Of a stretch of DNA of 44,283 nt, positions 1 to 44,283 are shown in pieces (position 1 is the first letter of the stretch; each line of letters begins with the position of its first letter). The DNA is from a virus. The notes beneath the pieces were generated by a model. It saw only the letters and a list, made by a program, of their open reading frames with translations, did not search any database and was not told the origin of the DNA. The translations under genes were made by a program, and so were the position numbers. The stretch is from positions 1 to 44,283 of IMG/VR virus record IMGVR_UViG_3300020477_000050; one strand, given 5' to 3'.

Positions 1-244
1 AGCTGCACAGCATGCCAGCCATCACTCCTGGCAGCTGCAGATTTCCACTCGTTTTCTGTGGAAATCGCCCCGCATCGTCGCCGTAAAAATGAACCAAGCC
101 CCCCCCCGCCGCAGGCGGATACCCCTTGACTTATCCCCTTCTCGCCGCGACACAGATCTGAAGCCCCCCCACCCCCCTTTGGGGCCCCTATGGGACCTCT
201 CTCCAAATATGGGGTATACCTGTGGGTATAGCTGAAGGTTTTGC

Positions 245-276
245 TGTTCGACCGTTCGATCGTTCGATCGTTCGAC
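245..276. repeat. Four tandem 8-bp repeats (CGTTCGAY)
   Basis: Four consecutive 8-mers, TGTTCGAC, CGTTCGAT, CGTTCGAT and CGTTCGAC, are followed by GTTCG-T-CGAAC, an 11-bp dyad at 280-290. Iterated short sites like this are typical of protein-binding arrays such as origin iterons or multi-site operators. Which of these applies here is not known. Confidence 0.85.
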
Positions 277-302
277 ACCGTTCGTCGAACACTTGTCGAA
301 TA

Positions 303-324
303 CCTAGTGAAAAGTTTCACTAGG
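303..324. promoter_or_regulatory. 22-bp palindrome, copy 1
   Basis: Perfect inverted repeat with 10-bp arms CCTAGTGAAA and TTTCACTAGG around a central AG. The identical 22 bp recurs at 32939-32960. The two copies sit just upstream of the virion module and just upstream of the csrA-led module. Exact identity about 32.6 kb apart in non-coding DNA argues for a specifically recognised site rather than a mere terminator. The arms contain GTGAAA/TTTCAC, the half-site words of chromosomal parS, but in inverted order. A -10-like TAAAGT follows at 326-331. Confidence 0.85.
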
Positions 325-329
325 ATAAA

Positions 330-423
330 GTTGGAACCTTGGAATGGTGGAACCAAAACCTCGGTAAACCGCTATATACGCGTGTATGGCGCAAACCTGG
401 GTTTTCGGTTCCAAGGTTCCAAC
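330..423. repeat. 15-bp inverted repeat with 64-base spacer
   Basis: GTTGGAACCTTGGAA at 330-344 is the exact reverse complement of TTCCAAGGTTCCAAC at 409-423. The spacer contains an imperfect dyad (ATATACGCGTGTAT). The arms could pair in RNA or single-stranded DNA, or be two protein sites. No protein-coding explanation is apparent. Confidence 0.8.
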
Positions 424-450
424 CGTTCCACTCCTTCAATGTTAATTGAC

Positions 451-468
451 TTTTGTCAGTTTTGTCAG
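451..468. repeat. Tandem 9-bp repeat TTTTGTCAG x2
   Basis: Two adjacent exact copies of TTTTGTCAG directly follow a TTGAC sequence, about 120 bases before the first gene. They may be part of the promoter/operator for the virion module. Function is unknown. Confidence 0.7.
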
Positions 469-585
469 TTAGACTTCTGTTGCCTTTTCCTTCCCTCGTC
501 CCATCCTCTGGCACGGTTGGGCTTCCCTTCGCCTGTCTGGGGGAAGGGGCGAGGGTCGGCTTTTCTCTAATTCTCGTGGTTTCTT

Positions 586-1206
586 ATGCCTGAGACGGAC
601 GTACAGTTCCGTGAGCGGATGAAGTCTGAGGGTCGTTGGCCCGAGTTCATGGCTTACCGCAGGGCACTTGAGAAGCATGGGAGGGAGAAGCGGGACGCTT
701 GGATTGAGGCTGCTAGGGCTTTTGGCTTTGATGGTGCTTACTATCAGGATGAGCGAAAAGCGGCCAAGGCTCGTGCCAACCCTGTGACGCTGGTCACATC
801 GGCACCTGCTGATGTGTTCAAGGGGAAGGAGAGCAGTGTCCGTGGTGATTTCGGGTGGGTGTATGACAACCTTGGTGTTGTCGATATAACCCCTGAGGAT
901 GCTCCTAGCAGTGGTGCCTGGGGATTGCTGGAGTACGCGAGGACTGAGCCGCGGGAGTTCTATAAGAGTTGGATGTCGATGGTGTCACGTCAGGCTGACA
1001 CGGACGAGAGATTGGAAGGGTTCAAAGAGGATGCCACCCGCAGCACTGATGAAATCGCGGAGATGCTCAGAACCCTGGACTCTGCCTCTGTACGGGCAGG
1101 TCCCGAAGGATACGAGAGAGAACCTGAAGTATCGGAGGGAGATCCTAGCGAGGGCCGCGACGGATCTGGAGTTCCAGAGGACCCTGTGGCTCGCGTGCAA
1201 GCGTGA
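586..1206 (+). CDS. Putative small terminase subunit
   Basis: A 206-residue, largely helical and charged protein directly upstream of the large terminase, the usual place for TerS, which recognises phage DNA and starts packaging. Residues 8-50 (with RERMKSEGRWPEF and a following Ala/Arg-rich helix) look like a compact DNA-binding N-terminus, but no family motif is decisive. Residues about 145-165 (TDEIAEMLRTL) could be an oligomerisation helix. The start at 586 has no good SD sequence. An internal ATG at 619 is an alternative. The 3' end overlaps the large terminase frame by about 175 bases, which is unusual, so either this gene's end or the TerL start may differ from what is given. TerS function is inferred from position. 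Confidence 0.6.
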   Translation: MPETDVQFRERMKSEGRWPEFMAYRRALEKHGREKRDAWIEAARAFGFDGAYYQDERKAAKARANPVTLVTSAPADVFKGKESSVRGDFGWVYDNLGVVDITPEDAPSSGAWGLLEYARTEPREFYKSWMSMVSRQADTDERLEGFKEDATRSTDEIAEMLRTLDSASVRAGPEGYEREPEVSEGDPSEGRDGSGVPEDPVARVQA

Positions 1207-2815
1207 CATCCTGTATTGGATCAACACGTTTGTGTGGACTTTCGACCCTCGCAAGCCGAATCCCAAGCTGCCTTTTATCACTTATGGGTACCAGGACGAG
1301 GCGTTCCTTGCGATGGAGGAGGCTCTCCCGAGTGAGGACGGATTGCTTAAGGGGCATGATGTCATTATTGAAAAATCGAGGGATATGGGTGCCTCATGGA
1401 TTTGCCTAACTCTTTTCGCTTGGCGGTGGCATTTTCGGAGTTTGCAATCGTTCTTGATGGTCTCCCGGAAGGAGGGGTTGGTGGATGGGTCTGGGGACTC
1501 GCTGTTCTCGCATATAGACTTTATCCACAAGGGTCTCCCCAGCTGGATGATGCCCCAGATGCGTCGAAACAAGCTCAAGATGATCAACCTGGAGAACGGG
1601 TCCAAGATCGAGGGTGAGAGCACCACGGACAATATTGGTCGTGGTGGCCGACGTACTGCGATGCTGGTGGACGAGTTTGCTGCTTTCGAGGGGGGTGGGT
1701 ATGACGTGTTGAGTGCCACGGCAGACAACACAAACTGCCGTGTTTTCAACAGCACCCCCAATGGCACAGCGAATGCGTTTTACGCTCAGTTGCAGAAGGG
1801 GACTCCGAGGCTGAGGTTCCACTGGTCCCGGCACCCTGAGAAGGCCAAGGATCTGTATGAGGGGCCTGATGGTCGATCCAGAAGCCCGTGGTACGACAAG
1901 GAGTGTGAGCGTCGTGCTCATCCTGTCGAGATCGCGACCCAGCTGGATATTGATTATCAGGGTAGTGCGTACCCATTCATGGACCCAAAAACACTCGATG
2001 AGCTATCCAAGGAGTTCGCGAGGGTTCCCAATCATCAGGGGCATCTGATGTGCGAGGACATGAGGAACCCTGAGTTCATGGACAGCATGGAGGCCCGTGG
2101 AAACCTGAAGGTTTGGGCACCTCTTGATGTTTACCTTAAGCCGAATGATTCTCATGACTATGTCATCGGGGTGGATATCAGCCAGGGCACTGGGGCTAGT
2201 GAGTCTGCTGCCAGTGTGATTGACAGGCACACTGGGGAGAAGGTGGCTGAGCTTGCTGACAATCAGATGACCCCCAACAAGTTTGCTGAGTTGTGTGTCT
2301 CCTTGTGCCATTGGTTCAAGGGGCCAGGGGGACGGCCTGCTTTCCTGATATGGGAGGCCACTGGCCCGGGTCGGACGTTTGGAAAGACTGTGATTGAGGA
2401 GTGTCGTTTCGGGAACGTGTATTACGCGATCAACGACCAGCGAATCACCAAGCGTGAAAGCGATCGCCCAGGTTGGTTCAGCACGTCTGAGGGGAAGAAG
2501 GATCTGCTGGCCAACTACAGGGACCTCCTGTTTTCGAGGGCTTTCATCAACCCCAGTAAGAAAGCGTTGCGGCAGGCTGGGGAATTCGTGTACCTTCCCA
2601 ATGGAAGGGTTGAGCACGGTGGTGCTGTAAACACGATCGACCCTACCGACAGGGGCGACAATCATGGCGATGTAGTGATTGCCGATGCCCTGGCTGCTAA
2701 GATTATTCGTGAGAGGAAAAAAGCAGAACCCAAGCTGGAGGTTCAAGGGCCACCAGCGGGGAGTTTTGCATGGAGAAGGCAACAAAGGGAGTCTGTAAGC
2801 GATGAGTGGGATTGA
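1031..2815 (+). CDS. terL: Terminase large subunit
   Basis: ATPase-nuclease motor that pumps DNA into the prohead and cuts it. In the 594-residue product given here, a Walker A-like loop KSRDMGASW (about 115-123) is followed by Walker B MLVDEF (about 211-216) and the coupling motif STPNGT (about 241-246). The RNase H-like nuclease domain shows VIGVDISQGTG (acidic residue about 382), WEATGPG (Glu about 442) and GDNHGDVVIADAL (Asp about 547), giving the expected metal-binding acidic triad. The reading frame is open upstream to 899. I chose ATG 1031 because AAAGAGG precedes it closely and the upstream residues look non-native. ATG 1049 is also possible. It overlaps the next gene by 14 bases. Confidence 0.93.
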   Translation: MPPAALMKSRRCSEPWTLPLYGQVPKDTRENLKYRREILARAATDLEFQRTLWLACKRDILYWINTFVWTFDPRKPNPKLPFITYGYQDEAFLAMEEALPSEDGLLKGHDVIIEKSRDMGASWICLTLFAWRWHFRSLQSFLMVSRKEGLVDGSGDSLFSHIDFIHKGLPSWMMPQMRRNKLKMINLENGSKIEGESTTDNIGRGGRRTAMLVDEFAAFEGGGYDVLSATADNTNCRVFNSTPNGTANAFYAQLQKGTPRLRFHWSRHPEKAKDLYEGPDGRSRSPWYDKECERRAHPVEIATQLDIDYQGSAYPFMDPKTLDELSKEFARVPNHQGHLMCEDMRNPEFMDSMEARGNLKVWAPLDVYLKPNDSHDYVIGVDISQGTGASESAASVIDRHTGEKVAELADNQMTPNKFAELCVSLCHWFKGPGGRPAFLIWEATGPGRTFGKTVIEECRFGNVYYAINDQRITKRESDRPGWFSTSEGKKDLLANYRDLLFSRAFINPSKKALRQAGEFVYLPNGRVEHGGAVNTIDPTDRGDNHGDVVIADALAAKIIRERKKAEPKLEVQGPPAGSFAWRRQQRESVSDEWD

Positions 2816-3089
2816 GACGCCAAACGGGGACGCTGTAGCCGAGAGCCTTCCAGACGAGGACATCCTCCAGGCCGACGGGTTTGACGAGGCAATTATCGGT
2901 TACGCCGAGGTCTGGACGAAAAATGGTCAGCAGAGGGTGATGGCCTATGATCGGGACATGTGCATTGATGTTCTGATGGGTGACGGCATGGAATGGAGCG
3001 AGGCAAACGAGTATTTCGATTTCAATGTGGCCGGGGCTTACATGGGTGAGATGACCCCAGTGTTTATCAGCAGGGTGATCGATCAATGA
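2802..3089 (+). CDS. Conserved small phage protein of unknown function
   Basis: A 95-residue acidic protein. Residues about 25-35 read DGFDEAIIGYAE, followed by MAYDRDMCIDVLM and a C-terminal EYFDFNVAGAYMGEMTP. This pattern (DGF-AIIG, a YDR-cI-L block, eA-eYf-FNv-gay-Ge-tP) matches a small protein I recognise from many tailed phages, usually near packaging or portal genes. Its role is not known. It overlaps terL by 14 bases and the portal gene by the ATGA at 3086-3089, so it is probably co-translated with both. Confidence 0.85.
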   Translation: MSGIETPNGDAVAESLPDEDILQADGFDEAIIGYAEVWTKNGQQRVMAYDRDMCIDVLMGDGMEWSEANEYFDFNVAGAYMGEMTPVFISRVIDQ

Positions 3090-4861
3090 ATCCCAACAAA
3101 AAAGAGCATCTCAGCCGACTCCGTGACGCGATGCGGTTTTCACGCAGGAAGCTGGAGCCATTCCGCCGTCGCCACAAGGAGGCGATTGAGCAGTACGTTG
3201 GGATCGATTATTCCGAGGGTGGCAGCGACAAGCCGGTGTATCTCAACCTGATGGAGATCGCGGCAAATATCTACGAGCGGCAGCTAGCTGCCAGGCCACC
3301 CAAGGTGCTCGTGTTCACTCACGCCAGAGAGTTGAAGCCATTTGGCCACAAGCTCGAACTTGCGATGAACTCGATGTTGCGCACGTTCGAGGTCCACAAC
3401 GCGCTTCGTCGCTGTGTCAGATCAGCCCTGTTCTCGATGGGCATCTGTAAGATTGGAACCCATGTGGTCGGGAGTTACGAGGAGGAGGGTTTCGACTTTA
3501 AGAAGACCCGCCCATTCGTTTCCAATGTCTCTCTAGACGACTGGGTGCATGACATGACTGCCCACGTCCATGAGGAGACGGACTATTGCGGGCATCGCTA
3601 CCGCATGTCGCTGGAGCAGGCTCGAAACGAAAAGACGTTCAGCAAGTCGGTTCGTGAAAACCTGACCGCGATGGACGAGTACAACATCAACGAAAGTGGC
3701 GACGAGCGTATCGGCACTCTCACCCAGGGTGTCAGTCAGCATGAAGGTCAGCTGGAAGACAAGATTGAGTTGTGGGAGATCTGGCTTCCCAAGGAAAAGC
3801 TGATTGTCACGCTGGGTCCGAACGAGGAAGACAAGCCTCTAAAGGTGGTTGAGTGGAATGGGCCACCTAATCCGATGGGTCCGTACCAGCTGCTGTACTT
3901 CAATGAGGTGGATGGCAACTCGATGCCGCTCGCCCCGGCGATGCTGTGGCGTGGCCTGCACGATGTGAGCAACGGCCTGATGCGTAAGTTGGTCCGCGAG
4001 GCCCAGCGTTACAAGGTTGTCGGGCTGACCCGCGGAGTTGACTCGGAGGATGCCGAGCGGATCAGGATGGCTTCTGATGGGGAGATTGTTGGGGTCGACA
4101 ATCCAGAGGCAATCCAGGAGAAGATGTTTGGTGGTCTGGATCAGCGAAACTTCGCGTTTATGCTGCAGATCAAGCAGCTGTTCAGCTGGCAGGCTGGAAA
4201 CTTGGATTTGATGGGCGGGCTGGGTGCCCAGAGTGACACAGCCACGCAGGACCAGTTGTTGCATGCCAGTGCCAGTCAGCGAATGGCCGGTATGCAGGAT
4301 GAGGTGCGGATCTTTACCAAGAAGGTGATCAGGGACTGGGGATTCCATCTGTGGTCGGATCCGGTTGAGAGTTACCCGATCCAGCTGAACTCCCAGCCTC
4401 TTGGGCCTGTCGACACATTCCTGACCCCGGAGGAGAGAGCCAGCCATGACTTCCTCCTTCATGATGTGGACATCGAGCCGCACTCAATGCAGTTCGTTTC
4501 ACCACAGGAGAGAATGGCCAAGCTGAACCAGATCATCACTGGTGTTGTGGTCCCAAGCCTTCCGATGATGAGCCAGCAGGGCCTTGGCATCGACTACAAG
4601 GAACTGCTCAACACCTACTCTCGGTACGCTGATCTTCCTGAACTGAAGGATATTATCGTCGGCCTAGAGGATGTCCCCCCAGGTTCACGGGAAATGGGAA
4701 GAGACAGCGGCGGGAGTCCAGCGACAACCCATCGAGTAAACGAAAGGATATCGCGACCTGGGGCCAACCCGCAGGGCGCGGAGCAGACCTTGGTGAACAC
4801 GATGATGGGCGGAAACCCGCAGCAATCTGAACAAAACGCTATGGCTAGGGAGATGATGTAA
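3086..4861 (+). CDS. Portal protein
   Basis: A 591-residue protein between terminase and scaffold/capsid genes, the expected size and place for a portal, the dodecameric ring through which DNA enters and leaves the capsid. It has a basic, helical N-terminus, a conserved-looking block YLNLMEIAANIYERQLAARPPKV cut short here as YLNLMEIAANIYERQLAA (about 51-68), and a long central region with SALFSMGICKIGTH. The C-terminal third is helical and Met/Gln-rich (ends AREMM), as in podovirus portals where it forms the barrel. No sequence motif alone proves it. The call rests on order, length and overall composition. The stop overlaps the next ATG (TAATG). Confidence 0.85.
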   Translation: MNPNKKEHLSRLRDAMRFSRRKLEPFRRRHKEAIEQYVGIDYSEGGSDKPVYLNLMEIAANIYERQLAARPPKVLVFTHARELKPFGHKLELAMNSMLRTFEVHNALRRCVRSALFSMGICKIGTHVVGSYEEEGFDFKKTRPFVSNVSLDDWVHDMTAHVHEETDYCGHRYRMSLEQARNEKTFSKSVRENLTAMDEYNINESGDERIGTLTQGVSQHEGQLEDKIELWEIWLPKEKLIVTLGPNEEDKPLKVVEWNGPPNPMGPYQLLYFNEVDGNSMPLAPAMLWRGLHDVSNGLMRKLVREAQRYKVVGLTRGVDSEDAERIRMASDGEIVGVDNPEAIQEKMFGGLDQRNFAFMLQIKQLFSWQAGNLDLMGGLGAQSDTATQDQLLHASASQRMAGMQDEVRIFTKKVIRDWGFHLWSDPVESYPIQLNSQPLGPVDTFLTPEERASHDFLLHDVDIEPHSMQFVSPQERMAKLNQIITGVVVPSLPMMSQQGLGIDYKELLNTYSRYADLPELKDIIVGLEDVPPGSREMGRDSGGSPATTHRVNERISRPGANPQGAEQTLVNTMMGGNPQQSEQNAMAREMM

Positions 4862-5142
4862 TGCAAGAGGGTCAGGCTGAAGCGTTGGACAGGTTTGAAG
4901 AGTTGAAGCGGTTGCGGGCTATGCGAAGGGCTAAGTCTCGCGGGCAGTACACAAGATCTTTCGGGGAAGTGTTGTCCAACCCGCTGCTTCCGCCTTGGAT
5001 GTCTCCAAGTTCTATAGAAACAGCATCCCCTCTCGGTGCGGACCTCCTGAGTTTTTCCGGGATGGATGTCCGGGAGACCAAGAGGCCGGTCGCAAATCGT
5101 GAGTATCCAGCAGAAATCAGCGGTCTTGGGAGTTCCTACTGA
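4861..5142 (+). CDS. Unknown protein after portal
   Basis: A 93-residue protein with a charged helical N-terminus (AEALDRFEELKRLRAMRRAK, residues about 6-25) and a Pro/Ser-rich remainder containing NPLLPPWMSPSS. I do not recognise a family. Its ATG overlaps the portal stop by one base, and its own stop overlaps the next start (TGATG at 5140-5144), so it is part of a coupled string of genes between portal and scaffold. A structural or assembly role is inferred from place only. Confidence 0.75.
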   Translation: MQEGQAEALDRFEELKRLRAMRRAKSRGQYTRSFGEVLSNPLLPPWMSPSSIETASPLGADLLSFSGMDVRETKRPVANREYPAEISGLGSSY

Positions 5143-5663
5143 TGGACTTTGAACAGGAGTTCCAAGAGCTTTACGGCGGGTCCTACAAGGCTGTGAAGCA
5201 TGGTCTGCGCCGCTACAAGAACTGGGGGCTTCCTCGCCTGCAGTCTGAGTTCGACAGGCTGTCTGGATTCGCTGGAACCCCGATGGCATCGAGGTCACAG
5301 CACGATATCAAGGCGTTGCAAAAGCTAATCGAGATTCGTTCCAGGCCAGTCCCGGACGCTACCGCTTCTGAATCAGGTCCATTTGACCCGTTTTCGTTCC
5401 TGCCAGCGTACCAGCAGTTTGGTCAGCAGCAGCAGCAGGGTGTGAATCCGATGCAATCCATCCCATCAGGCCCCGCGTATTTCGGGATCGGTGGTGTCTC
5501 GCGTAGCCAGCCCAACATGAAGTCGCAAAACGTCAACCTCTGGGGAGGGGTTGCTGGACAATCCAATCAGGGTTACAACGCCCAGCTGGGTCCGATGATG
5601 AACCAAGCGTATGGTCGGTCGCCCGGGTATATGGGGATAAGAACTCAAACAGGGATGCAGTAG
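5142..5663 (+). CDS. Unknown Gln/Gly-rich virion-module protein
   Basis: A 173-residue protein. The N-terminal 65 residues are charged and probably helical (FEQEFQELYGG, then HDIKALQKLIEIRSRP). The rest is low-complexity, with QQFGQQQQQG and a long Gly/Asn/Met/Tyr-rich tail (GYNAQLGPMM, YMGIRTQTGMQ). The composition suggests a disordered virion component. Not recognised. It is coupled to the preceding gene by a one-base overlap and separated from the next by four bases. Confidence 0.75.
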   Translation: MDFEQEFQELYGGSYKAVKHGLRRYKNWGLPRLQSEFDRLSGFAGTPMASRSQHDIKALQKLIEIRSRPVPDATASESGPFDPFSFLPAYQQFGQQQQQGVNPMQSIPSGPAYFGIGGVSRSQPNMKSQNVNLWGGVAGQSNQGYNAQLGPMMNQAYGRSPGYMGIRTQTGMQ

Positions 5664-5667
5664 ACCC

Positions 5668-6405
5668 ATGCCAAGAAGAAACGCACCGTCAGCAACACCA
5701 CGGGTCTTAGGTCCAGGGCAGGGGGTCCTCCCCTTGGCCCCGCGTGGCGATGATTTTTATGGTCCCATTGGTACAGGAATGAGAGGTCAGGGGCCGGATG
5801 TGGCACCCGGGGTCACTCCGTTCGAGCAGACAGGGTACGACCTTGGCAATCTATGGGAGTATGGAACGACCATGCCTCACTGGAGCGAAAACCAGATGAG
5901 GAAAATGTACGGGGTTCCGTTCCTCAAGGCCGCGTTCAATCAAGATGAGACGCGGCGTGCGATCACTGCTGCCGAGGTTGATCGCGTGCTTAGAAACGTG
6001 GGGACAGGAATCAGTGATTACGCTGGCCAGTTGATTCCAAATATATTCGGTGGTGGAGGGGCACAGTATTCGGTGCCTCCAGGCGAGATTGAGCCTGAGC
6101 CGAGACGAATCGAGTTTGACAAGTTGTTTCCTGATGCACCCAAAAGGGTTCCACCTGGGACTGTGATTCCTGACAACCTGATTCGACCAAAGGTTCCAGG
6201 CTATCCAACGACCGATCCTACTGCAGGTGGTCTTGGGGGGCCGTTTGTTCCTGGCCCCGGCAACCCGAGTTACCCGCCCGCTCAGGCCCAGCAGGACAGG
6301 ATTATCAATAAGTCTCGCGAGATGAAAGAGCAGATCAAGGACTGGTTGAGACGCAGAAGAGAGAGACGAGAGATGAGAGTTGACCCAGCAAGGTTTGAGG
6401 CATAG
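5668..6405 (+). CDS. Unknown Pro/Gly-rich virion-module protein
   Basis: A 245-residue protein with a basic N-terminus (MPRRNAPSATPR), a folded-looking centre (about 55-125, including PHWSENQMRKMYGVPFLKAA), a Pro/Gly-rich stretch (about 130-205) and a strongly basic helical end (IKDWLRRRRERREMR). The basic tail could bind DNA or the portal/scaffold. No family is recognised. It lies in the run of accessory-looking genes between portal and capsid. Confidence 0.75.
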   Translation: MPRRNAPSATPRVLGPGQGVLPLAPRGDDFYGPIGTGMRGQGPDVAPGVTPFEQTGYDLGNLWEYGTTMPHWSENQMRKMYGVPFLKAAFNQDETRRAITAAEVDRVLRNVGTGISDYAGQLIPNIFGGGGAQYSVPPGEIEPEPRRIEFDKLFPDAPKRVPPGTVIPDNLIRPKVPGYPTTDPTAGGLGGPFVPGPGNPSYPPAQAQQDRIINKSREMKEQIKDWLRRRRERREMRVDPARFEA

Positions 6406-6407
6406 CC

Positions 6408-6944
6408 ATGGCAAACCCGCCTACATATCCAGGTCAATCCGCTGATCCTCATTTCAAGATGAGGATGGATGATTACTGGCGAGATTACGTACCACCAGAA
6501 GGTCTTCGCCATTTCCATCCAGTGGACCCGTTCGATTTCCCGCTGTTGTATCCTGAAACAGAGCCGTGGTCGGAGGGCATGTATCTGGCCCCCCTTGAGG
6601 ACGCGCCTTTTCGTCCAGGTGAAAGTCCGATCACCATCCAGCCGTCAGGCCCACTGAACCCTTACCATGAAGGCTACCCGCATGGCGGCTTCTATGAAGC
6701 CCCGATGGGGGACTGGGGTCAGCAGCAATACCCATTCAATCCAATCGACTATCAGGCCCCCTGGAACGTGGGTCCGTATGAATCATGGCCGGGGTACTAT
6801 CCGGCGCAGCCGGGGACTCCAGAGGACGACTTCATAAATGCTGGGCCATACGTGCAGTCGCCCAGCATGATTCAGCAAGCTCCAGGTTTTTTCCAAAACG
6901 TGCCGTATGCCCAGCAGCTGCACGGTCTTGAGGGGTATCTTTGA
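6408..6944 (+). CDS. Unknown Pro/Tyr-rich virion-module protein
   Basis: A 178-residue protein very rich in Pro, Tyr, Gly and aromatic residues throughout (for example GDWGQQQYPFNPIDYQAPW and GPYESWPGYYPAQPG). It resembles intrinsically disordered or extended adhesive proteins more than an enzyme. No family is recognised. It is the third consecutive Pro/Gly-rich protein in this interval. The stop TGA overlaps the next ATG by one base. Confidence 0.75.
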   Translation: MANPPTYPGQSADPHFKMRMDDYWRDYVPPEGLRHFHPVDPFDFPLLYPETEPWSEGMYLAPLEDAPFRPGESPITIQPSGPLNPYHEGYPHGGFYEAPMGDWGQQQYPFNPIDYQAPWNVGPYESWPGYYPAQPGTPEDDFINAGPYVQSPSMIQQAPGFFQNVPYAQQLHGLEGYL

Positions 6945-7231
6945 TGGCAGTCGTTTACAAGATAAATGGCGAGCAGGTCACCCGAAAGGAGTTTGTGAAG
7001 GACTCCAAGGGCATGGGCCAGATACGCCGCAGTTACGAGTCGTCCAGTGTGATCGTGTCTGAAGGGGCTGCAGTGCATCCCGATGACAGGCACGAGGCCA
7101 TGAGCCATGCTCGCAAGCATGGGTTCGCTATTGACTTTGACCGCGAGGGTCGACCACACTTCACATCACACACTCAGCAGAAAAAGTATTTGAAAGTGCT
7201 GGGTTTGTACAACAAGGATTCCAACTCTTAG
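6944..7231 (+). CDS. Conserved small phage protein of unknown function
   Basis: A 95-residue protein with a C-terminal block HPDDRHEAMSHARKHGFAID then FDREGRPHFTSHTQQKKYL. The pattern (H-eA-ar-hG-iDFd-eGRP-FtS-rkkYl-G) matches a small protein commonly seen next to capsid/scaffold genes in tailed phages, with no known function. I chose ATG 6944, which overlaps the previous stop. A TTG three bases upstream is in frame. Confidence 0.8.
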   Translation: MAVVYKINGEQVTRKEFVKDSKGMGQIRRSYESSSVIVSEGAAVHPDDRHEAMSHARKHGFAIDFDREGRPHFTSHTQQKKYLKVLGLYNKDSNS

Positions 7232-7240
7232 GGGTCAGGC

Positions 7241-7351
7241 ATGCCAAAGGGAAGAGGCGGAAAAAAGCTCAGGATGAACAAAAACGTGAGTGCGAAAAAG
7301 ACCAAGTCGAACAAGAAGAAGGCAAAGCGGCCCAGTCGTCGTGTGTACTAG
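7241..7351 (+). CDS. 36-residue highly basic peptide
   Basis: A short gene, MPKGRGGKKLRMNKN then Ser/Ala/Lys repeats and ending RRVY. About half of the residues are Lys or Arg. It lies between two virion-module genes with 9- and 12-base gaps, and GGGG precedes the ATG. It may be a DNA-neutralising or scaffold-associated peptide packed in the head. No family is assigned. Its compact fit between neighbours and its biased composition support it being real. Confidence 0.65.
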   Translation: MPKGRGGKKLRMNKNVSAKKTKSNKKKAKRPSRRVY

Positions 7352-7363
7352 GAAAAGGAACTG

Positions 7364-8239
7364 ATGATGCCAGACGAGCAATTTGAGCAGGTTGAAGAGA
7401 ACGTGATCCCCGAGGGGGAGCAGCTAGTTGAGGAAGAGCCTCCTGAGTTGATGGCTGTTCCTGAACCTCAAGCTGAAGCTGAAGAGACCGTCCAGGAAGA
7501 GGCACCGATTGAACAGCAGTGGCGTAACGATCAGTACGCAATTGGGAAAGCGATGGGCCTGGAACCTGAGCAGGTCCGTGCGTTTGCGGACCCATCGGCT
7601 TTTGATGCCGTTGCAAACCAGTGGGCCGACACCGTTCAAAAGTCCATGTCTGAGTCCCCTGAAGTGCAGCAGGAACAGGAAGCGGCTCAGGCTGCTGCCA
7701 GTCAGCAGCAGAACCGAACGGCCTTTGAGTTCGGTGATCCAAGCGATTACGATCCCGAAATCGTTGAAATGAACAAGTTCTACAACAACAAGATGGATCA
7801 GATGGAAAACACGCTGAGTGCAGTCTTGATGCACACGCAGCGTATGCAGATGGAGGCTGCTGGCCGTGAAATGGATCTCATCCTGAACAACATGGATGAA
7901 GGTCTTTACGGTCGCGGGCGGCTGAACGATCTGAGTGAAGACAATGCCCTGAACCGAATTTCTGTGGCTGACGAAGTCGCCCGTATGGGGAAGGGGTATT
8001 TGGCTAGGGGTGAAGGTATTCCCCCGATGGATACTTTGGTTGAGCGGGCTGCACAGTCTGTTCATGGGAAAGAAATGAGCCAAGCGGCTCTACAACGTGT
8101 CTCCGACAAGGCCAGTCAAGTCGCTCGGCAGGCCACAGCGTTACCCCAGCACCGTGACGGAGGTCCGGAAACCGGGTATGAGGCTGCAGTTCAGGCTGCT
8201 GCCAATTGGCAAGCTGAGCACGGGATGTCCTCGTACTAA
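7364..8239 (+). CDS. Putative capsid scaffold protein
   Basis: A 291-residue protein immediately before the major capsid gene. The first 55 residues are extremely acidic and Pro/Glu/Gln-rich (EGEQLVEEEPPELM). The centre has a Gln/Ala-rich helical segment (EVQQEQEAAQAAASQQQ), then a long likely coiled or helical region. This acidic, helical profile and position fit a scaffold that guides capsid assembly and is then lost. A GGAAAAGGAA stretch lies upstream of the ATG pair at 7364/7367. Function is inferred from place and composition. Confidence 0.75.
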   Translation: MMPDEQFEQVEENVIPEGEQLVEEEPPELMAVPEPQAEAEETVQEEAPIEQQWRNDQYAIGKAMGLEPEQVRAFADPSAFDAVANQWADTVQKSMSESPEVQQEQEAAQAAASQQQNRTAFEFGDPSDYDPEIVEMNKFYNNKMDQMENTLSAVLMHTQRMQMEAAGREMDLILNNMDEGLYGRGRLNDLSEDNALNRISVADEVARMGKGYLARGEGIPPMDTLVERAAQSVHGKEMSQAALQRVSDKASQVARQATALPQHRDGGPETGYEAAVQAAANWQAEHGMSSY

Positions 8240-8265
8240 GGAGGCACTTATAATGGAGTGTTTCA

Positions 8266-9315
8266 ATGCCTTATCAGGCTGATGATTATGCAGATCTCGT
8301 AACAACCACGTTGCGCGCTCTGGAAAAGACCACGTGGGCCGACATCGTTGTGGACAACCAGAGCCACATCGCGTTGCCCCGGATCCTGAAGAAGAAGGCC
8401 GTCCAGTTCGGGTCTGGCTTCGGCTATCAGTTCAATGTTCGCTTGTTCAGCAATAATGCAGCTCGCAACGTGAAACTGGCAGAGACGGACAACCCGACAA
8501 CTGCCGACACGCAGAAGACGGGCAACATCCCTTGGCGACACACTGAGACTCACTGGTCGCTTGAGGAGCGGGTCATTGCGATGAACCGTTCTCCCGCCCG
8601 TCTTGTCAACCTGCTCCAGACCAGTCGCGTTGACGCGATGACCGATCTGGCTGAGTTGATGGAAAGCAACTTCTGGTCGAAACCCACGAGTTCAAGCGAC
8701 AGCTTGGCTCCTTACGGGGTTCCGTACTGGATCAACACCACCAGCTACTCGACCACGGGTGGCTTCAATGGTGGTCGTCCTACTGGCTTCACCGATGTCG
8801 GTGGCTTGGATCCCAACACGTACTCCCGGTGGAAGAACTGGAATGCTCAGTATGTGAACATTTCCAAGCAAGATCTTATCCGCAAATGGCGCGAAGCTGC
8901 GACCAAAACGGAGTTCAAGCCGCCTGTCGACGGCCCGTTCTCCAACATGAAGTCCAACTGGGGCTACTACACCGATTACACGGTGCTGGGAACTCTGGAA
9001 GAAATTTTGGAATCGCAAAACGATAACCTGGGTAATGACGTCGCGAGCAAAGATGGTTCGACGATCTTCCGCAGGATTCCCGTGGAGTGGGTTCCGTACT
9101 TCGACAACAACTCCGGTACTGGTGACACGACCAACCCGATTTACGGGATCAACTGGGCCGTGTTCAAGCCGTGCTTCTTGCAGGGCGAGTACATGAAGGA
9201 GACGAAAGTGCAGCCGCATCCGTACCAGCACCGTACTATGGTGCAGTACACAGACTGCACGATGAATTTCTGCTGCGTCGATCGTCGTCGCGGCGGGTTC
9301 GTTCTGAGTAAGTAG
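8266..9315 (+). CDS. Major capsid protein
   Basis: A 349-residue protein after the scaffold candidate and followed by a very strong terminator, as expected for the most abundant virion protein. The N-terminus (DDYADLVTTTLRALEKTTWA) and the mid-region (THWSLEERVIAMNRSPARL) resemble the N-arm and E-loop/P-domain layout of HK97-fold capsid proteins in podovirus-like and siphovirus-like phages, though I cannot align it here. SD GGAGTG at 8255-8260 is well spaced for ATG 8266. A separate AAGGAGG at 8238-8244 serves an upstream ATG at 8253 (see findings). Confidence 0.85.
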   Translation: MPYQADDYADLVTTTLRALEKTTWADIVVDNQSHIALPRILKKKAVQFGSGFGYQFNVRLFSNNAARNVKLAETDNPTTADTQKTGNIPWRHTETHWSLEERVIAMNRSPARLVNLLQTSRVDAMTDLAELMESNFWSKPTSSSDSLAPYGVPYWINTTSYSTTGGFNGGRPTGFTDVGGLDPNTYSRWKNWNAQYVNISKQDLIRKWREAATKTEFKPPVDGPFSNMKSNWGYYTDYTVLGTLEEILESQNDNLGNDVASKDGSTIFRRIPVEWVPYFDNNSGTGDTTNPIYGINWAVFKPCFLQGEYMKETKVQPHPYQHRTMVQYTDCTMNFCCVDRRRGGFVLSK

Positions 9316-9331
9316 GCTGACCTCACGTTCT

Positions 9332-9374
9332 GACCGGGGGGGCAATCGCTGCCACGCCCCCCCGGTCGGTTTTT
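9332..9374 (+). terminator. Intrinsic terminator after capsid gene
   Basis: Perfect 12-bp GC stem, GACCGGGGGGGC (9332-9343) and GCCCCCCCGGTC (9356-9367), with a 12-base loop, followed by GGTTTTT. It lies 16 bases after the capsid stop and before more virion genes, so partial termination would raise capsid mRNA over downstream mRNA. Confidence 0.92.
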
Positions 9375-9401
9375 CTCGCTTGGTAGCACTGGAGCAATAG
9401 G

Positions 9402-10325
9402 ATGACTGCGTACGTTCAACACAAGGGATTCAATCCTCGATTGCTGTCGAGTCGGATCTGGGGTCGTCTCCCCATCAAGAACTGGAGCGTTGGTCTCGGT
9501 GGTCGGTACTACTTTGACGACTTCCTGAACTTCGGCGGTGCGAACATTCTTTCCGCTGCTGGAACCGTCTCTCCGACGACTACCACAGCCGGAACTTCAG
9601 GTACTGGGGCCATTGACGACACCGAGTTCGACAACAGTCTCGCCTCATTGGTGAACGCTATTGGTCGGGCCGCGACCGGATACGACATCTACACCGATGT
9701 TGGTGTGACGATTGCCGGTCTGGCCACTGACGCCACCGGGGCGATCGAGGTTGCTGGTAATGATGCCGACAACGACGAAGGCATCATGCAAACCGGCGGC
9801 GGTTCTGGCAACATGCTGAAGATCGACGCCTCTGGTGCTGGCAGGATTGCGTTCGAGTGCCGGATCAAGAAGGCCAGCGTTGCTGACAACGCCTGTGCGT
9901 TCTTTGTTGGCCTGGCCGAGGAAGGCTTGGCTGCTGCCAATGCCCTTCTCGACGGCTCCGGTGAGTTGGCTGACAAGGATTTCGTCGGATTCCGGGTCAA
10001 GCATGATGCCGGTGAAGAAATCGACTTCGCGTGGGAAAAGGAAGGTCAGACTATTCAGGAACACGCGAACATCCACACGATGGTCGCAGACACCTACGTC
10101 AAGTTGGGTTTCCTGTACGACCCGGGCAACCACCCCGATGACAAGAAGATCAAGCTCTTCGTCGACAACGGGGAAGAGGAGTCTGTCTACGTCACGCAGA
10201 CGCAGTTGGACGCCTCCACCTTCCCTGACGACGAGGAACTCAGCCTTCTGCTCGCGACCAAGGTCGGAGCGGCTGCCGAGTCCAAGTTGCAGATGGACTG
10301 GTGGGCCTTGGGCGTCGAGGAGTAG
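9402..10325 (+). CDS. Putative capsid-associated (decoration or head-fibre) protein
   Basis: A 307-residue protein directly after the capsid gene. Residues about 1-50 contain YVQHKGFNPRLLSSRIWGRL, then a Thr/Gly linker. From about 100 on it looks like a beta-sandwich of the concanavalin/LamG type, with alternating strands such as RIAFECRIKKASV, FVGFRVKHDAGEEIDFAW and KIKLFVDNGEEESVYV. In aquatic phages a protein of this layout often follows MCP and decorates the capsid. That role is inference. It follows the strong terminator, so it depends on read-through or a promoter I did not identify. Confidence 0.7.
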   Translation: MTAYVQHKGFNPRLLSSRIWGRLPIKNWSVGLGGRYYFDDFLNFGGANILSAAGTVSPTTTTAGTSGTGAIDDTEFDNSLASLVNAIGRAATGYDIYTDVGVTIAGLATDATGAIEVAGNDADNDEGIMQTGGGSGNMLKIDASGAGRIAFECRIKKASVADNACAFFVGLAEEGLAAANALLDGSGELADKDFVGFRVKHDAGEEIDFAWEKEGQTIQEHANIHTMVADTYVKLGFLYDPGNHPDDKKIKLFVDNGEEESVYVTQTQLDASTFPDDEELSLLLATKVGAAAESKLQMDWWALGVEE

Positions 10326-10340
10326 TAAACCGGTGCCGCA

Positions 10341-10373
10341 GCACCCGGGGGGGCGTTGGACTCCCCCGGGTGC
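10341..10373 (+). other. GC-rich hairpin without U tract
   Basis: GCACCCGGGGG (10341-10351) pairs perfectly with CCCCCGGGTGC (10363-10373) across an 11-base loop, in the gap after the decoration candidate. No T run follows, so it is a poor intrinsic terminator. It may protect mRNA ends or mark a processing site. The SD of the next gene lies just past it. Confidence 0.75.
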
Positions 10374-10392
10374 CCTATGAAGGGGAATGGAA

Positions 10393-10563
10393 ATGGCCAA
10401 GAAAAAAGCTGCTAAGAAGGTTGTCAAGAAGAAGGTGGCCAAGAAGGTCGCCAAGAAACCTGCAGCCAAGAAGGCCCCGAAGAAGTCTGCGGCCAAGAAG
10501 GCCCCAGTCGTCGAGAGGGAAGTTTGCACGCTGTCGGTTCGCGGGGTGATGCACGATGGATAA
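10393..10563 (+). CDS. Histone H1-like Lys/Ala-rich peptide
   Basis: A 56-residue protein. Residues 2-40 are built of AKK/PAAKK/APKK repeats (for example KKPAAKKAPKKSAAKKAP), the signature of linker-histone-like C-terminal domains and of bacterial HC1/H1-like proteins. The last 16 residues (EREVCTLSVRGVMHDG) are not repetitive. It probably binds DNA nonspecifically. In the virion module it may condense packaged or freshly injected DNA. AAGGGGA lies 7 bases before ATG 10393. An in-frame ATG at 10387 is too close to that SD. It overlaps the next gene by 8 bases. Confidence 0.8.
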   Translation: MAKKKAAKKVVKKKVAKKVAKKPAAKKAPKKSAAKKAPVVEREVCTLSVRGVMHDG

Positions 10564-10924
10564 TGTCAACCAGCAGCGAATGGAGCACATGACCGGTGGC
10601 CCGTTATCGGACCATGTGGTCAAGGCTTTCAATCGCCTGGAACGTCAGGCGTATGCTGCGAGTGCCGAGAGTCATCCGAGCGGATGGATCCTCGCGTTGT
10701 GCAATGAGATCTCGTTCCTGAGCGGACGCATTGCAGAACTTGAAAACGAGGACGAGAAGGCCGAGATGCCCGAGCATGCTGCAAATCTGCAGGTGCTTAT
10801 CAAGGGTGCGACCTATCCAGCCGAGTTCCTGGGGATGACTCCAAAAGGTTATTACCGCGTTCGCCTGGATGGCGAGGATAAAGTGCGGGTTGTTGCTCCC
10901 GATAAGGTGAACATGGATGGCTGA
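10556..10924 (+). CDS. Unknown virion-module protein
   Basis: A 122-residue protein. Residues about 10-75 appear helical (HVVKAFNRLERQAYAAS, EISFLSGRIAELENEDEKAE). The C-terminal 35 residues, with GYYRVRLDGEDKVRVVAPDK, look like a small beta domain of SH3 type. No family is recognised. It overlaps the H1-like peptide by 8 bases and the adaptor candidate by 8 bases, so it is expressed with them. Confidence 0.75.
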   Translation: MDNVNQQRMEHMTGGPLSDHVVKAFNRLERQAYAASAESHPSGWILALCNEISFLSGRIAELENEDEKAEMPEHAANLQVLIKGATYPAEFLGMTPKGYYRVRLDGEDKVRVVAPDKVNMDG

Positions 10925-11939
10925 GCCTACTCTATCCCTGACGTGGGATGGTATTCGGAACGAGGTGTACGAGTATCTCTTTGGCGGAAACGACGAGGGG
11001 TACACCAACGAGTCGGATACCGACCGAAAACGACTGGTTGAGAGGACCTGTGAATCTGGCTTGCGTCAGTTTTACAATCCGCCACCTGTCGAGGGCAGGA
11101 CCCATGACTGGTCCTTCTTGATGCCGGTGGCGACACTCTCGCTCAACGCGGCCTATTCTACCGGGACGATCGCGGCCACCAACGGGGTGGTCACGCTTTC
11201 GGGTGGAACATGGCCTGCATGGGCGGCAGCTGGCGAGATCAACATTAGTGGCACTAACTACGCGGTCGATACCCGGGATACCACAACGCAACTGACCCTT
11301 GTCGACACATCCAGTGCCTCGGACGCGGCTTCAAGCACCTCGTACTCATTGCACCAGGACGACTACGATCTGCCTGATGACTTTGGGAACATAATGGGTG
11401 TTATAACTTACGCTCAGGCCGACAATGCCATCCAGCCCGTGGAGATGGTGGGCGAGGGCCGGATGCGTGAACTGAGGCAGCGTGACTATAACGTCACCTA
11501 CTCCTCGGAAGACCCGTTTTACGGGGCAATTCGTCCGAAAGCGAGATCGCACACGCTAGAGGGAACTCGCTACGAGATCATGTTTTGGCCGGATGTCACG
11601 GCAGCTGCAACGCTGTCGTATCGGTACAGGGTGCTCCCTGACAAGCCAGAAACCGGTTCACCGTCCGCTGGTGAGCGAGTTCACGGGATTACGCAGCATA
11701 GCGAAACAATTCTGTACAGTTGCCTCGCAGAAGCTGAACGCCGAATGGATGGCGAGCGAGGAATCATGTATCAGACTTTCCAGGAATATCTGGTAACATC
11801 AGTCACACGCGACCGTCAGGACAACAAGGCGGAAGTGTACGGGTACAATGCAGACTGGTCTGACAGGCGTGAGATGTACGGCCCGCGAAGGCTCACCCTG
11901 TTTAGTAGTGGCGTAACCTACAAGGGCCAGGGAACATAA
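10917..11939 (+). CDS. Putative head-tail adaptor (tail tubular A-like)
   Basis: A 340-residue protein in the place of head-completion/adaptor proteins of podoviruses such as T7 gp11. It has a helical N-terminus (SLTWDGIRNEVYEYLFGG; KRLVERTCESGLRQFYNPP) and an inserted beta-rich Ser/Thr segment (about 75-145). Then comes DDYDLPDDFGNIMGVITY, a typical link seen in adaptor-like proteins, and a C-terminal block with helical HSETILYSCLAEAERRMDGE. The assignment rests on this layout and gene order, not on a unique motif. The portal ring is the presumed binding partner. Confidence 0.7.
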   Translation: MAEPTLSLTWDGIRNEVYEYLFGGNDEGYTNESDTDRKRLVERTCESGLRQFYNPPPVEGRTHDWSFLMPVATLSLNAAYSTGTIAATNGVVTLSGGTWPAWAAAGEINISGTNYAVDTRDTTTQLTLVDTSSASDAASSTSYSLHQDDYDLPDDFGNIMGVITYAQADNAIQPVEMVGEGRMRELRQRDYNVTYSSEDPFYGAIRPKARSHTLEGTRYEIMFWPDVTAAATLSYRYRVLPDKPETGSPSAGERVHGITQHSETILYSCLAEAERRMDGERGIMYQTFQEYLVTSVTRDRQDNKAEVYGYNADWSDRREMYGPRRLTLFSSGVTYKGQGT

Positions 11940-11949
11940 GGAGATTTCG

Positions 11950-12201
11950 ATGAGTGGCAGGCATAAGCTGCACGATGCGACTGGTGTTCTTCTTGCCGAT
12001 GAGGCTGGGAACAAATTGTTTTGCGTAGAAGATTTTGGCAGTGCTGGCGGTTCTGCGCCCGCTGACGGAAGCATCGGTTACGCCAAGGGTTGCATTATCA
12101 TCAATTCCGGTGCTGCCGATGATGATGACGATGCACACGTTTTCATCAACCTGGGTTCCGCGACTGACAGCAACATCGACGGGCTTAAGGTTCAAACATA
12201 G
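11950..12201 (+). CDS. Unknown small virion-module protein
   Basis: An 83-residue acidic protein with a run of Asp (ADDDDDAHVF, about 56-65) and beta-like segments (ATGVLLADEAGNKLFCVEDF). AAGGAGA lies just before the ATG at a good distance. It resembles small beta-strand virion proteins but no family is recognised. Confidence 0.7.
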   Translation: MSGRHKLHDATGVLLADEAGNKLFCVEDFGSAGGSAPADGSIGYAKGCIIINSGAADDDDDAHVFINLGSATDSNIDGLKVQT

Positions 12202-12213
12202 CAGGGGTTACGA

Positions 12214-12585
12214 ATGGTTTCTTCGGTTACAAGTGCCATCGACCAATTTGGGAACGTCGCGTTCAGTGGCGGTGGCCAAAAGTACACGTCGGTCGCACAA
12301 GGTTCGGCTGGAACTGTGGCCATCGCAGCAGCATCAACGGGCGTGAAGTTTCGCGTCCTCGCTGCAGTCCTTGCTAACGTGCAGAGCGGTGGGTCACCCG
12401 GGACGGCGCAGTTCAAGAGCGGCTCGACGGCTCTGACCGGTGCGATGCCCAACTCCAACAACCCGTTCGTTCTTCCGTTCAACCCTGCGGGGTGGTGTGA
12501 GACGAGTGCGGGTGAGGCTTTGAATCTCACCAGTGCCACCGATGCGTTGAACGGGGTCGTTGTATATGACGAGGTCGCAGGCTAA
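12214..12585 (+). CDS. Unknown beta-rich virion-module protein
   Basis: A 123-residue Gly/Ala/Ser/Thr-rich protein with alternating hydrophobic strands (SSVTSAIDQFGNVAFSGGGQ; ALNLTSATDALNGVVVYDEV). The composition is like small jelly-roll or tail-associated proteins, often annotated in phages only as structural. It shares one base with the next gene (TAATG at 12583-12587). No function is assigned. Confidence 0.7.
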   Translation: MVSSVTSAIDQFGNVAFSGGGQKYTSVAQGSAGTVAIAAASTGVKFRVLAAVLANVQSGGSPGTAQFKSGSTALTGAMPNSNNPFVLPFNPAGWCETSAGEALNLTSATDALNGVVVYDEVAG

Positions 12586-13064
12586 TGACTAGCACGGTTA
12601 CAGCTGCAACCATGACGGTGAAGATCACTGAGACGATCAAGCTCAATGGTCGTGACCAGGGTGCTGAGAACACTCTCAGCATTGCCTCGGTAAACGAGGT
12701 GAGTAAGCGAATCGTGACTGCCACGACTACCGAGCAGATCATCTTGGCCTTCGGGACTGCTGTAGCAGCTGGCCAATTCGACAAAACCAAGGTCGTGTAC
12801 ATACGCATCACGAATCTTGATGACACGAATCACGTCTGCCTTATCTTTCGCAACGAAAACGGTGACGAGTTCAGTGTGAAGTTGGATAAGGGGCAGTCCT
12901 TCATCTACAACGGTGATCTGGCCGGGGGTGTTGTGGACACCATGGACGCACTGACAGGCGGTGGTGCAGGAGTGACTCCGAACACGTTTGGCGACTTGGT
13001 TGATATCACGGCAGATGCTGACACAGCCTCGTGTGATCTTGAATTGTTCGTAGCGAGCATCTGA
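12585..13064 (+). CDS. Unknown beta-rich virion-module protein
   Basis: A 159-residue protein made largely of predicted strands (TVTAATMTVKITETIKLNG; VVYIRITNLDDTNHVCLIF; EFSVKLDKGQSFIYNGDL). The pattern of strands and short turns suits a small beta-sandwich such as a capsid or tail surface protein. No family is recognised. Its start overlaps the previous stop by one base, and a 21-base gap precedes the long tail protein. Confidence 0.7.
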   Translation: MTSTVTAATMTVKITETIKLNGRDQGAENTLSIASVNEVSKRIVTATTTEQIILAFGTAVAAGQFDKTKVVYIRITNLDDTNHVCLIFRNENGDEFSVKLDKGQSFIYNGDLAGGVVDTMDALTGGGAGVTPNTFGDLVDITADADTASCDLELFVASI

Positions 13065-13085
13065 TGGTGCCAAGAGGGAGCATGG

Positions 13086-16000
13086 ATGCCTCGCAAGCCG
13101 AGTGTCTACACGATGGCCTTCCCGTTCAACGGGATCCACGAGGCGGGGCCTTACGAACTGCAGCCAGACCACACAACGGTCGACGCTCAGAACGTGCGAC
13201 CCTTCCCAGCGTCGTCGCCTGATACTGCCAGCACGCTGAACTCCGAGTCCAGTGGACGGTCTCGTGGAGGTCAGCGGCCTGGGATGTCAAAGTATCTGGC
13301 GGATGCGCCGATTGCTACGCCACTGGTACAAGACATCAATCATATTTCATGGTCTGACCTGACCCCTCTCTCAGGTAAAGGTCATGCCATCATGAACGAG
13401 TCAACCAGTGGCTCTTTCCTGATGGTGGACCCGGATGGGGCGCAGGAGGGATCTGACGGGGGCGTCAGCACCGAGGTCTTCAACCTCAGTTGCTGGGGCG
13501 ATGACGGGTTTGGCTACATCGCGACAGTCGACAGTTCCCACAAGTTGATCATTCGTCAGGTCAACAAGAAGATGACGGTCGACATCGACTGGACGAACTC
13601 AGGGATGCCGAGTGTCCAGCTGTCCTCAGCCACCCGTCAAGTTCGCGGCATGGTTGTGGTCGGGAACGTGCTGTACGTCTGGGTGAAGAACATCAACGGG
13701 GTAAACGGCGAGGCAATCTACAGGGTCAGCACCTCAACCGGGAAGCTGCTGGACACTGCCACTGGCGATGGCGATCAAGACGATTACTGGGCTGTTTCCG
13801 AGAACCAAAGCACCGGTGCGTTTCAGCATTTCTATCCAAGCTCAGGTGAGACATCCAACTGCGTGAACCTGATGACTCACGCTGATGGGGTGCTGGGGAT
13901 GCTGTGCTTCAACAATAGCGCCCCAGCAGCATCGTCTGACACAGCAACGGACAGCATAGCTTGGAATGCCACAGCGACCGGAACCGACTCTGTCCAAGTT
14001 CGCCTGGTGGAAGCGTTGTCCCACTTGGACTCAACAAAGATTGCCTGCAGTGGAGGTCCGCTCGGAACCAACCCGATCACGATCGAGTTCCAGGGTACGC
14101 TGGGCCTGCAGGACGTGGTGCTGCCTACGGTTACGGATTCAGGGGGCAGTAACATTGCGGTTGCTGTGACGCAGGGCGGGTCCGCGAGAACAAACAAAAA
14201 GATCACGCTGACTCAGTCGGGGAGTGCGGGCACCTTTACAATCTCCCACAACGCGAGGCTGTCATTGCAGCTGCTTGATGTCCAGACTGGCGAGCAAGCA
14301 GTTGTCAAAGAATTGCAAACCTATGCTGCAGACTCCACCCCGACTGACGCCAACCAGGAGTTGGACATTGCGGCAGATGGGGTCGGAAACTTCTATTGTT
14401 TGACCCGCTCAGGATCCACGTTCTCGCATGCCGTGACAAAGGTGAACAAGTACGGGGTTCAGCAGTGGCAACAGACCAACTCGGGAACCACGCGGTCGAT
14501 TACATACGATCCGGTCAGGGATCGTCTCGGTGTAGCGGGGGGCAGTGTTTATGGCAGCGGCAGGTCGTTTGGGGTTGTTGCGGTCTCTAATGGAGCACTG
14601 TCCTCGTCTGCAGACTCCCACGGCGTCACTGCGTGGAACGTCGTTCGTGTCGACGACAAGGGCGGTTTCCGGCTATTCAAGAATGCTTCCTCCAATAATG
14701 TCGCCAGGGTTACCGAGGCGGCAACTCCCTCTGATACAGCAGCTGGGTCGTGGATCAAAAGCCACGGTGACGGCACGACAAACCATCGAGGAGCTTCGTG
14801 TGCAGCTGCGTATTCGCTGAACCCGGAAAACGCGACATCAAAACGGCAAACAGTACGTCTGGTAGTCCATGGCGGAATCGTCCGCGAGTTTGACGACCTT
14901 GCGTTTACGGGTGTCACCGATGGGGGAACACTTACTGTACCAGCCCTTGAGAGAAACGCTCCAGTCATCTTCTCAGCACAGCTGGGGAGCAACCTGTTTT
15001 ACGCGGATGGCCGGTCAGCCCAATACTACAAGTCTGAGACGCGGGCGATCACAGCCTGGACCCCGACCAGCGGGACACTTCCGATCGATTCAGCCGACAA
15101 GCGTCCCACTCTGATCGAGAACTGGCGTGGCCGGATCGTGATGTCCGGGACTGAGGCAGATCCGTCAGAGTGGTACATGAGCAAGGTCGCGGACCCGTTT
15201 GACTGGAACTACGCCCCAGACACGATCACGGAAACTCAGGCTGTCGCTGGGGTGAACTCACCAGCAGGTAAGTCACCAGATGTGATCCGGTGCATTATCC
15301 CGGTGAGTGACGACATACTGATTTTTGGGTGCGACCACAGCATCTGGCAGATGACTGGTGACCCGATGCTCGGAGGTCGACTCGACGAGATCATCGACGG
15401 GGTTGGAACTCCCTGGGGAAGACCGTGGTGCCGGGGGACCAGTGGAGAGTTCTATGTGTTCGGGACACGGGGTGGGGTCTACCGAGGTTACCCCGGGCAA
15501 AGCGTGACCAAGATCACAGAAGGCCGCTTTGAAGAGCGGATGAACAACATCAACCTAAACACCAACCTTGTGCGTCTGGTATGGAACGAGCGAGAGCGGG
15601 GGGTGCATGTGTTTGTGACTCCACTGACGGTTGGAGACTCATCCAACGAGCACTACTTTTACGACACAAGAACCAACAGCTGGTGGATTGATAAGTTCGG
15701 CAATGCAAACCACGATGCCAGGGCAGTGCATGTGTTTGACGGGGATGACGCGGCTGACAGGGCGATTTTGCTGGGCGGTGCAGATGGATATATACGAAAG
15801 TGGGACGTCACGGCGTCAGATGATGACGGGACCGCGATCAGCAGCCATGTGTATTTTGGCCCGATTCTTCCAAGAGCACTTGGCACGGTGAATGTAAATG
15901 AGATCAGGACGATGCTGGCAAAAGGTTCCTCGGACGTCACGATGTCAGTGTTCCGGGGAAACAACGCGGAAGACGCCTACAACCAAACAACACCCCTGTA

Positions 16001-16169
16001 CACGTCCACCTTCTCAGCAGGCCGGAACGTCTCGGAAAGGCGAAGGGCGCAGGGGCATGCGATATACCTGAAGCTGAGCAACACGACTGCTAGCCAGACA
16101 TGGGCCATGGAACTGCTGCAGGCGGTGTTTACCGAGACATCTGGTAGATTTGGCAGGATTTACTACTAA
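13086..16169 (+). CDS. Putative tail nozzle / tail tubular B-like protein
   Basis: A 1027-residue protein after the adaptor candidate. The N-terminus (SVYTMAFPFNGIHEAGPYEL) and C-terminal half resemble the beta-propeller nozzle proteins of podoviruses (T7 gp12, P22 gp10 type), with motifs such as KRPTLIENWRGRIVMSGTE, DPSEWYMSKVADPFDWNY, DDILIFGCDHSIWQMTGDP and YFYDTRTNSWWIDKFGNAN. Residues about 280-390 look like inserted Ig-like or sandwich domains, making it longer than T7 gp12 (about 800). It would form the distal tail tube that bears fibres. GAGGGAG precedes the ATG. The stop overlaps the fibre start (TAATG). Confidence 0.75.
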   Translation: MPRKPSVYTMAFPFNGIHEAGPYELQPDHTTVDAQNVRPFPASSPDTASTLNSESSGRSRGGQRPGMSKYLADAPIATPLVQDINHISWSDLTPLSGKGHAIMNESTSGSFLMVDPDGAQEGSDGGVSTEVFNLSCWGDDGFGYIATVDSSHKLIIRQVNKKMTVDIDWTNSGMPSVQLSSATRQVRGMVVVGNVLYVWVKNINGVNGEAIYRVSTSTGKLLDTATGDGDQDDYWAVSENQSTGAFQHFYPSSGETSNCVNLMTHADGVLGMLCFNNSAPAASSDTATDSIAWNATATGTDSVQVRLVEALSHLDSTKIACSGGPLGTNPITIEFQGTLGLQDVVLPTVTDSGGSNIAVAVTQGGSARTNKKITLTQSGSAGTFTISHNARLSLQLLDVQTGEQAVVKELQTYAADSTPTDANQELDIAADGVGNFYCLTRSGSTFSHAVTKVNKYGVQQWQQTNSGTTRSITYDPVRDRLGVAGGSVYGSGRSFGVVAVSNGALSSSADSHGVTAWNVVRVDDKGGFRLFKNASSNNVARVTEAATPSDTAAGSWIKSHGDGTTNHRGASCAAAYSLNPENATSKRQTVRLVVHGGIVREFDDLAFTGVTDGGTLTVPALERNAPVIFSAQLGSNLFYADGRSAQYYKSETRAITAWTPTSGTLPIDSADKRPTLIENWRGRIVMSGTEADPSEWYMSKVADPFDWNYAPDTITETQAVAGVNSPAGKSPDVIRCIIPVSDDILIFGCDHSIWQMTGDPMLGGRLDEIIDGVGTPWGRPWCRGTSGEFYVFGTRGGVYRGYPGQSVTKITEGRFEERMNNINLNTNLVRLVWNERERGVHVFVTPLTVGDSSNEHYFYDTRTNSWWIDKFGNANHDARAVHVFDGDDAADRAILLGGADGYIRKWDVTASDDDGTAISSHVYFGPILPRALGTVNVNEIRTMLAKGSSDVTMSVFRGNNAEDAYNQTTPLYTSTFSAGRNVSERRRAQGHAIYLKLSNTTASQTWAMELLQAVFTETSGRFGRIYY

Positions 16170-18460
16170 TGCCCCCAAAAAACACTGGATTTGAGCAGCC
16201 TAGAGTTCCGTCAGGTGCGTCTCCAAGAGAAAGGCGTGGGCAAGCACTACTGGGCGGAAACCACTCTGTCCTCAAGGAACTGGGGATCGGGACCAATGAT
16301 CCAGATTCTGCCCTGCACATCGTCAAGGAGACTGCTGGTGCCGGTCTGACTCTTGAAAGGATCCAGGATTCAGTAAACTCTGCGTCGGTTCAATCTAAAA
16401 AGTCCAGGGGGACACTGGACAACAGGGCTGCTGTTGCCGATGACGACGACCTGCTCACCATCAGAGGGTTTGCATACGTTGGGGATAACAACTCGTACCA
16501 GGAAACGTGCCGGATTGAGTACGAGGTTGATGGCTCCGTTTCAGATGCCAGCAAGGGTGCCCCGGGACGGATCGTATTCAGGACCTCCAGCGGTAGTGGT
16601 CTGACCAAGCGGATGCGGATCACCAAGGACGGGAATGTGGGGATTGGACTGGATGATCCGTCCACCAAGCTGACCGTGGAAGGGGCGATCACAATGAAGG
16701 AACAGGCTGCAGCCGATACAGATGCAGCAGCCTATGGGCAGGTGTGGGTCAAGACAGCCACGCCGAACGAGTTGTATTTCACCACGGATGCTGGCAACGA
16801 CATCCAGATAACCAGTGGCACGTCTTTGGCCGGTGGTAGTGGAGGTGGCGGCATTACTGGAGTGACTATCCAGACAGACAGTGGTTCTGGCAGCAAGGCT
16901 ACCGACACCAGTGGATCTGCGGATTTCATTCTTCAGGGTGATTCGGCTGGCATCGACGTTACCAACAGCGGAACGACGATCACGGTTGCTCTCGATCTCA
17001 ACGAGATCACCGCAGGCGCGGTTGCTGATGGCGATTCGTTTGTGTTCGTGGACGCGAATGACAGTAACGCCAACAAGAAGGAGGCTATCGCGGACCTCGC
17101 AACCTTGTTTGCCGGTGACGGATTGACAGCCTCCTCGTCTGTTTTGGCCGTCAACGTGGATGACTCCACAATCGAAACGAACTCAGATGCGATCAGGATC
17201 AAAGATGGTGGCGTGACCTACGCCAAGATCCAGAACGTCTCAGCGACTGACAGGATACTGGGGCGGGACTCGTCAGGGGCCGGGGCCATTGAGGAGATTA
17301 CCCCGGCCAATCTGAGGACCATGATCAACGTCGCAGATGGAGCCACAGCAGTCACGACAGAAAACATCCAAGATATCGTCGGTGCAATGTTCTCGTCCAA
17401 TACCGAGACTAGGATTTCTGCCACCTATCAGAATGGCGATGGAACGATTGATCTCGTGGTCGATGACATGACCGCAAACACGATGGGGTCTGGGTTCGTC
17501 CTTGAAGACGGTGACGGTACGGAAGTCACCATCACCGAGAACAAGGAGGTGAAGATCGTTGAGGGGACTGGGATCGATGTCGACTGGACCGATACAGATA
17601 ACGGAACGGATGGCGACCCGTATGACCTCACGATCTCGTGCGACCTGGAAGGCACGGAACTCAAGTCGACTGGTGAGACTGGCGGATCAAAGTTTTTGCG
17701 AGAGGATGGCGACGGCACATGCAGCTGGCAGACGGTGAGTGGTGGTGGAATCTCGTGGGATGGTTCGACCGCACAGGGAGTGGCCACCTTCAAGGACTCC
17801 GACGAGGCGACCGTAGAAGCCAATCTGACATTCGACGGCAACAGCCTCTTGTGCGTGACAGGCAGTGCGTCTGCTGTTCCTTGTACGATCAAGGGAGCAG
17901 CTAGTCAGTCGGTGGACTTGTTGCAGTTTCAGGACAACTCCGGTGACAACCTGCTGATGATCGACCAAGGGGGCAGTATCCGGTTGGGGTTGGGTGGCGA
18001 CCGCGAGATTCACGTCGAGCCGGAAAGCGGAACGAACCGCGCAGGCAAAGACATTTTCATCAAGGGTGGCAAATCGACGGGCAACGGCGAGGGTGGGGAC
18101 ATTCGGTTTTACACCTCTCCAGTTGGCTCGTCTGGCTCAAGTGTCAATGGGTGGGCCGAGGTTTTGAAAATTCGGCACGACAAGAAACTCGATTTTAAAA
18201 TAACGGCAGAAGACGAGGACGACCTCGATCTTGAGTCCAGCGAGCACAAATGGTTGCCGATCCAGGTCGGCGGCGTGGACTATTTTCTGCCGCTTTACCG
18301 CGAGGAGCCTGATCCGGGCGGCTGCACATGGACGTGGAACTATAACTACGAGCAATATCAACTTACCTCGTCAGATTGTGCGGCGGGTTACGAGTGTCCC
18401 TATTTCGATGTAAACACGTACCAGGGCGTCACGGTCAATAGGCCGTGCCAGGAATCGTGA
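16169..18460 (+). CDS. Tail fibre protein
   Basis: A 763-residue fibrous protein. It contains the repeat seen in trimeric phage fibres, GNVGIGLDDPSTKLTVEGAI (about 152-171), plus an earlier LGIGTNDPDSALHI (about 38-51). It also has Gly/Ser/Thr-rich beta segments and VTYAKIQNVSATDRILGRD (about 349-367), another common fibre motif. There is no recognisable C-terminal S74 chaperone peptidase. The protein ends in a Cys-bearing tip (CTWTWNY, DCAAGYECPYFD) with four cysteines that may form disulphides and bind the host. The first 40 residues probably attach to the nozzle. Confidence 0.85.
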   Translation: MPPKNTGFEQPRVPSGASPRERRGQALLGGNHSVLKELGIGTNDPDSALHIVKETAGAGLTLERIQDSVNSASVQSKKSRGTLDNRAAVADDDDLLTIRGFAYVGDNNSYQETCRIEYEVDGSVSDASKGAPGRIVFRTSSGSGLTKRMRITKDGNVGIGLDDPSTKLTVEGAITMKEQAAADTDAAAYGQVWVKTATPNELYFTTDAGNDIQITSGTSLAGGSGGGGITGVTIQTDSGSGSKATDTSGSADFILQGDSAGIDVTNSGTTITVALDLNEITAGAVADGDSFVFVDANDSNANKKEAIADLATLFAGDGLTASSSVLAVNVDDSTIETNSDAIRIKDGGVTYAKIQNVSATDRILGRDSSGAGAIEEITPANLRTMINVADGATAVTTENIQDIVGAMFSSNTETRISATYQNGDGTIDLVVDDMTANTMGSGFVLEDGDGTEVTITENKEVKIVEGTGIDVDWTDTDNGTDGDPYDLTISCDLEGTELKSTGETGGSKFLREDGDGTCSWQTVSGGGISWDGSTAQGVATFKDSDEATVEANLTFDGNSLLCVTGSASAVPCTIKGAASQSVDLLQFQDNSGDNLLMIDQGGSIRLGLGGDREIHVEPESGTNRAGKDIFIKGGKSTGNGEGGDIRFYTSPVGSSGSSVNGWAEVLKIRHDKKLDFKITAEDEDDLDLESSEHKWLPIQVGGVDYFLPLYREEPDPGGCTWTWNYNYEQYQLTSSDCAAGYECPYFDVNTYQGVTVNRPCQES

Positions 18461-18546
18461 TGGCGGATATTGGTTATTTTCTTGTGTTTTCAGGCTACGC
18501 CCTCTTCCTCGTTGCCATCCTAAACCTCGTGTCAGACGGGAGATGA
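18460..18546 (+). CDS. 28-residue membrane micro-protein
   Basis: A tiny gene whose ATG overlaps the tail fibre stop (TGATG). The product is MADIGYFLV followed by a hydrophobic stretch (YALFLVAILNLV), forming one transmembrane helix, and ends in SDGR. Its stop overlaps the next micro-gene (ATGA at 18543-18546). The overlaps on both sides and the clean transmembrane profile support it, but length is minimal. A holin-like or envelope-targeting role is possible and unproven. Confidence 0.45.
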   Translation: MADIGYFLVFSGYALFLVAILNLVSDGR

Positions 18547-18644
18547 TCAAATCTGTCATGAACTTTTATCTGCAAAGACAGTGGTCGTCGTTCAATTTCT
18601 TGCGCTGGCCACCATTCTGCTTTCGCAAAAAGAAGGTGTTTTGA
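18543..18644 (+). CDS. 33-residue basic aromatic micro-protein
   Basis: Starts in an ATGA overlap with the preceding micro-gene. It is rich in aromatic residues and arginine/lysine (YLQRQWSSFNFLRWPPF, then RKKKVF at the end). No family is recognised. The in-frame ATG at 18558 is an alternative start. Such short amphipathic peptides could act at membranes. It could also be a chance open frame. Confidence 0.35.
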   Translation: MIKSVMNFYLQRQWSSFNFLRWPPFCFRKKKVF

Positions 18645-18667
18645 GATGAATTGGGAGGACCGTAGCA

Positions 18668-18979
18668 ATGGGTGAAGTTACTCTTAACGCATGGGGCAAG
18701 GTGGCGACGATCACCTATCCAGACGGCATGGATGCACTTGCTCCTCTGGCGTTCGGTGACGCTTATGGATATGAAGAACTGATTCTGGAGGACGGGGATA
18801 ACATTCCCAACCCCCAGTCCCTGGAAGAGTTCGCCATCGAAAAGATATTTGATTACGTTGGCGAAATCATGCGGACGTATTCGACCAAGGATGCCGTGGC
18901 GACAGCGATAGAGGATGCCGAGGCGGCTGCTGATGCCGCTATGGATCTAATCACAGTAGAAATTGCGGATCAGGAGTAA
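18668..18979 (+). CDS. Unknown acidic virion-module protein
   Basis: A 103-residue acidic protein, with a beta-like N-terminal half (VTLNAWGKVATITYPDGMD) and a helical Ala/Glu/Asp-rich C-terminus (AIEDAEAAADAAMDLI). GGGAGG lies about 10 bases before the ATG. It sits between the fibre and internal virion proteins. A fibre-assembly or small structural role is possible. No family is recognised. Confidence 0.7.
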   Translation: MGEVTLNAWGKVATITYPDGMDALAPLAFGDAYGYEELILEDGDNIPNPQSLEEFAIEKIFDYVGEIMRTYSTKDAVATAIEDAEAAADAAMDLITVEIADQE

Positions 18980-18982
18980 GTC

Positions 18983-20440
18983 ATGGCTTTAGCTGCGTGG
19001 CAGGACCCAAACGCTCCCCTGACGTTTGAAAACGTACTTCCGAACCCGAAAAGCGTGAGGTTAGATTACATCACGGGCGGAACCGTGCCTGTCGCGGGGT
19101 ATTCCGGGAATCCGGCATACGGACAAATCGGTGGAGATCTAACCACTCCACAACACACATACCGCACAATCCAAATGCCCGGGGTTCGGCTGGGCGCGGG
19201 CGGGCAGGCCCAGCAGCAGATGTTTAGCTACAACCTGCCCATATTTTCAGGCCCCGGCGAACTGGGACCTTCCGAGTTCCAGGCACAGCAGGATGCGATG
19301 CTGCTGGGCGACTACCGTCGAAGGTTCAAGTGGGCGTTGCCTGGGGCCACCGAGGGTGAGTTTCGTGAATACGACGTGGTTACCGACCCGGATACGGGTG
19401 AAGTCACCTACGAGAAAAGAGAGGACTACAAAGTCGTAAGTGAAGAGGAGATGAAGCGGTGGTGGAGCAAGCACAGTAGAAAACACATAAAGCGAACAGA
19501 AGATAAGTACAAGCAGAAGGCTCTTGAGCTTCAGACGCAGCAGCAGCAGGACTACGCAAAGTGGTGGAACGAGGAGCGGTACAAACAGCTTCAAAACCTG
19601 ATGGCCGATCATTGGCAAAACCAGATGTCGATGATGCAGGGCATGGGTGAAGCTGAGCGAGCGGATCTCCTGCGTCAAGGTGGGGCACTCCAAGAGAGCG
19701 CGTTGTCTCAGGCCATGCAGCGTGGCATGTCGGGCACGACAGCACTTTCAGCGATGAAGCGAGGTGCCTCAGCAGAAACCGCACAGCAGCTGGGTCGCTT
19801 CTATTCCCAGCAGCAGATGCAGCGATACCATATGCAGAACCAGCTGGCCGGTCAGTACATGAATATCATCGAGGGCCGGGTGGACGAGTACCCGAGCACT
19901 TACGAACTGGCCCAGATCATGTACGGGGCGTTCGAGGGTGGCGCAGGTCAGAGCCAGCCGTCCACAGGCGGCGCACAAGGCATGGGTATGGCTGGCCTCG
20001 CACTTGGTGCCGGAATGGGCATGGCTGCAGCTGGCGCGGCTGGTGGCGGCGCAGGCATGGCTGGCCTTGGGTGCCTGTGCCAGATCTTCATGGAGGGTCG
20101 CCACGGCAACGGCACCATGGACTGGGTGGTCCGCAAGTACCGTGACGAGAACATCAACGAGAGAAATGCTCGTGGCTACTACAAGATGAGCGAGGTGATC
20201 GTCCCGCTCATGCGTAAGAACAAGCTGCTCAAGTTGCTGTTCTTCTTGTTCTTTATCCAGCCGTGCTTCCTGTGGGCACGATGGCATTACCGGGACGAGA
20301 TCAAGAAGCGTGGTGAGAAGCCTGGGTGGGGCTCTCGTATTGGCTGGATCTTCGGCCCAGTAAAACGGTTCTGGGAGCGACTGTGCTACTACCTGGGACA
20401 GGACCATCCGTACATCCGTTGGAATGGTGAGCTAATCTAA
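18983..20440 (+). CDS. Putative internal virion / DNA ejection protein
   Basis: A 485-residue protein. Residues about 150-320 are helical and Gln-rich (ALELQTQQQQDYAKWWNEER; GRFYSQQQMQRYHMQNQL). A Gly/Ala/Met segment follows (about 333-365, GMGMAAAGAAGGGAGMAGLG), then a C-terminal block I recognise from phage internal proteins: CQIFMEGRHGNGTMDWVVRK, RNARGYYKMSEV, a hydrophobic LLKLLFFLFFIQPCFLWARW, and later GPVKRFWERL. The hydrophobic segments suit a protein that leaves the virion and enters the host envelope to form an ejection channel. It overlaps the next ATG by one base (TAATG). Confidence 0.75.
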   Translation: MALAAWQDPNAPLTFENVLPNPKSVRLDYITGGTVPVAGYSGNPAYGQIGGDLTTPQHTYRTIQMPGVRLGAGGQAQQQMFSYNLPIFSGPGELGPSEFQAQQDAMLLGDYRRRFKWALPGATEGEFREYDVVTDPDTGEVTYEKREDYKVVSEEEMKRWWSKHSRKHIKRTEDKYKQKALELQTQQQQDYAKWWNEERYKQLQNLMADHWQNQMSMMQGMGEAERADLLRQGGALQESALSQAMQRGMSGTTALSAMKRGASAETAQQLGRFYSQQQMQRYHMQNQLAGQYMNIIEGRVDEYPSTYELAQIMYGAFEGGAGQSQPSTGGAQGMGMAGLALGAGMGMAAAGAAGGGAGMAGLGCLCQIFMEGRHGNGTMDWVVRKYRDENINERNARGYYKMSEVIVPLMRKNKLLKLLFFLFFIQPCFLWARWHYRDEIKKRGEKPGWGSRIGWIFGPVKRFWERLCYYLGQDHPYIRWNGELI

Positions 20441-23025
20441 TGCCTATTGTTGTTAAGCATGAGCCGTCCGCTGCCGCAGTGTTGGGCATGTCCCGTATCG
20501 CCGGGGAAGGTGCATTCAACAAGTGGAAGACCGAGTTTGAGGCTCGGCAGCAGCAGTACGGATTCCAAAACCTGATGGCTGGACTTAGCGGGGGCATGGG
20601 ACTTGCCCAACCGTTCATCCAGTCAGCACAGCAGCAGGCCGGTCGCGATCACCAGATGGCGATGTACGAGATGAGGAAGGGCGACCAGCTGGCGGCGAAT
20701 GCGAAGGCGGCAAACGCACTCAGGGCACCGTTTCAAGCGTTGTATGGCCCAGGCGGCTCAATGGAGTTTATGCCTGACGGCTCACGGACTATCCCGACGG
20801 CGCAGTTTCAGGAGTTGATGAAATCGGAAGAACCCGCGGCCCTGAAACAGTACGTCGATATGGGCTTTGGGGCACTCAAGGCCACCAAGATGGCTCAGGC
20901 TGCGGCTGACCCAACGACTATACAGATGCAAGCCGGGGCAGCTGTTGAGAGAGAGTTTGCCCTGAGGGCTAAGAAAGTAGCAAAAGAGGAGGAGTATCAC
21001 AACGAACTGGTCGGGAACCCCAACGCCCCGTTCATCCAGATGGATCCAAAGACACGGCAATACACCTCTACCGATCAGCCTTACGCTGACGCGGCGAACC
21101 GCCATCTGGCAAAGATACGCAGCATGAAGCTGGGTATCCGGGAATTGGGCATAAAGCAGAATGTAAACCAAAATACCCAAGCGGTGATTGGCCCCGATGG
21201 GAAACCTACAGGCGACTTTTGGTCGACAGGTGACATCAAGTTGCAACGAGGGAGCACGGCAGGCGGTTCTTCAGGCGCAGCGGCCAAAACAATGCCTCCC
21301 CCTGGAACCCCCGGAAGCGAATGGAACTTCTGGCAAAAGAATACATATGACGACAAAATCGAGGAACTAATCAAGCGCGAGAGAGAGCTTTACAAACCAA
21401 ACGAGAAAGTGGAAGCTCAGATATTGCTCGACATGAACAAAGCCTCGACAGAAATTACGGTCGCAGGGACCAAACTGAGCAAGGCTACAACTCCTGAGGC
21501 AAAAGCGGAAGCGAGAGCCGAGCAGCAGGCAGCGGAAGATCGATACAAGCGGTTCATGGGGATGATGCCCAAGCCCCCCAGGGGAGATGAGCTTCTGCAA
21601 AATGCCCAGCAGTGGTATTACCGCAGGCACGGACTTCCGCCTTACTACGATCCCAAGTGGAAGCCGCGGCCAACGGTAACTGGAGAAGCTGGACCTCCCG
21701 GATTCCAGACCACTGGGCAAGAGCGTGCCAGAAATGATTTTTTGAACGCACCGTATCGTGGTGCTCTTGCAGCGGGCGGCGGGGCCATGCCGATCCAATT
21801 GCCTCCGGGAGCAACCAACAAGGATTACGTCCAGGCAAGAGTTGACCAAGGGGTAAGTTACGAACAAGCCGCGAAAGAGATTGCTCGTCACGAACAATAC
21901 TACGATGAGGCCGGAAAACTCAGGCCCCCGTACCGACCACGTCCTGGTTCCGGTGGTCCGGGGCAAGGTGCCCCCCCGGGGCAAGGTGCCCCCCCGGGCA
22001 TGGGAACCCCGATGGGAGCCAGCACCCCGTGGACGTCATCCAGGGTCAAAGAGAGCAAGGTCGCAGGTCCACATGTAGCCCGCGAGGCCATGGCAGGATT
22101 GACAAAAGAGCACGAGTCGCAAGGGTTCGAGAAGTCGCCAGTTGCGAGAGAAATACACAGGCTTTTTGCCAACCCACGACTAATGTCTGCTGCCGAAAGG
22201 TGGATGCGTCTTGGGAAGCCAGGGGGGGCAAGGCTGAAAGACAACAAGGAACTGATGAAGGGTGTTTACTCGGCTCTGGAACAAGAGCAACAGCAGCTGG
22301 CCTACAAGACGGAAACGGGAGGCAGGCTAGCGCACCCAGGGCTAGGGGTTCCTACGGGTGGTCGTCCGGGACAGCGTGCAATCGACGCGGCTGTTGCAGC
22401 AGGGAAGCGTGGAAAAACAGTAGAAGAAATTATCGGCAAGCGTCGGGACATGGTTGCAGGTGTTGTGGAGTCGGCCATCAAGTGGAGCCGAAAGGCAAAT
22501 CCACGAGGGCAAGTGTCTCTTGCTTACATTCCGGCCCCCGACAAGCAGGAGTTCATCCGCCTCGTGGATTCTGGGCTCGTCAAGGCAGGGGACGTGCTGG
22601 TCTCTCCTCCTGAGTACCGTAAGGGTGTGCTGGTTTCTGAACCCGGGTTCGTTGTGGTGACCCAGGACGCGATCGACAACAGAAACAAGACCCCGGAACA
22701 GGTAGCGAGAGAATTGGAGCGAAAAACGCAATCCGAGAAGGATCAAAAGCGTGAAAAAGAGACAAAGTCAAAAATGGACCCAAGGGTCACAAAGATAAAC
22801 ACGTGGTCCCGCCGTCTATCAGGTTCAAAATACGACCTGTCAAAAATGTCGGCAAAGCAGAAGGCCAGCCGCAATAAGCGGGTCGGTGACTTGCGGGCGA
22901 TTGCTGAGAAGCTGTCGGCTGACATTTACGCGAAGTGGGGCCGAGAAGGCACGCACAGCGAGGCTGAAAAGAGAAGTCTGGCCGCGGCAAAGGCGTTTTT
23001 GCAGAAGTTCAAGATAGAGAAATAG
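20440..23025 (+). CDS. Putative internal virion protein 2
   Basis: An 861-residue largely helical, Lys/Gln/Ala-rich protein. The N-terminus (KWKTEFEARQQQYGFQNLMA then GGMGLAQPFIQSAQQQAG) is typical of ejection proteins. The middle is charged, with a Pro/Gly linker about 488-525 that contains two exact GQGAPP repeats. The last 130 residues are very basic with many KEK/KSK clusters. No enzymatic motif is seen. Position between the first internal protein and the giant protein supports a role in the inner core or ejection machine. Confidence 0.72.
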   Translation: MPIVVKHEPSAAAVLGMSRIAGEGAFNKWKTEFEARQQQYGFQNLMAGLSGGMGLAQPFIQSAQQQAGRDHQMAMYEMRKGDQLAANAKAANALRAPFQALYGPGGSMEFMPDGSRTIPTAQFQELMKSEEPAALKQYVDMGFGALKATKMAQAAADPTTIQMQAGAAVEREFALRAKKVAKEEEYHNELVGNPNAPFIQMDPKTRQYTSTDQPYADAANRHLAKIRSMKLGIRELGIKQNVNQNTQAVIGPDGKPTGDFWSTGDIKLQRGSTAGGSSGAAAKTMPPPGTPGSEWNFWQKNTYDDKIEELIKRERELYKPNEKVEAQILLDMNKASTEITVAGTKLSKATTPEAKAEARAEQQAAEDRYKRFMGMMPKPPRGDELLQNAQQWYYRRHGLPPYYDPKWKPRPTVTGEAGPPGFQTTGQERARNDFLNAPYRGALAAGGGAMPIQLPPGATNKDYVQARVDQGVSYEQAAKEIARHEQYYDEAGKLRPPYRPRPGSGGPGQGAPPGQGAPPGMGTPMGASTPWTSSRVKESKVAGPHVAREAMAGLTKEHESQGFEKSPVAREIHRLFANPRLMSAAERWMRLGKPGGARLKDNKELMKGVYSALEQEQQQLAYKTETGGRLAHPGLGVPTGGRPGQRAIDAAVAAGKRGKTVEEIIGKRRDMVAGVVESAIKWSRKANPRGQVSLAYIPAPDKQEFIRLVDSGLVKAGDVLVSPPEYRKGVLVSEPGFVVVTQDAIDNRNKTPEQVARELERKTQSEKDQKREKETKSKMDPRVTKINTWSRRLSGSKYDLSKMSAKQKASRNKRVGDLRAIAEKLSADIYAKWGREGTHSEAEKRSLAAAKAFLQKFKIEK
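21960..21995 (+). repeat. Two tandem 18-bp repeats in internal protein gene
   Basis: Two exact copies of an 18-mer (GGGGCAAGGTG followed by seven C), each encoding GQGAPP in a Pro/Gly linker. The long G and C runs make the unit prone to slippage, so linker length probably varies between related phages. Confidence 0.85.
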
Positions 23026-23032
23026 AGGTTAG

Positions 23033-26000
23033 TTGATGTCTCCTCCAGACTGGGCGGTGCAAAGCGGTTTCCAGCCACAAACAAACCCTTTTGCCGAGGC
23101 GGAAGAGACACTTGAGGAGGCGACGGAGCAGGATCCTTGGATCCAAGACCCGTTTGCCCCTGAAGCCGAGGCTGTGGATGAGCCTCCCGATCTGCCTGAA
23201 CTTGGCCCCGAGGACACGGGCCCTCTCGACTGGGCCGACAGGTCAAAGCCGTTGATGGAGGATGTCCCTGGCCGCAAGGAGCTTAGATCCACTCGCCTGT
23301 TCAGGATGCTGGAAGAAGACGAGTTCAATGCTGCTGTAAAGCAAAACACGGCGAGGGCACGCGACGAGGAACTGGACTGGTTTAGCGAAACGGGATTGGG
23401 GGGGAGAGGCCAGAGAACTTTAGAGAAATTGCCTTTTTCTGGCGTAATCACGGCCAACCGTCTCATGGAGACAGCATTAGCCGCCCATGAATGGCAAACC
23501 GAGGGAGTAAGAACCGAGGAGGGTGCTCGCCTGATCGGTGAATACTTTGCCGAGTTAGACCGGCAAAAGGGTTTGACCACATTCGACAAGGTGATTGAGC
23601 TTGCAGCGGACATGCCGGGGTTTTTCGTTGAAATCGGGTTGACCGGTGGCGGCTACACCTATGTGTCAAGAGGCACCCAGAAAGTGCTGCTTCGCACGCT
23701 GCGAAAGATGGGGGCGAAGTACCTGAAGGAGGGTGTCAGCAAAGTGGGGAAAAGGTCCCTGGCAACCAAGCTGGCTATCAAGGGGGCTGGCTTTGCAGCG
23801 GGTTCGGGTGCCCTCACGTTAATGAATCCACAGCTGATCGCTGAGCAAACCAGCGAGCGAGCCTTGCACCATGCGTTGCAAGGTGACGAGGAGGCGTTTG
23901 TAAAGGCGATGTGGCAAGGCCCCCTGGGTGCCTACTTTGAGCTTGGCTCGGAAATGTCCGGGGGGATGGGCGCGAAGTACGTCACTGGATGGCTCGCGAA
24001 AAAGACTGGCATCAAAAAGATGATGGAAGCCGCGGCCAGCAAGTGGCTGATCGCCAATCCGCGGTCGAGGCTTGCCCATTTCATGGCCTTGAAAAACAAG
24101 GTTGGCTGGCATGGGATATTTGAGGAGATCGAGGAAGAGCGGCTGGTAGACATCGCGAGGGGTCTATCCAAAATTGATGACGACTTTGGGACTACTGGAC
24201 GTCTGTTCAGTGAAGACCCCAAGGAGAGAGCAAAGGCTTGGGAGCAGCTACAGGTCGAGTTCTATGCGTTCACGCTGGTTGGGGGAGGGATGAAGGCCCC
24301 CGGGACCATTGCGGCCTTTCGGAAGGCTCCCATCGAAAAGATGGAGAATTTCGCCAAGAATCCGTCTCGCACTGCCTGGAGAAAGATCGAGGGCACCTAC
24401 AGGGATGTCACTGAGGAGGAAGACGGAACCCCCATGGCAACCTCCCCGCTCCCGGTCATCGGGGAGACATACGACCTCCCGACGAAGGACAAAAAGACGG
24501 GAGAGGTAGACACAGAAAACCTGACCCCGCAGGAGTTGGATCCGAACGAGGGACACCACCGGCAGTGGCTCGCAGAAAACTACATTGGCCCGTTCGCGGA
24601 GGCCCAGCTGGAGGGACTGCGGCAGCGACACAAGGAATACTTCGGTATCGAGGAGCCGACAGAAGAACCGGTAGAGGGTCCTGCTGTTGTGGAGGACGAG
24701 GGGGTTCTCGCGGACGTGGAGGACGTGGAGGAGACTGACCCGGAAATGGTCAGCGATATGAAGCAGATAGTCGCAGAGGGGGGCCTGGGTGAGGACGTAG
24801 CGCGAGAGTACCCGTGGATGGCAGACAGGCTGAATGATGTCATTGACGAGGTGGCCAGCAGAAAAGAATACACAGACCTAGAAGACCTTAAGGAGGATGT
24901 ATTTGAAGAACTAAACAATATCATCGAGGCCGGTGAGCAAGCCGAGCCGGAAGCAGATCCCGACGCCGAGGAGGCTGCTGCCGCTGAACCAGTTGAGGAG
25001 CCAGTGGAAGAAGAGGCTGCTGAGGCCCCGGTGGCCGAGGATCTATTACAGACGGTCTTTGATGAGTTGGATCAGGCTTTTGAAGAACTGACTCCAGAAC
25101 AAACGGAGTTGTTCGATGTTGAGAAAGCCAGGGATTCCGCGAAACAAATAGCAAAGGGGATTTACGAGGAGGGCGACTTTGACAGTCTGGAAGAGTTTGC
25201 TTCTGCTGTTACGGCTGCGCTGAATGAGGCAACTCCTTACGATGAGGCAGCGACTCAGTTTTATCGTGACCTTGGCCTGCCGTTTCCGGGGGACGCCGCT
25301 GCAGCCGCTGAACCCGCAGCCGACTCCGAGGCGGCAGCTGTGGTCCGTGCGTTTGAACAGGAGTTTGAGAAGGAGCTAGAGAATGAAGAGACAGGTAAGG
25401 TTCGGACGAAAATCGGCAAGTGGAAGGCAGCTGCGGCAGAACAGTTGATCGAGAAGCTGGGCAGGTGGATCAACGAGCCGGGACGGCAACTGCGTGAGAC
25501 AGGAATAAACTACTGGGCCTTGTTTACTGAGGCGGCAGAGCGGGTTTTCAATGAGAAGAAGAGAAGCCCTGCCAAGGCTGCTGAGTTGGTAAAGCGGGCG
25601 TGGGATAACGCAGAAAAGCGGGCGGGCGAGGCCGAAACAGCCCCCGAGGCGGCGGCGGCAACCCGCGAATCCTTAGAGGAACAATTTGGCAATCGTGATG
25701 AAGAGTTTTGGGGTATTGAACGAGGAGAAGATGGGTCAAGTTTCGGCGAGGTAGAATTTTCGGGCGTGGTATGCACGGGTTATGCTTGCATGGTTGCCAA
25801 GAAATTCGGAGTGGACCGCGTCAAGCAATTCGGATTTGACGACGCCGCTGGGACCGGCGGGTTGATAGAGGGGGATGTGGGTGGTCATGACTTCGCCGTC
25901 GTTGACGACAGGTTTATCGTTGATCCTTGGTTGCCAGAGTTTAGCAACCTAAGCGATCAAACTGTATTCGATATGCAAGACCCTGCCGACGCCTTGCTTA

Positions 26001-29000
26001 TCGAGAAACTTTACGGGGACCAGTCAAAGTGGGAGCGGAACACAAACCTTGAGGAACGCCTTAGAAAAGGCGGATACCTTGCGAGAGAGTATGCCTCCAC
26101 CCCCGAGGCGGCGGAAGAGGAAGTGGCCCAGGAAGCAAGGCAGGCTTTGGAATCCCTGGGTCATTCCCGGGAGGACGCAGCTGCAAGAGTTTCGGAAGCG
26201 TTGAAGCAGAAGGCATGGCCTTTAGATGTTATTGAATCGCTGTCGGTCGATGCTCTCGTAAGAGCAGCTGTCAACGTAGAACTGCCAACGGACATTAGGG
26301 GTGACGCCATCCTGGCATTGCAGCAGCTAGGGCTTTCCGAGGATGCGGCCACCAAAAAGGTCGACGAGCTTCTCGCGAAGAAAGACTACACGGATGCCGG
26401 GGAACTAGTAAAGGATGCTGTCAGGAGAGATGAGCCAGCCCCGAAACAGTACACCAAGCGTGAGATGGTCTCGGGGAAGAAGGTAAAGATCCTGACGGCA
26501 GATGGAGAAAAGATCGATGGGAGGTATGCCCTGGTCGAGCTTGACGACCTGACTGCCAGTCATCGGGCCACTGAGATTGGTGCTCCATTCACGCCTGAAG
26601 GTAATTACCCGCGATCTCTGCAGCCTCGAAACTACGATTCCCCGGAGGAGAGGAACAAGGTCGATGATTACGCATCGAATCCAGAGGCCGGTTTCCTGAT
26701 CAACGACAACCCAGACGCCACCAGCGGCCCCCCAAGCGTCACTCCTGAAGGCATCGTGATAAACGGGAATGGGCGCACTCTTGTCCTGCAGCTAAGTCAC
26801 GGCGACTGGTACACGGATGCGCTACGGGAGGAGGCGGATCACTACGGGCTGAGCGAGGAGTCGGTAGACAAGTTCGAGATGCCTGTGCTGGTGCGGGTCG
26901 TGGACATGGATCCAGCTGGCCCAGAGGCTAAAGACTTTGCCGAGGTAGGCAACGTCGCGATGACCCAGGCCCAGACTCCACAGCGTATGGCTCAAAGCAT
27001 GTCTAAACTCGTGGGGTTTGACATGGTTCAGAAGCTGGACTTCGCGTCTGGCAAGACGATCGCCGCTTTACTGGATGGGCCCGGGGGCAGAAAGTTTCTG
27101 GACGACGTGTATCACGCACTGCTTCCTCAGGTGCGTGCCCAGTTCATGGACAGCGATCTAGTGCTAACCGATGCCGGGAAAGAGCTTATCAGGGATATGT
27201 TCCTGGCCGCGGCATTTGACATCGAGGTCATTGAGAAGCTGACCTCGAATGCCAAGTACCTGAAGGGGCTATTCGTCAACTCGTTGCCAACGGTTCTCGC
27301 GATAAAGGCGAGCTACCCGGACGCCGACATCTCTTCCGCGTTAGCCGAGGCTGCGATCTTCATCTCTGGGCACAGGCAGCTGAAGACTACAGAACACGTT
27401 AGCGAGTTCCTAGCTTCCGGGACTCTGTTCGAGACGGACCCGAAGGACACGATCTCCCCTCAAGGGAGAATGATGCTGGACCTGCTGCTGGAGATTGGTG
27501 ACAAGCCGAACGTGTTTCGATCTGCCCTGAAATCTCTCCATGCGGAACTGGGCAATGAGCGAGAGGGCCTGTTTATTGACAGGGCCAACCTGAAAAGTGT
27601 GCCGAGAGTGATCTCCGAGACTCTCGGCGCGTTTGCTAAGAATAGGGGAGAGAGTTGGGAGGTGCCGGAAAGGGAGGGTGCCACATTCGGGTCTGCCGAT
27701 TACAAGCCAGCCCGCAGGGAAACCGAGCCAAGCGAAACTCGTGATCCCGATGCGTCGCCCGTGCAGGTCCCTGACCCGAATACAGATGCATTGCGGGAGG
27801 CAGAAGAAAAGGACGAATCCCTGGTTGAGCGTCTTACTGATCACATCAGAACTTATCTGTTCGAGAACCCGGATCTCCAGGGAGCTATCAAAGACAAGTT
27901 TGGCCTGACGGACTGGGACAGCGAAATTGGCAAGATCGACGATGCTGCCACGCTGATCAAGATAGCTCAGGAGATTGTCGTCCAAGGCCCCGCGAAAGCA
28001 CGAGCCTTTTTCGGGGAAGTTCTTCCCGAGGGGGACATGCCTGAGAAGGGTGAGACTGCCGAGGATCTGGACAGCCAGAGCTTCACCGAGGAGGAGCTTG
28101 AGCGGCAGAAAGAGGAACTGATCGTACAGATGCTGGGGATTTACGATCGCATTGACCACATAACCCGTCAGTTAGAAACCGCGGAAGGTGGCGAAGAAGC
28201 AGCCTTGAGGCTGCGGCGAGCAAGGATGAAAGTCTGGAAGAGCGTACTGGAAAGTCGCTGGTGGGATATTGCTCATCGGCAATACAAGACGGGACAAAAA
28301 TTTCTGAGACCAGAGCACGAGGTCGCGTCCAGGCGGAACGAACCGGGGTACAAGTCTCCAGTGGACGTGACCTTGCTGGGTGAGGAAGAGATATCGTTGT
28401 TGGAGTTGAGCGAGTGGGAAAAATCAGACGCGGCAAAATGGGCGACCCGTATTGACGACGGAGAAATGCTGACAGTGCTGCTTGGCCTCGACAAATTCGG
28501 AGTGCAGGATGTCGATATTGTTCCCGTGGACGACGACTCAAACACACATCTCATAGACACATTCGTCGTCGAACTCCCCGAAAACCGACAACAGCAGAGC
28601 GGAATATGGGACGCGATAGAACAGGATGGGGTCTTTTTCGTTTTTGAAGAATCGGACCGACCGACGCTAAAGGATGCACTCTACTTTGCATTCACTGTAG
28701 ATCTGGAAAGTCTCGGATTTATTACAACATCAAAACCATACGAGCAACAGCCATTTAACGCTAATTTGGTGGTACAGGTAATAGATCCTATCAATCAGCA
28801 ACGGGCCGAGGACGCTGCGTTAGACCAAGCCCCAGAACCTGGGGCCGCGACGGCTAACCCACTAGGGTGGCAAGTTGTACAGGTGAATCTGCAGCAAGGA
28901 GTTTTCTGGAATATCGTCAGACAGCACCCCGACAAAAGTTCAATAAGGCTTGTTGAGGGTTTGCCAGAGGAATTACGCAAGGATTTCAAGAAAAAGGCTG

Positions 29001-32000
29001 AGGCAGAGGCGGCACTAGCGGACTTTCTTTCCAAGACAGCAGCCCCCGAGGCGGCGGAAGAGGGTGAAGTGTCAGGCATTGACGAGTCCCCTGCGAGGCC
29101 CGTGGCCCCGCTCCCGTCCGGGGCAGTCCCTGCGCACTTTGGGTTCTGGACATACGAGGACCCCAGGGGCAGCAGCGGTCGTCCGGTTGCGATGTGGCAG
29201 ATAATACGGAGGCTGTCGTTGCTGCCTCGCCTGTTTGGGTACGAGGGTGTCACAGAATTCCCAATCCAGACCGGGGGGCTTAGGTCTCCTACTGCTGTCG
29301 GTGAAGCGTACCATCAGGAATTGATGGTAAAAATCCGTGACGCAGACGACATGCTGACTGCTTTTCACGAGATTGGTCACATCATCGAGGTTCTGATATT
29401 CGGTCACGGGCTGGTGAAAGATCCCGTTACTGGAAAAATCAAACGCACCACTCCATGGAAAACGTCAGCCGTTGGCAAAGCTGTGGTCGACGAGTTGACA
29501 AAACTTGGAGTGGATCTGTGGGGAACCAAGAAGCCAAAGGGTGGTCTGGCACGAGAAGGGTTTGCCGAGTTCATCCGGCTGTACCTGGAGAACCGATCGG
29601 AGGCCCAGTCCAAGGCTCCGAAAACCCTCAGGTGGTTTGAACGCACCGTGACCGGAAGAGCAAAAGGCAAAAAAGCACTACGGGCAATGGACCGTATTGC
29701 CAAGATGGTGACCAGTGCCAGGGAGCAAGGACTCCTGAACTGGGCGAGGGATATAGTCGTGGACCCCGCATCGCTGGAGGAGCGGTTCGAGGAATTCAAG
29801 GACATGATGCGACTGTCCCCAAACGCATTGATCAGAAACATGGTCGAGGCACTTCAGCCGCTTGAGCTACTTGAGCAGCAGTACGAGAAGACCACGGGTA
29901 AACCAATCGCGGATGTCGATAGTGCGTACAAGTGGGGGCAAGCACTTCGACTCCAGCATTCAGCTGTCGTACACCACATGGTCAACGACGGGATGATCAA
30001 TTTCTCTAGAGAAGAGGTCAAGGGCGGGGTCACCCTGAACCAGCTGGAGAAGTTTGTAAAAGCCAAGGACTACAAGGACTTTACCGTTTACCTCGTGGCC
30101 CGCCGCAGCTTGAAGCTGATAAAGAACGAGAAGATCACATGGGACGAAAAAGGGAAAGTCATCAACAGGGAGCCAGCACCGCTTGATACCCCGATGACTG
30201 AGGAGCAGGCTACCAAGATCATCGACATGCTCAACAAGAAGTACCCCAAGTTCGGGGCTGGGGCCGACATATTTTACAAGTGGAACGATGGTGTCCTGCA
30301 GTACGTTGCCGAGGCGGATGAATTCCTGGGTCAGGTGGTTGGTCGGATCAGAAGGAAGGAAAAGGAGCGTGGCGACTACGCACCGTTGCGTCGTTACATG
30401 AGGGCAACCAACTTGGCACTGGCCAGGTATGGTGGCCCGCGGGTTGGATTCATGGACGTGTTCAACGCACTCAAGGGTTCCAAGCGGATGTATGTTGTGG
30501 ACCCAATCCAGACAGCCATATCCAACGCGGAACGGCTTGTGCTCGCTGCACACAACCGCAAGGTTGTCAGCACGATGATCTCCATGGCGGGTGGATTCAG
30601 CGGAACAGCCGGGGAGCCGCTTGGGTTCGGGAACCTGATATTCCAAGAGGTCCGGGACAGGGAACTGAAGCATGCGGCGACTGTTGAGTCGACAGCCAAG
30701 CAGGTGTTTGCTGAACTCAAGAGGATCGGATACACCCCAGATATTGTTGATAGATCCGGGATTCCGGTAGGGATTGACGATGTTGATTGGGACGAGCACT
30801 CGCTGATCGAGTTTTACGGGATGGCCATGACCCCCAAGAGCGGGGAGCCGATCATTCCTGTGAAGGACGCGAAGGGTGCCATACGCTGGTACAAGATGGA
30901 GCCATCGATCTACCAAGCCGTCCAAAGCATGGGCAAGGATGGCATGGAGTTCCTGAGAAAAAACAACTGGGCACGGTGGGCAATCAATGTTGGCGGGTTG
31001 ATGCCACGCCAGACTGCCAGACTGTTCCGCGCTGGAACGGTTGGGTTCCGTGCCTCGTTCGGTCTGGTCACCAATCCGCTGCGAGACTTCCAGACCCTCT
31101 ACCTGAACACATCGACCAGTGCCAACGGTCTCACCCTCTTTTCAAACTTCATGCTTTCGTTTGGCGAGGAATTCTTGTCAGCGATTACTGGTGGCAGATT
31201 CAGATCCAAGTACAGCAAGTTGTGGCTGCGACTTGGTGGCCGCATGGCACTTCCGCTGTCCCAGGACACAAACCTTGTGGCCCAGGCTGCTCGCGATGTT
31301 GTGGAATCCAAAAACATCGGAAGGCGAATTGTCCGTTACGTCACCGACCCAAAGAGAATTCCGCGGCATGCATGGAACGACTGGAACACGTTCCTTTCGT
31401 TCTGGAAAGACTTCCTGCAGTTCCCGGAATCAGCCACCAGAATGGCCGAGATCAGAACTGTGGCCAAGGAGATTGGATGGAGTCCCACTATGCCGGATGG
31501 GAAGGGCGGAACCCAAGCCAGACCCATGTCGGCAGAACAGGCACAAAAGCTGATACTGGCAGGCAAGCAGGTGACGGTCGATTTCACCGCGGCAGGCGAC
31601 GTCGCGCGTTGGGTGAACCAGTTCATTCCATTCTTCAACGCGGCGATACAGGGGCCGCGGGCTGCTATCCGTGCAGCCAGACGACCGGTGCGGAAAGGGA
31701 AGCTGGCGGGAGTCCCCACCGGGCCAGTCCACTTTGCCACTCGCGGCATGCAACTGACCGCACTGGCTATCGCTAACTGGTTCCGTAACAAGGATGAGGA
31801 CTGGTACATCAGGCTGAACGCCCGGGAAAAGTTCCTGTACATGTTCTACCCAACAGAGGTATTTGGCGAGCCTTCTGTGGTGATGATCCCGATGGCTCAC
31901 GATTCGGGGCAGTTGTTTTCCGGTCTTGCCGTGGCGTTTCTTGACGCATGGTATCGCCGTGAGCCAGACGAAGTTTTGAAGTGGGCCGAGCTTCGGGACT

Positions 32001-32938
32001 ATGCGGACACGATGTTTGAAAGCCACATGCCGCTCGACATCCCCTGGGACTTCAAGAAAATGCGACCCGCCCCGACAAACATGCTCGGCAAGTCGTGGCA
32101 AACCATGATGGAATTGATGGCGAATCAAAAGTCATACTTTGAGACGCCAGTCGTCTCCTCGACATTCCGAGGCCCGGGGGGCAGGGATCGCATCCCCAAG
32201 CAGCAGCAGTTCAATGAGTACACAACGGAAGCAGCCAAGTGGCTTGGCAACCTGTCAGGAATGACACCTGTCGAGATAGACCATGCGATAGTCTCGGTGG
32301 CTGGCCCAGCTGCCAGGGACTACCTCCTTGCCGGTCAGTCCCTGGACGGGCTGTTCACCGGTAAGAAGCTGCAATCGCTCAGTGACGTGCCGATTCTTGG
32401 CCGGGTGTTCCGAAAAGGAGGAGAGGCAGGCACGCGAACACGACCCATCAACGAGGTGTACGACCTGTACGAGTACGCTTACACGAGGCATGGCGACAGG
32501 AATAGGCAAGAAACCCCAGAAGAAAACAAGGAGTTCCTGCTGCTCCAGGACGCGACGAAAGCGATCAGCCTCATGTTCCACATACGAACCGTAACGGACA
32601 ATGAGAAGGATCGAAGGGCCATGACCAACAAGGCCTCGGAAATGGCTGAAAGTGCGATCAGGGACATCAACGAGATGCGGCTCGTTAGAGATCCGTATCG
32701 CCTGGAGGCCGCAAGGCTGGAGCAAGAGCGGGACGAGATGCGTATGTTCAAGGCATACGAAGACGGAGACATTGAACTGGCCGAAAGCCTGCGAGAGGAG
32801 TTGCACAAGAACAAGCAGTCGGCACTCCGCAGGGTGATGCAAGGGTTCCCGACCCTGAAAAACCCAACACCAGACGCCCTCGAAAAGGCCATGTGGCAAC
32901 AAAAACGGGCCGGGGCAATCGCCTTCCCCAGAAGGTGA
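23033..32938 (+). CDS. Giant polyvalent virion protein (ParB-like, peptidase, LPD38 domains)
   Basis: A 3301-residue protein, 22% of the window, the third and largest internal protein. In order: an acidic N-terminus; helical internal-virion region (about 150-420) with GIFEEIEEERLV; acidic linkers (about 540-700); probable Cys-His-Asp peptidase (Cys914 or Cys919, GGHDF His952, VDPW Asp964); two short LG-A repeats (ARQALESLGHSREDAAARV and a relative). Next come a DdrB-type ParB-like domain (about 1140-1500, NGNGR at 1244-1248), a metallopeptidase HEIGH (2112-2116) with downstream Glu in GFAEF (2179), and an LPD38-like region (about 2560-2900, FRAGTVGFRASFGLVTNP). This mix matches 'polyvalent proteins' injected with phage DNA to act early in the host. 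GAGG lies 7 bases before the ATG. Confidence 0.88.
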   Translation: MMSPPDWAVQSGFQPQTNPFAEAEETLEEATEQDPWIQDPFAPEAEAVDEPPDLPELGPEDTGPLDWADRSKPLMEDVPGRKELRSTRLFRMLEEDEFNAAVKQNTARARDEELDWFSETGLGGRGQRTLEKLPFSGVITANRLMETALAAHEWQTEGVRTEEGARLIGEYFAELDRQKGLTTFDKVIELAADMPGFFVEIGLTGGGYTYVSRGTQKVLLRTLRKMGAKYLKEGVSKVGKRSLATKLAIKGAGFAAGSGALTLMNPQLIAEQTSERALHHALQGDEEAFVKAMWQGPLGAYFELGSEMSGGMGAKYVTGWLAKKTGIKKMMEAAASKWLIANPRSRLAHFMALKNKVGWHGIFEEIEEERLVDIARGLSKIDDDFGTTGRLFSEDPKERAKAWEQLQVEFYAFTLVGGGMKAPGTIAAFRKAPIEKMENFAKNPSRTAWRKIEGTYRDVTEEEDGTPMATSPLPVIGETYDLPTKDKKTGEVDTENLTPQELDPNEGHHRQWLAENYIGPFAEAQLEGLRQRHKEYFGIEEPTEEPVEGPAVVEDEGVLADVEDVEETDPEMVSDMKQIVAEGGLGEDVAREYPWMADRLNDVIDEVASRKEYTDLEDLKEDVFEELNNIIEAGEQAEPEADPDAEEAAAAEPVEEPVEEEAAEAPVAEDLLQTVFDELDQAFEELTPEQTELFDVEKARDSAKQIAKGIYEEGDFDSLEEFASAVTAALNEATPYDEAATQFYRDLGLPFPGDAAAAAEPAADSEAAAVVRAFEQEFEKELENEETGKVRTKIGKWKAAAAEQLIEKLGRWINEPGRQLRETGINYWALFTEAAERVFNEKKRSPAKAAELVKRAWDNAEKRAGEAETAPEAAAATRESLEEQFGNRDEEFWGIERGEDGSSFGEVEFSGVVCTGYACMVAKKFGVDRVKQFGFDDAAGTGGLIEGDVGGHDFAVVDDRFIVDPWLPEFSNLSDQTVFDMQDPADALLIEKLYGDQSKWERNTNLEERLRKGGYLAREYASTPEAAEEEVAQEARQALESLGHSREDAAARVSEALKQKAWPLDVIESLSVDALVRAAVNVELPTDIRGDAILALQQLGLSEDAATKKVDELLAKKDYTDAGELVKDAVRRDEPAPKQYTKREMVSGKKVKILTADGEKIDGRYALVELDDLTASHRATEIGAPFTPEGNYPRSLQPRNYDSPEERNKVDDYASNPEAGFLINDNPDATSGPPSVTPEGIVINGNGRTLVLQLSHGDWYTDALREEADHYGLSEESVDKFEMPVLVRVVDMDPAGPEAKDFAEVGNVAMTQAQTPQRMAQSMSKLVGFDMVQKLDFASGKTIAALLDGPGGRKFLDDVYHALLPQVRAQFMDSDLVLTDAGKELIRDMFLAAAFDIEVIEKLTSNAKYLKGLFVNSLPTVLAIKASYPDADISSALAEAAIFISGHRQLKTTEHVSEFLASGTLFETDPKDTISPQGRMMLDLLLEIGDKPNVFRSALKSLHAELGNEREGLFIDRANLKSVPRVISETLGAFAKNRGESWEVPEREGATFGSADYKPARRETEPSETRDPDASPVQVPDPNTDALREAEEKDESLVERLTDHIRTYLFENPDLQGAIKDKFGLTDWDSEIGKIDDAATLIKIAQEIVVQGPAKARAFFGEVLPEGDMPEKGETAEDLDSQSFTEEELERQKEELIVQMLGIYDRIDHITRQLETAEGGEEAALRLRRARMKVWKSVLESRWWDIAHRQYKTGQKFLRPEHEVASRRNEPGYKSPVDVTLLGEEEISLLELSEWEKSDAAKWATRIDDGEMLTVLLGLDKFGVQDVDIVPVDDDSNTHLIDTFVVELPENRQQQSGIWDAIEQDGVFFVFEESDRPTLKDALYFAFTVDLESLGFITTSKPYEQQPFNANLVVQVIDPINQQRAEDAALDQAPEPGAATANPLGWQVVQVNLQQGVFWNIVRQHPDKSSIRLVEGLPEELRKDFKKKAEAEAALADFLSKTAAPEAAEEGEVSGIDESPARPVAPLPSGAVPAHFGFWTYEDPRGSSGRPVAMWQIIRRLSLLPRLFGYEGVTEFPIQTGGLRSPTAVGEAYHQELMVKIRDADDMLTAFHEIGHIIEVLIFGHGLVKDPVTGKIKRTTPWKTSAVGKAVVDELTKLGVDLWGTKKPKGGLAREGFAEFIRLYLENRSEAQSKAPKTLRWFERTVTGRAKGKKALRAMDRIAKMVTSAREQGLLNWARDIVVDPASLEERFEEFKDMMRLSPNALIRNMVEALQPLELLEQQYEKTTGKPIADVDSAYKWGQALRLQHSAVVHHMVNDGMINFSREEVKGGVTLNQLEKFVKAKDYKDFTVYLVARRSLKLIKNEKITWDEKGKVINREPAPLDTPMTEEQATKIIDMLNKKYPKFGAGADIFYKWNDGVLQYVAEADEFLGQVVGRIRRKEKERGDYAPLRRYMRATNLALARYGGPRVGFMDVFNALKGSKRMYVVDPIQTAISNAERLVLAAHNRKVVSTMISMAGGFSGTAGEPLGFGNLIFQEVRDRELKHAATVESTAKQVFAELKRIGYTPDIVDRSGIPVGIDDVDWDEHSLIEFYGMAMTPKSGEPIIPVKDAKGAIRWYKMEPSIYQAVQSMGKDGMEFLRKNNWARWAINVGGLMPRQTARLFRAGTVGFRASFGLVTNPLRDFQTLYLNTSTSANGLTLFSNFMLSFGEEFLSAITGGRFRSKYSKLWLRLGGRMALPLSQDTNLVAQAARDVVESKNIGRRIVRYVTDPKRIPRHAWNDWNTFLSFWKDFLQFPESATRMAEIRTVAKEIGWSPTMPDGKGGTQARPMSAEQAQKLILAGKQVTVDFTAAGDVARWVNQFIPFFNAAIQGPRAAIRAARRPVRKGKLAGVPTGPVHFATRGMQLTALAIANWFRNKDEDWYIRLNAREKFLYMFYPTEVFGEPSVVMIPMAHDSGQLFSGLAVAFLDAWYRREPDEVLKWAELRDYADTMFESHMPLDIPWDFKKMRPAPTNMLGKSWQTMMELMANQKSYFETPVVSSTFRGPGGRDRIPKQQQFNEYTTEAAKWLGNLSGMTPVEIDHAIVSVAGPAARDYLLAGQSLDGLFTGKKLQSLSDVPILGRVFRKGGEAGTRTRPINEVYDLYEYAYTRHGDRNRQETPEENKEFLLLQDATKAISLMFHIRTVTDNEKDRRAMTNKASEMAESAIRDINEMRLVRDPYRLEAARLEQERDEMRMFKAYEDGDIELAESLREELHKNKQSALRRVMQGFPTLKNPTPDALEKAMWQQKRAGAIAFPRR
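26100..26120 (+). repeat. 21-bp direct repeat, copy at domain junction 1
   Basis: Identical over 21 bases to 29043-29063. The 15-base core CCCCCGAGGCGGCGG is also found at 25641-25655. All copies encode the linker PEAA(E/A) in the same frame and sit at edges between domains of the giant protein. Confidence 0.85.
29043..29063 (+). repeat. 21-bp direct repeat, copy at domain junction 2
   Basis: Exact copy of 26100-26120. It encodes APEAAEE just before the metallopeptidase region of the giant protein. The DNA just upstream (28681-28800) is only 38% GC by direct count, far below flanking parts of the same gene. Confidence 0.85.
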
Positions 32939-32960
32939 CCTAGTGAAAAGTTTCACTAGG
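32939..32960. promoter_or_regulatory. 22-bp palindrome, copy 2
   Basis: Identical to 303-324 (arms CCTAGTGAAA and TTTCACTAGG around AG). It begins directly after the stop codon of the giant gene and ends where the csrA control region begins, overlapping its first GGTTGC arm by two bases. A TATAGT -10-like hexamer starts 8 bases later. It may be an operator joining control of virion and early modules, or a bidirectional stem. No U tract follows, so it is a weak terminator candidate. Confidence 0.85.
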
Positions 32961-33051
32961 TTGCTTATATAGTGGGGCAACCACGCGCAGGCACTACATT
33001 TTGTGGGTTGCTGTGCGCGGCACTGACGCTATAGTGGTGCTGCAACCCACA
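32959..33051 (+). promoter_or_regulatory. Tandem-dyad promoter/operator region before csrA
   Basis: Two related units. Unit 1 is GGTTGC (32959-32964), then TATAGT (32968-32973), then GCAACC (32977-32982). Unit 2 is TGTGGGTTGC (33002-33011), then TATAGT (33030-33035), then GCAACCCACA (33042-33051), a perfect 10-bp inverted repeat. In unit 2, TTGCTG (33008-33013) stands 16 bases before TATAGT, forming a plausible sigma70-type promoter inside the dyad, with a start near 33042. A short related sequence (GCGC-GGCACT) also recurs in both units, suggesting duplication. A repressor or the phage's own regulators could bind the arms. Confidence 0.65.
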
Positions 33052-33069
33052 GTTACCAAGGAGAAGGCA

Positions 33070-33243
33070 ATGCTGGTGTTGAGCAGGAGGCGAGGTGAGT
33101 CGATAGAACTAGAGGGGGGTATTACGGTCACCGTCCTGGAGTTGACTGGCAACTTTGTTCGGATAGGGGTGGATGCCCCGGACGACGTGAAGATCCTTCG
33201 GAGTGAGTTGGTCGGACAGGAGAAGGTCGATGAAGTTGTATGA
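33070..33243 (+). CDS. csrA: Carbon storage regulator CsrA (phage-encoded)
   Basis: A 57-residue protein with the CsrA fold signature: MLVLSRRRGE (1-10), ITVTVLELTGNFVRIGVDAP (18-37), DDVKILRSEL (38-47). CsrA dimers bind GGA in RNA hairpin loops, often over SD sites, and repress or stabilise mRNA. The RNA-contacting arginines in the first strand (LSRR) and near residue 44 (ILR) are present, so it is probably active. AAGGAG (33058-33063) is correctly placed for ATG 33070. It is the first gene of the early/middle module and overlaps the next gene by 14 bases. It may redirect host or phage mRNA translation. Confidence 0.95.
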   Translation: MLVLSRRRGESIELEGGITVTVLELTGNFVRIGVDAPDDVKILRSELVGQEKVDEVV

Positions 33244-33712
33244 ATACCCGGAAAAGCTAGAGAATCTGGTTCGGTTGGCTACTGAGGAGGGGGGTCTCAG
33301 CCATGAGTTGCTGCAGGAACTCAAGCGCCTTGGCGGCAGCTTCAAGGAAAAGGTGGTCAACTGTGTGAAAATCATCAAGGAGTTGAACTCCTCGGTGGAT
33401 GCAGTGGGTGCTGAGATCGATCGGCTGAAAGGGAAGCAGAAGTCATTCAAGAACAAGCGGGATTGGCTGAAGGGCTATGTCCACGACCAAATGGTCGGGA
33501 TGGAGATGGACTTGGTGAAGGACGACCTGTTCACGGTGCGTGTTCAGGAGACCCCAGGCAGGGTGGAAATCGTTGATCAGGAGCAGATCCCCACGAGATA
33601 CCTGGAGATGGACGTCAAGGTTCTCAAGTCCGAGATTCTTAATTCCTTGAAGGAAGGGGAGTTGATCCCGGGATGCGAACTAGTGAAGAGCACATCGCTT
33701 CGGATCAGGTAG
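33230..33712 (+). CDS. Siphovirus Gp157-family protein
   Basis: A 160-residue protein with MKLYEYPEKLENLVRLATEE at the start, a coiled-coil centre (SSVDAVGAEIDRLKGKQKSF), FTVRVQETPGRVEI, then IPTRYLEM and a GCELVKSTSLRIR end. This order is diagnostic of the Gp157 family, named from Streptococcus phage Sfi proteins linked to phage resistance when expressed in hosts. It often neighbours annealing proteins and SSB in recombination cassettes, as here. The start at 33230 has AGGAGAAGG upstream within csrA. Its molecular role is unknown. Confidence 0.92.
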   Translation: MKLYEYPEKLENLVRLATEEGGLSHELLQELKRLGGSFKEKVVNCVKIIKELNSSVDAVGAEIDRLKGKQKSFKNKRDWLKGYVHDQMVGMEMDLVKDDLFTVRVQETPGRVEIVDQEQIPTRYLEMDVKVLKSEILNSLKEGELIPGCELVKSTSLRIR

Positions 33713-33729
33713 ACGAGTTGCTGCTCGTC
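33712..33729 (+). other. Small hairpin between genes
   Basis: GACGAG (33712-33717) pairs with CTCGTC (33724-33729) over a 6-base TTGCTG loop, just after the Gp157 stop. No U tract follows. It may be an mRNA structure or protein site. Significance is uncertain. Confidence 0.45.
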
Positions 33730-33754
33730 ACTATGGAACAGGAAAGGGAAGATT

Positions 33755-34576
33755 ATGCCGACTGACGTGTGGGAGAGTCTGCAGGCCCCGTTTGCACCGC
33801 AGGAGGTGGAGTGGAGGATCGGTCGCAGCGGGTGTAAGAAGGACGGGAACGTCTGGGCACTGTGTCTGGCGTATGTGACGAACCGAGCGATCCAGCAGAG
33901 GCTGGATGATGTCCTGGGGCCTGATTACTGGAGTAACGAGTACAAGGCTGGCCCCGCTGGTGGAGTGGTCTGTGGCCTGTCAATCCGGTGCGCTCATGAA
34001 GACGTGCATGGAAATTGGAAGGATGAGTGGGTCACCAAGTGGGACGGTGCAGAAGCCCGTGATATCGAGGCTGTAAAGTCTGCATTGTCCGACTCCATGA
34101 AGCGAGCAGCCTGCCAGTGGGGGATCGGTCGATACCTTTACGATCTTGAAGAGGGGTGGGCTGAGGTGAGCGACAACAAGATGCCCGGGGCCAAGCGGGC
34201 AAAGTGCCAGGGCCCCGGTGGAGACAAGTGGTTCTTTTGGCTTCCTCCGAAGCTGCCGCATTGGGCTTTGCCTAATAACACTAGCCCTAGTGGCTCCCCT
34301 GCCCGGGAAGTGGCAAAGCAGTCGGCAGTGGAGGAGGAGCCTCGACCAGTGGACAAGCTCAACTCAGTGCTTATGGAGGCTGGGTGCAAGGGTCCAGATG
34401 AGGCAAACAAGGTGGTTGAGTGGTTGTGGGATGGGACAAAGTCGTCCATTGGTGAGATCCGGGACTCGGATGCACTGGTTGACGCAACTCTTGAACTGGT
34501 ACAGGTTAACGTGAAAAAGGGCATCCCGATTGGCGAGATGCTCGTGGCAGCATTGGAGGAGGGTGAAGAGATATGA
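33755..34576 (+). CDS. Rad52-like single-strand DNA annealing protein
   Basis: A 273-residue protein. Residues 1-131 match the Rad52/Rad22 annealing core: VEWRIGRSG (about 18-26), LAYVTNRAIQQRLDDVLGPD (about 38-57), KWDGAEARDIEAVKSALSDS (about 95-114) and RAACQWGIGRYLYDL (117-131). These rings anneal complementary single strands in phage recombination and replication. A flexible Pro/Ser-rich middle leads to a helical C-terminus (about 205-273) that may bind partners such as SSB. GGAAAGGGAAG precedes the ATG. It is coupled to the next gene by ATGA. Confidence 0.93.
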   Translation: MPTDVWESLQAPFAPQEVEWRIGRSGCKKDGNVWALCLAYVTNRAIQQRLDDVLGPDYWSNEYKAGPAGGVVCGLSIRCAHEDVHGNWKDEWVTKWDGAEARDIEAVKSALSDSMKRAACQWGIGRYLYDLEEGWAEVSDNKMPGAKRAKCQGPGGDKWFFWLPPKLPHWALPNNTSPSGSPAREVAKQSAVEEEPRPVDKLNSVLMEAGCKGPDEANKVVEWLWDGTKSSIGEIRDSDALVDATLELVQVNVKKGIPIGEMLVAALEEGEEI

Positions 34577-35184
34577 GAACGACGGACGAATATGTGAAGA
34601 TGTTGACTGAAAAGAACTACAACAGCCAGGGGGTTGAGGAGCCTGCGGAAAAGGAGGAGCCTCCAGAAAAGGAGGAGAACAGGGCGATGCACGTCCTGAC
34701 GCTGGATGATCTTCGCCTGGACAAGAGGTCAAAGAAAGCCTGCTGGTCGCTTGGGATTCACAGTGTTGCCCAGCTGTGCAGCACGACTCCGAGTCAGCTG
34801 CAGCGGGTGGATGGAGTAGGGCGTTACACGGTGAGGCAAATAGTCAGGGCTTTGGCTGGCCATGCCTTGGAGTTGGCGCATGACCCGTCGTACAACTCCA
34901 TGAAAAAGCCAACACCCGCAAAGGAGCGGGGGTCTGCAGGCTGGACGGAAGAACGACGCAAGGCTCAGTCCAGGCGTGCGATCCAGATGAACAAGGAGAG
35001 GAGGGAGCACGCCAAGGCAGAGATAATGGAGCAGGCTGGGGACAACTTTGTGGAGGCTATGGAAATGGCCATCGCCACTGGGGCGATTCCTGCGGCAAGA
35101 AGTCTTCTGGACTGCTGCACCCCCTTGATGGCCAAGAAGATTATCGATCTGGTATCAGCAATTGAAAAAGGGTGGCTAGCATGA
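34573..35184 (+). CDS. Protein with RNA polymerase alpha-CTD-like domain
   Basis: A 203-residue protein. After an acidic leader containing EEPAEK-EEPPEK (two 18-base tandem repeats at 34636-34671), residues about 42-102 align by eye with the C-terminal domain of bacterial RNA polymerase alpha: LTLDDLRLDKRS, then GIHSVAQL, LQRVDGVGRYTVRQIVRAL and HALEL. Arg52-Ser53 correspond to the E. coli alpha Arg265-Ser266 that contact UP-element DNA, and the VGRYT turn to NLGKKS. The rest is a basic linker and a helical C-terminus. It could mimic alpha-CTD at promoters or just be a helix-hairpin-helix DNA-binding protein. It is coupled to its neighbours on both sides by ATGA. Confidence 0.8.
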   Translation: MRTTDEYVKMLTEKNYNSQGVEEPAEKEEPPEKEENRAMHVLTLDDLRLDKRSKKACWSLGIHSVAQLCSTTPSQLQRVDGVGRYTVRQIVRALAGHALELAHDPSYNSMKKPTPAKERGSAGWTEERRKAQSRRAIQMNKERREHAKAEIMEQAGDNFVEAMEMAIATGAIPAARSLLDCCTPLMAKKIIDLVSAIEKGWLA

Positions 35185-36134
35185 CGAAGCACGAAGTGAT
35201 TTACATGGACCCGCACGACTTGATGCCTCATGAGGTCAACCAGTCGATCTACCGCGATGCCCCGGACGATGAGTTTATCGAGTCGATCAGGCGGCTGGGG
35301 GTCCTTGAACCCATTCTGGCAATGCAGCCCGCGGCTAGCATTGACTCTGATGGGGGGGTGTCTGTTCGCCCGACAGTTGTCCTTTCTGGTCATCGCCGGA
35401 TGAACGCGGCCAGGGCACTGGACATTGACGAGGTCCCGGTGATCATCCAGCCCGATGAGTTGGTTCAAACTGACGACGATGCCATTCGCCTACTGATCCT
35501 GTCCAACCGGCAGCGGGACAAAACCAACGAGCAGCGTGCTCGTGAGTTTGCGATCTTAAAGGAGGTCGAGGAGCGACTGGCGAAAGAACGCAAGGGGGGG
35601 AGGGGACATAAAGAGGAAAAGGGTGGCCGGGCAAGCGACATTGCTGCCGAGGCTGTAGGGATGAGCGGTCGCACTGCTGACCGAGCCGTTACTGTTGTCG
35701 AGGCGATTGACGAGGCTGAAGCCAGCGGTGATCAGGGTCGGGCGGCTGATTTGCGTCGGATGCTGAACCGGTCAGTAAGCAAGGGGCACAAGGCTGTCGA
35801 GCGGGAGAGGGCACCTGTTGTCGACGGGAACGAGGTTGCCGTTCCAGACAACCTTGTTGATACGTTCAAGGCATCAAGAGGGATCCGCGGTCTCATCTAC
35901 AAGGTTGGCGAGATCAAGGCTACTGTCAGGGTCATGTCGGAGGAGGAGGGTGGTGAGCTTTTGCCCCTGAGGGCTATTGAGGCGGATTGCACCAACGTGT
36001 CGAACGCTTTGATTGCCGGTCGCCCGCATGCTGTCTGCCCCATCTGCAAGGGCAAGGGTTGCGATGGGTGCGACCACCTGGGGTGGATGCATCGCGACCA
36101 GTACAACGCACTTCCCGAGGGGTTGAGGGGTTGA
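35181..36134 (+). CDS. ParB-like protein with C-terminal zinc knuckle
   Basis: A 317-residue protein. The N-terminal ParB/sulfiredoxin-type domain shows YMDPHDLMPHEVNQSIY, then IRRLGVLEPILAM and VVLSGHRRMNAARAL (66-80), the motif region that binds CTP/ATP in this fold. A middle HTH-like region (ASDIAAEAVGMSGRTADRAV) may bind DNA. The C-terminus has CPICKGKGCDGC (286-297), a DnaJ-like zinc-binding motif. There is no ParA. In phages such proteins often act as regulators or nuclease-fold proteins rather than in partition. I chose ATG 35181 in the ATGA overlap over an in-frame GTG at 35172. Confidence 0.9.
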   Translation: MTKHEVIYMDPHDLMPHEVNQSIYRDAPDDEFIESIRRLGVLEPILAMQPAASIDSDGGVSVRPTVVLSGHRRMNAARALDIDEVPVIIQPDELVQTDDDAIRLLILSNRQRDKTNEQRAREFAILKEVEERLAKERKGGRGHKEEKGGRASDIAAEAVGMSGRTADRAVTVVEAIDEAEASGDQGRAADLRRMLNRSVSKGHKAVERERAPVVDGNEVAVPDNLVDTFKASRGIRGLIYKVGEIKATVRVMSEEEGGELLPLRAIEADCTNVSNALIAGRPHAVCPICKGKGCDGCDHLGWMHRDQYNALPEGLRG

Positions 36135-36430
36135 CATACCTGCCTGATCCAAGACCTGACGGGATGTGTGCCGAATGTGCCAAACGGGCGGCAGAAACGA
36201 ACGACGGGCGGTTCTGCGAAAAGTGCCAAAAGCGGCTTATTCTCAATGAGTACAATTCACTGGTGAGGACCAGGGATCTGAGCAGAAGGGGCACCGAGGA
36301 GATTGGCCGTTCTGCCAGAGACCCGCAAGCCCTTGGTGGGTCGGCTGAACTCAACGATTGGGAAGACGAGATGGATCCAGACCCAGGCCTGAACGTGAAA
36401 TTTGGAAAGCGGAGAGGGTTTGACAAGTGA
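36131..36430 (+). CDS. Small zinc-ribbon-like protein
   Basis: A 99-residue protein starting at TTG 36131 in a TTGA overlap with the ParB-like gene, with GAGGGG at 36118-36123 as SD. Residues about 12-33 contain MCAEC and FCEKCQ, a CxxC-x13-CxxC pair typical of a small zinc ribbon. The rest is charged. Its stop overlaps the helicase GTG start (GTGA). The product could bind nucleic acid or a protein partner. No family is named. The frame is open farther upstream but lacks signals there. Confidence 0.75.
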   Translation: MTYLPDPRPDGMCAECAKRAAETNDGRFCEKCQKRLILNEYNSLVRTRDLSRRGTEEIGRSARDPQALGGSAELNDWEDEMDPDPGLNVKFGKRRGFDK

Positions 36431-38115
36431 ACTACCTGCGTGATTTTCAGATAAAGTGTTCCGTTGATGCGATCTCGGCATTGAATAATTTCAACTCGGC
36501 ATTGATGGTGATGCCTACCGGGACAGGGAAGACCCAGACTTTTCTGGAGATCGCTGACCAGTGGCCACAGGGCAAGGTGCTTGTCCTGGCTCATCGAGAG
36601 GAGTTGGTCTGGCAACCGTGGGAGAGGTGGCACCAGAAGACTGGCGAGCACGGCGAGATCGAGATGGGCGAGTTCCGCCGGTCGAGCCACGCAAGAAGCA
36701 AGATGACGTTTGCTTCAAAGGATAGCCTGTACCGGGAGAAGCGGCTGACTCGGGCGTTTCCTGACCCAATGGAGGTTGGGCTGATCATCATCGATGAGGC
36801 TCACCACGCGGTCAGGAACAACAAGACCTACCAACGCATCCTGGACTACTTCAGTGTGAACCCGGACCTGAGGGTGCTTGGTGCCACGGCCACTCCAGAC
36901 CGAACGGACGAGCAGGCACTGGGCCAGACATTCGAGACTGTGGCGTTTGATTACCCGCTGATGGACCCAACTGGTGGACCCTCTGCTATTGGTGACGGGT
37001 GGCTGGTTCCGATTCAGCAGGAGATCATCACCGTCGATGACATCCAGTTCAATGACATCAAGGTGACGGGTGGCGACTTTCAGGGGAAGGCCCTGCAGTC
37101 TGAGATGACACGAGAGGTTGTGTTGCACAAGGTGGCTGCTCCAACGATGGATCTGGCTGGAGACGACCAGTGCATGGTGTTTGCTTCTGGAATCCAGCAG
37201 GCTTCTCGGTTGGCTGAGATATTCAACCGGAAGATGGACGGTCGTGCGTTCTGCCTAGTGTCCAAGGTCCCAGCCAGTGAGAACTACCAGCACGTTGTCA
37301 ATTCACGGGATAAGCAGTCGCGGAGGAGGGCGTTGAAGCGTTTTGCGGACGGGTTCTACCAGTACGCGGTCAACGTGGGTTGTCTGACCGAGGGGTATGA
37401 TTGCCCCCAGGTCAGGACGTTGAGCATGGGTAGACCATCCAAGAGCCGTAGTCTGGTGGCTCAGATGTGCGGGAGGGGGACGAGGGTCCTGCCTGGGGTG
37501 ATCGAGGGGGAGGGCTGGAGGCTTGAGACACCTGATGAGAGAAAGGCCGCAATAGCTGCTAGTCCCAAGCCGAACATTAGGATTCTGGATTTTGTCGGGA
37601 ACAGCAGGCATCGTCTGATCACGAGCACAGACATCCTGGGTGGTAAGTACCCGGACGAGGTGGTCGATCTGGCGAAGGAGGAGTTGGAGAAGTCTGGTGG
37701 CGATGTGATGAGGGCACTCGAAGAAGCGGAGGTGAAGCATGCGACCCTTTTGGAAGAGCGTAGGAAAATTGTGGCAAAGACTGTCCGATATGACGCGAGG
37801 CGAGCCGACCCCTTCGGAATCCTCGACGTTGTTCCATCTCGTGAACCAGGATGGCACAAGGGTCGCATGCCGACCCATAAGCAAAAAGAAGCACTCGCAA
37901 AGTTCGGGGTCGAGTGGCACAAGATCGAGGACCTCACCTTCCACGGGGCAAGCACCCTGATGGACTCCCTGATTGGACGCTCCAAGGAGGGTGGGGCCAG
38001 CTACAAGCAGTGCCGCCTCTTGAAGAAGTACGGCGTCGATACCAAGGAGTTGTCTAGGCAGCAGGCGAGCGGGATGATTGATCGGCTAGCGAAAAACAAC
38101 TGGACGCACATCTAA
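36427..38115 (+). CDS. Superfamily 2 DEAH helicase
   Basis: A 562-residue ATP-dependent helicase/translocase. Motif I PTGTGKT (30-36), Ia VLVLAHREEL (51-60), II DEAH (123-126), III GATATPDR (152-159), and motif VI QMCGRGTR (346-353) are all intact. It is like the single-subunit DEAD/DEAH helicases of phages and of type III/I restriction families, but has no nuclease or specificity domain. The last 100 residues resemble a C-terminal substrate-binding extension repeated at phage helicase ends (MPTHKQKEALAKFGV and KQCRLLKKYGVDTKEL). GTG start, coupled upstream by GTGA. It probably remodels DNA in replication or recombination. Confidence 0.93.
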   Translation: MNYLRDFQIKCSVDAISALNNFNSALMVMPTGTGKTQTFLEIADQWPQGKVLVLAHREELVWQPWERWHQKTGEHGEIEMGEFRRSSHARSKMTFASKDSLYREKRLTRAFPDPMEVGLIIIDEAHHAVRNNKTYQRILDYFSVNPDLRVLGATATPDRTDEQALGQTFETVAFDYPLMDPTGGPSAIGDGWLVPIQQEIITVDDIQFNDIKVTGGDFQGKALQSEMTREVVLHKVAAPTMDLAGDDQCMVFASGIQQASRLAEIFNRKMDGRAFCLVSKVPASENYQHVVNSRDKQSRRRALKRFADGFYQYAVNVGCLTEGYDCPQVRTLSMGRPSKSRSLVAQMCGRGTRVLPGVIEGEGWRLETPDERKAAIAASPKPNIRILDFVGNSRHRLITSTDILGGKYPDEVVDLAKEELEKSGGDVMRALEEAEVKHATLLEERRKIVAKTVRYDARRADPFGILDVVPSREPGWHKGRMPTHKQKEALAKFGVEWHKIEDLTFHGASTLMDSLIGRSKEGGASYKQCRLLKKYGVDTKELSRQQASGMIDRLAKNNWTHI

Positions 38116-38327
38116 TGGGAATCTGCCAGTCGTGTTATGCTGACTTTGAACGGCACAGCGTGGAAAAGCTGTGTTTGGCATGCCAACAAGGAGGTAACGA
38201 TGGGCAAGAATTGGAGAGGGCATCAGGAGGTGATTCCTCTGATGCAAAACGTGATGGCGAATTACAGGACACCCGTTGGTGGAGTGAGCCGCCTGCTCAA
38301 TACACCGCCAGAGGGAACCTCGCATAG
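38115..38327 (+). CDS. Small zinc-ribbon-like protein overlapping the next gene
   Basis: A 70-residue protein whose ATG overlaps the helicase stop (TAATG). Residues 4-23 contain CQSC and CLAC, a CxxC-x12-CxxC zinc ribbon. After residue about 28 the sequence becomes Asp/Ser/Gly-rich and shares its DNA with the next gene in another frame. Either the whole frame is translated, or only the ribbon is ancient and the tail is an over-run. The ribbon alone is convincing. Confidence 0.6.
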   Translation: MGICQSCYADFERHSVEKLCLACQQGGNDGQELERASGGDSSDAKRDGELQDTRWWSEPPAQYTARGNLA

Positions 38328-38442
38328 CAAGGAAAAGGTTCCAGGTCACGAGGAGTGGATTGCACTCATGCGGGACCGGGAGACGCAAGGTTTGGATTTG
38401 TGGACAGGGGAACCGCTGGATGACCTAAACAAAAAGAGATAG
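38200..38442 (+). CDS. Unknown protein in early module
   Basis: An 80-residue basic protein beginning MGKNWRGHQEVIPLMQNVM. The start is set by a perfect AAGGAGG (38187-38193) six bases before ATG 38200. The open frame reaches back to 38137 without signals. It overlaps the zinc-ribbon gene by 128 bases, one of the longest overlaps in the window. No family is recognised. The C-terminus (WIALMRDRETQGLDLWTGEP) resembles small phage proteins with unknown roles. Confidence 0.65.
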   Translation: MGKNWRGHQEVIPLMQNVMANYRTPVGGVSRLLNTPPEGTSHSKEKVPGHEEWIALMRDRETQGLDLWTGEPLDDLNKKR

Positions 38443-38525
38443 AGACCGGCCCGGGATCAGGTCCCCGGGGGACAACTTGTTCTGTGTAGTGCGATCTGAC
38501 CCCTGTCCAAAGCGAGGGACTGGCG

Positions 38526-38657
38526 ATGCCTTACCGATGGCTCGCTGGGAAATACCCTCCCTTTGGTTCTACAACGACGCGAGGAATTGCCGAGTCTGCG
38601 AGCGTCGATAAACAAGTCGCGGGGATGGCGGAACCGTTGGAGAAAGGAATGCTATGA
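38526..38657 (+). CDS. 43-residue unknown protein
   Basis: Small gene starting MPYRWLAGKYPPFGSTTTRG. GAGGGA at 38513-38518 precedes ATG 38526, and the stop overlaps the HTH gene start as ATGA (38654-38657). These two signals support translation. Its role may include coupling translation of the regulator. No family is recognised. Confidence 0.5.
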   Translation: MPYRWLAGKYPPFGSTTTRGIAESASVDKQVAGMAEPLEKGML

Positions 38658-39025
38658 GCACTAAAGAGATGCCGAACGAGGCAATGTGGTGCCTGGAGCG
38701 TCTGGCAAACTCGTACCATCTCATGGAACGAGCCAGGACGGATGCCTCGGAGCATGGGCACCAGATACTCGTTGAGGTGAAGGAAGCGTTTGGCTGGACC
38801 CAGACGTACATGGCTGAGCGGGTGGGCGTGAACAAGTACCACATGTCTCGGATCTTCAGGAAGCAGGAGCCAGTTTCCGTCAAGCTGCTAACAAGGTTGC
38901 ACGATGTCGTCATCTCAGAAGAGGCAAGGAGGTCACGAGGAGCAGATGATGTCACCGTCGGTGGCACTGGAACTGGTAGCCCTGGGGGTGATGCTGGGAA
39001 GCAAGCAGTGGCGGAACAAGGTTGA
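38654..39025 (+). CDS. HTH (XRE-like) DNA-binding regulator
   Basis: A 123-residue protein. Residues about 45-80 form a Cro/CI-like helix-turn-helix: VKEAFGWTQTYMAERVGV, then NKYHMSRIFRKQEPVSVK, with W-TQ-yMA-rvGv-k-h-SRi as the typical core. The last 30 residues are Gly-rich and overlap the next gene, so may be poorly conserved. It may control the early module or read the dyads near 33000. It is coupled to the preceding small gene by ATGA. Confidence 0.8.
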   Translation: MSTKEMPNEAMWCLERLANSYHLMERARTDASEHGHQILVEVKEAFGWTQTYMAERVGVNKYHMSRIFRKQEPVSVKLLTRLHDVVISEEARRSRGADDVTVGGTGTGSPGGDAGKQAVAEQG

Positions 39026-39359
39026 CCCGCATGACTGGTCGGATTCGGAAATACAGGCGATCGTCTCGGAACTGCAGCACGGGGGTGGTGGAAAGATCAA
39101 GGACTACCACTACCTCCAGAAGTGGCTCCTCAAAGCCCTGTCGATCGAGTGGCAGAGTCCCGAGAAGCCAGTCCCGGCCATCATCGAGAAGCTCAAGAGG
39201 AATGCGTGCAAGTACCGAGTGATTACCCAGCTGAAGCGGCTGTCCGAGATGGGCAACTTCGGACTGGACATGGACCTGGATAAGTTCTTCACCTGCGTGA
39301 GCAGGGCTTACGAGGAAGCGATCCCGGAAATCGAGAAACTGCTAAAGGAGAAGGCATGA
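38946..39359 (+). CDS. Unknown protein, possible replication role
   Basis: A 137-residue mostly helical protein (MMSPSVALELVALGVMLGSK; HYLQKWLLKALSIEWQS; a charged end EIEKLLKEKA). GAGGAG at 38937-38942 fits the ATG pair at 38946/38949. The N-terminal ALELVALGVMLGSKQW with PHDW and EIQAIV loosely recalls the N-terminal domain of DnaB-type helicases, but the match is too weak to name. It overlaps the HTH gene by 80 bases and the methyltransferase by ATGA. Confidence 0.65.
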   Translation: MMSPSVALELVALGVMLGSKQWRNKVDPHDWSDSEIQAIVSELQHGGGGKIKDYHYLQKWLLKALSIEWQSPEKPVPAIIEKLKRNACKYRVITQLKRLSEMGNFGLDMDLDKFFTCVSRAYEEAIPEIEKLLKEKA

Positions 39360-40240
39360 ACAAGGAAAAGCTGAGGGAAGTGGCCACCTACTACGAGGAC
39401 GTGTGGCTGTCGAGGCTGGAGAACGGGGCATCAGACGGGTGCGTCCACTACGGGCTGCGTATAGACGGGATGAGCACCAAGCCCAAGATTAATACCAACC
39501 GGCTCATCGAGAACACCCTGGTCAGGGAAATGACTCCTCGGTCGATCGAGAAAGGTTGGAACGTGTTGGATCTGGGATGCGGGATTGGCGGCACCCTGAA
39601 ACACCTGTGGTCTAAACAAAAGCGTGCTTGGCGATTGGCAGGTGTCTGCTCAAGTCCCAAGGAGGAACGCATCGCAGCAATGAGTCTTCCCACTTGGGTC
39701 GACGTGGTGCCGTTAGACTACCACGACCTGTCGTTTACCGAGTTTTTTTACGATCTCCACGGGGTCTACGCGGTCGAGAGCCTGTGTCAGTCATGGGATC
39801 GGCCCCGAGTGCTGGCCAACGTATGGCACGCACTGGCTCCTGGCGGCGTGTTCCTTGTGCTGGATGCCATGCTGGATGGTGACCCGCCGGACGATTACGG
39901 GCCGGGGCCTGTGATGGAGAAGACGCTCAAGGACCTGTACGATGACGTGCGTGCTGGGTTCCATGTACCGGACCTGTACGAGGCTCCGCTGATGACTGAA
40001 CTGGTCAACGCGGGATTCGAGGTGGAGCAGGAGCTTGACTTCACCCCCAACGTGGCCGAGTCGATCTTTGACTCAGCTGGCAGGGCCATCTACCGTGACG
40101 GGACCAATGCGATCCCGTTGAGGAAGCAGCTGCACGGGCTGGCCTGTGTGGGGATGGCCGCGCTGCTCGCGGCTAAGAAATTGCGATACACCCTGACCAT
40201 TGCAAGGAAACCGATCGATGCCGATACCGAAACCAAGTAG
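39356..40240 (+). CDS. SAM-dependent methyltransferase (sterol/tocopherol-type)
   Basis: A 294-residue class I methyltransferase. Motif I is LDLGCGIGG (71-79). GVCSSPKEERIA (about 96-107) occupies the place of the Gly-x-(N/S)xSxxQ strand of cyclopropane/sterol methyltransferases. YAVESLCQSWDRPRVLANVW (138-157) and LAPGGVFLVLD (160-170) match the 'iEs-cH--d---v--e--r-LkPGG' block of Erg6/gamma-tocopherol-type enzymes. The early YYEDVWLSRLENG and HYGLRIDGM also fit that family. Family members methylate lipids, quinones or small metabolites, not usually DNA. That is unusual for a phage early operon. ATGA coupling upstream. Confidence 0.85.
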   Translation: MNKEKLREVATYYEDVWLSRLENGASDGCVHYGLRIDGMSTKPKINTNRLIENTLVREMTPRSIEKGWNVLDLGCGIGGTLKHLWSKQKRAWRLAGVCSSPKEERIAAMSLPTWVDVVPLDYHDLSFTEFFYDLHGVYAVESLCQSWDRPRVLANVWHALAPGGVFLVLDAMLDGDPPDDYGPGPVMEKTLKDLYDDVRAGFHVPDLYEAPLMTELVNAGFEVEQELDFTPNVAESIFDSAGRAIYRDGTNAIPLRKQLHGLACVGMAALLAAKKLRYTLTIARKPIDADTETK

Positions 40241-40394
40241 CGACGACAGGGACTACCCGCATGACGGCGGCTATCTTGAGGAGGATTACCGCATGGATCA
40301 GCTGAGGTTTGCTGAGGCTCCAGTTGAGCCTACTCCCAAGCGGAGCAAGCCGTTCATGGATGACACTCCGGAGCCAGAGGGGGCACCCGAGTGA
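40218..40394 (+). CDS. Unknown acidic, Pro-rich protein
   Basis: A 58-residue acidic protein (MPIPKPSSDDRDYPHDGGYL, ending EPEGAPE), probably disordered. Start at ATG 40218 with AAGGAAA upstream, within the 3' end of the methyltransferase gene. Its stop overlaps the RusA GTG start (GTGA at 40391-40394). No family is recognised. Coupling on its 3' side supports it as a gene. Confidence 0.6.
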   Translation: MPIPKPSSDDRDYPHDGGYLEEDYRMDQLRFAEAPVEPTPKRSKPFMDDTPEPEGAPE

Positions 40395-40795
40395 CTGCTC
40401 AGATAACCGTCGTTTGTCCCCTCCCTCCGAGGCAGCTGAGTCCTAATTCACGCTGTCACTGGCGCACCCGTCATAAGCACTCCAAGAAGTACCGCGAAGC
40501 GTGTCGGGTGGCTTGTTTCACTGAGCTAGTGAGTCGGAGGCGAGGGGATATTGACTGGTCGAATGCCCGGCTACAGGCGACATTCTTCTATAAGGACAAG
40601 CGTCGTCGCGATCGGGACAACATGGCCGCGATGCTGAAATATGCGTATGATGGAATCGCAGCGGCCCTGGGCGTTGATGACTATGGATTCCGGCCCCAGA
40701 TGCCCGAGGTCACTGTTGATAGGGACGATCCCCGAGTGGAGATTGTCGTGGTGGGTGACCCACCCGGGGATCCGTCCCCGGAAAGTCATCCATGA
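40391..40795 (+). CDS. rusA: RusA-like Holliday junction resolvase
   Basis: A 134-residue protein with the RusA layout: an N-terminal PLPPRQLSPNSRCHWRTRHK (10-29), basic Lys/Arg cluster, then FFYKDKRRRDRDNMAAMLK (65-83) with acidic Asp74 and Asp76, and YDGIAAALGVDDYGF (86-100) with Asp87 and Asp96/97 as metal ligands. It cuts four-way junctions made during recombination or before packaging. GTG start in a GTGA overlap. It fits with the Rad52-like protein and helicase in the same operon. All expected acidic residues are present. Confidence 0.93.
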   Translation: MTAQITVVCPLPPRQLSPNSRCHWRTRHKHSKKYREACRVACFTELVSRRRGDIDWSNARLQATFFYKDKRRRDRDNMAAMLKYAYDGIAAALGVDDYGFRPQMPEVTVDRDDPRVEIVVVGDPPGDPSPESHP

Positions 40796-40833
40796 TGAGG
40801 TGGGCCAGGGCGATTATAACAAGGAGGTTGCTT

Positions 40834-41034
40834 GTGGATATCAATGGAAATCACCCTTTCTGGGGCATTATTCGGCTGGTTGTGATGTTTGCTGGCTTGA
40901 CGACGTTCCTGTATCTGAACTCTACCAACTTCGACAAGGGCGAAGTTTTGACGATCGTGGAATTGTTGATCCTGGCGTGCGGATTTGAGGCTGGTCGTAA
41001 AGTCTTTCAGTCCGCATCCAAGAAAAAGGAGTAG
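40834..41034 (+). CDS. Small two-helix membrane protein (holin candidate)
   Basis: A 66-residue product with two hydrophobic segments (WGIIRLVVMFAGLTTFLYL, about 9-27, and VLTIVELLILACGF, about 37-50) and a basic tail (ASKKKE). Start chosen at GTG 40834 because a perfect AAGGAGG (40821-40827) stands 6 bases before it. The frame is open to ATG 40792, which overlaps the rusA stop (ATGA) and would add 14 residues (basic N-terminus). Two transmembrane helices with a short loop fit small holins. Its place directly before the exported protease adds weak support. Confidence 0.7.
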   Translation: MDINGNHPFWGIIRLVVMFAGLTTFLYLNSTNFDKGEVLTIVELLILACGFEAGRKVFQSASKKKE

Positions 41035-41039
41035 TCGTC

Positions 41040-41888
41040 ATGCGGCTCATGGTGTCTGCGCTGGCTCTGATCTTGTGCTCAGCTGTGCCCTCCCAAAGCC
41101 TCCCCCGGGGTGCGGTTGACGTTGGTGGATGCAGTGGTACGCTCGTCCACCGGGACCTCACGTCCACATTCGGAGTCAGCGCAGCCCACTGTGCCGGTGC
41201 TATCGGTGACGTCGTTTACATCGTTCTGCAGGATGGACGCAGGGTCAGGGGTTCCTGGGTGGCTCTCGATAAAGAGGCCGACCTTGCACTGTTCAAGATC
41301 CCCAGCAGCGGCCAATCGTTGGCCGTTGTGCCAGAAAAATCGCCACCTAGTGGTGTAATTACCGCGTATGGCAGGCATGGCCACAAGCATCTGAAAGCCA
41401 TGGGGGCCCAGGAAATCACCGACTCATCGAATAAGCGTCTGCTTATGCGTCGTGGTTACAAGGTGGTCGGTGGTAAATATCGCAATGGCGATTCCGGGGC
41501 GGGGGTGTATGCTGGTGGGGTACTGGTGGGGGTTGCCAGTCACGGTAAGGATGACAAAGAACTGTTTGCTGCCAGCCACACGCAGCTGGTTGCTTTCCTG
41601 AAGGAGTACAAGGCGTTTGGCCCCCGTGTGGAGGGGGCAGACTGGGGTGACAAGGACAGGACCCGTGAGATCCTGGAATTGAAACGCAGGTTGAAAGAAT
41701 TAGAGTCGATCAAACCGGTTACTGGGCCACCCGGGCCTGCTGGCCCGGCTGGTCGTGATGGAATAGATGGCGAGCCAGGGACGGCAGTGGATGTATCCGG
41801 TCTCTCGTCGAGGTTGGAGTCGTTGGAAAAGTGGCGCAGCAATTTCCGAACGACAATCCGAATTAGACTGCGTCCGGTGAAGGAGTAG
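41040..41888 (+). CDS. Exported trypsin-like serine protease with collagen-like tail
   Basis: A 282-residue protein with a Sec signal peptide (MRLMVSALALILCSAVPSQS, cut near 20-22). The trypsin-fold triad is complete: VSAAHC (His50), EADLALFKI (Asp81) and NGDSGAGVY (Ser152). Cys31 and Cys51 may pair. A charged helical segment (about 205-225) leads to six Gly-X-Y triplets (GPPGPAGPAGRDGIDGEPG, 229-247) that can form a collagen-like triple helix, then a short coiled-coil and basic end. So it is probably a secreted trimeric protease acting in periplasm or at the surface. Such a combination is unusual in phages. AAGGAG and the stop of the membrane protein gene precede it. Confidence 0.9.
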   Translation: MRLMVSALALILCSAVPSQSLPRGAVDVGGCSGTLVHRDLTSTFGVSAAHCAGAIGDVVYIVLQDGRRVRGSWVALDKEADLALFKIPSSGQSLAVVPEKSPPSGVITAYGRHGHKHLKAMGAQEITDSSNKRLLMRRGYKVVGGKYRNGDSGAGVYAGGVLVGVASHGKDDKELFAASHTQLVAFLKEYKAFGPRVEGADWGDKDRTREILELKRRLKELESIKPVTGPPGPAGPAGRDGIDGEPGTAVDVSGLSSRLESLEKWRSNFRTTIRIRLRPVKE

Positions 41889-41892
41889 AATT

Positions 41893-42096
41893 ATGGCAAG
41901 TGCAGTGGATCTTCAGAGCCTGTTGGAAGCGGCGGCTGGTGAGCGAATCGGTCGGGCGAGTGATGCCTCTCAGACCACGCTGGTGCTGATCGACCGGGTT
42001 TTTACCAAGAACCTCTCCGAGCCTGACGTGATGGAATCGGCGGCTGCTCGGCAGCTTCTGATGCGTGAGGCACCCATCAACTCGTCAGGCTCCTGA
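41893..42096 (+). CDS. Unknown small protein
   Basis: A 67-residue helical protein (AVDLQSLLEAAAGERIGRAS; AAARQLLMREAP). AAGGAG lies 8 bases before the ATG, and its stop overlaps the next start (TGATG). No family is recognised. It is probably co-translated with the protease and the following small genes. Confidence 0.7.
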   Translation: MASAVDLQSLLEAAAGERIGRASDASQTTLVLIDRVFTKNLSEPDVMESAAARQLLMREAPINSSGS

Positions 42097-42311
42097 TGCT
42101 GACAACCCCTGATCAGCGTGCGGAGGCGGCTCGTCTGGTCGACCTGGACGAGCGCGGCTTGCTTCTTGAGGCGGTCGCGCTCGCCCTGCGGCTGGGTGAA
42201 ACGCAGGAAAGGGCAATGCAGGAACTGGTGGCTCTCGACCGGGAGTTCATCAAGGAGATCAGTGATGGAGAGTCCAGCTGGGGAAGTCTACCGTTCGAAG
42301 GCGAAGAATAA
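42096..42311 (+). CDS. Unknown small helical protein
   Basis: A 71-residue acidic helical protein (RAEAARLVDLDERGLLLEAV; ERAMQELVALDREFIKEI). It starts in a one-base overlap with the previous stop. Its C-terminal codons overlap the start of the next gene by 47 bases. No family is recognised. Confidence 0.7.
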   Translation: MLTTPDQRAEAARLVDLDERGLLLEAVALALRLGETQERAMQELVALDREFIKEISDGESSWGSLPFEGEE

Positions 42312-42681
42312 GGGCTTGGTAGCCAACATCTGGGCGCATGATATTGCGCAGCGACTCAAGATCAGGAGGAAGATAATGGCTAAGGACGCGGGGCTGGGTG
42401 AACTGGACGTCGGGACCTATCCCAGCAATGGAGCGGTTAACCTGGTCGACAACGGTGGATTCTGGAAGGGCATTGCGATGGCCGGGCTGGCGGCTGGTGG
42501 TCTTGGTGCCGTCAGCGGTCTGTTTCAGTTGAAACCAGAGACCCCGTTGGTGGTTGATCCTGCTCCCCCGGTGGTGGCTCCAGCGGAATCAGTCTCCCAG
42601 GAGTGGGAGCTAGAGATAATTAGCGTGGACGGCAAACCGGTTGTGAAAGGAATCACCCGTGGCAAAGGTAAGGCCCCATAG
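42265..42681 (+). CDS. Single-span membrane protein with two SD-start pairs
   Basis: Two starts have good SD sites in one frame. ATG 42265 (AAGGAG upstream) gives 138 residues with a basic leader. ATG 42376 (AGGAGG upstream, seven-base gap) gives 101 residues. Both contain a Gly/Ala transmembrane stretch (GIAMAGLAAGGLGAVSGLF), then a Pro/Val-rich part (VVDPAPPVVAPAE) and a small C-terminal beta segment. It may be inserted in the inner membrane with the C-terminus outside. The short and long forms differ only in the basic N-terminus, like dual-start holin pairs, though this is speculative. The next gene starts within its 3' end. Confidence 0.65.
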   Translation: MESPAGEVYRSKAKNKGLVANIWAHDIAQRLKIRRKIMAKDAGLGELDVGTYPSNGAVNLVDNGGFWKGIAMAGLAAGGLGAVSGLFQLKPETPLVVDPAPPVVAPAESVSQEWELEIISVDGKPVVKGITRGKGKAP

Positions 42682-43036
42682 GTTTGGCTACCGTGCGATC
42701 ATCCTCCCCGAGGATGTCTACGATGGCGACAGCGCGACGGCGACGGTTTCGCTCGGATTTGGCGTGTACCTGCACCGACAAAAGCTGAGGTTGTTGGGGG
42801 TTGATACTCCTGAGATCAGAGGTGCCACCAGGGCAGCTGGTCGTGCCGCAAGGGACTTTGTGAGGGAGATGCTGCCCGAGGACGGCGAGGTGCTTCTGAA
42901 GACCCATAAGGGCCGCAAGAAAGGCAAGTGGGGCAGGTGGCTCTGCGAGTTGTGGCTGGAAAAAAACCCTCAGCAATTCGTCTGCGTTAACGACGAATTG
43001 CTGAGGGCTGGGCACGCTACCCGCTACACGGGCTAG
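42659..43036 (+). CDS. Staphylococcal-nuclease-like (thermonuclease) protein
   Basis: A 125-residue SNase-fold enzyme. VYDGDSATATV (20-30) and LRLLGVDTPEIRG (43-55) carry the calcium- and phosphate-binding residues: Asp22, Arg44, Asp49, Glu52 equivalent to nuclease Asp21, Arg35, Asp40, Glu43. Arg93 in KWGRWLC is in the Arg87 place. The C-terminal CVNDELLRAGHATRY (108-122) is the usual last helix. No signal peptide is present, so it acts in the cytoplasm, perhaps degrading host DNA or processing DNA. GTG start with AAGGA upstream. Its 3' end holds the leftward terminator and overlaps the convergent gene by 4 bases (CTAG). Confidence 0.9.
   Translation: MAKVRPHRFGYRAIILPEDVYDGDSATATVSLGFGVYLHRQKLRLLGVDTPEIRGATRAAGRAARDFVREMLPEDGEVLLKTHKGRKKGKWGRWLCELWLEKNPQQFVCVNDELLRAGHATRYTG
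42961..43007 (-). terminator. Leftward intrinsic terminator inside nuclease gene
   Basis: On the minus strand, a perfect 16-bp stem (arms 42992-43007 and 42967-42982, CCCTCAGCAATTCGTC and its complement) with a 9-base loop is followed by TTTTTT (42966-42961). This is a strong terminator for the leftward module, located within the coding 3' end of the rightward nuclease gene. On the plus strand there is no U run after the stem. Confidence 0.92.
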
Positions 43037-43200
43037 TCTTCGTCCTCCCCGTCATTTAGACACTCGGCACACAGCCATTCCCCAGTGGGGTCTTTTGACC
43101 ACTGCTCCTGTCCCTCTGGCATATCGGCTGGGACACGGTTGACGTATCTGCCGCTGCCCCACTCCACGCTGTGGCCGCACTCGTAACAGTTCTCGCTCAT
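43033..43200 (-). CDS. Small zinc-ribbon protein
   Basis: A 55-residue protein: NCYECGHSVEWGSGRY at the start and EWLCAECLNDGEDED at the end, giving CxxC (5-8) and CxxC (44-47) for one zinc. Start ATG overlaps the stop of the upstream gene, and a strong AAAGGAGGG lies just before it. It converges with and overlaps the nuclease gene by 4 bases. Its role is unknown. It is the last gene of the leftward unit and ends just before the terminator. Confidence 0.85.
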   Translation of the reverse strand: MSENCYECGHSVEWGSGRYVNRVPADMPEGQEQWSKDPTGEWLCAECLNDGEDED

Positions 43201-43604
43201 CACTTCCCTCCTTTCGGGTCCTGGAAGTCAGTCCACTCCACGAGACTCTGGTACTCTTTTGTCAATCCGATCATCGCAAAATACTCGGCGCGGTATGTGT
43301 CGATGAATCGTGTGTTGAAGCCTGCAGTGATCTTGTCCTCTTCACAGCTGATGAAACACACTTCGTCCCATCCGTAGGCAAGTCCCTCCCGCTCTACAAA
43401 CCACGTCGTGCTGAAACTGTTTCTGCCGCTGCTGCTTTCAGCGGACCAGTTCTGGCATCTTCCTGGGGCGATGTTGCCAATCTCGACAAGCATCCGCAGG
43501 AAGTCGGCAGGGACGAGTAGTTTTTCAATCTCTTGCGTGGTTGTTGGTTGTTGGTGGTTGCTGTCGCAAATGTTGTCTGCAATTGTCCATGCTGGTTCAC
43601 TCAT
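43200..43604 (-). CDS. Unknown protein of leftward module
   Basis: A 134-residue protein (MSEPAWTIADNICDSN at the start, SLVEWTDFQDPKGGK at the end) with several Trp/Tyr and Cys residues and a central segment with YGWDEVCFISC. No family is recognised. Start set at ATG 43604, preceded by AAAGGGA. An open frame continues upstream through a terminator hairpin and is probably not coding. A run of CAA/ACC codons (about residues 16-23) is a low-complexity patch. Confidence 0.75.
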   Translation of the reverse strand: MSEPAWTIADNICDSNHQQPTTTQEIEKLLVPADFLRMLVEIGNIAPGRCQNWSAESSSGRNSFSTTWFVEREGLAYGWDEVCFISCEEDKITAGFNTRFIDTYRAEYFAMIGLTKEYQSLVEWTDFQDPKGGK

Positions 43605-43624
43605 TGCCTTTGTCCCTTTTGGTG

Positions 43625-43660
43625 AAAAAAAGAGGGGCTGGCAACGATTGCCAACCCCTC
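43625..43660 (-). terminator. Leftward intrinsic terminator/attenuator
   Basis: On the minus strand GAGGGGTTGGCAA and TTGCCAGCCCCTC form a 13-bp stem with one T-G wobble and a TCG loop (43632-43660), followed by seven T (43631-43625). It lies 8 bases after the upstream gene's stop and about 20 bases before the next ATG, so it works between two genes of one unit. Confidence 0.92.
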
Positions 43661-43668
43661 GTGACGTG

Positions 43669-43929
43669 TCAGATAACCGAGATGTCAAATGCTCGGTCCG
43701 CTACCTCCCCGGTGATTCTGTGAAGGTCCTTCCACCACTCCCCGTGCTGCTTTAGTGCAACATTGAACTCCTCAACCGTGTTGTAGTCACGTGGGTGAGG
43801 TGTCGCGTCCTTCAACGCCTGTAAGGCTTCTTCCAGGCGACCAGCGAAAATGACCAAGTCGTCGACAAGGTTCTGCTGGCCACTCCCGTGGAGAGTGATA
43901 GCGGGGAGTGGTACTTGGGTAGTCGTCAT
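43669..43929 (-). CDS. Unknown small protein of leftward module
   Basis: An 86-residue mostly helical protein (NLVDDLVIFAGRLEEALQAL; EFNVALKQHGEWWKDLHRIT). GAGGGAGA lies about 8 bases before ATG 43929. It ends at a terminator hairpin. No family is recognised. It lies directly after the DUF932-like gene with a 15-base gap. Confidence 0.78.
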   Translation of the reverse strand: MTTTQVPLPAITLHGSGQQNLVDDLVIFAGRLEEALQALKDATPHPRDYNTVEEFNVALKQHGEWWKDLHRITGEVADRAFDISVI

Positions 43930-43944
43930 CGATTCTATCTCCCT

Positions 43945-44283
43945 CTAGGATTTGATTCCGCACAACTTGTGAAACACCCCGTGGAGTGCCTGCGAACGCT
44001 TCATCACGGTTGGCAGTGGGTCCGACTTGTAGATCTCGGTGAACGCATTCCACAGCGACCACGCGGTTCCAGCCCCGTGCTTCTCGCGGTGCGTCTCCGA
44101 TTGGTATTCCGCGAGCACCTTTGGGATCGCGGCATTGGGGATAGCCTTGGCCACCATTGCCTCGACCAGCGTATCGTTGATATTCACGCGATTGACGGTG
44201 GTGTACTCCATCGCGCGGAATGCCATTTCCTGGCGGCGGCTGTTGGCCAGCAGTCGACCAACGGCCCGGTTAATGACGTGCGG
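43945..44283 (-). CDS. DUF932-like protein, C-terminal part
   Basis: The frame is open from the right edge of the window, so the gene's start lies outside. The visible 112 residues begin PHVINRAVGRLLANSRR and include EYTTVNRVNINDTLVEAMVA and TAWSLWNAFTEIYKSD. Gly-rich 'GAGTAWSLWNAFTE' matches the C-terminal conserved block of DUF932 proteins, found on phages and plasmids with unknown function. An internal ATG at 44226 exists but the upstream frame fits the family, so the real start is beyond the window. Confidence 0.8.
   Translation of the reverse strand, partial: PHVINRAVGRLLANSRRQEMAFRAMEYTTVNRVNINDTLVEAMVAKAIPNAAIPKVLAEYQSETHREKHGAGTAWSLWNAFTEIYKSDPLPTVMKRSQALHGVFHKLCGIKS

Follow-up and report, generated by a model that had tools for sequence, protein, structure and literature searches.

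A phage-encoded, predicted Sec-exported trypsin-fold protease with a collagen-like stalk in a conserved gene cassette

The phage sequence examined here (the 'window', all 44,283 nt of IMG/VR record IMGVR_UViG_3300020477_000050) carries at 41040..41888 (+ strand) a 282-residue open reading frame in which a trypsin-like serine protease domain is joined to a coiled coil and a short collagen-like stretch, behind a Sec-type signal segment. We hypothesize that the product (hereafter PROT) is an exported, probably trimeric envelope protease that acts late in infection, probably as a lysis or release factor, and we put the probability of this reading at roughly 0.45. Membership of a conserved gene set that often lies beside predicted membrane or cell-envelope enzymes suggests that PROT helps to dismantle the host envelope, possibly in lysis.

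A conserved trypsin-fold protease

The gene starts at an ATG with a Shine-Dalgarno sequence (AAGGAG) upstream, and its product is laid out as a signal segment (residues ~1-20), a trypsin-like domain (~25-195), a coiled coil (204-222), a collagen-like segment (229-247) and a C-terminus of coil plus basic strand (255-282) that is kept in relatives. Residues 31-165 match Pfam Trypsin_2 (PF13365; E 6.6e-7, 30.6 bits against a cut-off of 27.6), a family that scores 40-51 bits in the relatives from loci L045, L051 and L053 and falls under the cut-off in L033; PROT also matches PHROG 9683 'protease' (E 9.7e-8). The catalytic triad is His50 (in SAAHC), Asp81 (DLALF) and Ser152 (NGDSGAG), and the domain carries a cysteine pair, C31/C51. 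An AlphaFold2 model returned a beta-rich protease domain with pLDDT mostly 80-92 and helices at 204-222 and 255-276, the stalk being poorly modelled at low confidence; in a Foldseek comparison with the PDB the best matches were MamO, Rv3671c and DegS (E 1e-8 to 1e-7).

Scans of IMG/VR recovered relatives in ~35 records, ranging from 97% to ~30% identity, and tblastn with the window and L067 proteins found none in the cultured-phage collection. Terminase and helicase matches to cultured phages show <60% identity and are spread over many hosts. A cellular origin for PROT was considered and rejected, two pattern scans of GTDB genome contigs having returned no relative. An uncharacterised viral protein of 302 aa in BFVD (A0A516LES5) is 40% identical over 291 alignment columns, so that a full-length relative is already present in UniProt. 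The first-pass annotation of this DNA had described trypsin-like proteases with Sec signals as uncommon in phages; their rarity was overstated, since other phages also encode proteases of the trypsin type (PHROG 9683 and further BFVD matches).

Residues H50, D81, G150, S152 and G153 are invariant in all 28 aligned relatives, down to ~30% identity, with Asp, Ser or Asn at position 151. The cysteine pair is gone in the L050/L051/L088 group, and C31 is gone in L034 as well. In pairs from the window's clade the protease domain has a dN/dS of 0.05-0.11 (Nei-Gojobori; pair L050/L088 is left out, its start lying one codon out of register), and close pairs are thus under strong purifying selection. 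Given the invariant triad together with these ratios, catalysis appears to be selected, a pattern that shows, at the level of sequence conservation, that the enzyme function matters to the phage. Of the 28 relatives, 25 have Lys or Arg at residue 146, six before Ser152, and R137 and H168 are invariant; because of these residues, placed by sequence offsets only, PROT could conceivably prefer acidic or polar P1 residues, which we offer with low confidence.

Signal segment and collagen-like stalk

The predicted signal peptide (41040..41099, + strand; MRLMVSALALILCSAVPSQS) ranks highest in hydropathy among the ~39 gene starts of the window that were scored, and a hydrophobic N-terminal segment is present in every relative with a complete N-terminus. 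Homologues lacking the triad or the signal, which the first-pass annotation had named as counter-evidence, were thus not encountered among the relatives aligned or read. We considered and rejected the possibility that PROT is a lipoprotein or o-spanin, as the N-termini read contain no lipobox (in PROT itself Leu, rather than Gly, Ala or Ser, precedes Cys13). From the signal segment we infer that PROT is located outside the cytoplasm: it would be synthesised in the cytoplasm of the host, leave it through Sec, and work as a serine protease of trypsin fold in the periplasm or on the cell surface.

Downstream of the protease domain, a coiled-coil segment at 41643..41708 (+ strand) bears the motif WGDKDRTREI and coincides with a helix in the AlphaFold2 model; the form WGDxDRTREI is found in 27/27 relatives that reach this position (W202, D204 and R207 checked). 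It is followed at 41724..41780 (+ strand) by GPPGPAGPAGRDGIDGEP, six uninterrupted Gly-X-Y triplets and then a G. The Pfam Collagen match to residues 229-247 is weak (E 0.013, under the cut-off), and at least six triplets arose in 3 of 20,000 shuffles of the PROT sequence; the stronger argument for the stretch is its conservation in relatives, where the number of triplets runs from 3 (L088) to 12 (L034 and L050). Two similar proteases, L050:535-1584 and L051:3390-4385, have 12 and 6 triplets respectively, from which it follows that the stalk is retained but changes rapidly in length. Other enzyme heads on the same stalk were also sought and the idea was dropped, since in the new loci that were read from a stalk-only scan the stalk was again joined to this protease. 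With both a coiled coil and a collagen-like segment present, PROT is probably a trimer, which these two elements would hold together. The first-pass annotation's triad, coiled coil and six Gly-X-Y triplets are borne out by the Trypsin_2 match, the structure model and conservation, and hydropathy agrees with its signal peptide; the combination it proposed, of a predicted export signal, a protease and a collagen-like stalk, is supported and is conserved in relatives.

Such a stalk is also what one might expect of a tail-associated protease that cuts surface proteins at entry, phage collagen-like segments being found mostly in tail fibres (PHROG matches; PMC3368898), and in L067, L069 and L072 the PROT cassette lies upstream of tail-fibre-like genes. 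However, the conserved Sec-type N-terminus and the disulfide-type cysteine pair are ill-suited to tail assembly in the cytoplasm, and in the window PROT lies outside the tail gene module and far from it (9402-23025), tail fibres adjoining PROT in some relatives only. The signal peptide in particular makes a purely virion protein less likely, and we regard a fibre-like virion role as decidedly improbable.

The cassette, its context and a role in lysis

In the window the cassette consists of a two-TM protein of 66 aa (TM66), PROT, two small proteins and a one-TM protein of 138 aa, and this order is retained in phages whose flanking genes differ. TM66 (40834..41034, + strand) has a GTG start after the Shine-Dalgarno sequence aaggagg; we take this to be the true start because the site is conserved and relatives have ATG there, and a longer open reading frame from 40792 was rejected, its extension not being conserved. 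TM66 has no Pfam, PHROG or NCBIfam match, and it resembles a holin by size and topology only. PROT is directly 3' of TM66 in the loci read out from a TM66 scan, as it is in L087 and L090. On the other side of PROT, a 67-aa soluble protein (41893..42096, + strand) is always the next gene in PROT's clade, followed by a 71-aa soluble protein (42096..42311, + strand) and, as the last member, the conserved TM138 (42265..42681, + strand), which is Gly-rich, with a single TM segment, a Pro/Ala linker and a small C-terminal domain (EWELEIISVDGKP).

The upstream neighbour is a RusA-like resolvase (40391..40795, + strand; PHROG 34, E 3.3e-13) and the 3' neighbour a SNase-like nuclease (42659..43036, + strand; Pfam SNase E 1.2e-6, PHROG 452 E 2.3e-21) that is probably outside the PROT system. 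A conserved class I methyltransferase at 39356-40240 (Methyltransf_11 E 5.5e-8; PHROG 4752 'tRNA methyltransferase') also lies next to the cassette and is shared by most near relatives, and in the L050/L051/L088 group a DNA methylase-like gene (L088:6441-7727, recognised by reading from its TSPPYWGLRDYG motif) lies close upstream of the protease. Elsewhere the window encodes a polyvalent protein of 3301 aa with ddrB-ParB, LPD38 and RuvA_C domains (23033-32938), a multi-domain protein that is probably injected or internal; a CsrA-like protein, so called by reading, with homologues in related loci (33001-33243); and a protein of 203 aa whose domain is RNA polymerase alpha C-terminal-like/helix-hairpin-helix, perhaps a modifier of host transcription (34573-35184).

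Since the window's cassette comes after RusA and the DNA-metabolism genes, PROT may have an earlier role, cleaving a receptor or layer at the surface, or a defence protein in the periplasm, so as to block superinfection or aid spread, with no part in lysis. The Sec signal, protease and stalk fit such a role equally well, and the surface could be where the stalk is anchored or what it extends through. The 'early/middle' label given to this module by the first-pass annotation is only a position, namely that of the gene, and simple receptor cleavage needs neither a two-TM partner nor TM138; the company of PROT in relatives, which includes a C92 hydrolase, tail-fibre genes and a protein weakly matching a holin family, also argues against this explanation, and we think it unlikely.

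This company is best seen in distant relatives. In L067, a one-TM coiled-coil protein with a weak holin match (PHROG 1350, E 0.0064) is followed by a C92 permuted papain-like hydrolase, PROT with its cassette and then a tail-fibre-like gene; L069 has the same order plus a two-TM protein between C92 and PROT. L045 and L060 share another arrangement, in which a tail fibre, a glycosyltransferase and a one-TM protein, in this order, precede PROT and the rest of the cassette, and C92 and then SNase come after it. The L045 tail-fibre-like protein (140-3520, 1126 aa), just upstream of the C92/protease cassette, contains very long collagen-like GPQG repeats. C92 was detected by Pfam search in L045 and L060, and C92-like proteins by profile and motif in L053, L067, L069, L072 and L075; in the L067 group the call draws on an hhalign probability of 90, shared motifs and PHROG 1128, the C92 structure model reaching a pLDDT of only 40. 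C92 is annotated among the tail genes of Bacillus phage Izhevsk (PMC7685451), so that its presence beside PROT does not prove lysis, and our confidence in a lysis role is for this reason no higher.

Conserved partners next to PROT might alternatively be its substrates, PROT processing or activating an exported phage protein such as TM138 or C92 and so regulating lysis rather than effecting it. A family search found no C92 in the window phage, yet PROT is under strong purifying selection, and there is no known cleavage site; we give this explanation very little weight.

Searches for five endolysin families (Phage_lysozyme, Amidase_2, SLT, M15_4 and M23), each with positive controls in reference genomes, gave 0/14 records per family (the window and 13 related records, all classed as linear and possibly fragments), for which reason these phages probably break the envelope by some other means. 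Most genes of the window were also scanned against Pfam, which likewise detected no classical endolysin, and no spanin was recognised in the window. It is possible that a divergent or new endolysin was missed by such family searches. One related locus, L080, bridges the right end of the window to its left end across ~3.7 kb; two of the bridge genes were scanned and belong to the DUF932 and GP88 types, and inspection of the others by eye revealed no recognisable endolysin. The opposite-strand module at the right end of the window (43033-44226, - strand) is extended in related loci by DUF932 and GP88 genes, beyond which the terminase is reached again, which suggests that the window phage has a closed genome of ~48 kb.

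Three functions had been put forward in the first-pass annotation, namely help in lysis, alteration of receptors against superinfection, and action on surface protein layers; of these, lysis or envelope breakdown has the most support from context, owing to the two-TM partner, the C92 and weak holin match in relatives, and the lack of a detected classical endolysin. In the late-acting lysis or release reading that we prefer, PROT together with TM66, TM138 and the two small proteins would dismantle the envelope late in infection, in relatives with a C92 papain-like hydrolase within or adjoining the cassette, and its likely targets would be proteins that join the wall and the outer layer. It is tempting to go further and suppose that PROT, as a trimeric serine protease exported by Sec and set on a collagen stalk, is central to lysis or envelope disruption in these phages, replacing or working beside the classical endolysin and spanin, and hence that it represents an undescribed proteolytic lysis system; we consider this larger claim doubtful.

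Comparison with known systems

PROT shares its fold, the H-D-S order and the G[DSN]SG motif with PA-clan Trypsin_2 (PF13365) proteases, including PHROG 9683, and differs from them in its additional coiled coil, its collagen-like stalk and its conserved C-terminal part; the match to PHROG 9683 covers the protease domain only. The best fold and profile matches of that domain are to periplasmic proteases of the HtrA/DegS/DegP type. Membership of the HtrA/Deg family was nonetheless rejected: neither Pfam nor NCBIfam detects a PDZ domain, the C-terminus consists of coil and collagen instead, and the NCBIfam score is 17.7 bits against a cut-off of 423. Phage collagen-like tail-fibre proteins, such as EPclA of an E. 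coli O157 prophage, resemble PROT in having short Gly-X-Y stretches beside coiled coils, and EPclA was shown to be a trimer (PMC3368898). Unlike such fibres, PROT is predicted to be exported, is fused to an enzyme and lies outside the tail module in the window; it would be a naturally occurring enzyme on a collagen stalk, and a simply built one.

Current understanding of phage lysis is built almost entirely on the holin, the peptidoglycan hydrolase and the spanin, and to our knowledge a serine protease is not a standard part of phage lysis modules. We found neither a trypsin-collagen phage protein nor a protease lysis cassette in the open-access literature; the individual domains of PROT are known, and we could not find their fusion, or its cassette context, described. 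Like holin-endolysin-spanin modules, the cassette pairs a small two-TM protein with an exported enzyme (TM66 and PROT), with an envelope hydrolase nearby in relatives; in contrast to them, neither an endolysin nor a spanin is recognised in the window. If phages without recognisable classical endolysins keep an exported protease, this would point to another route by which host cells are opened, and would give that route a named, testable cassette.
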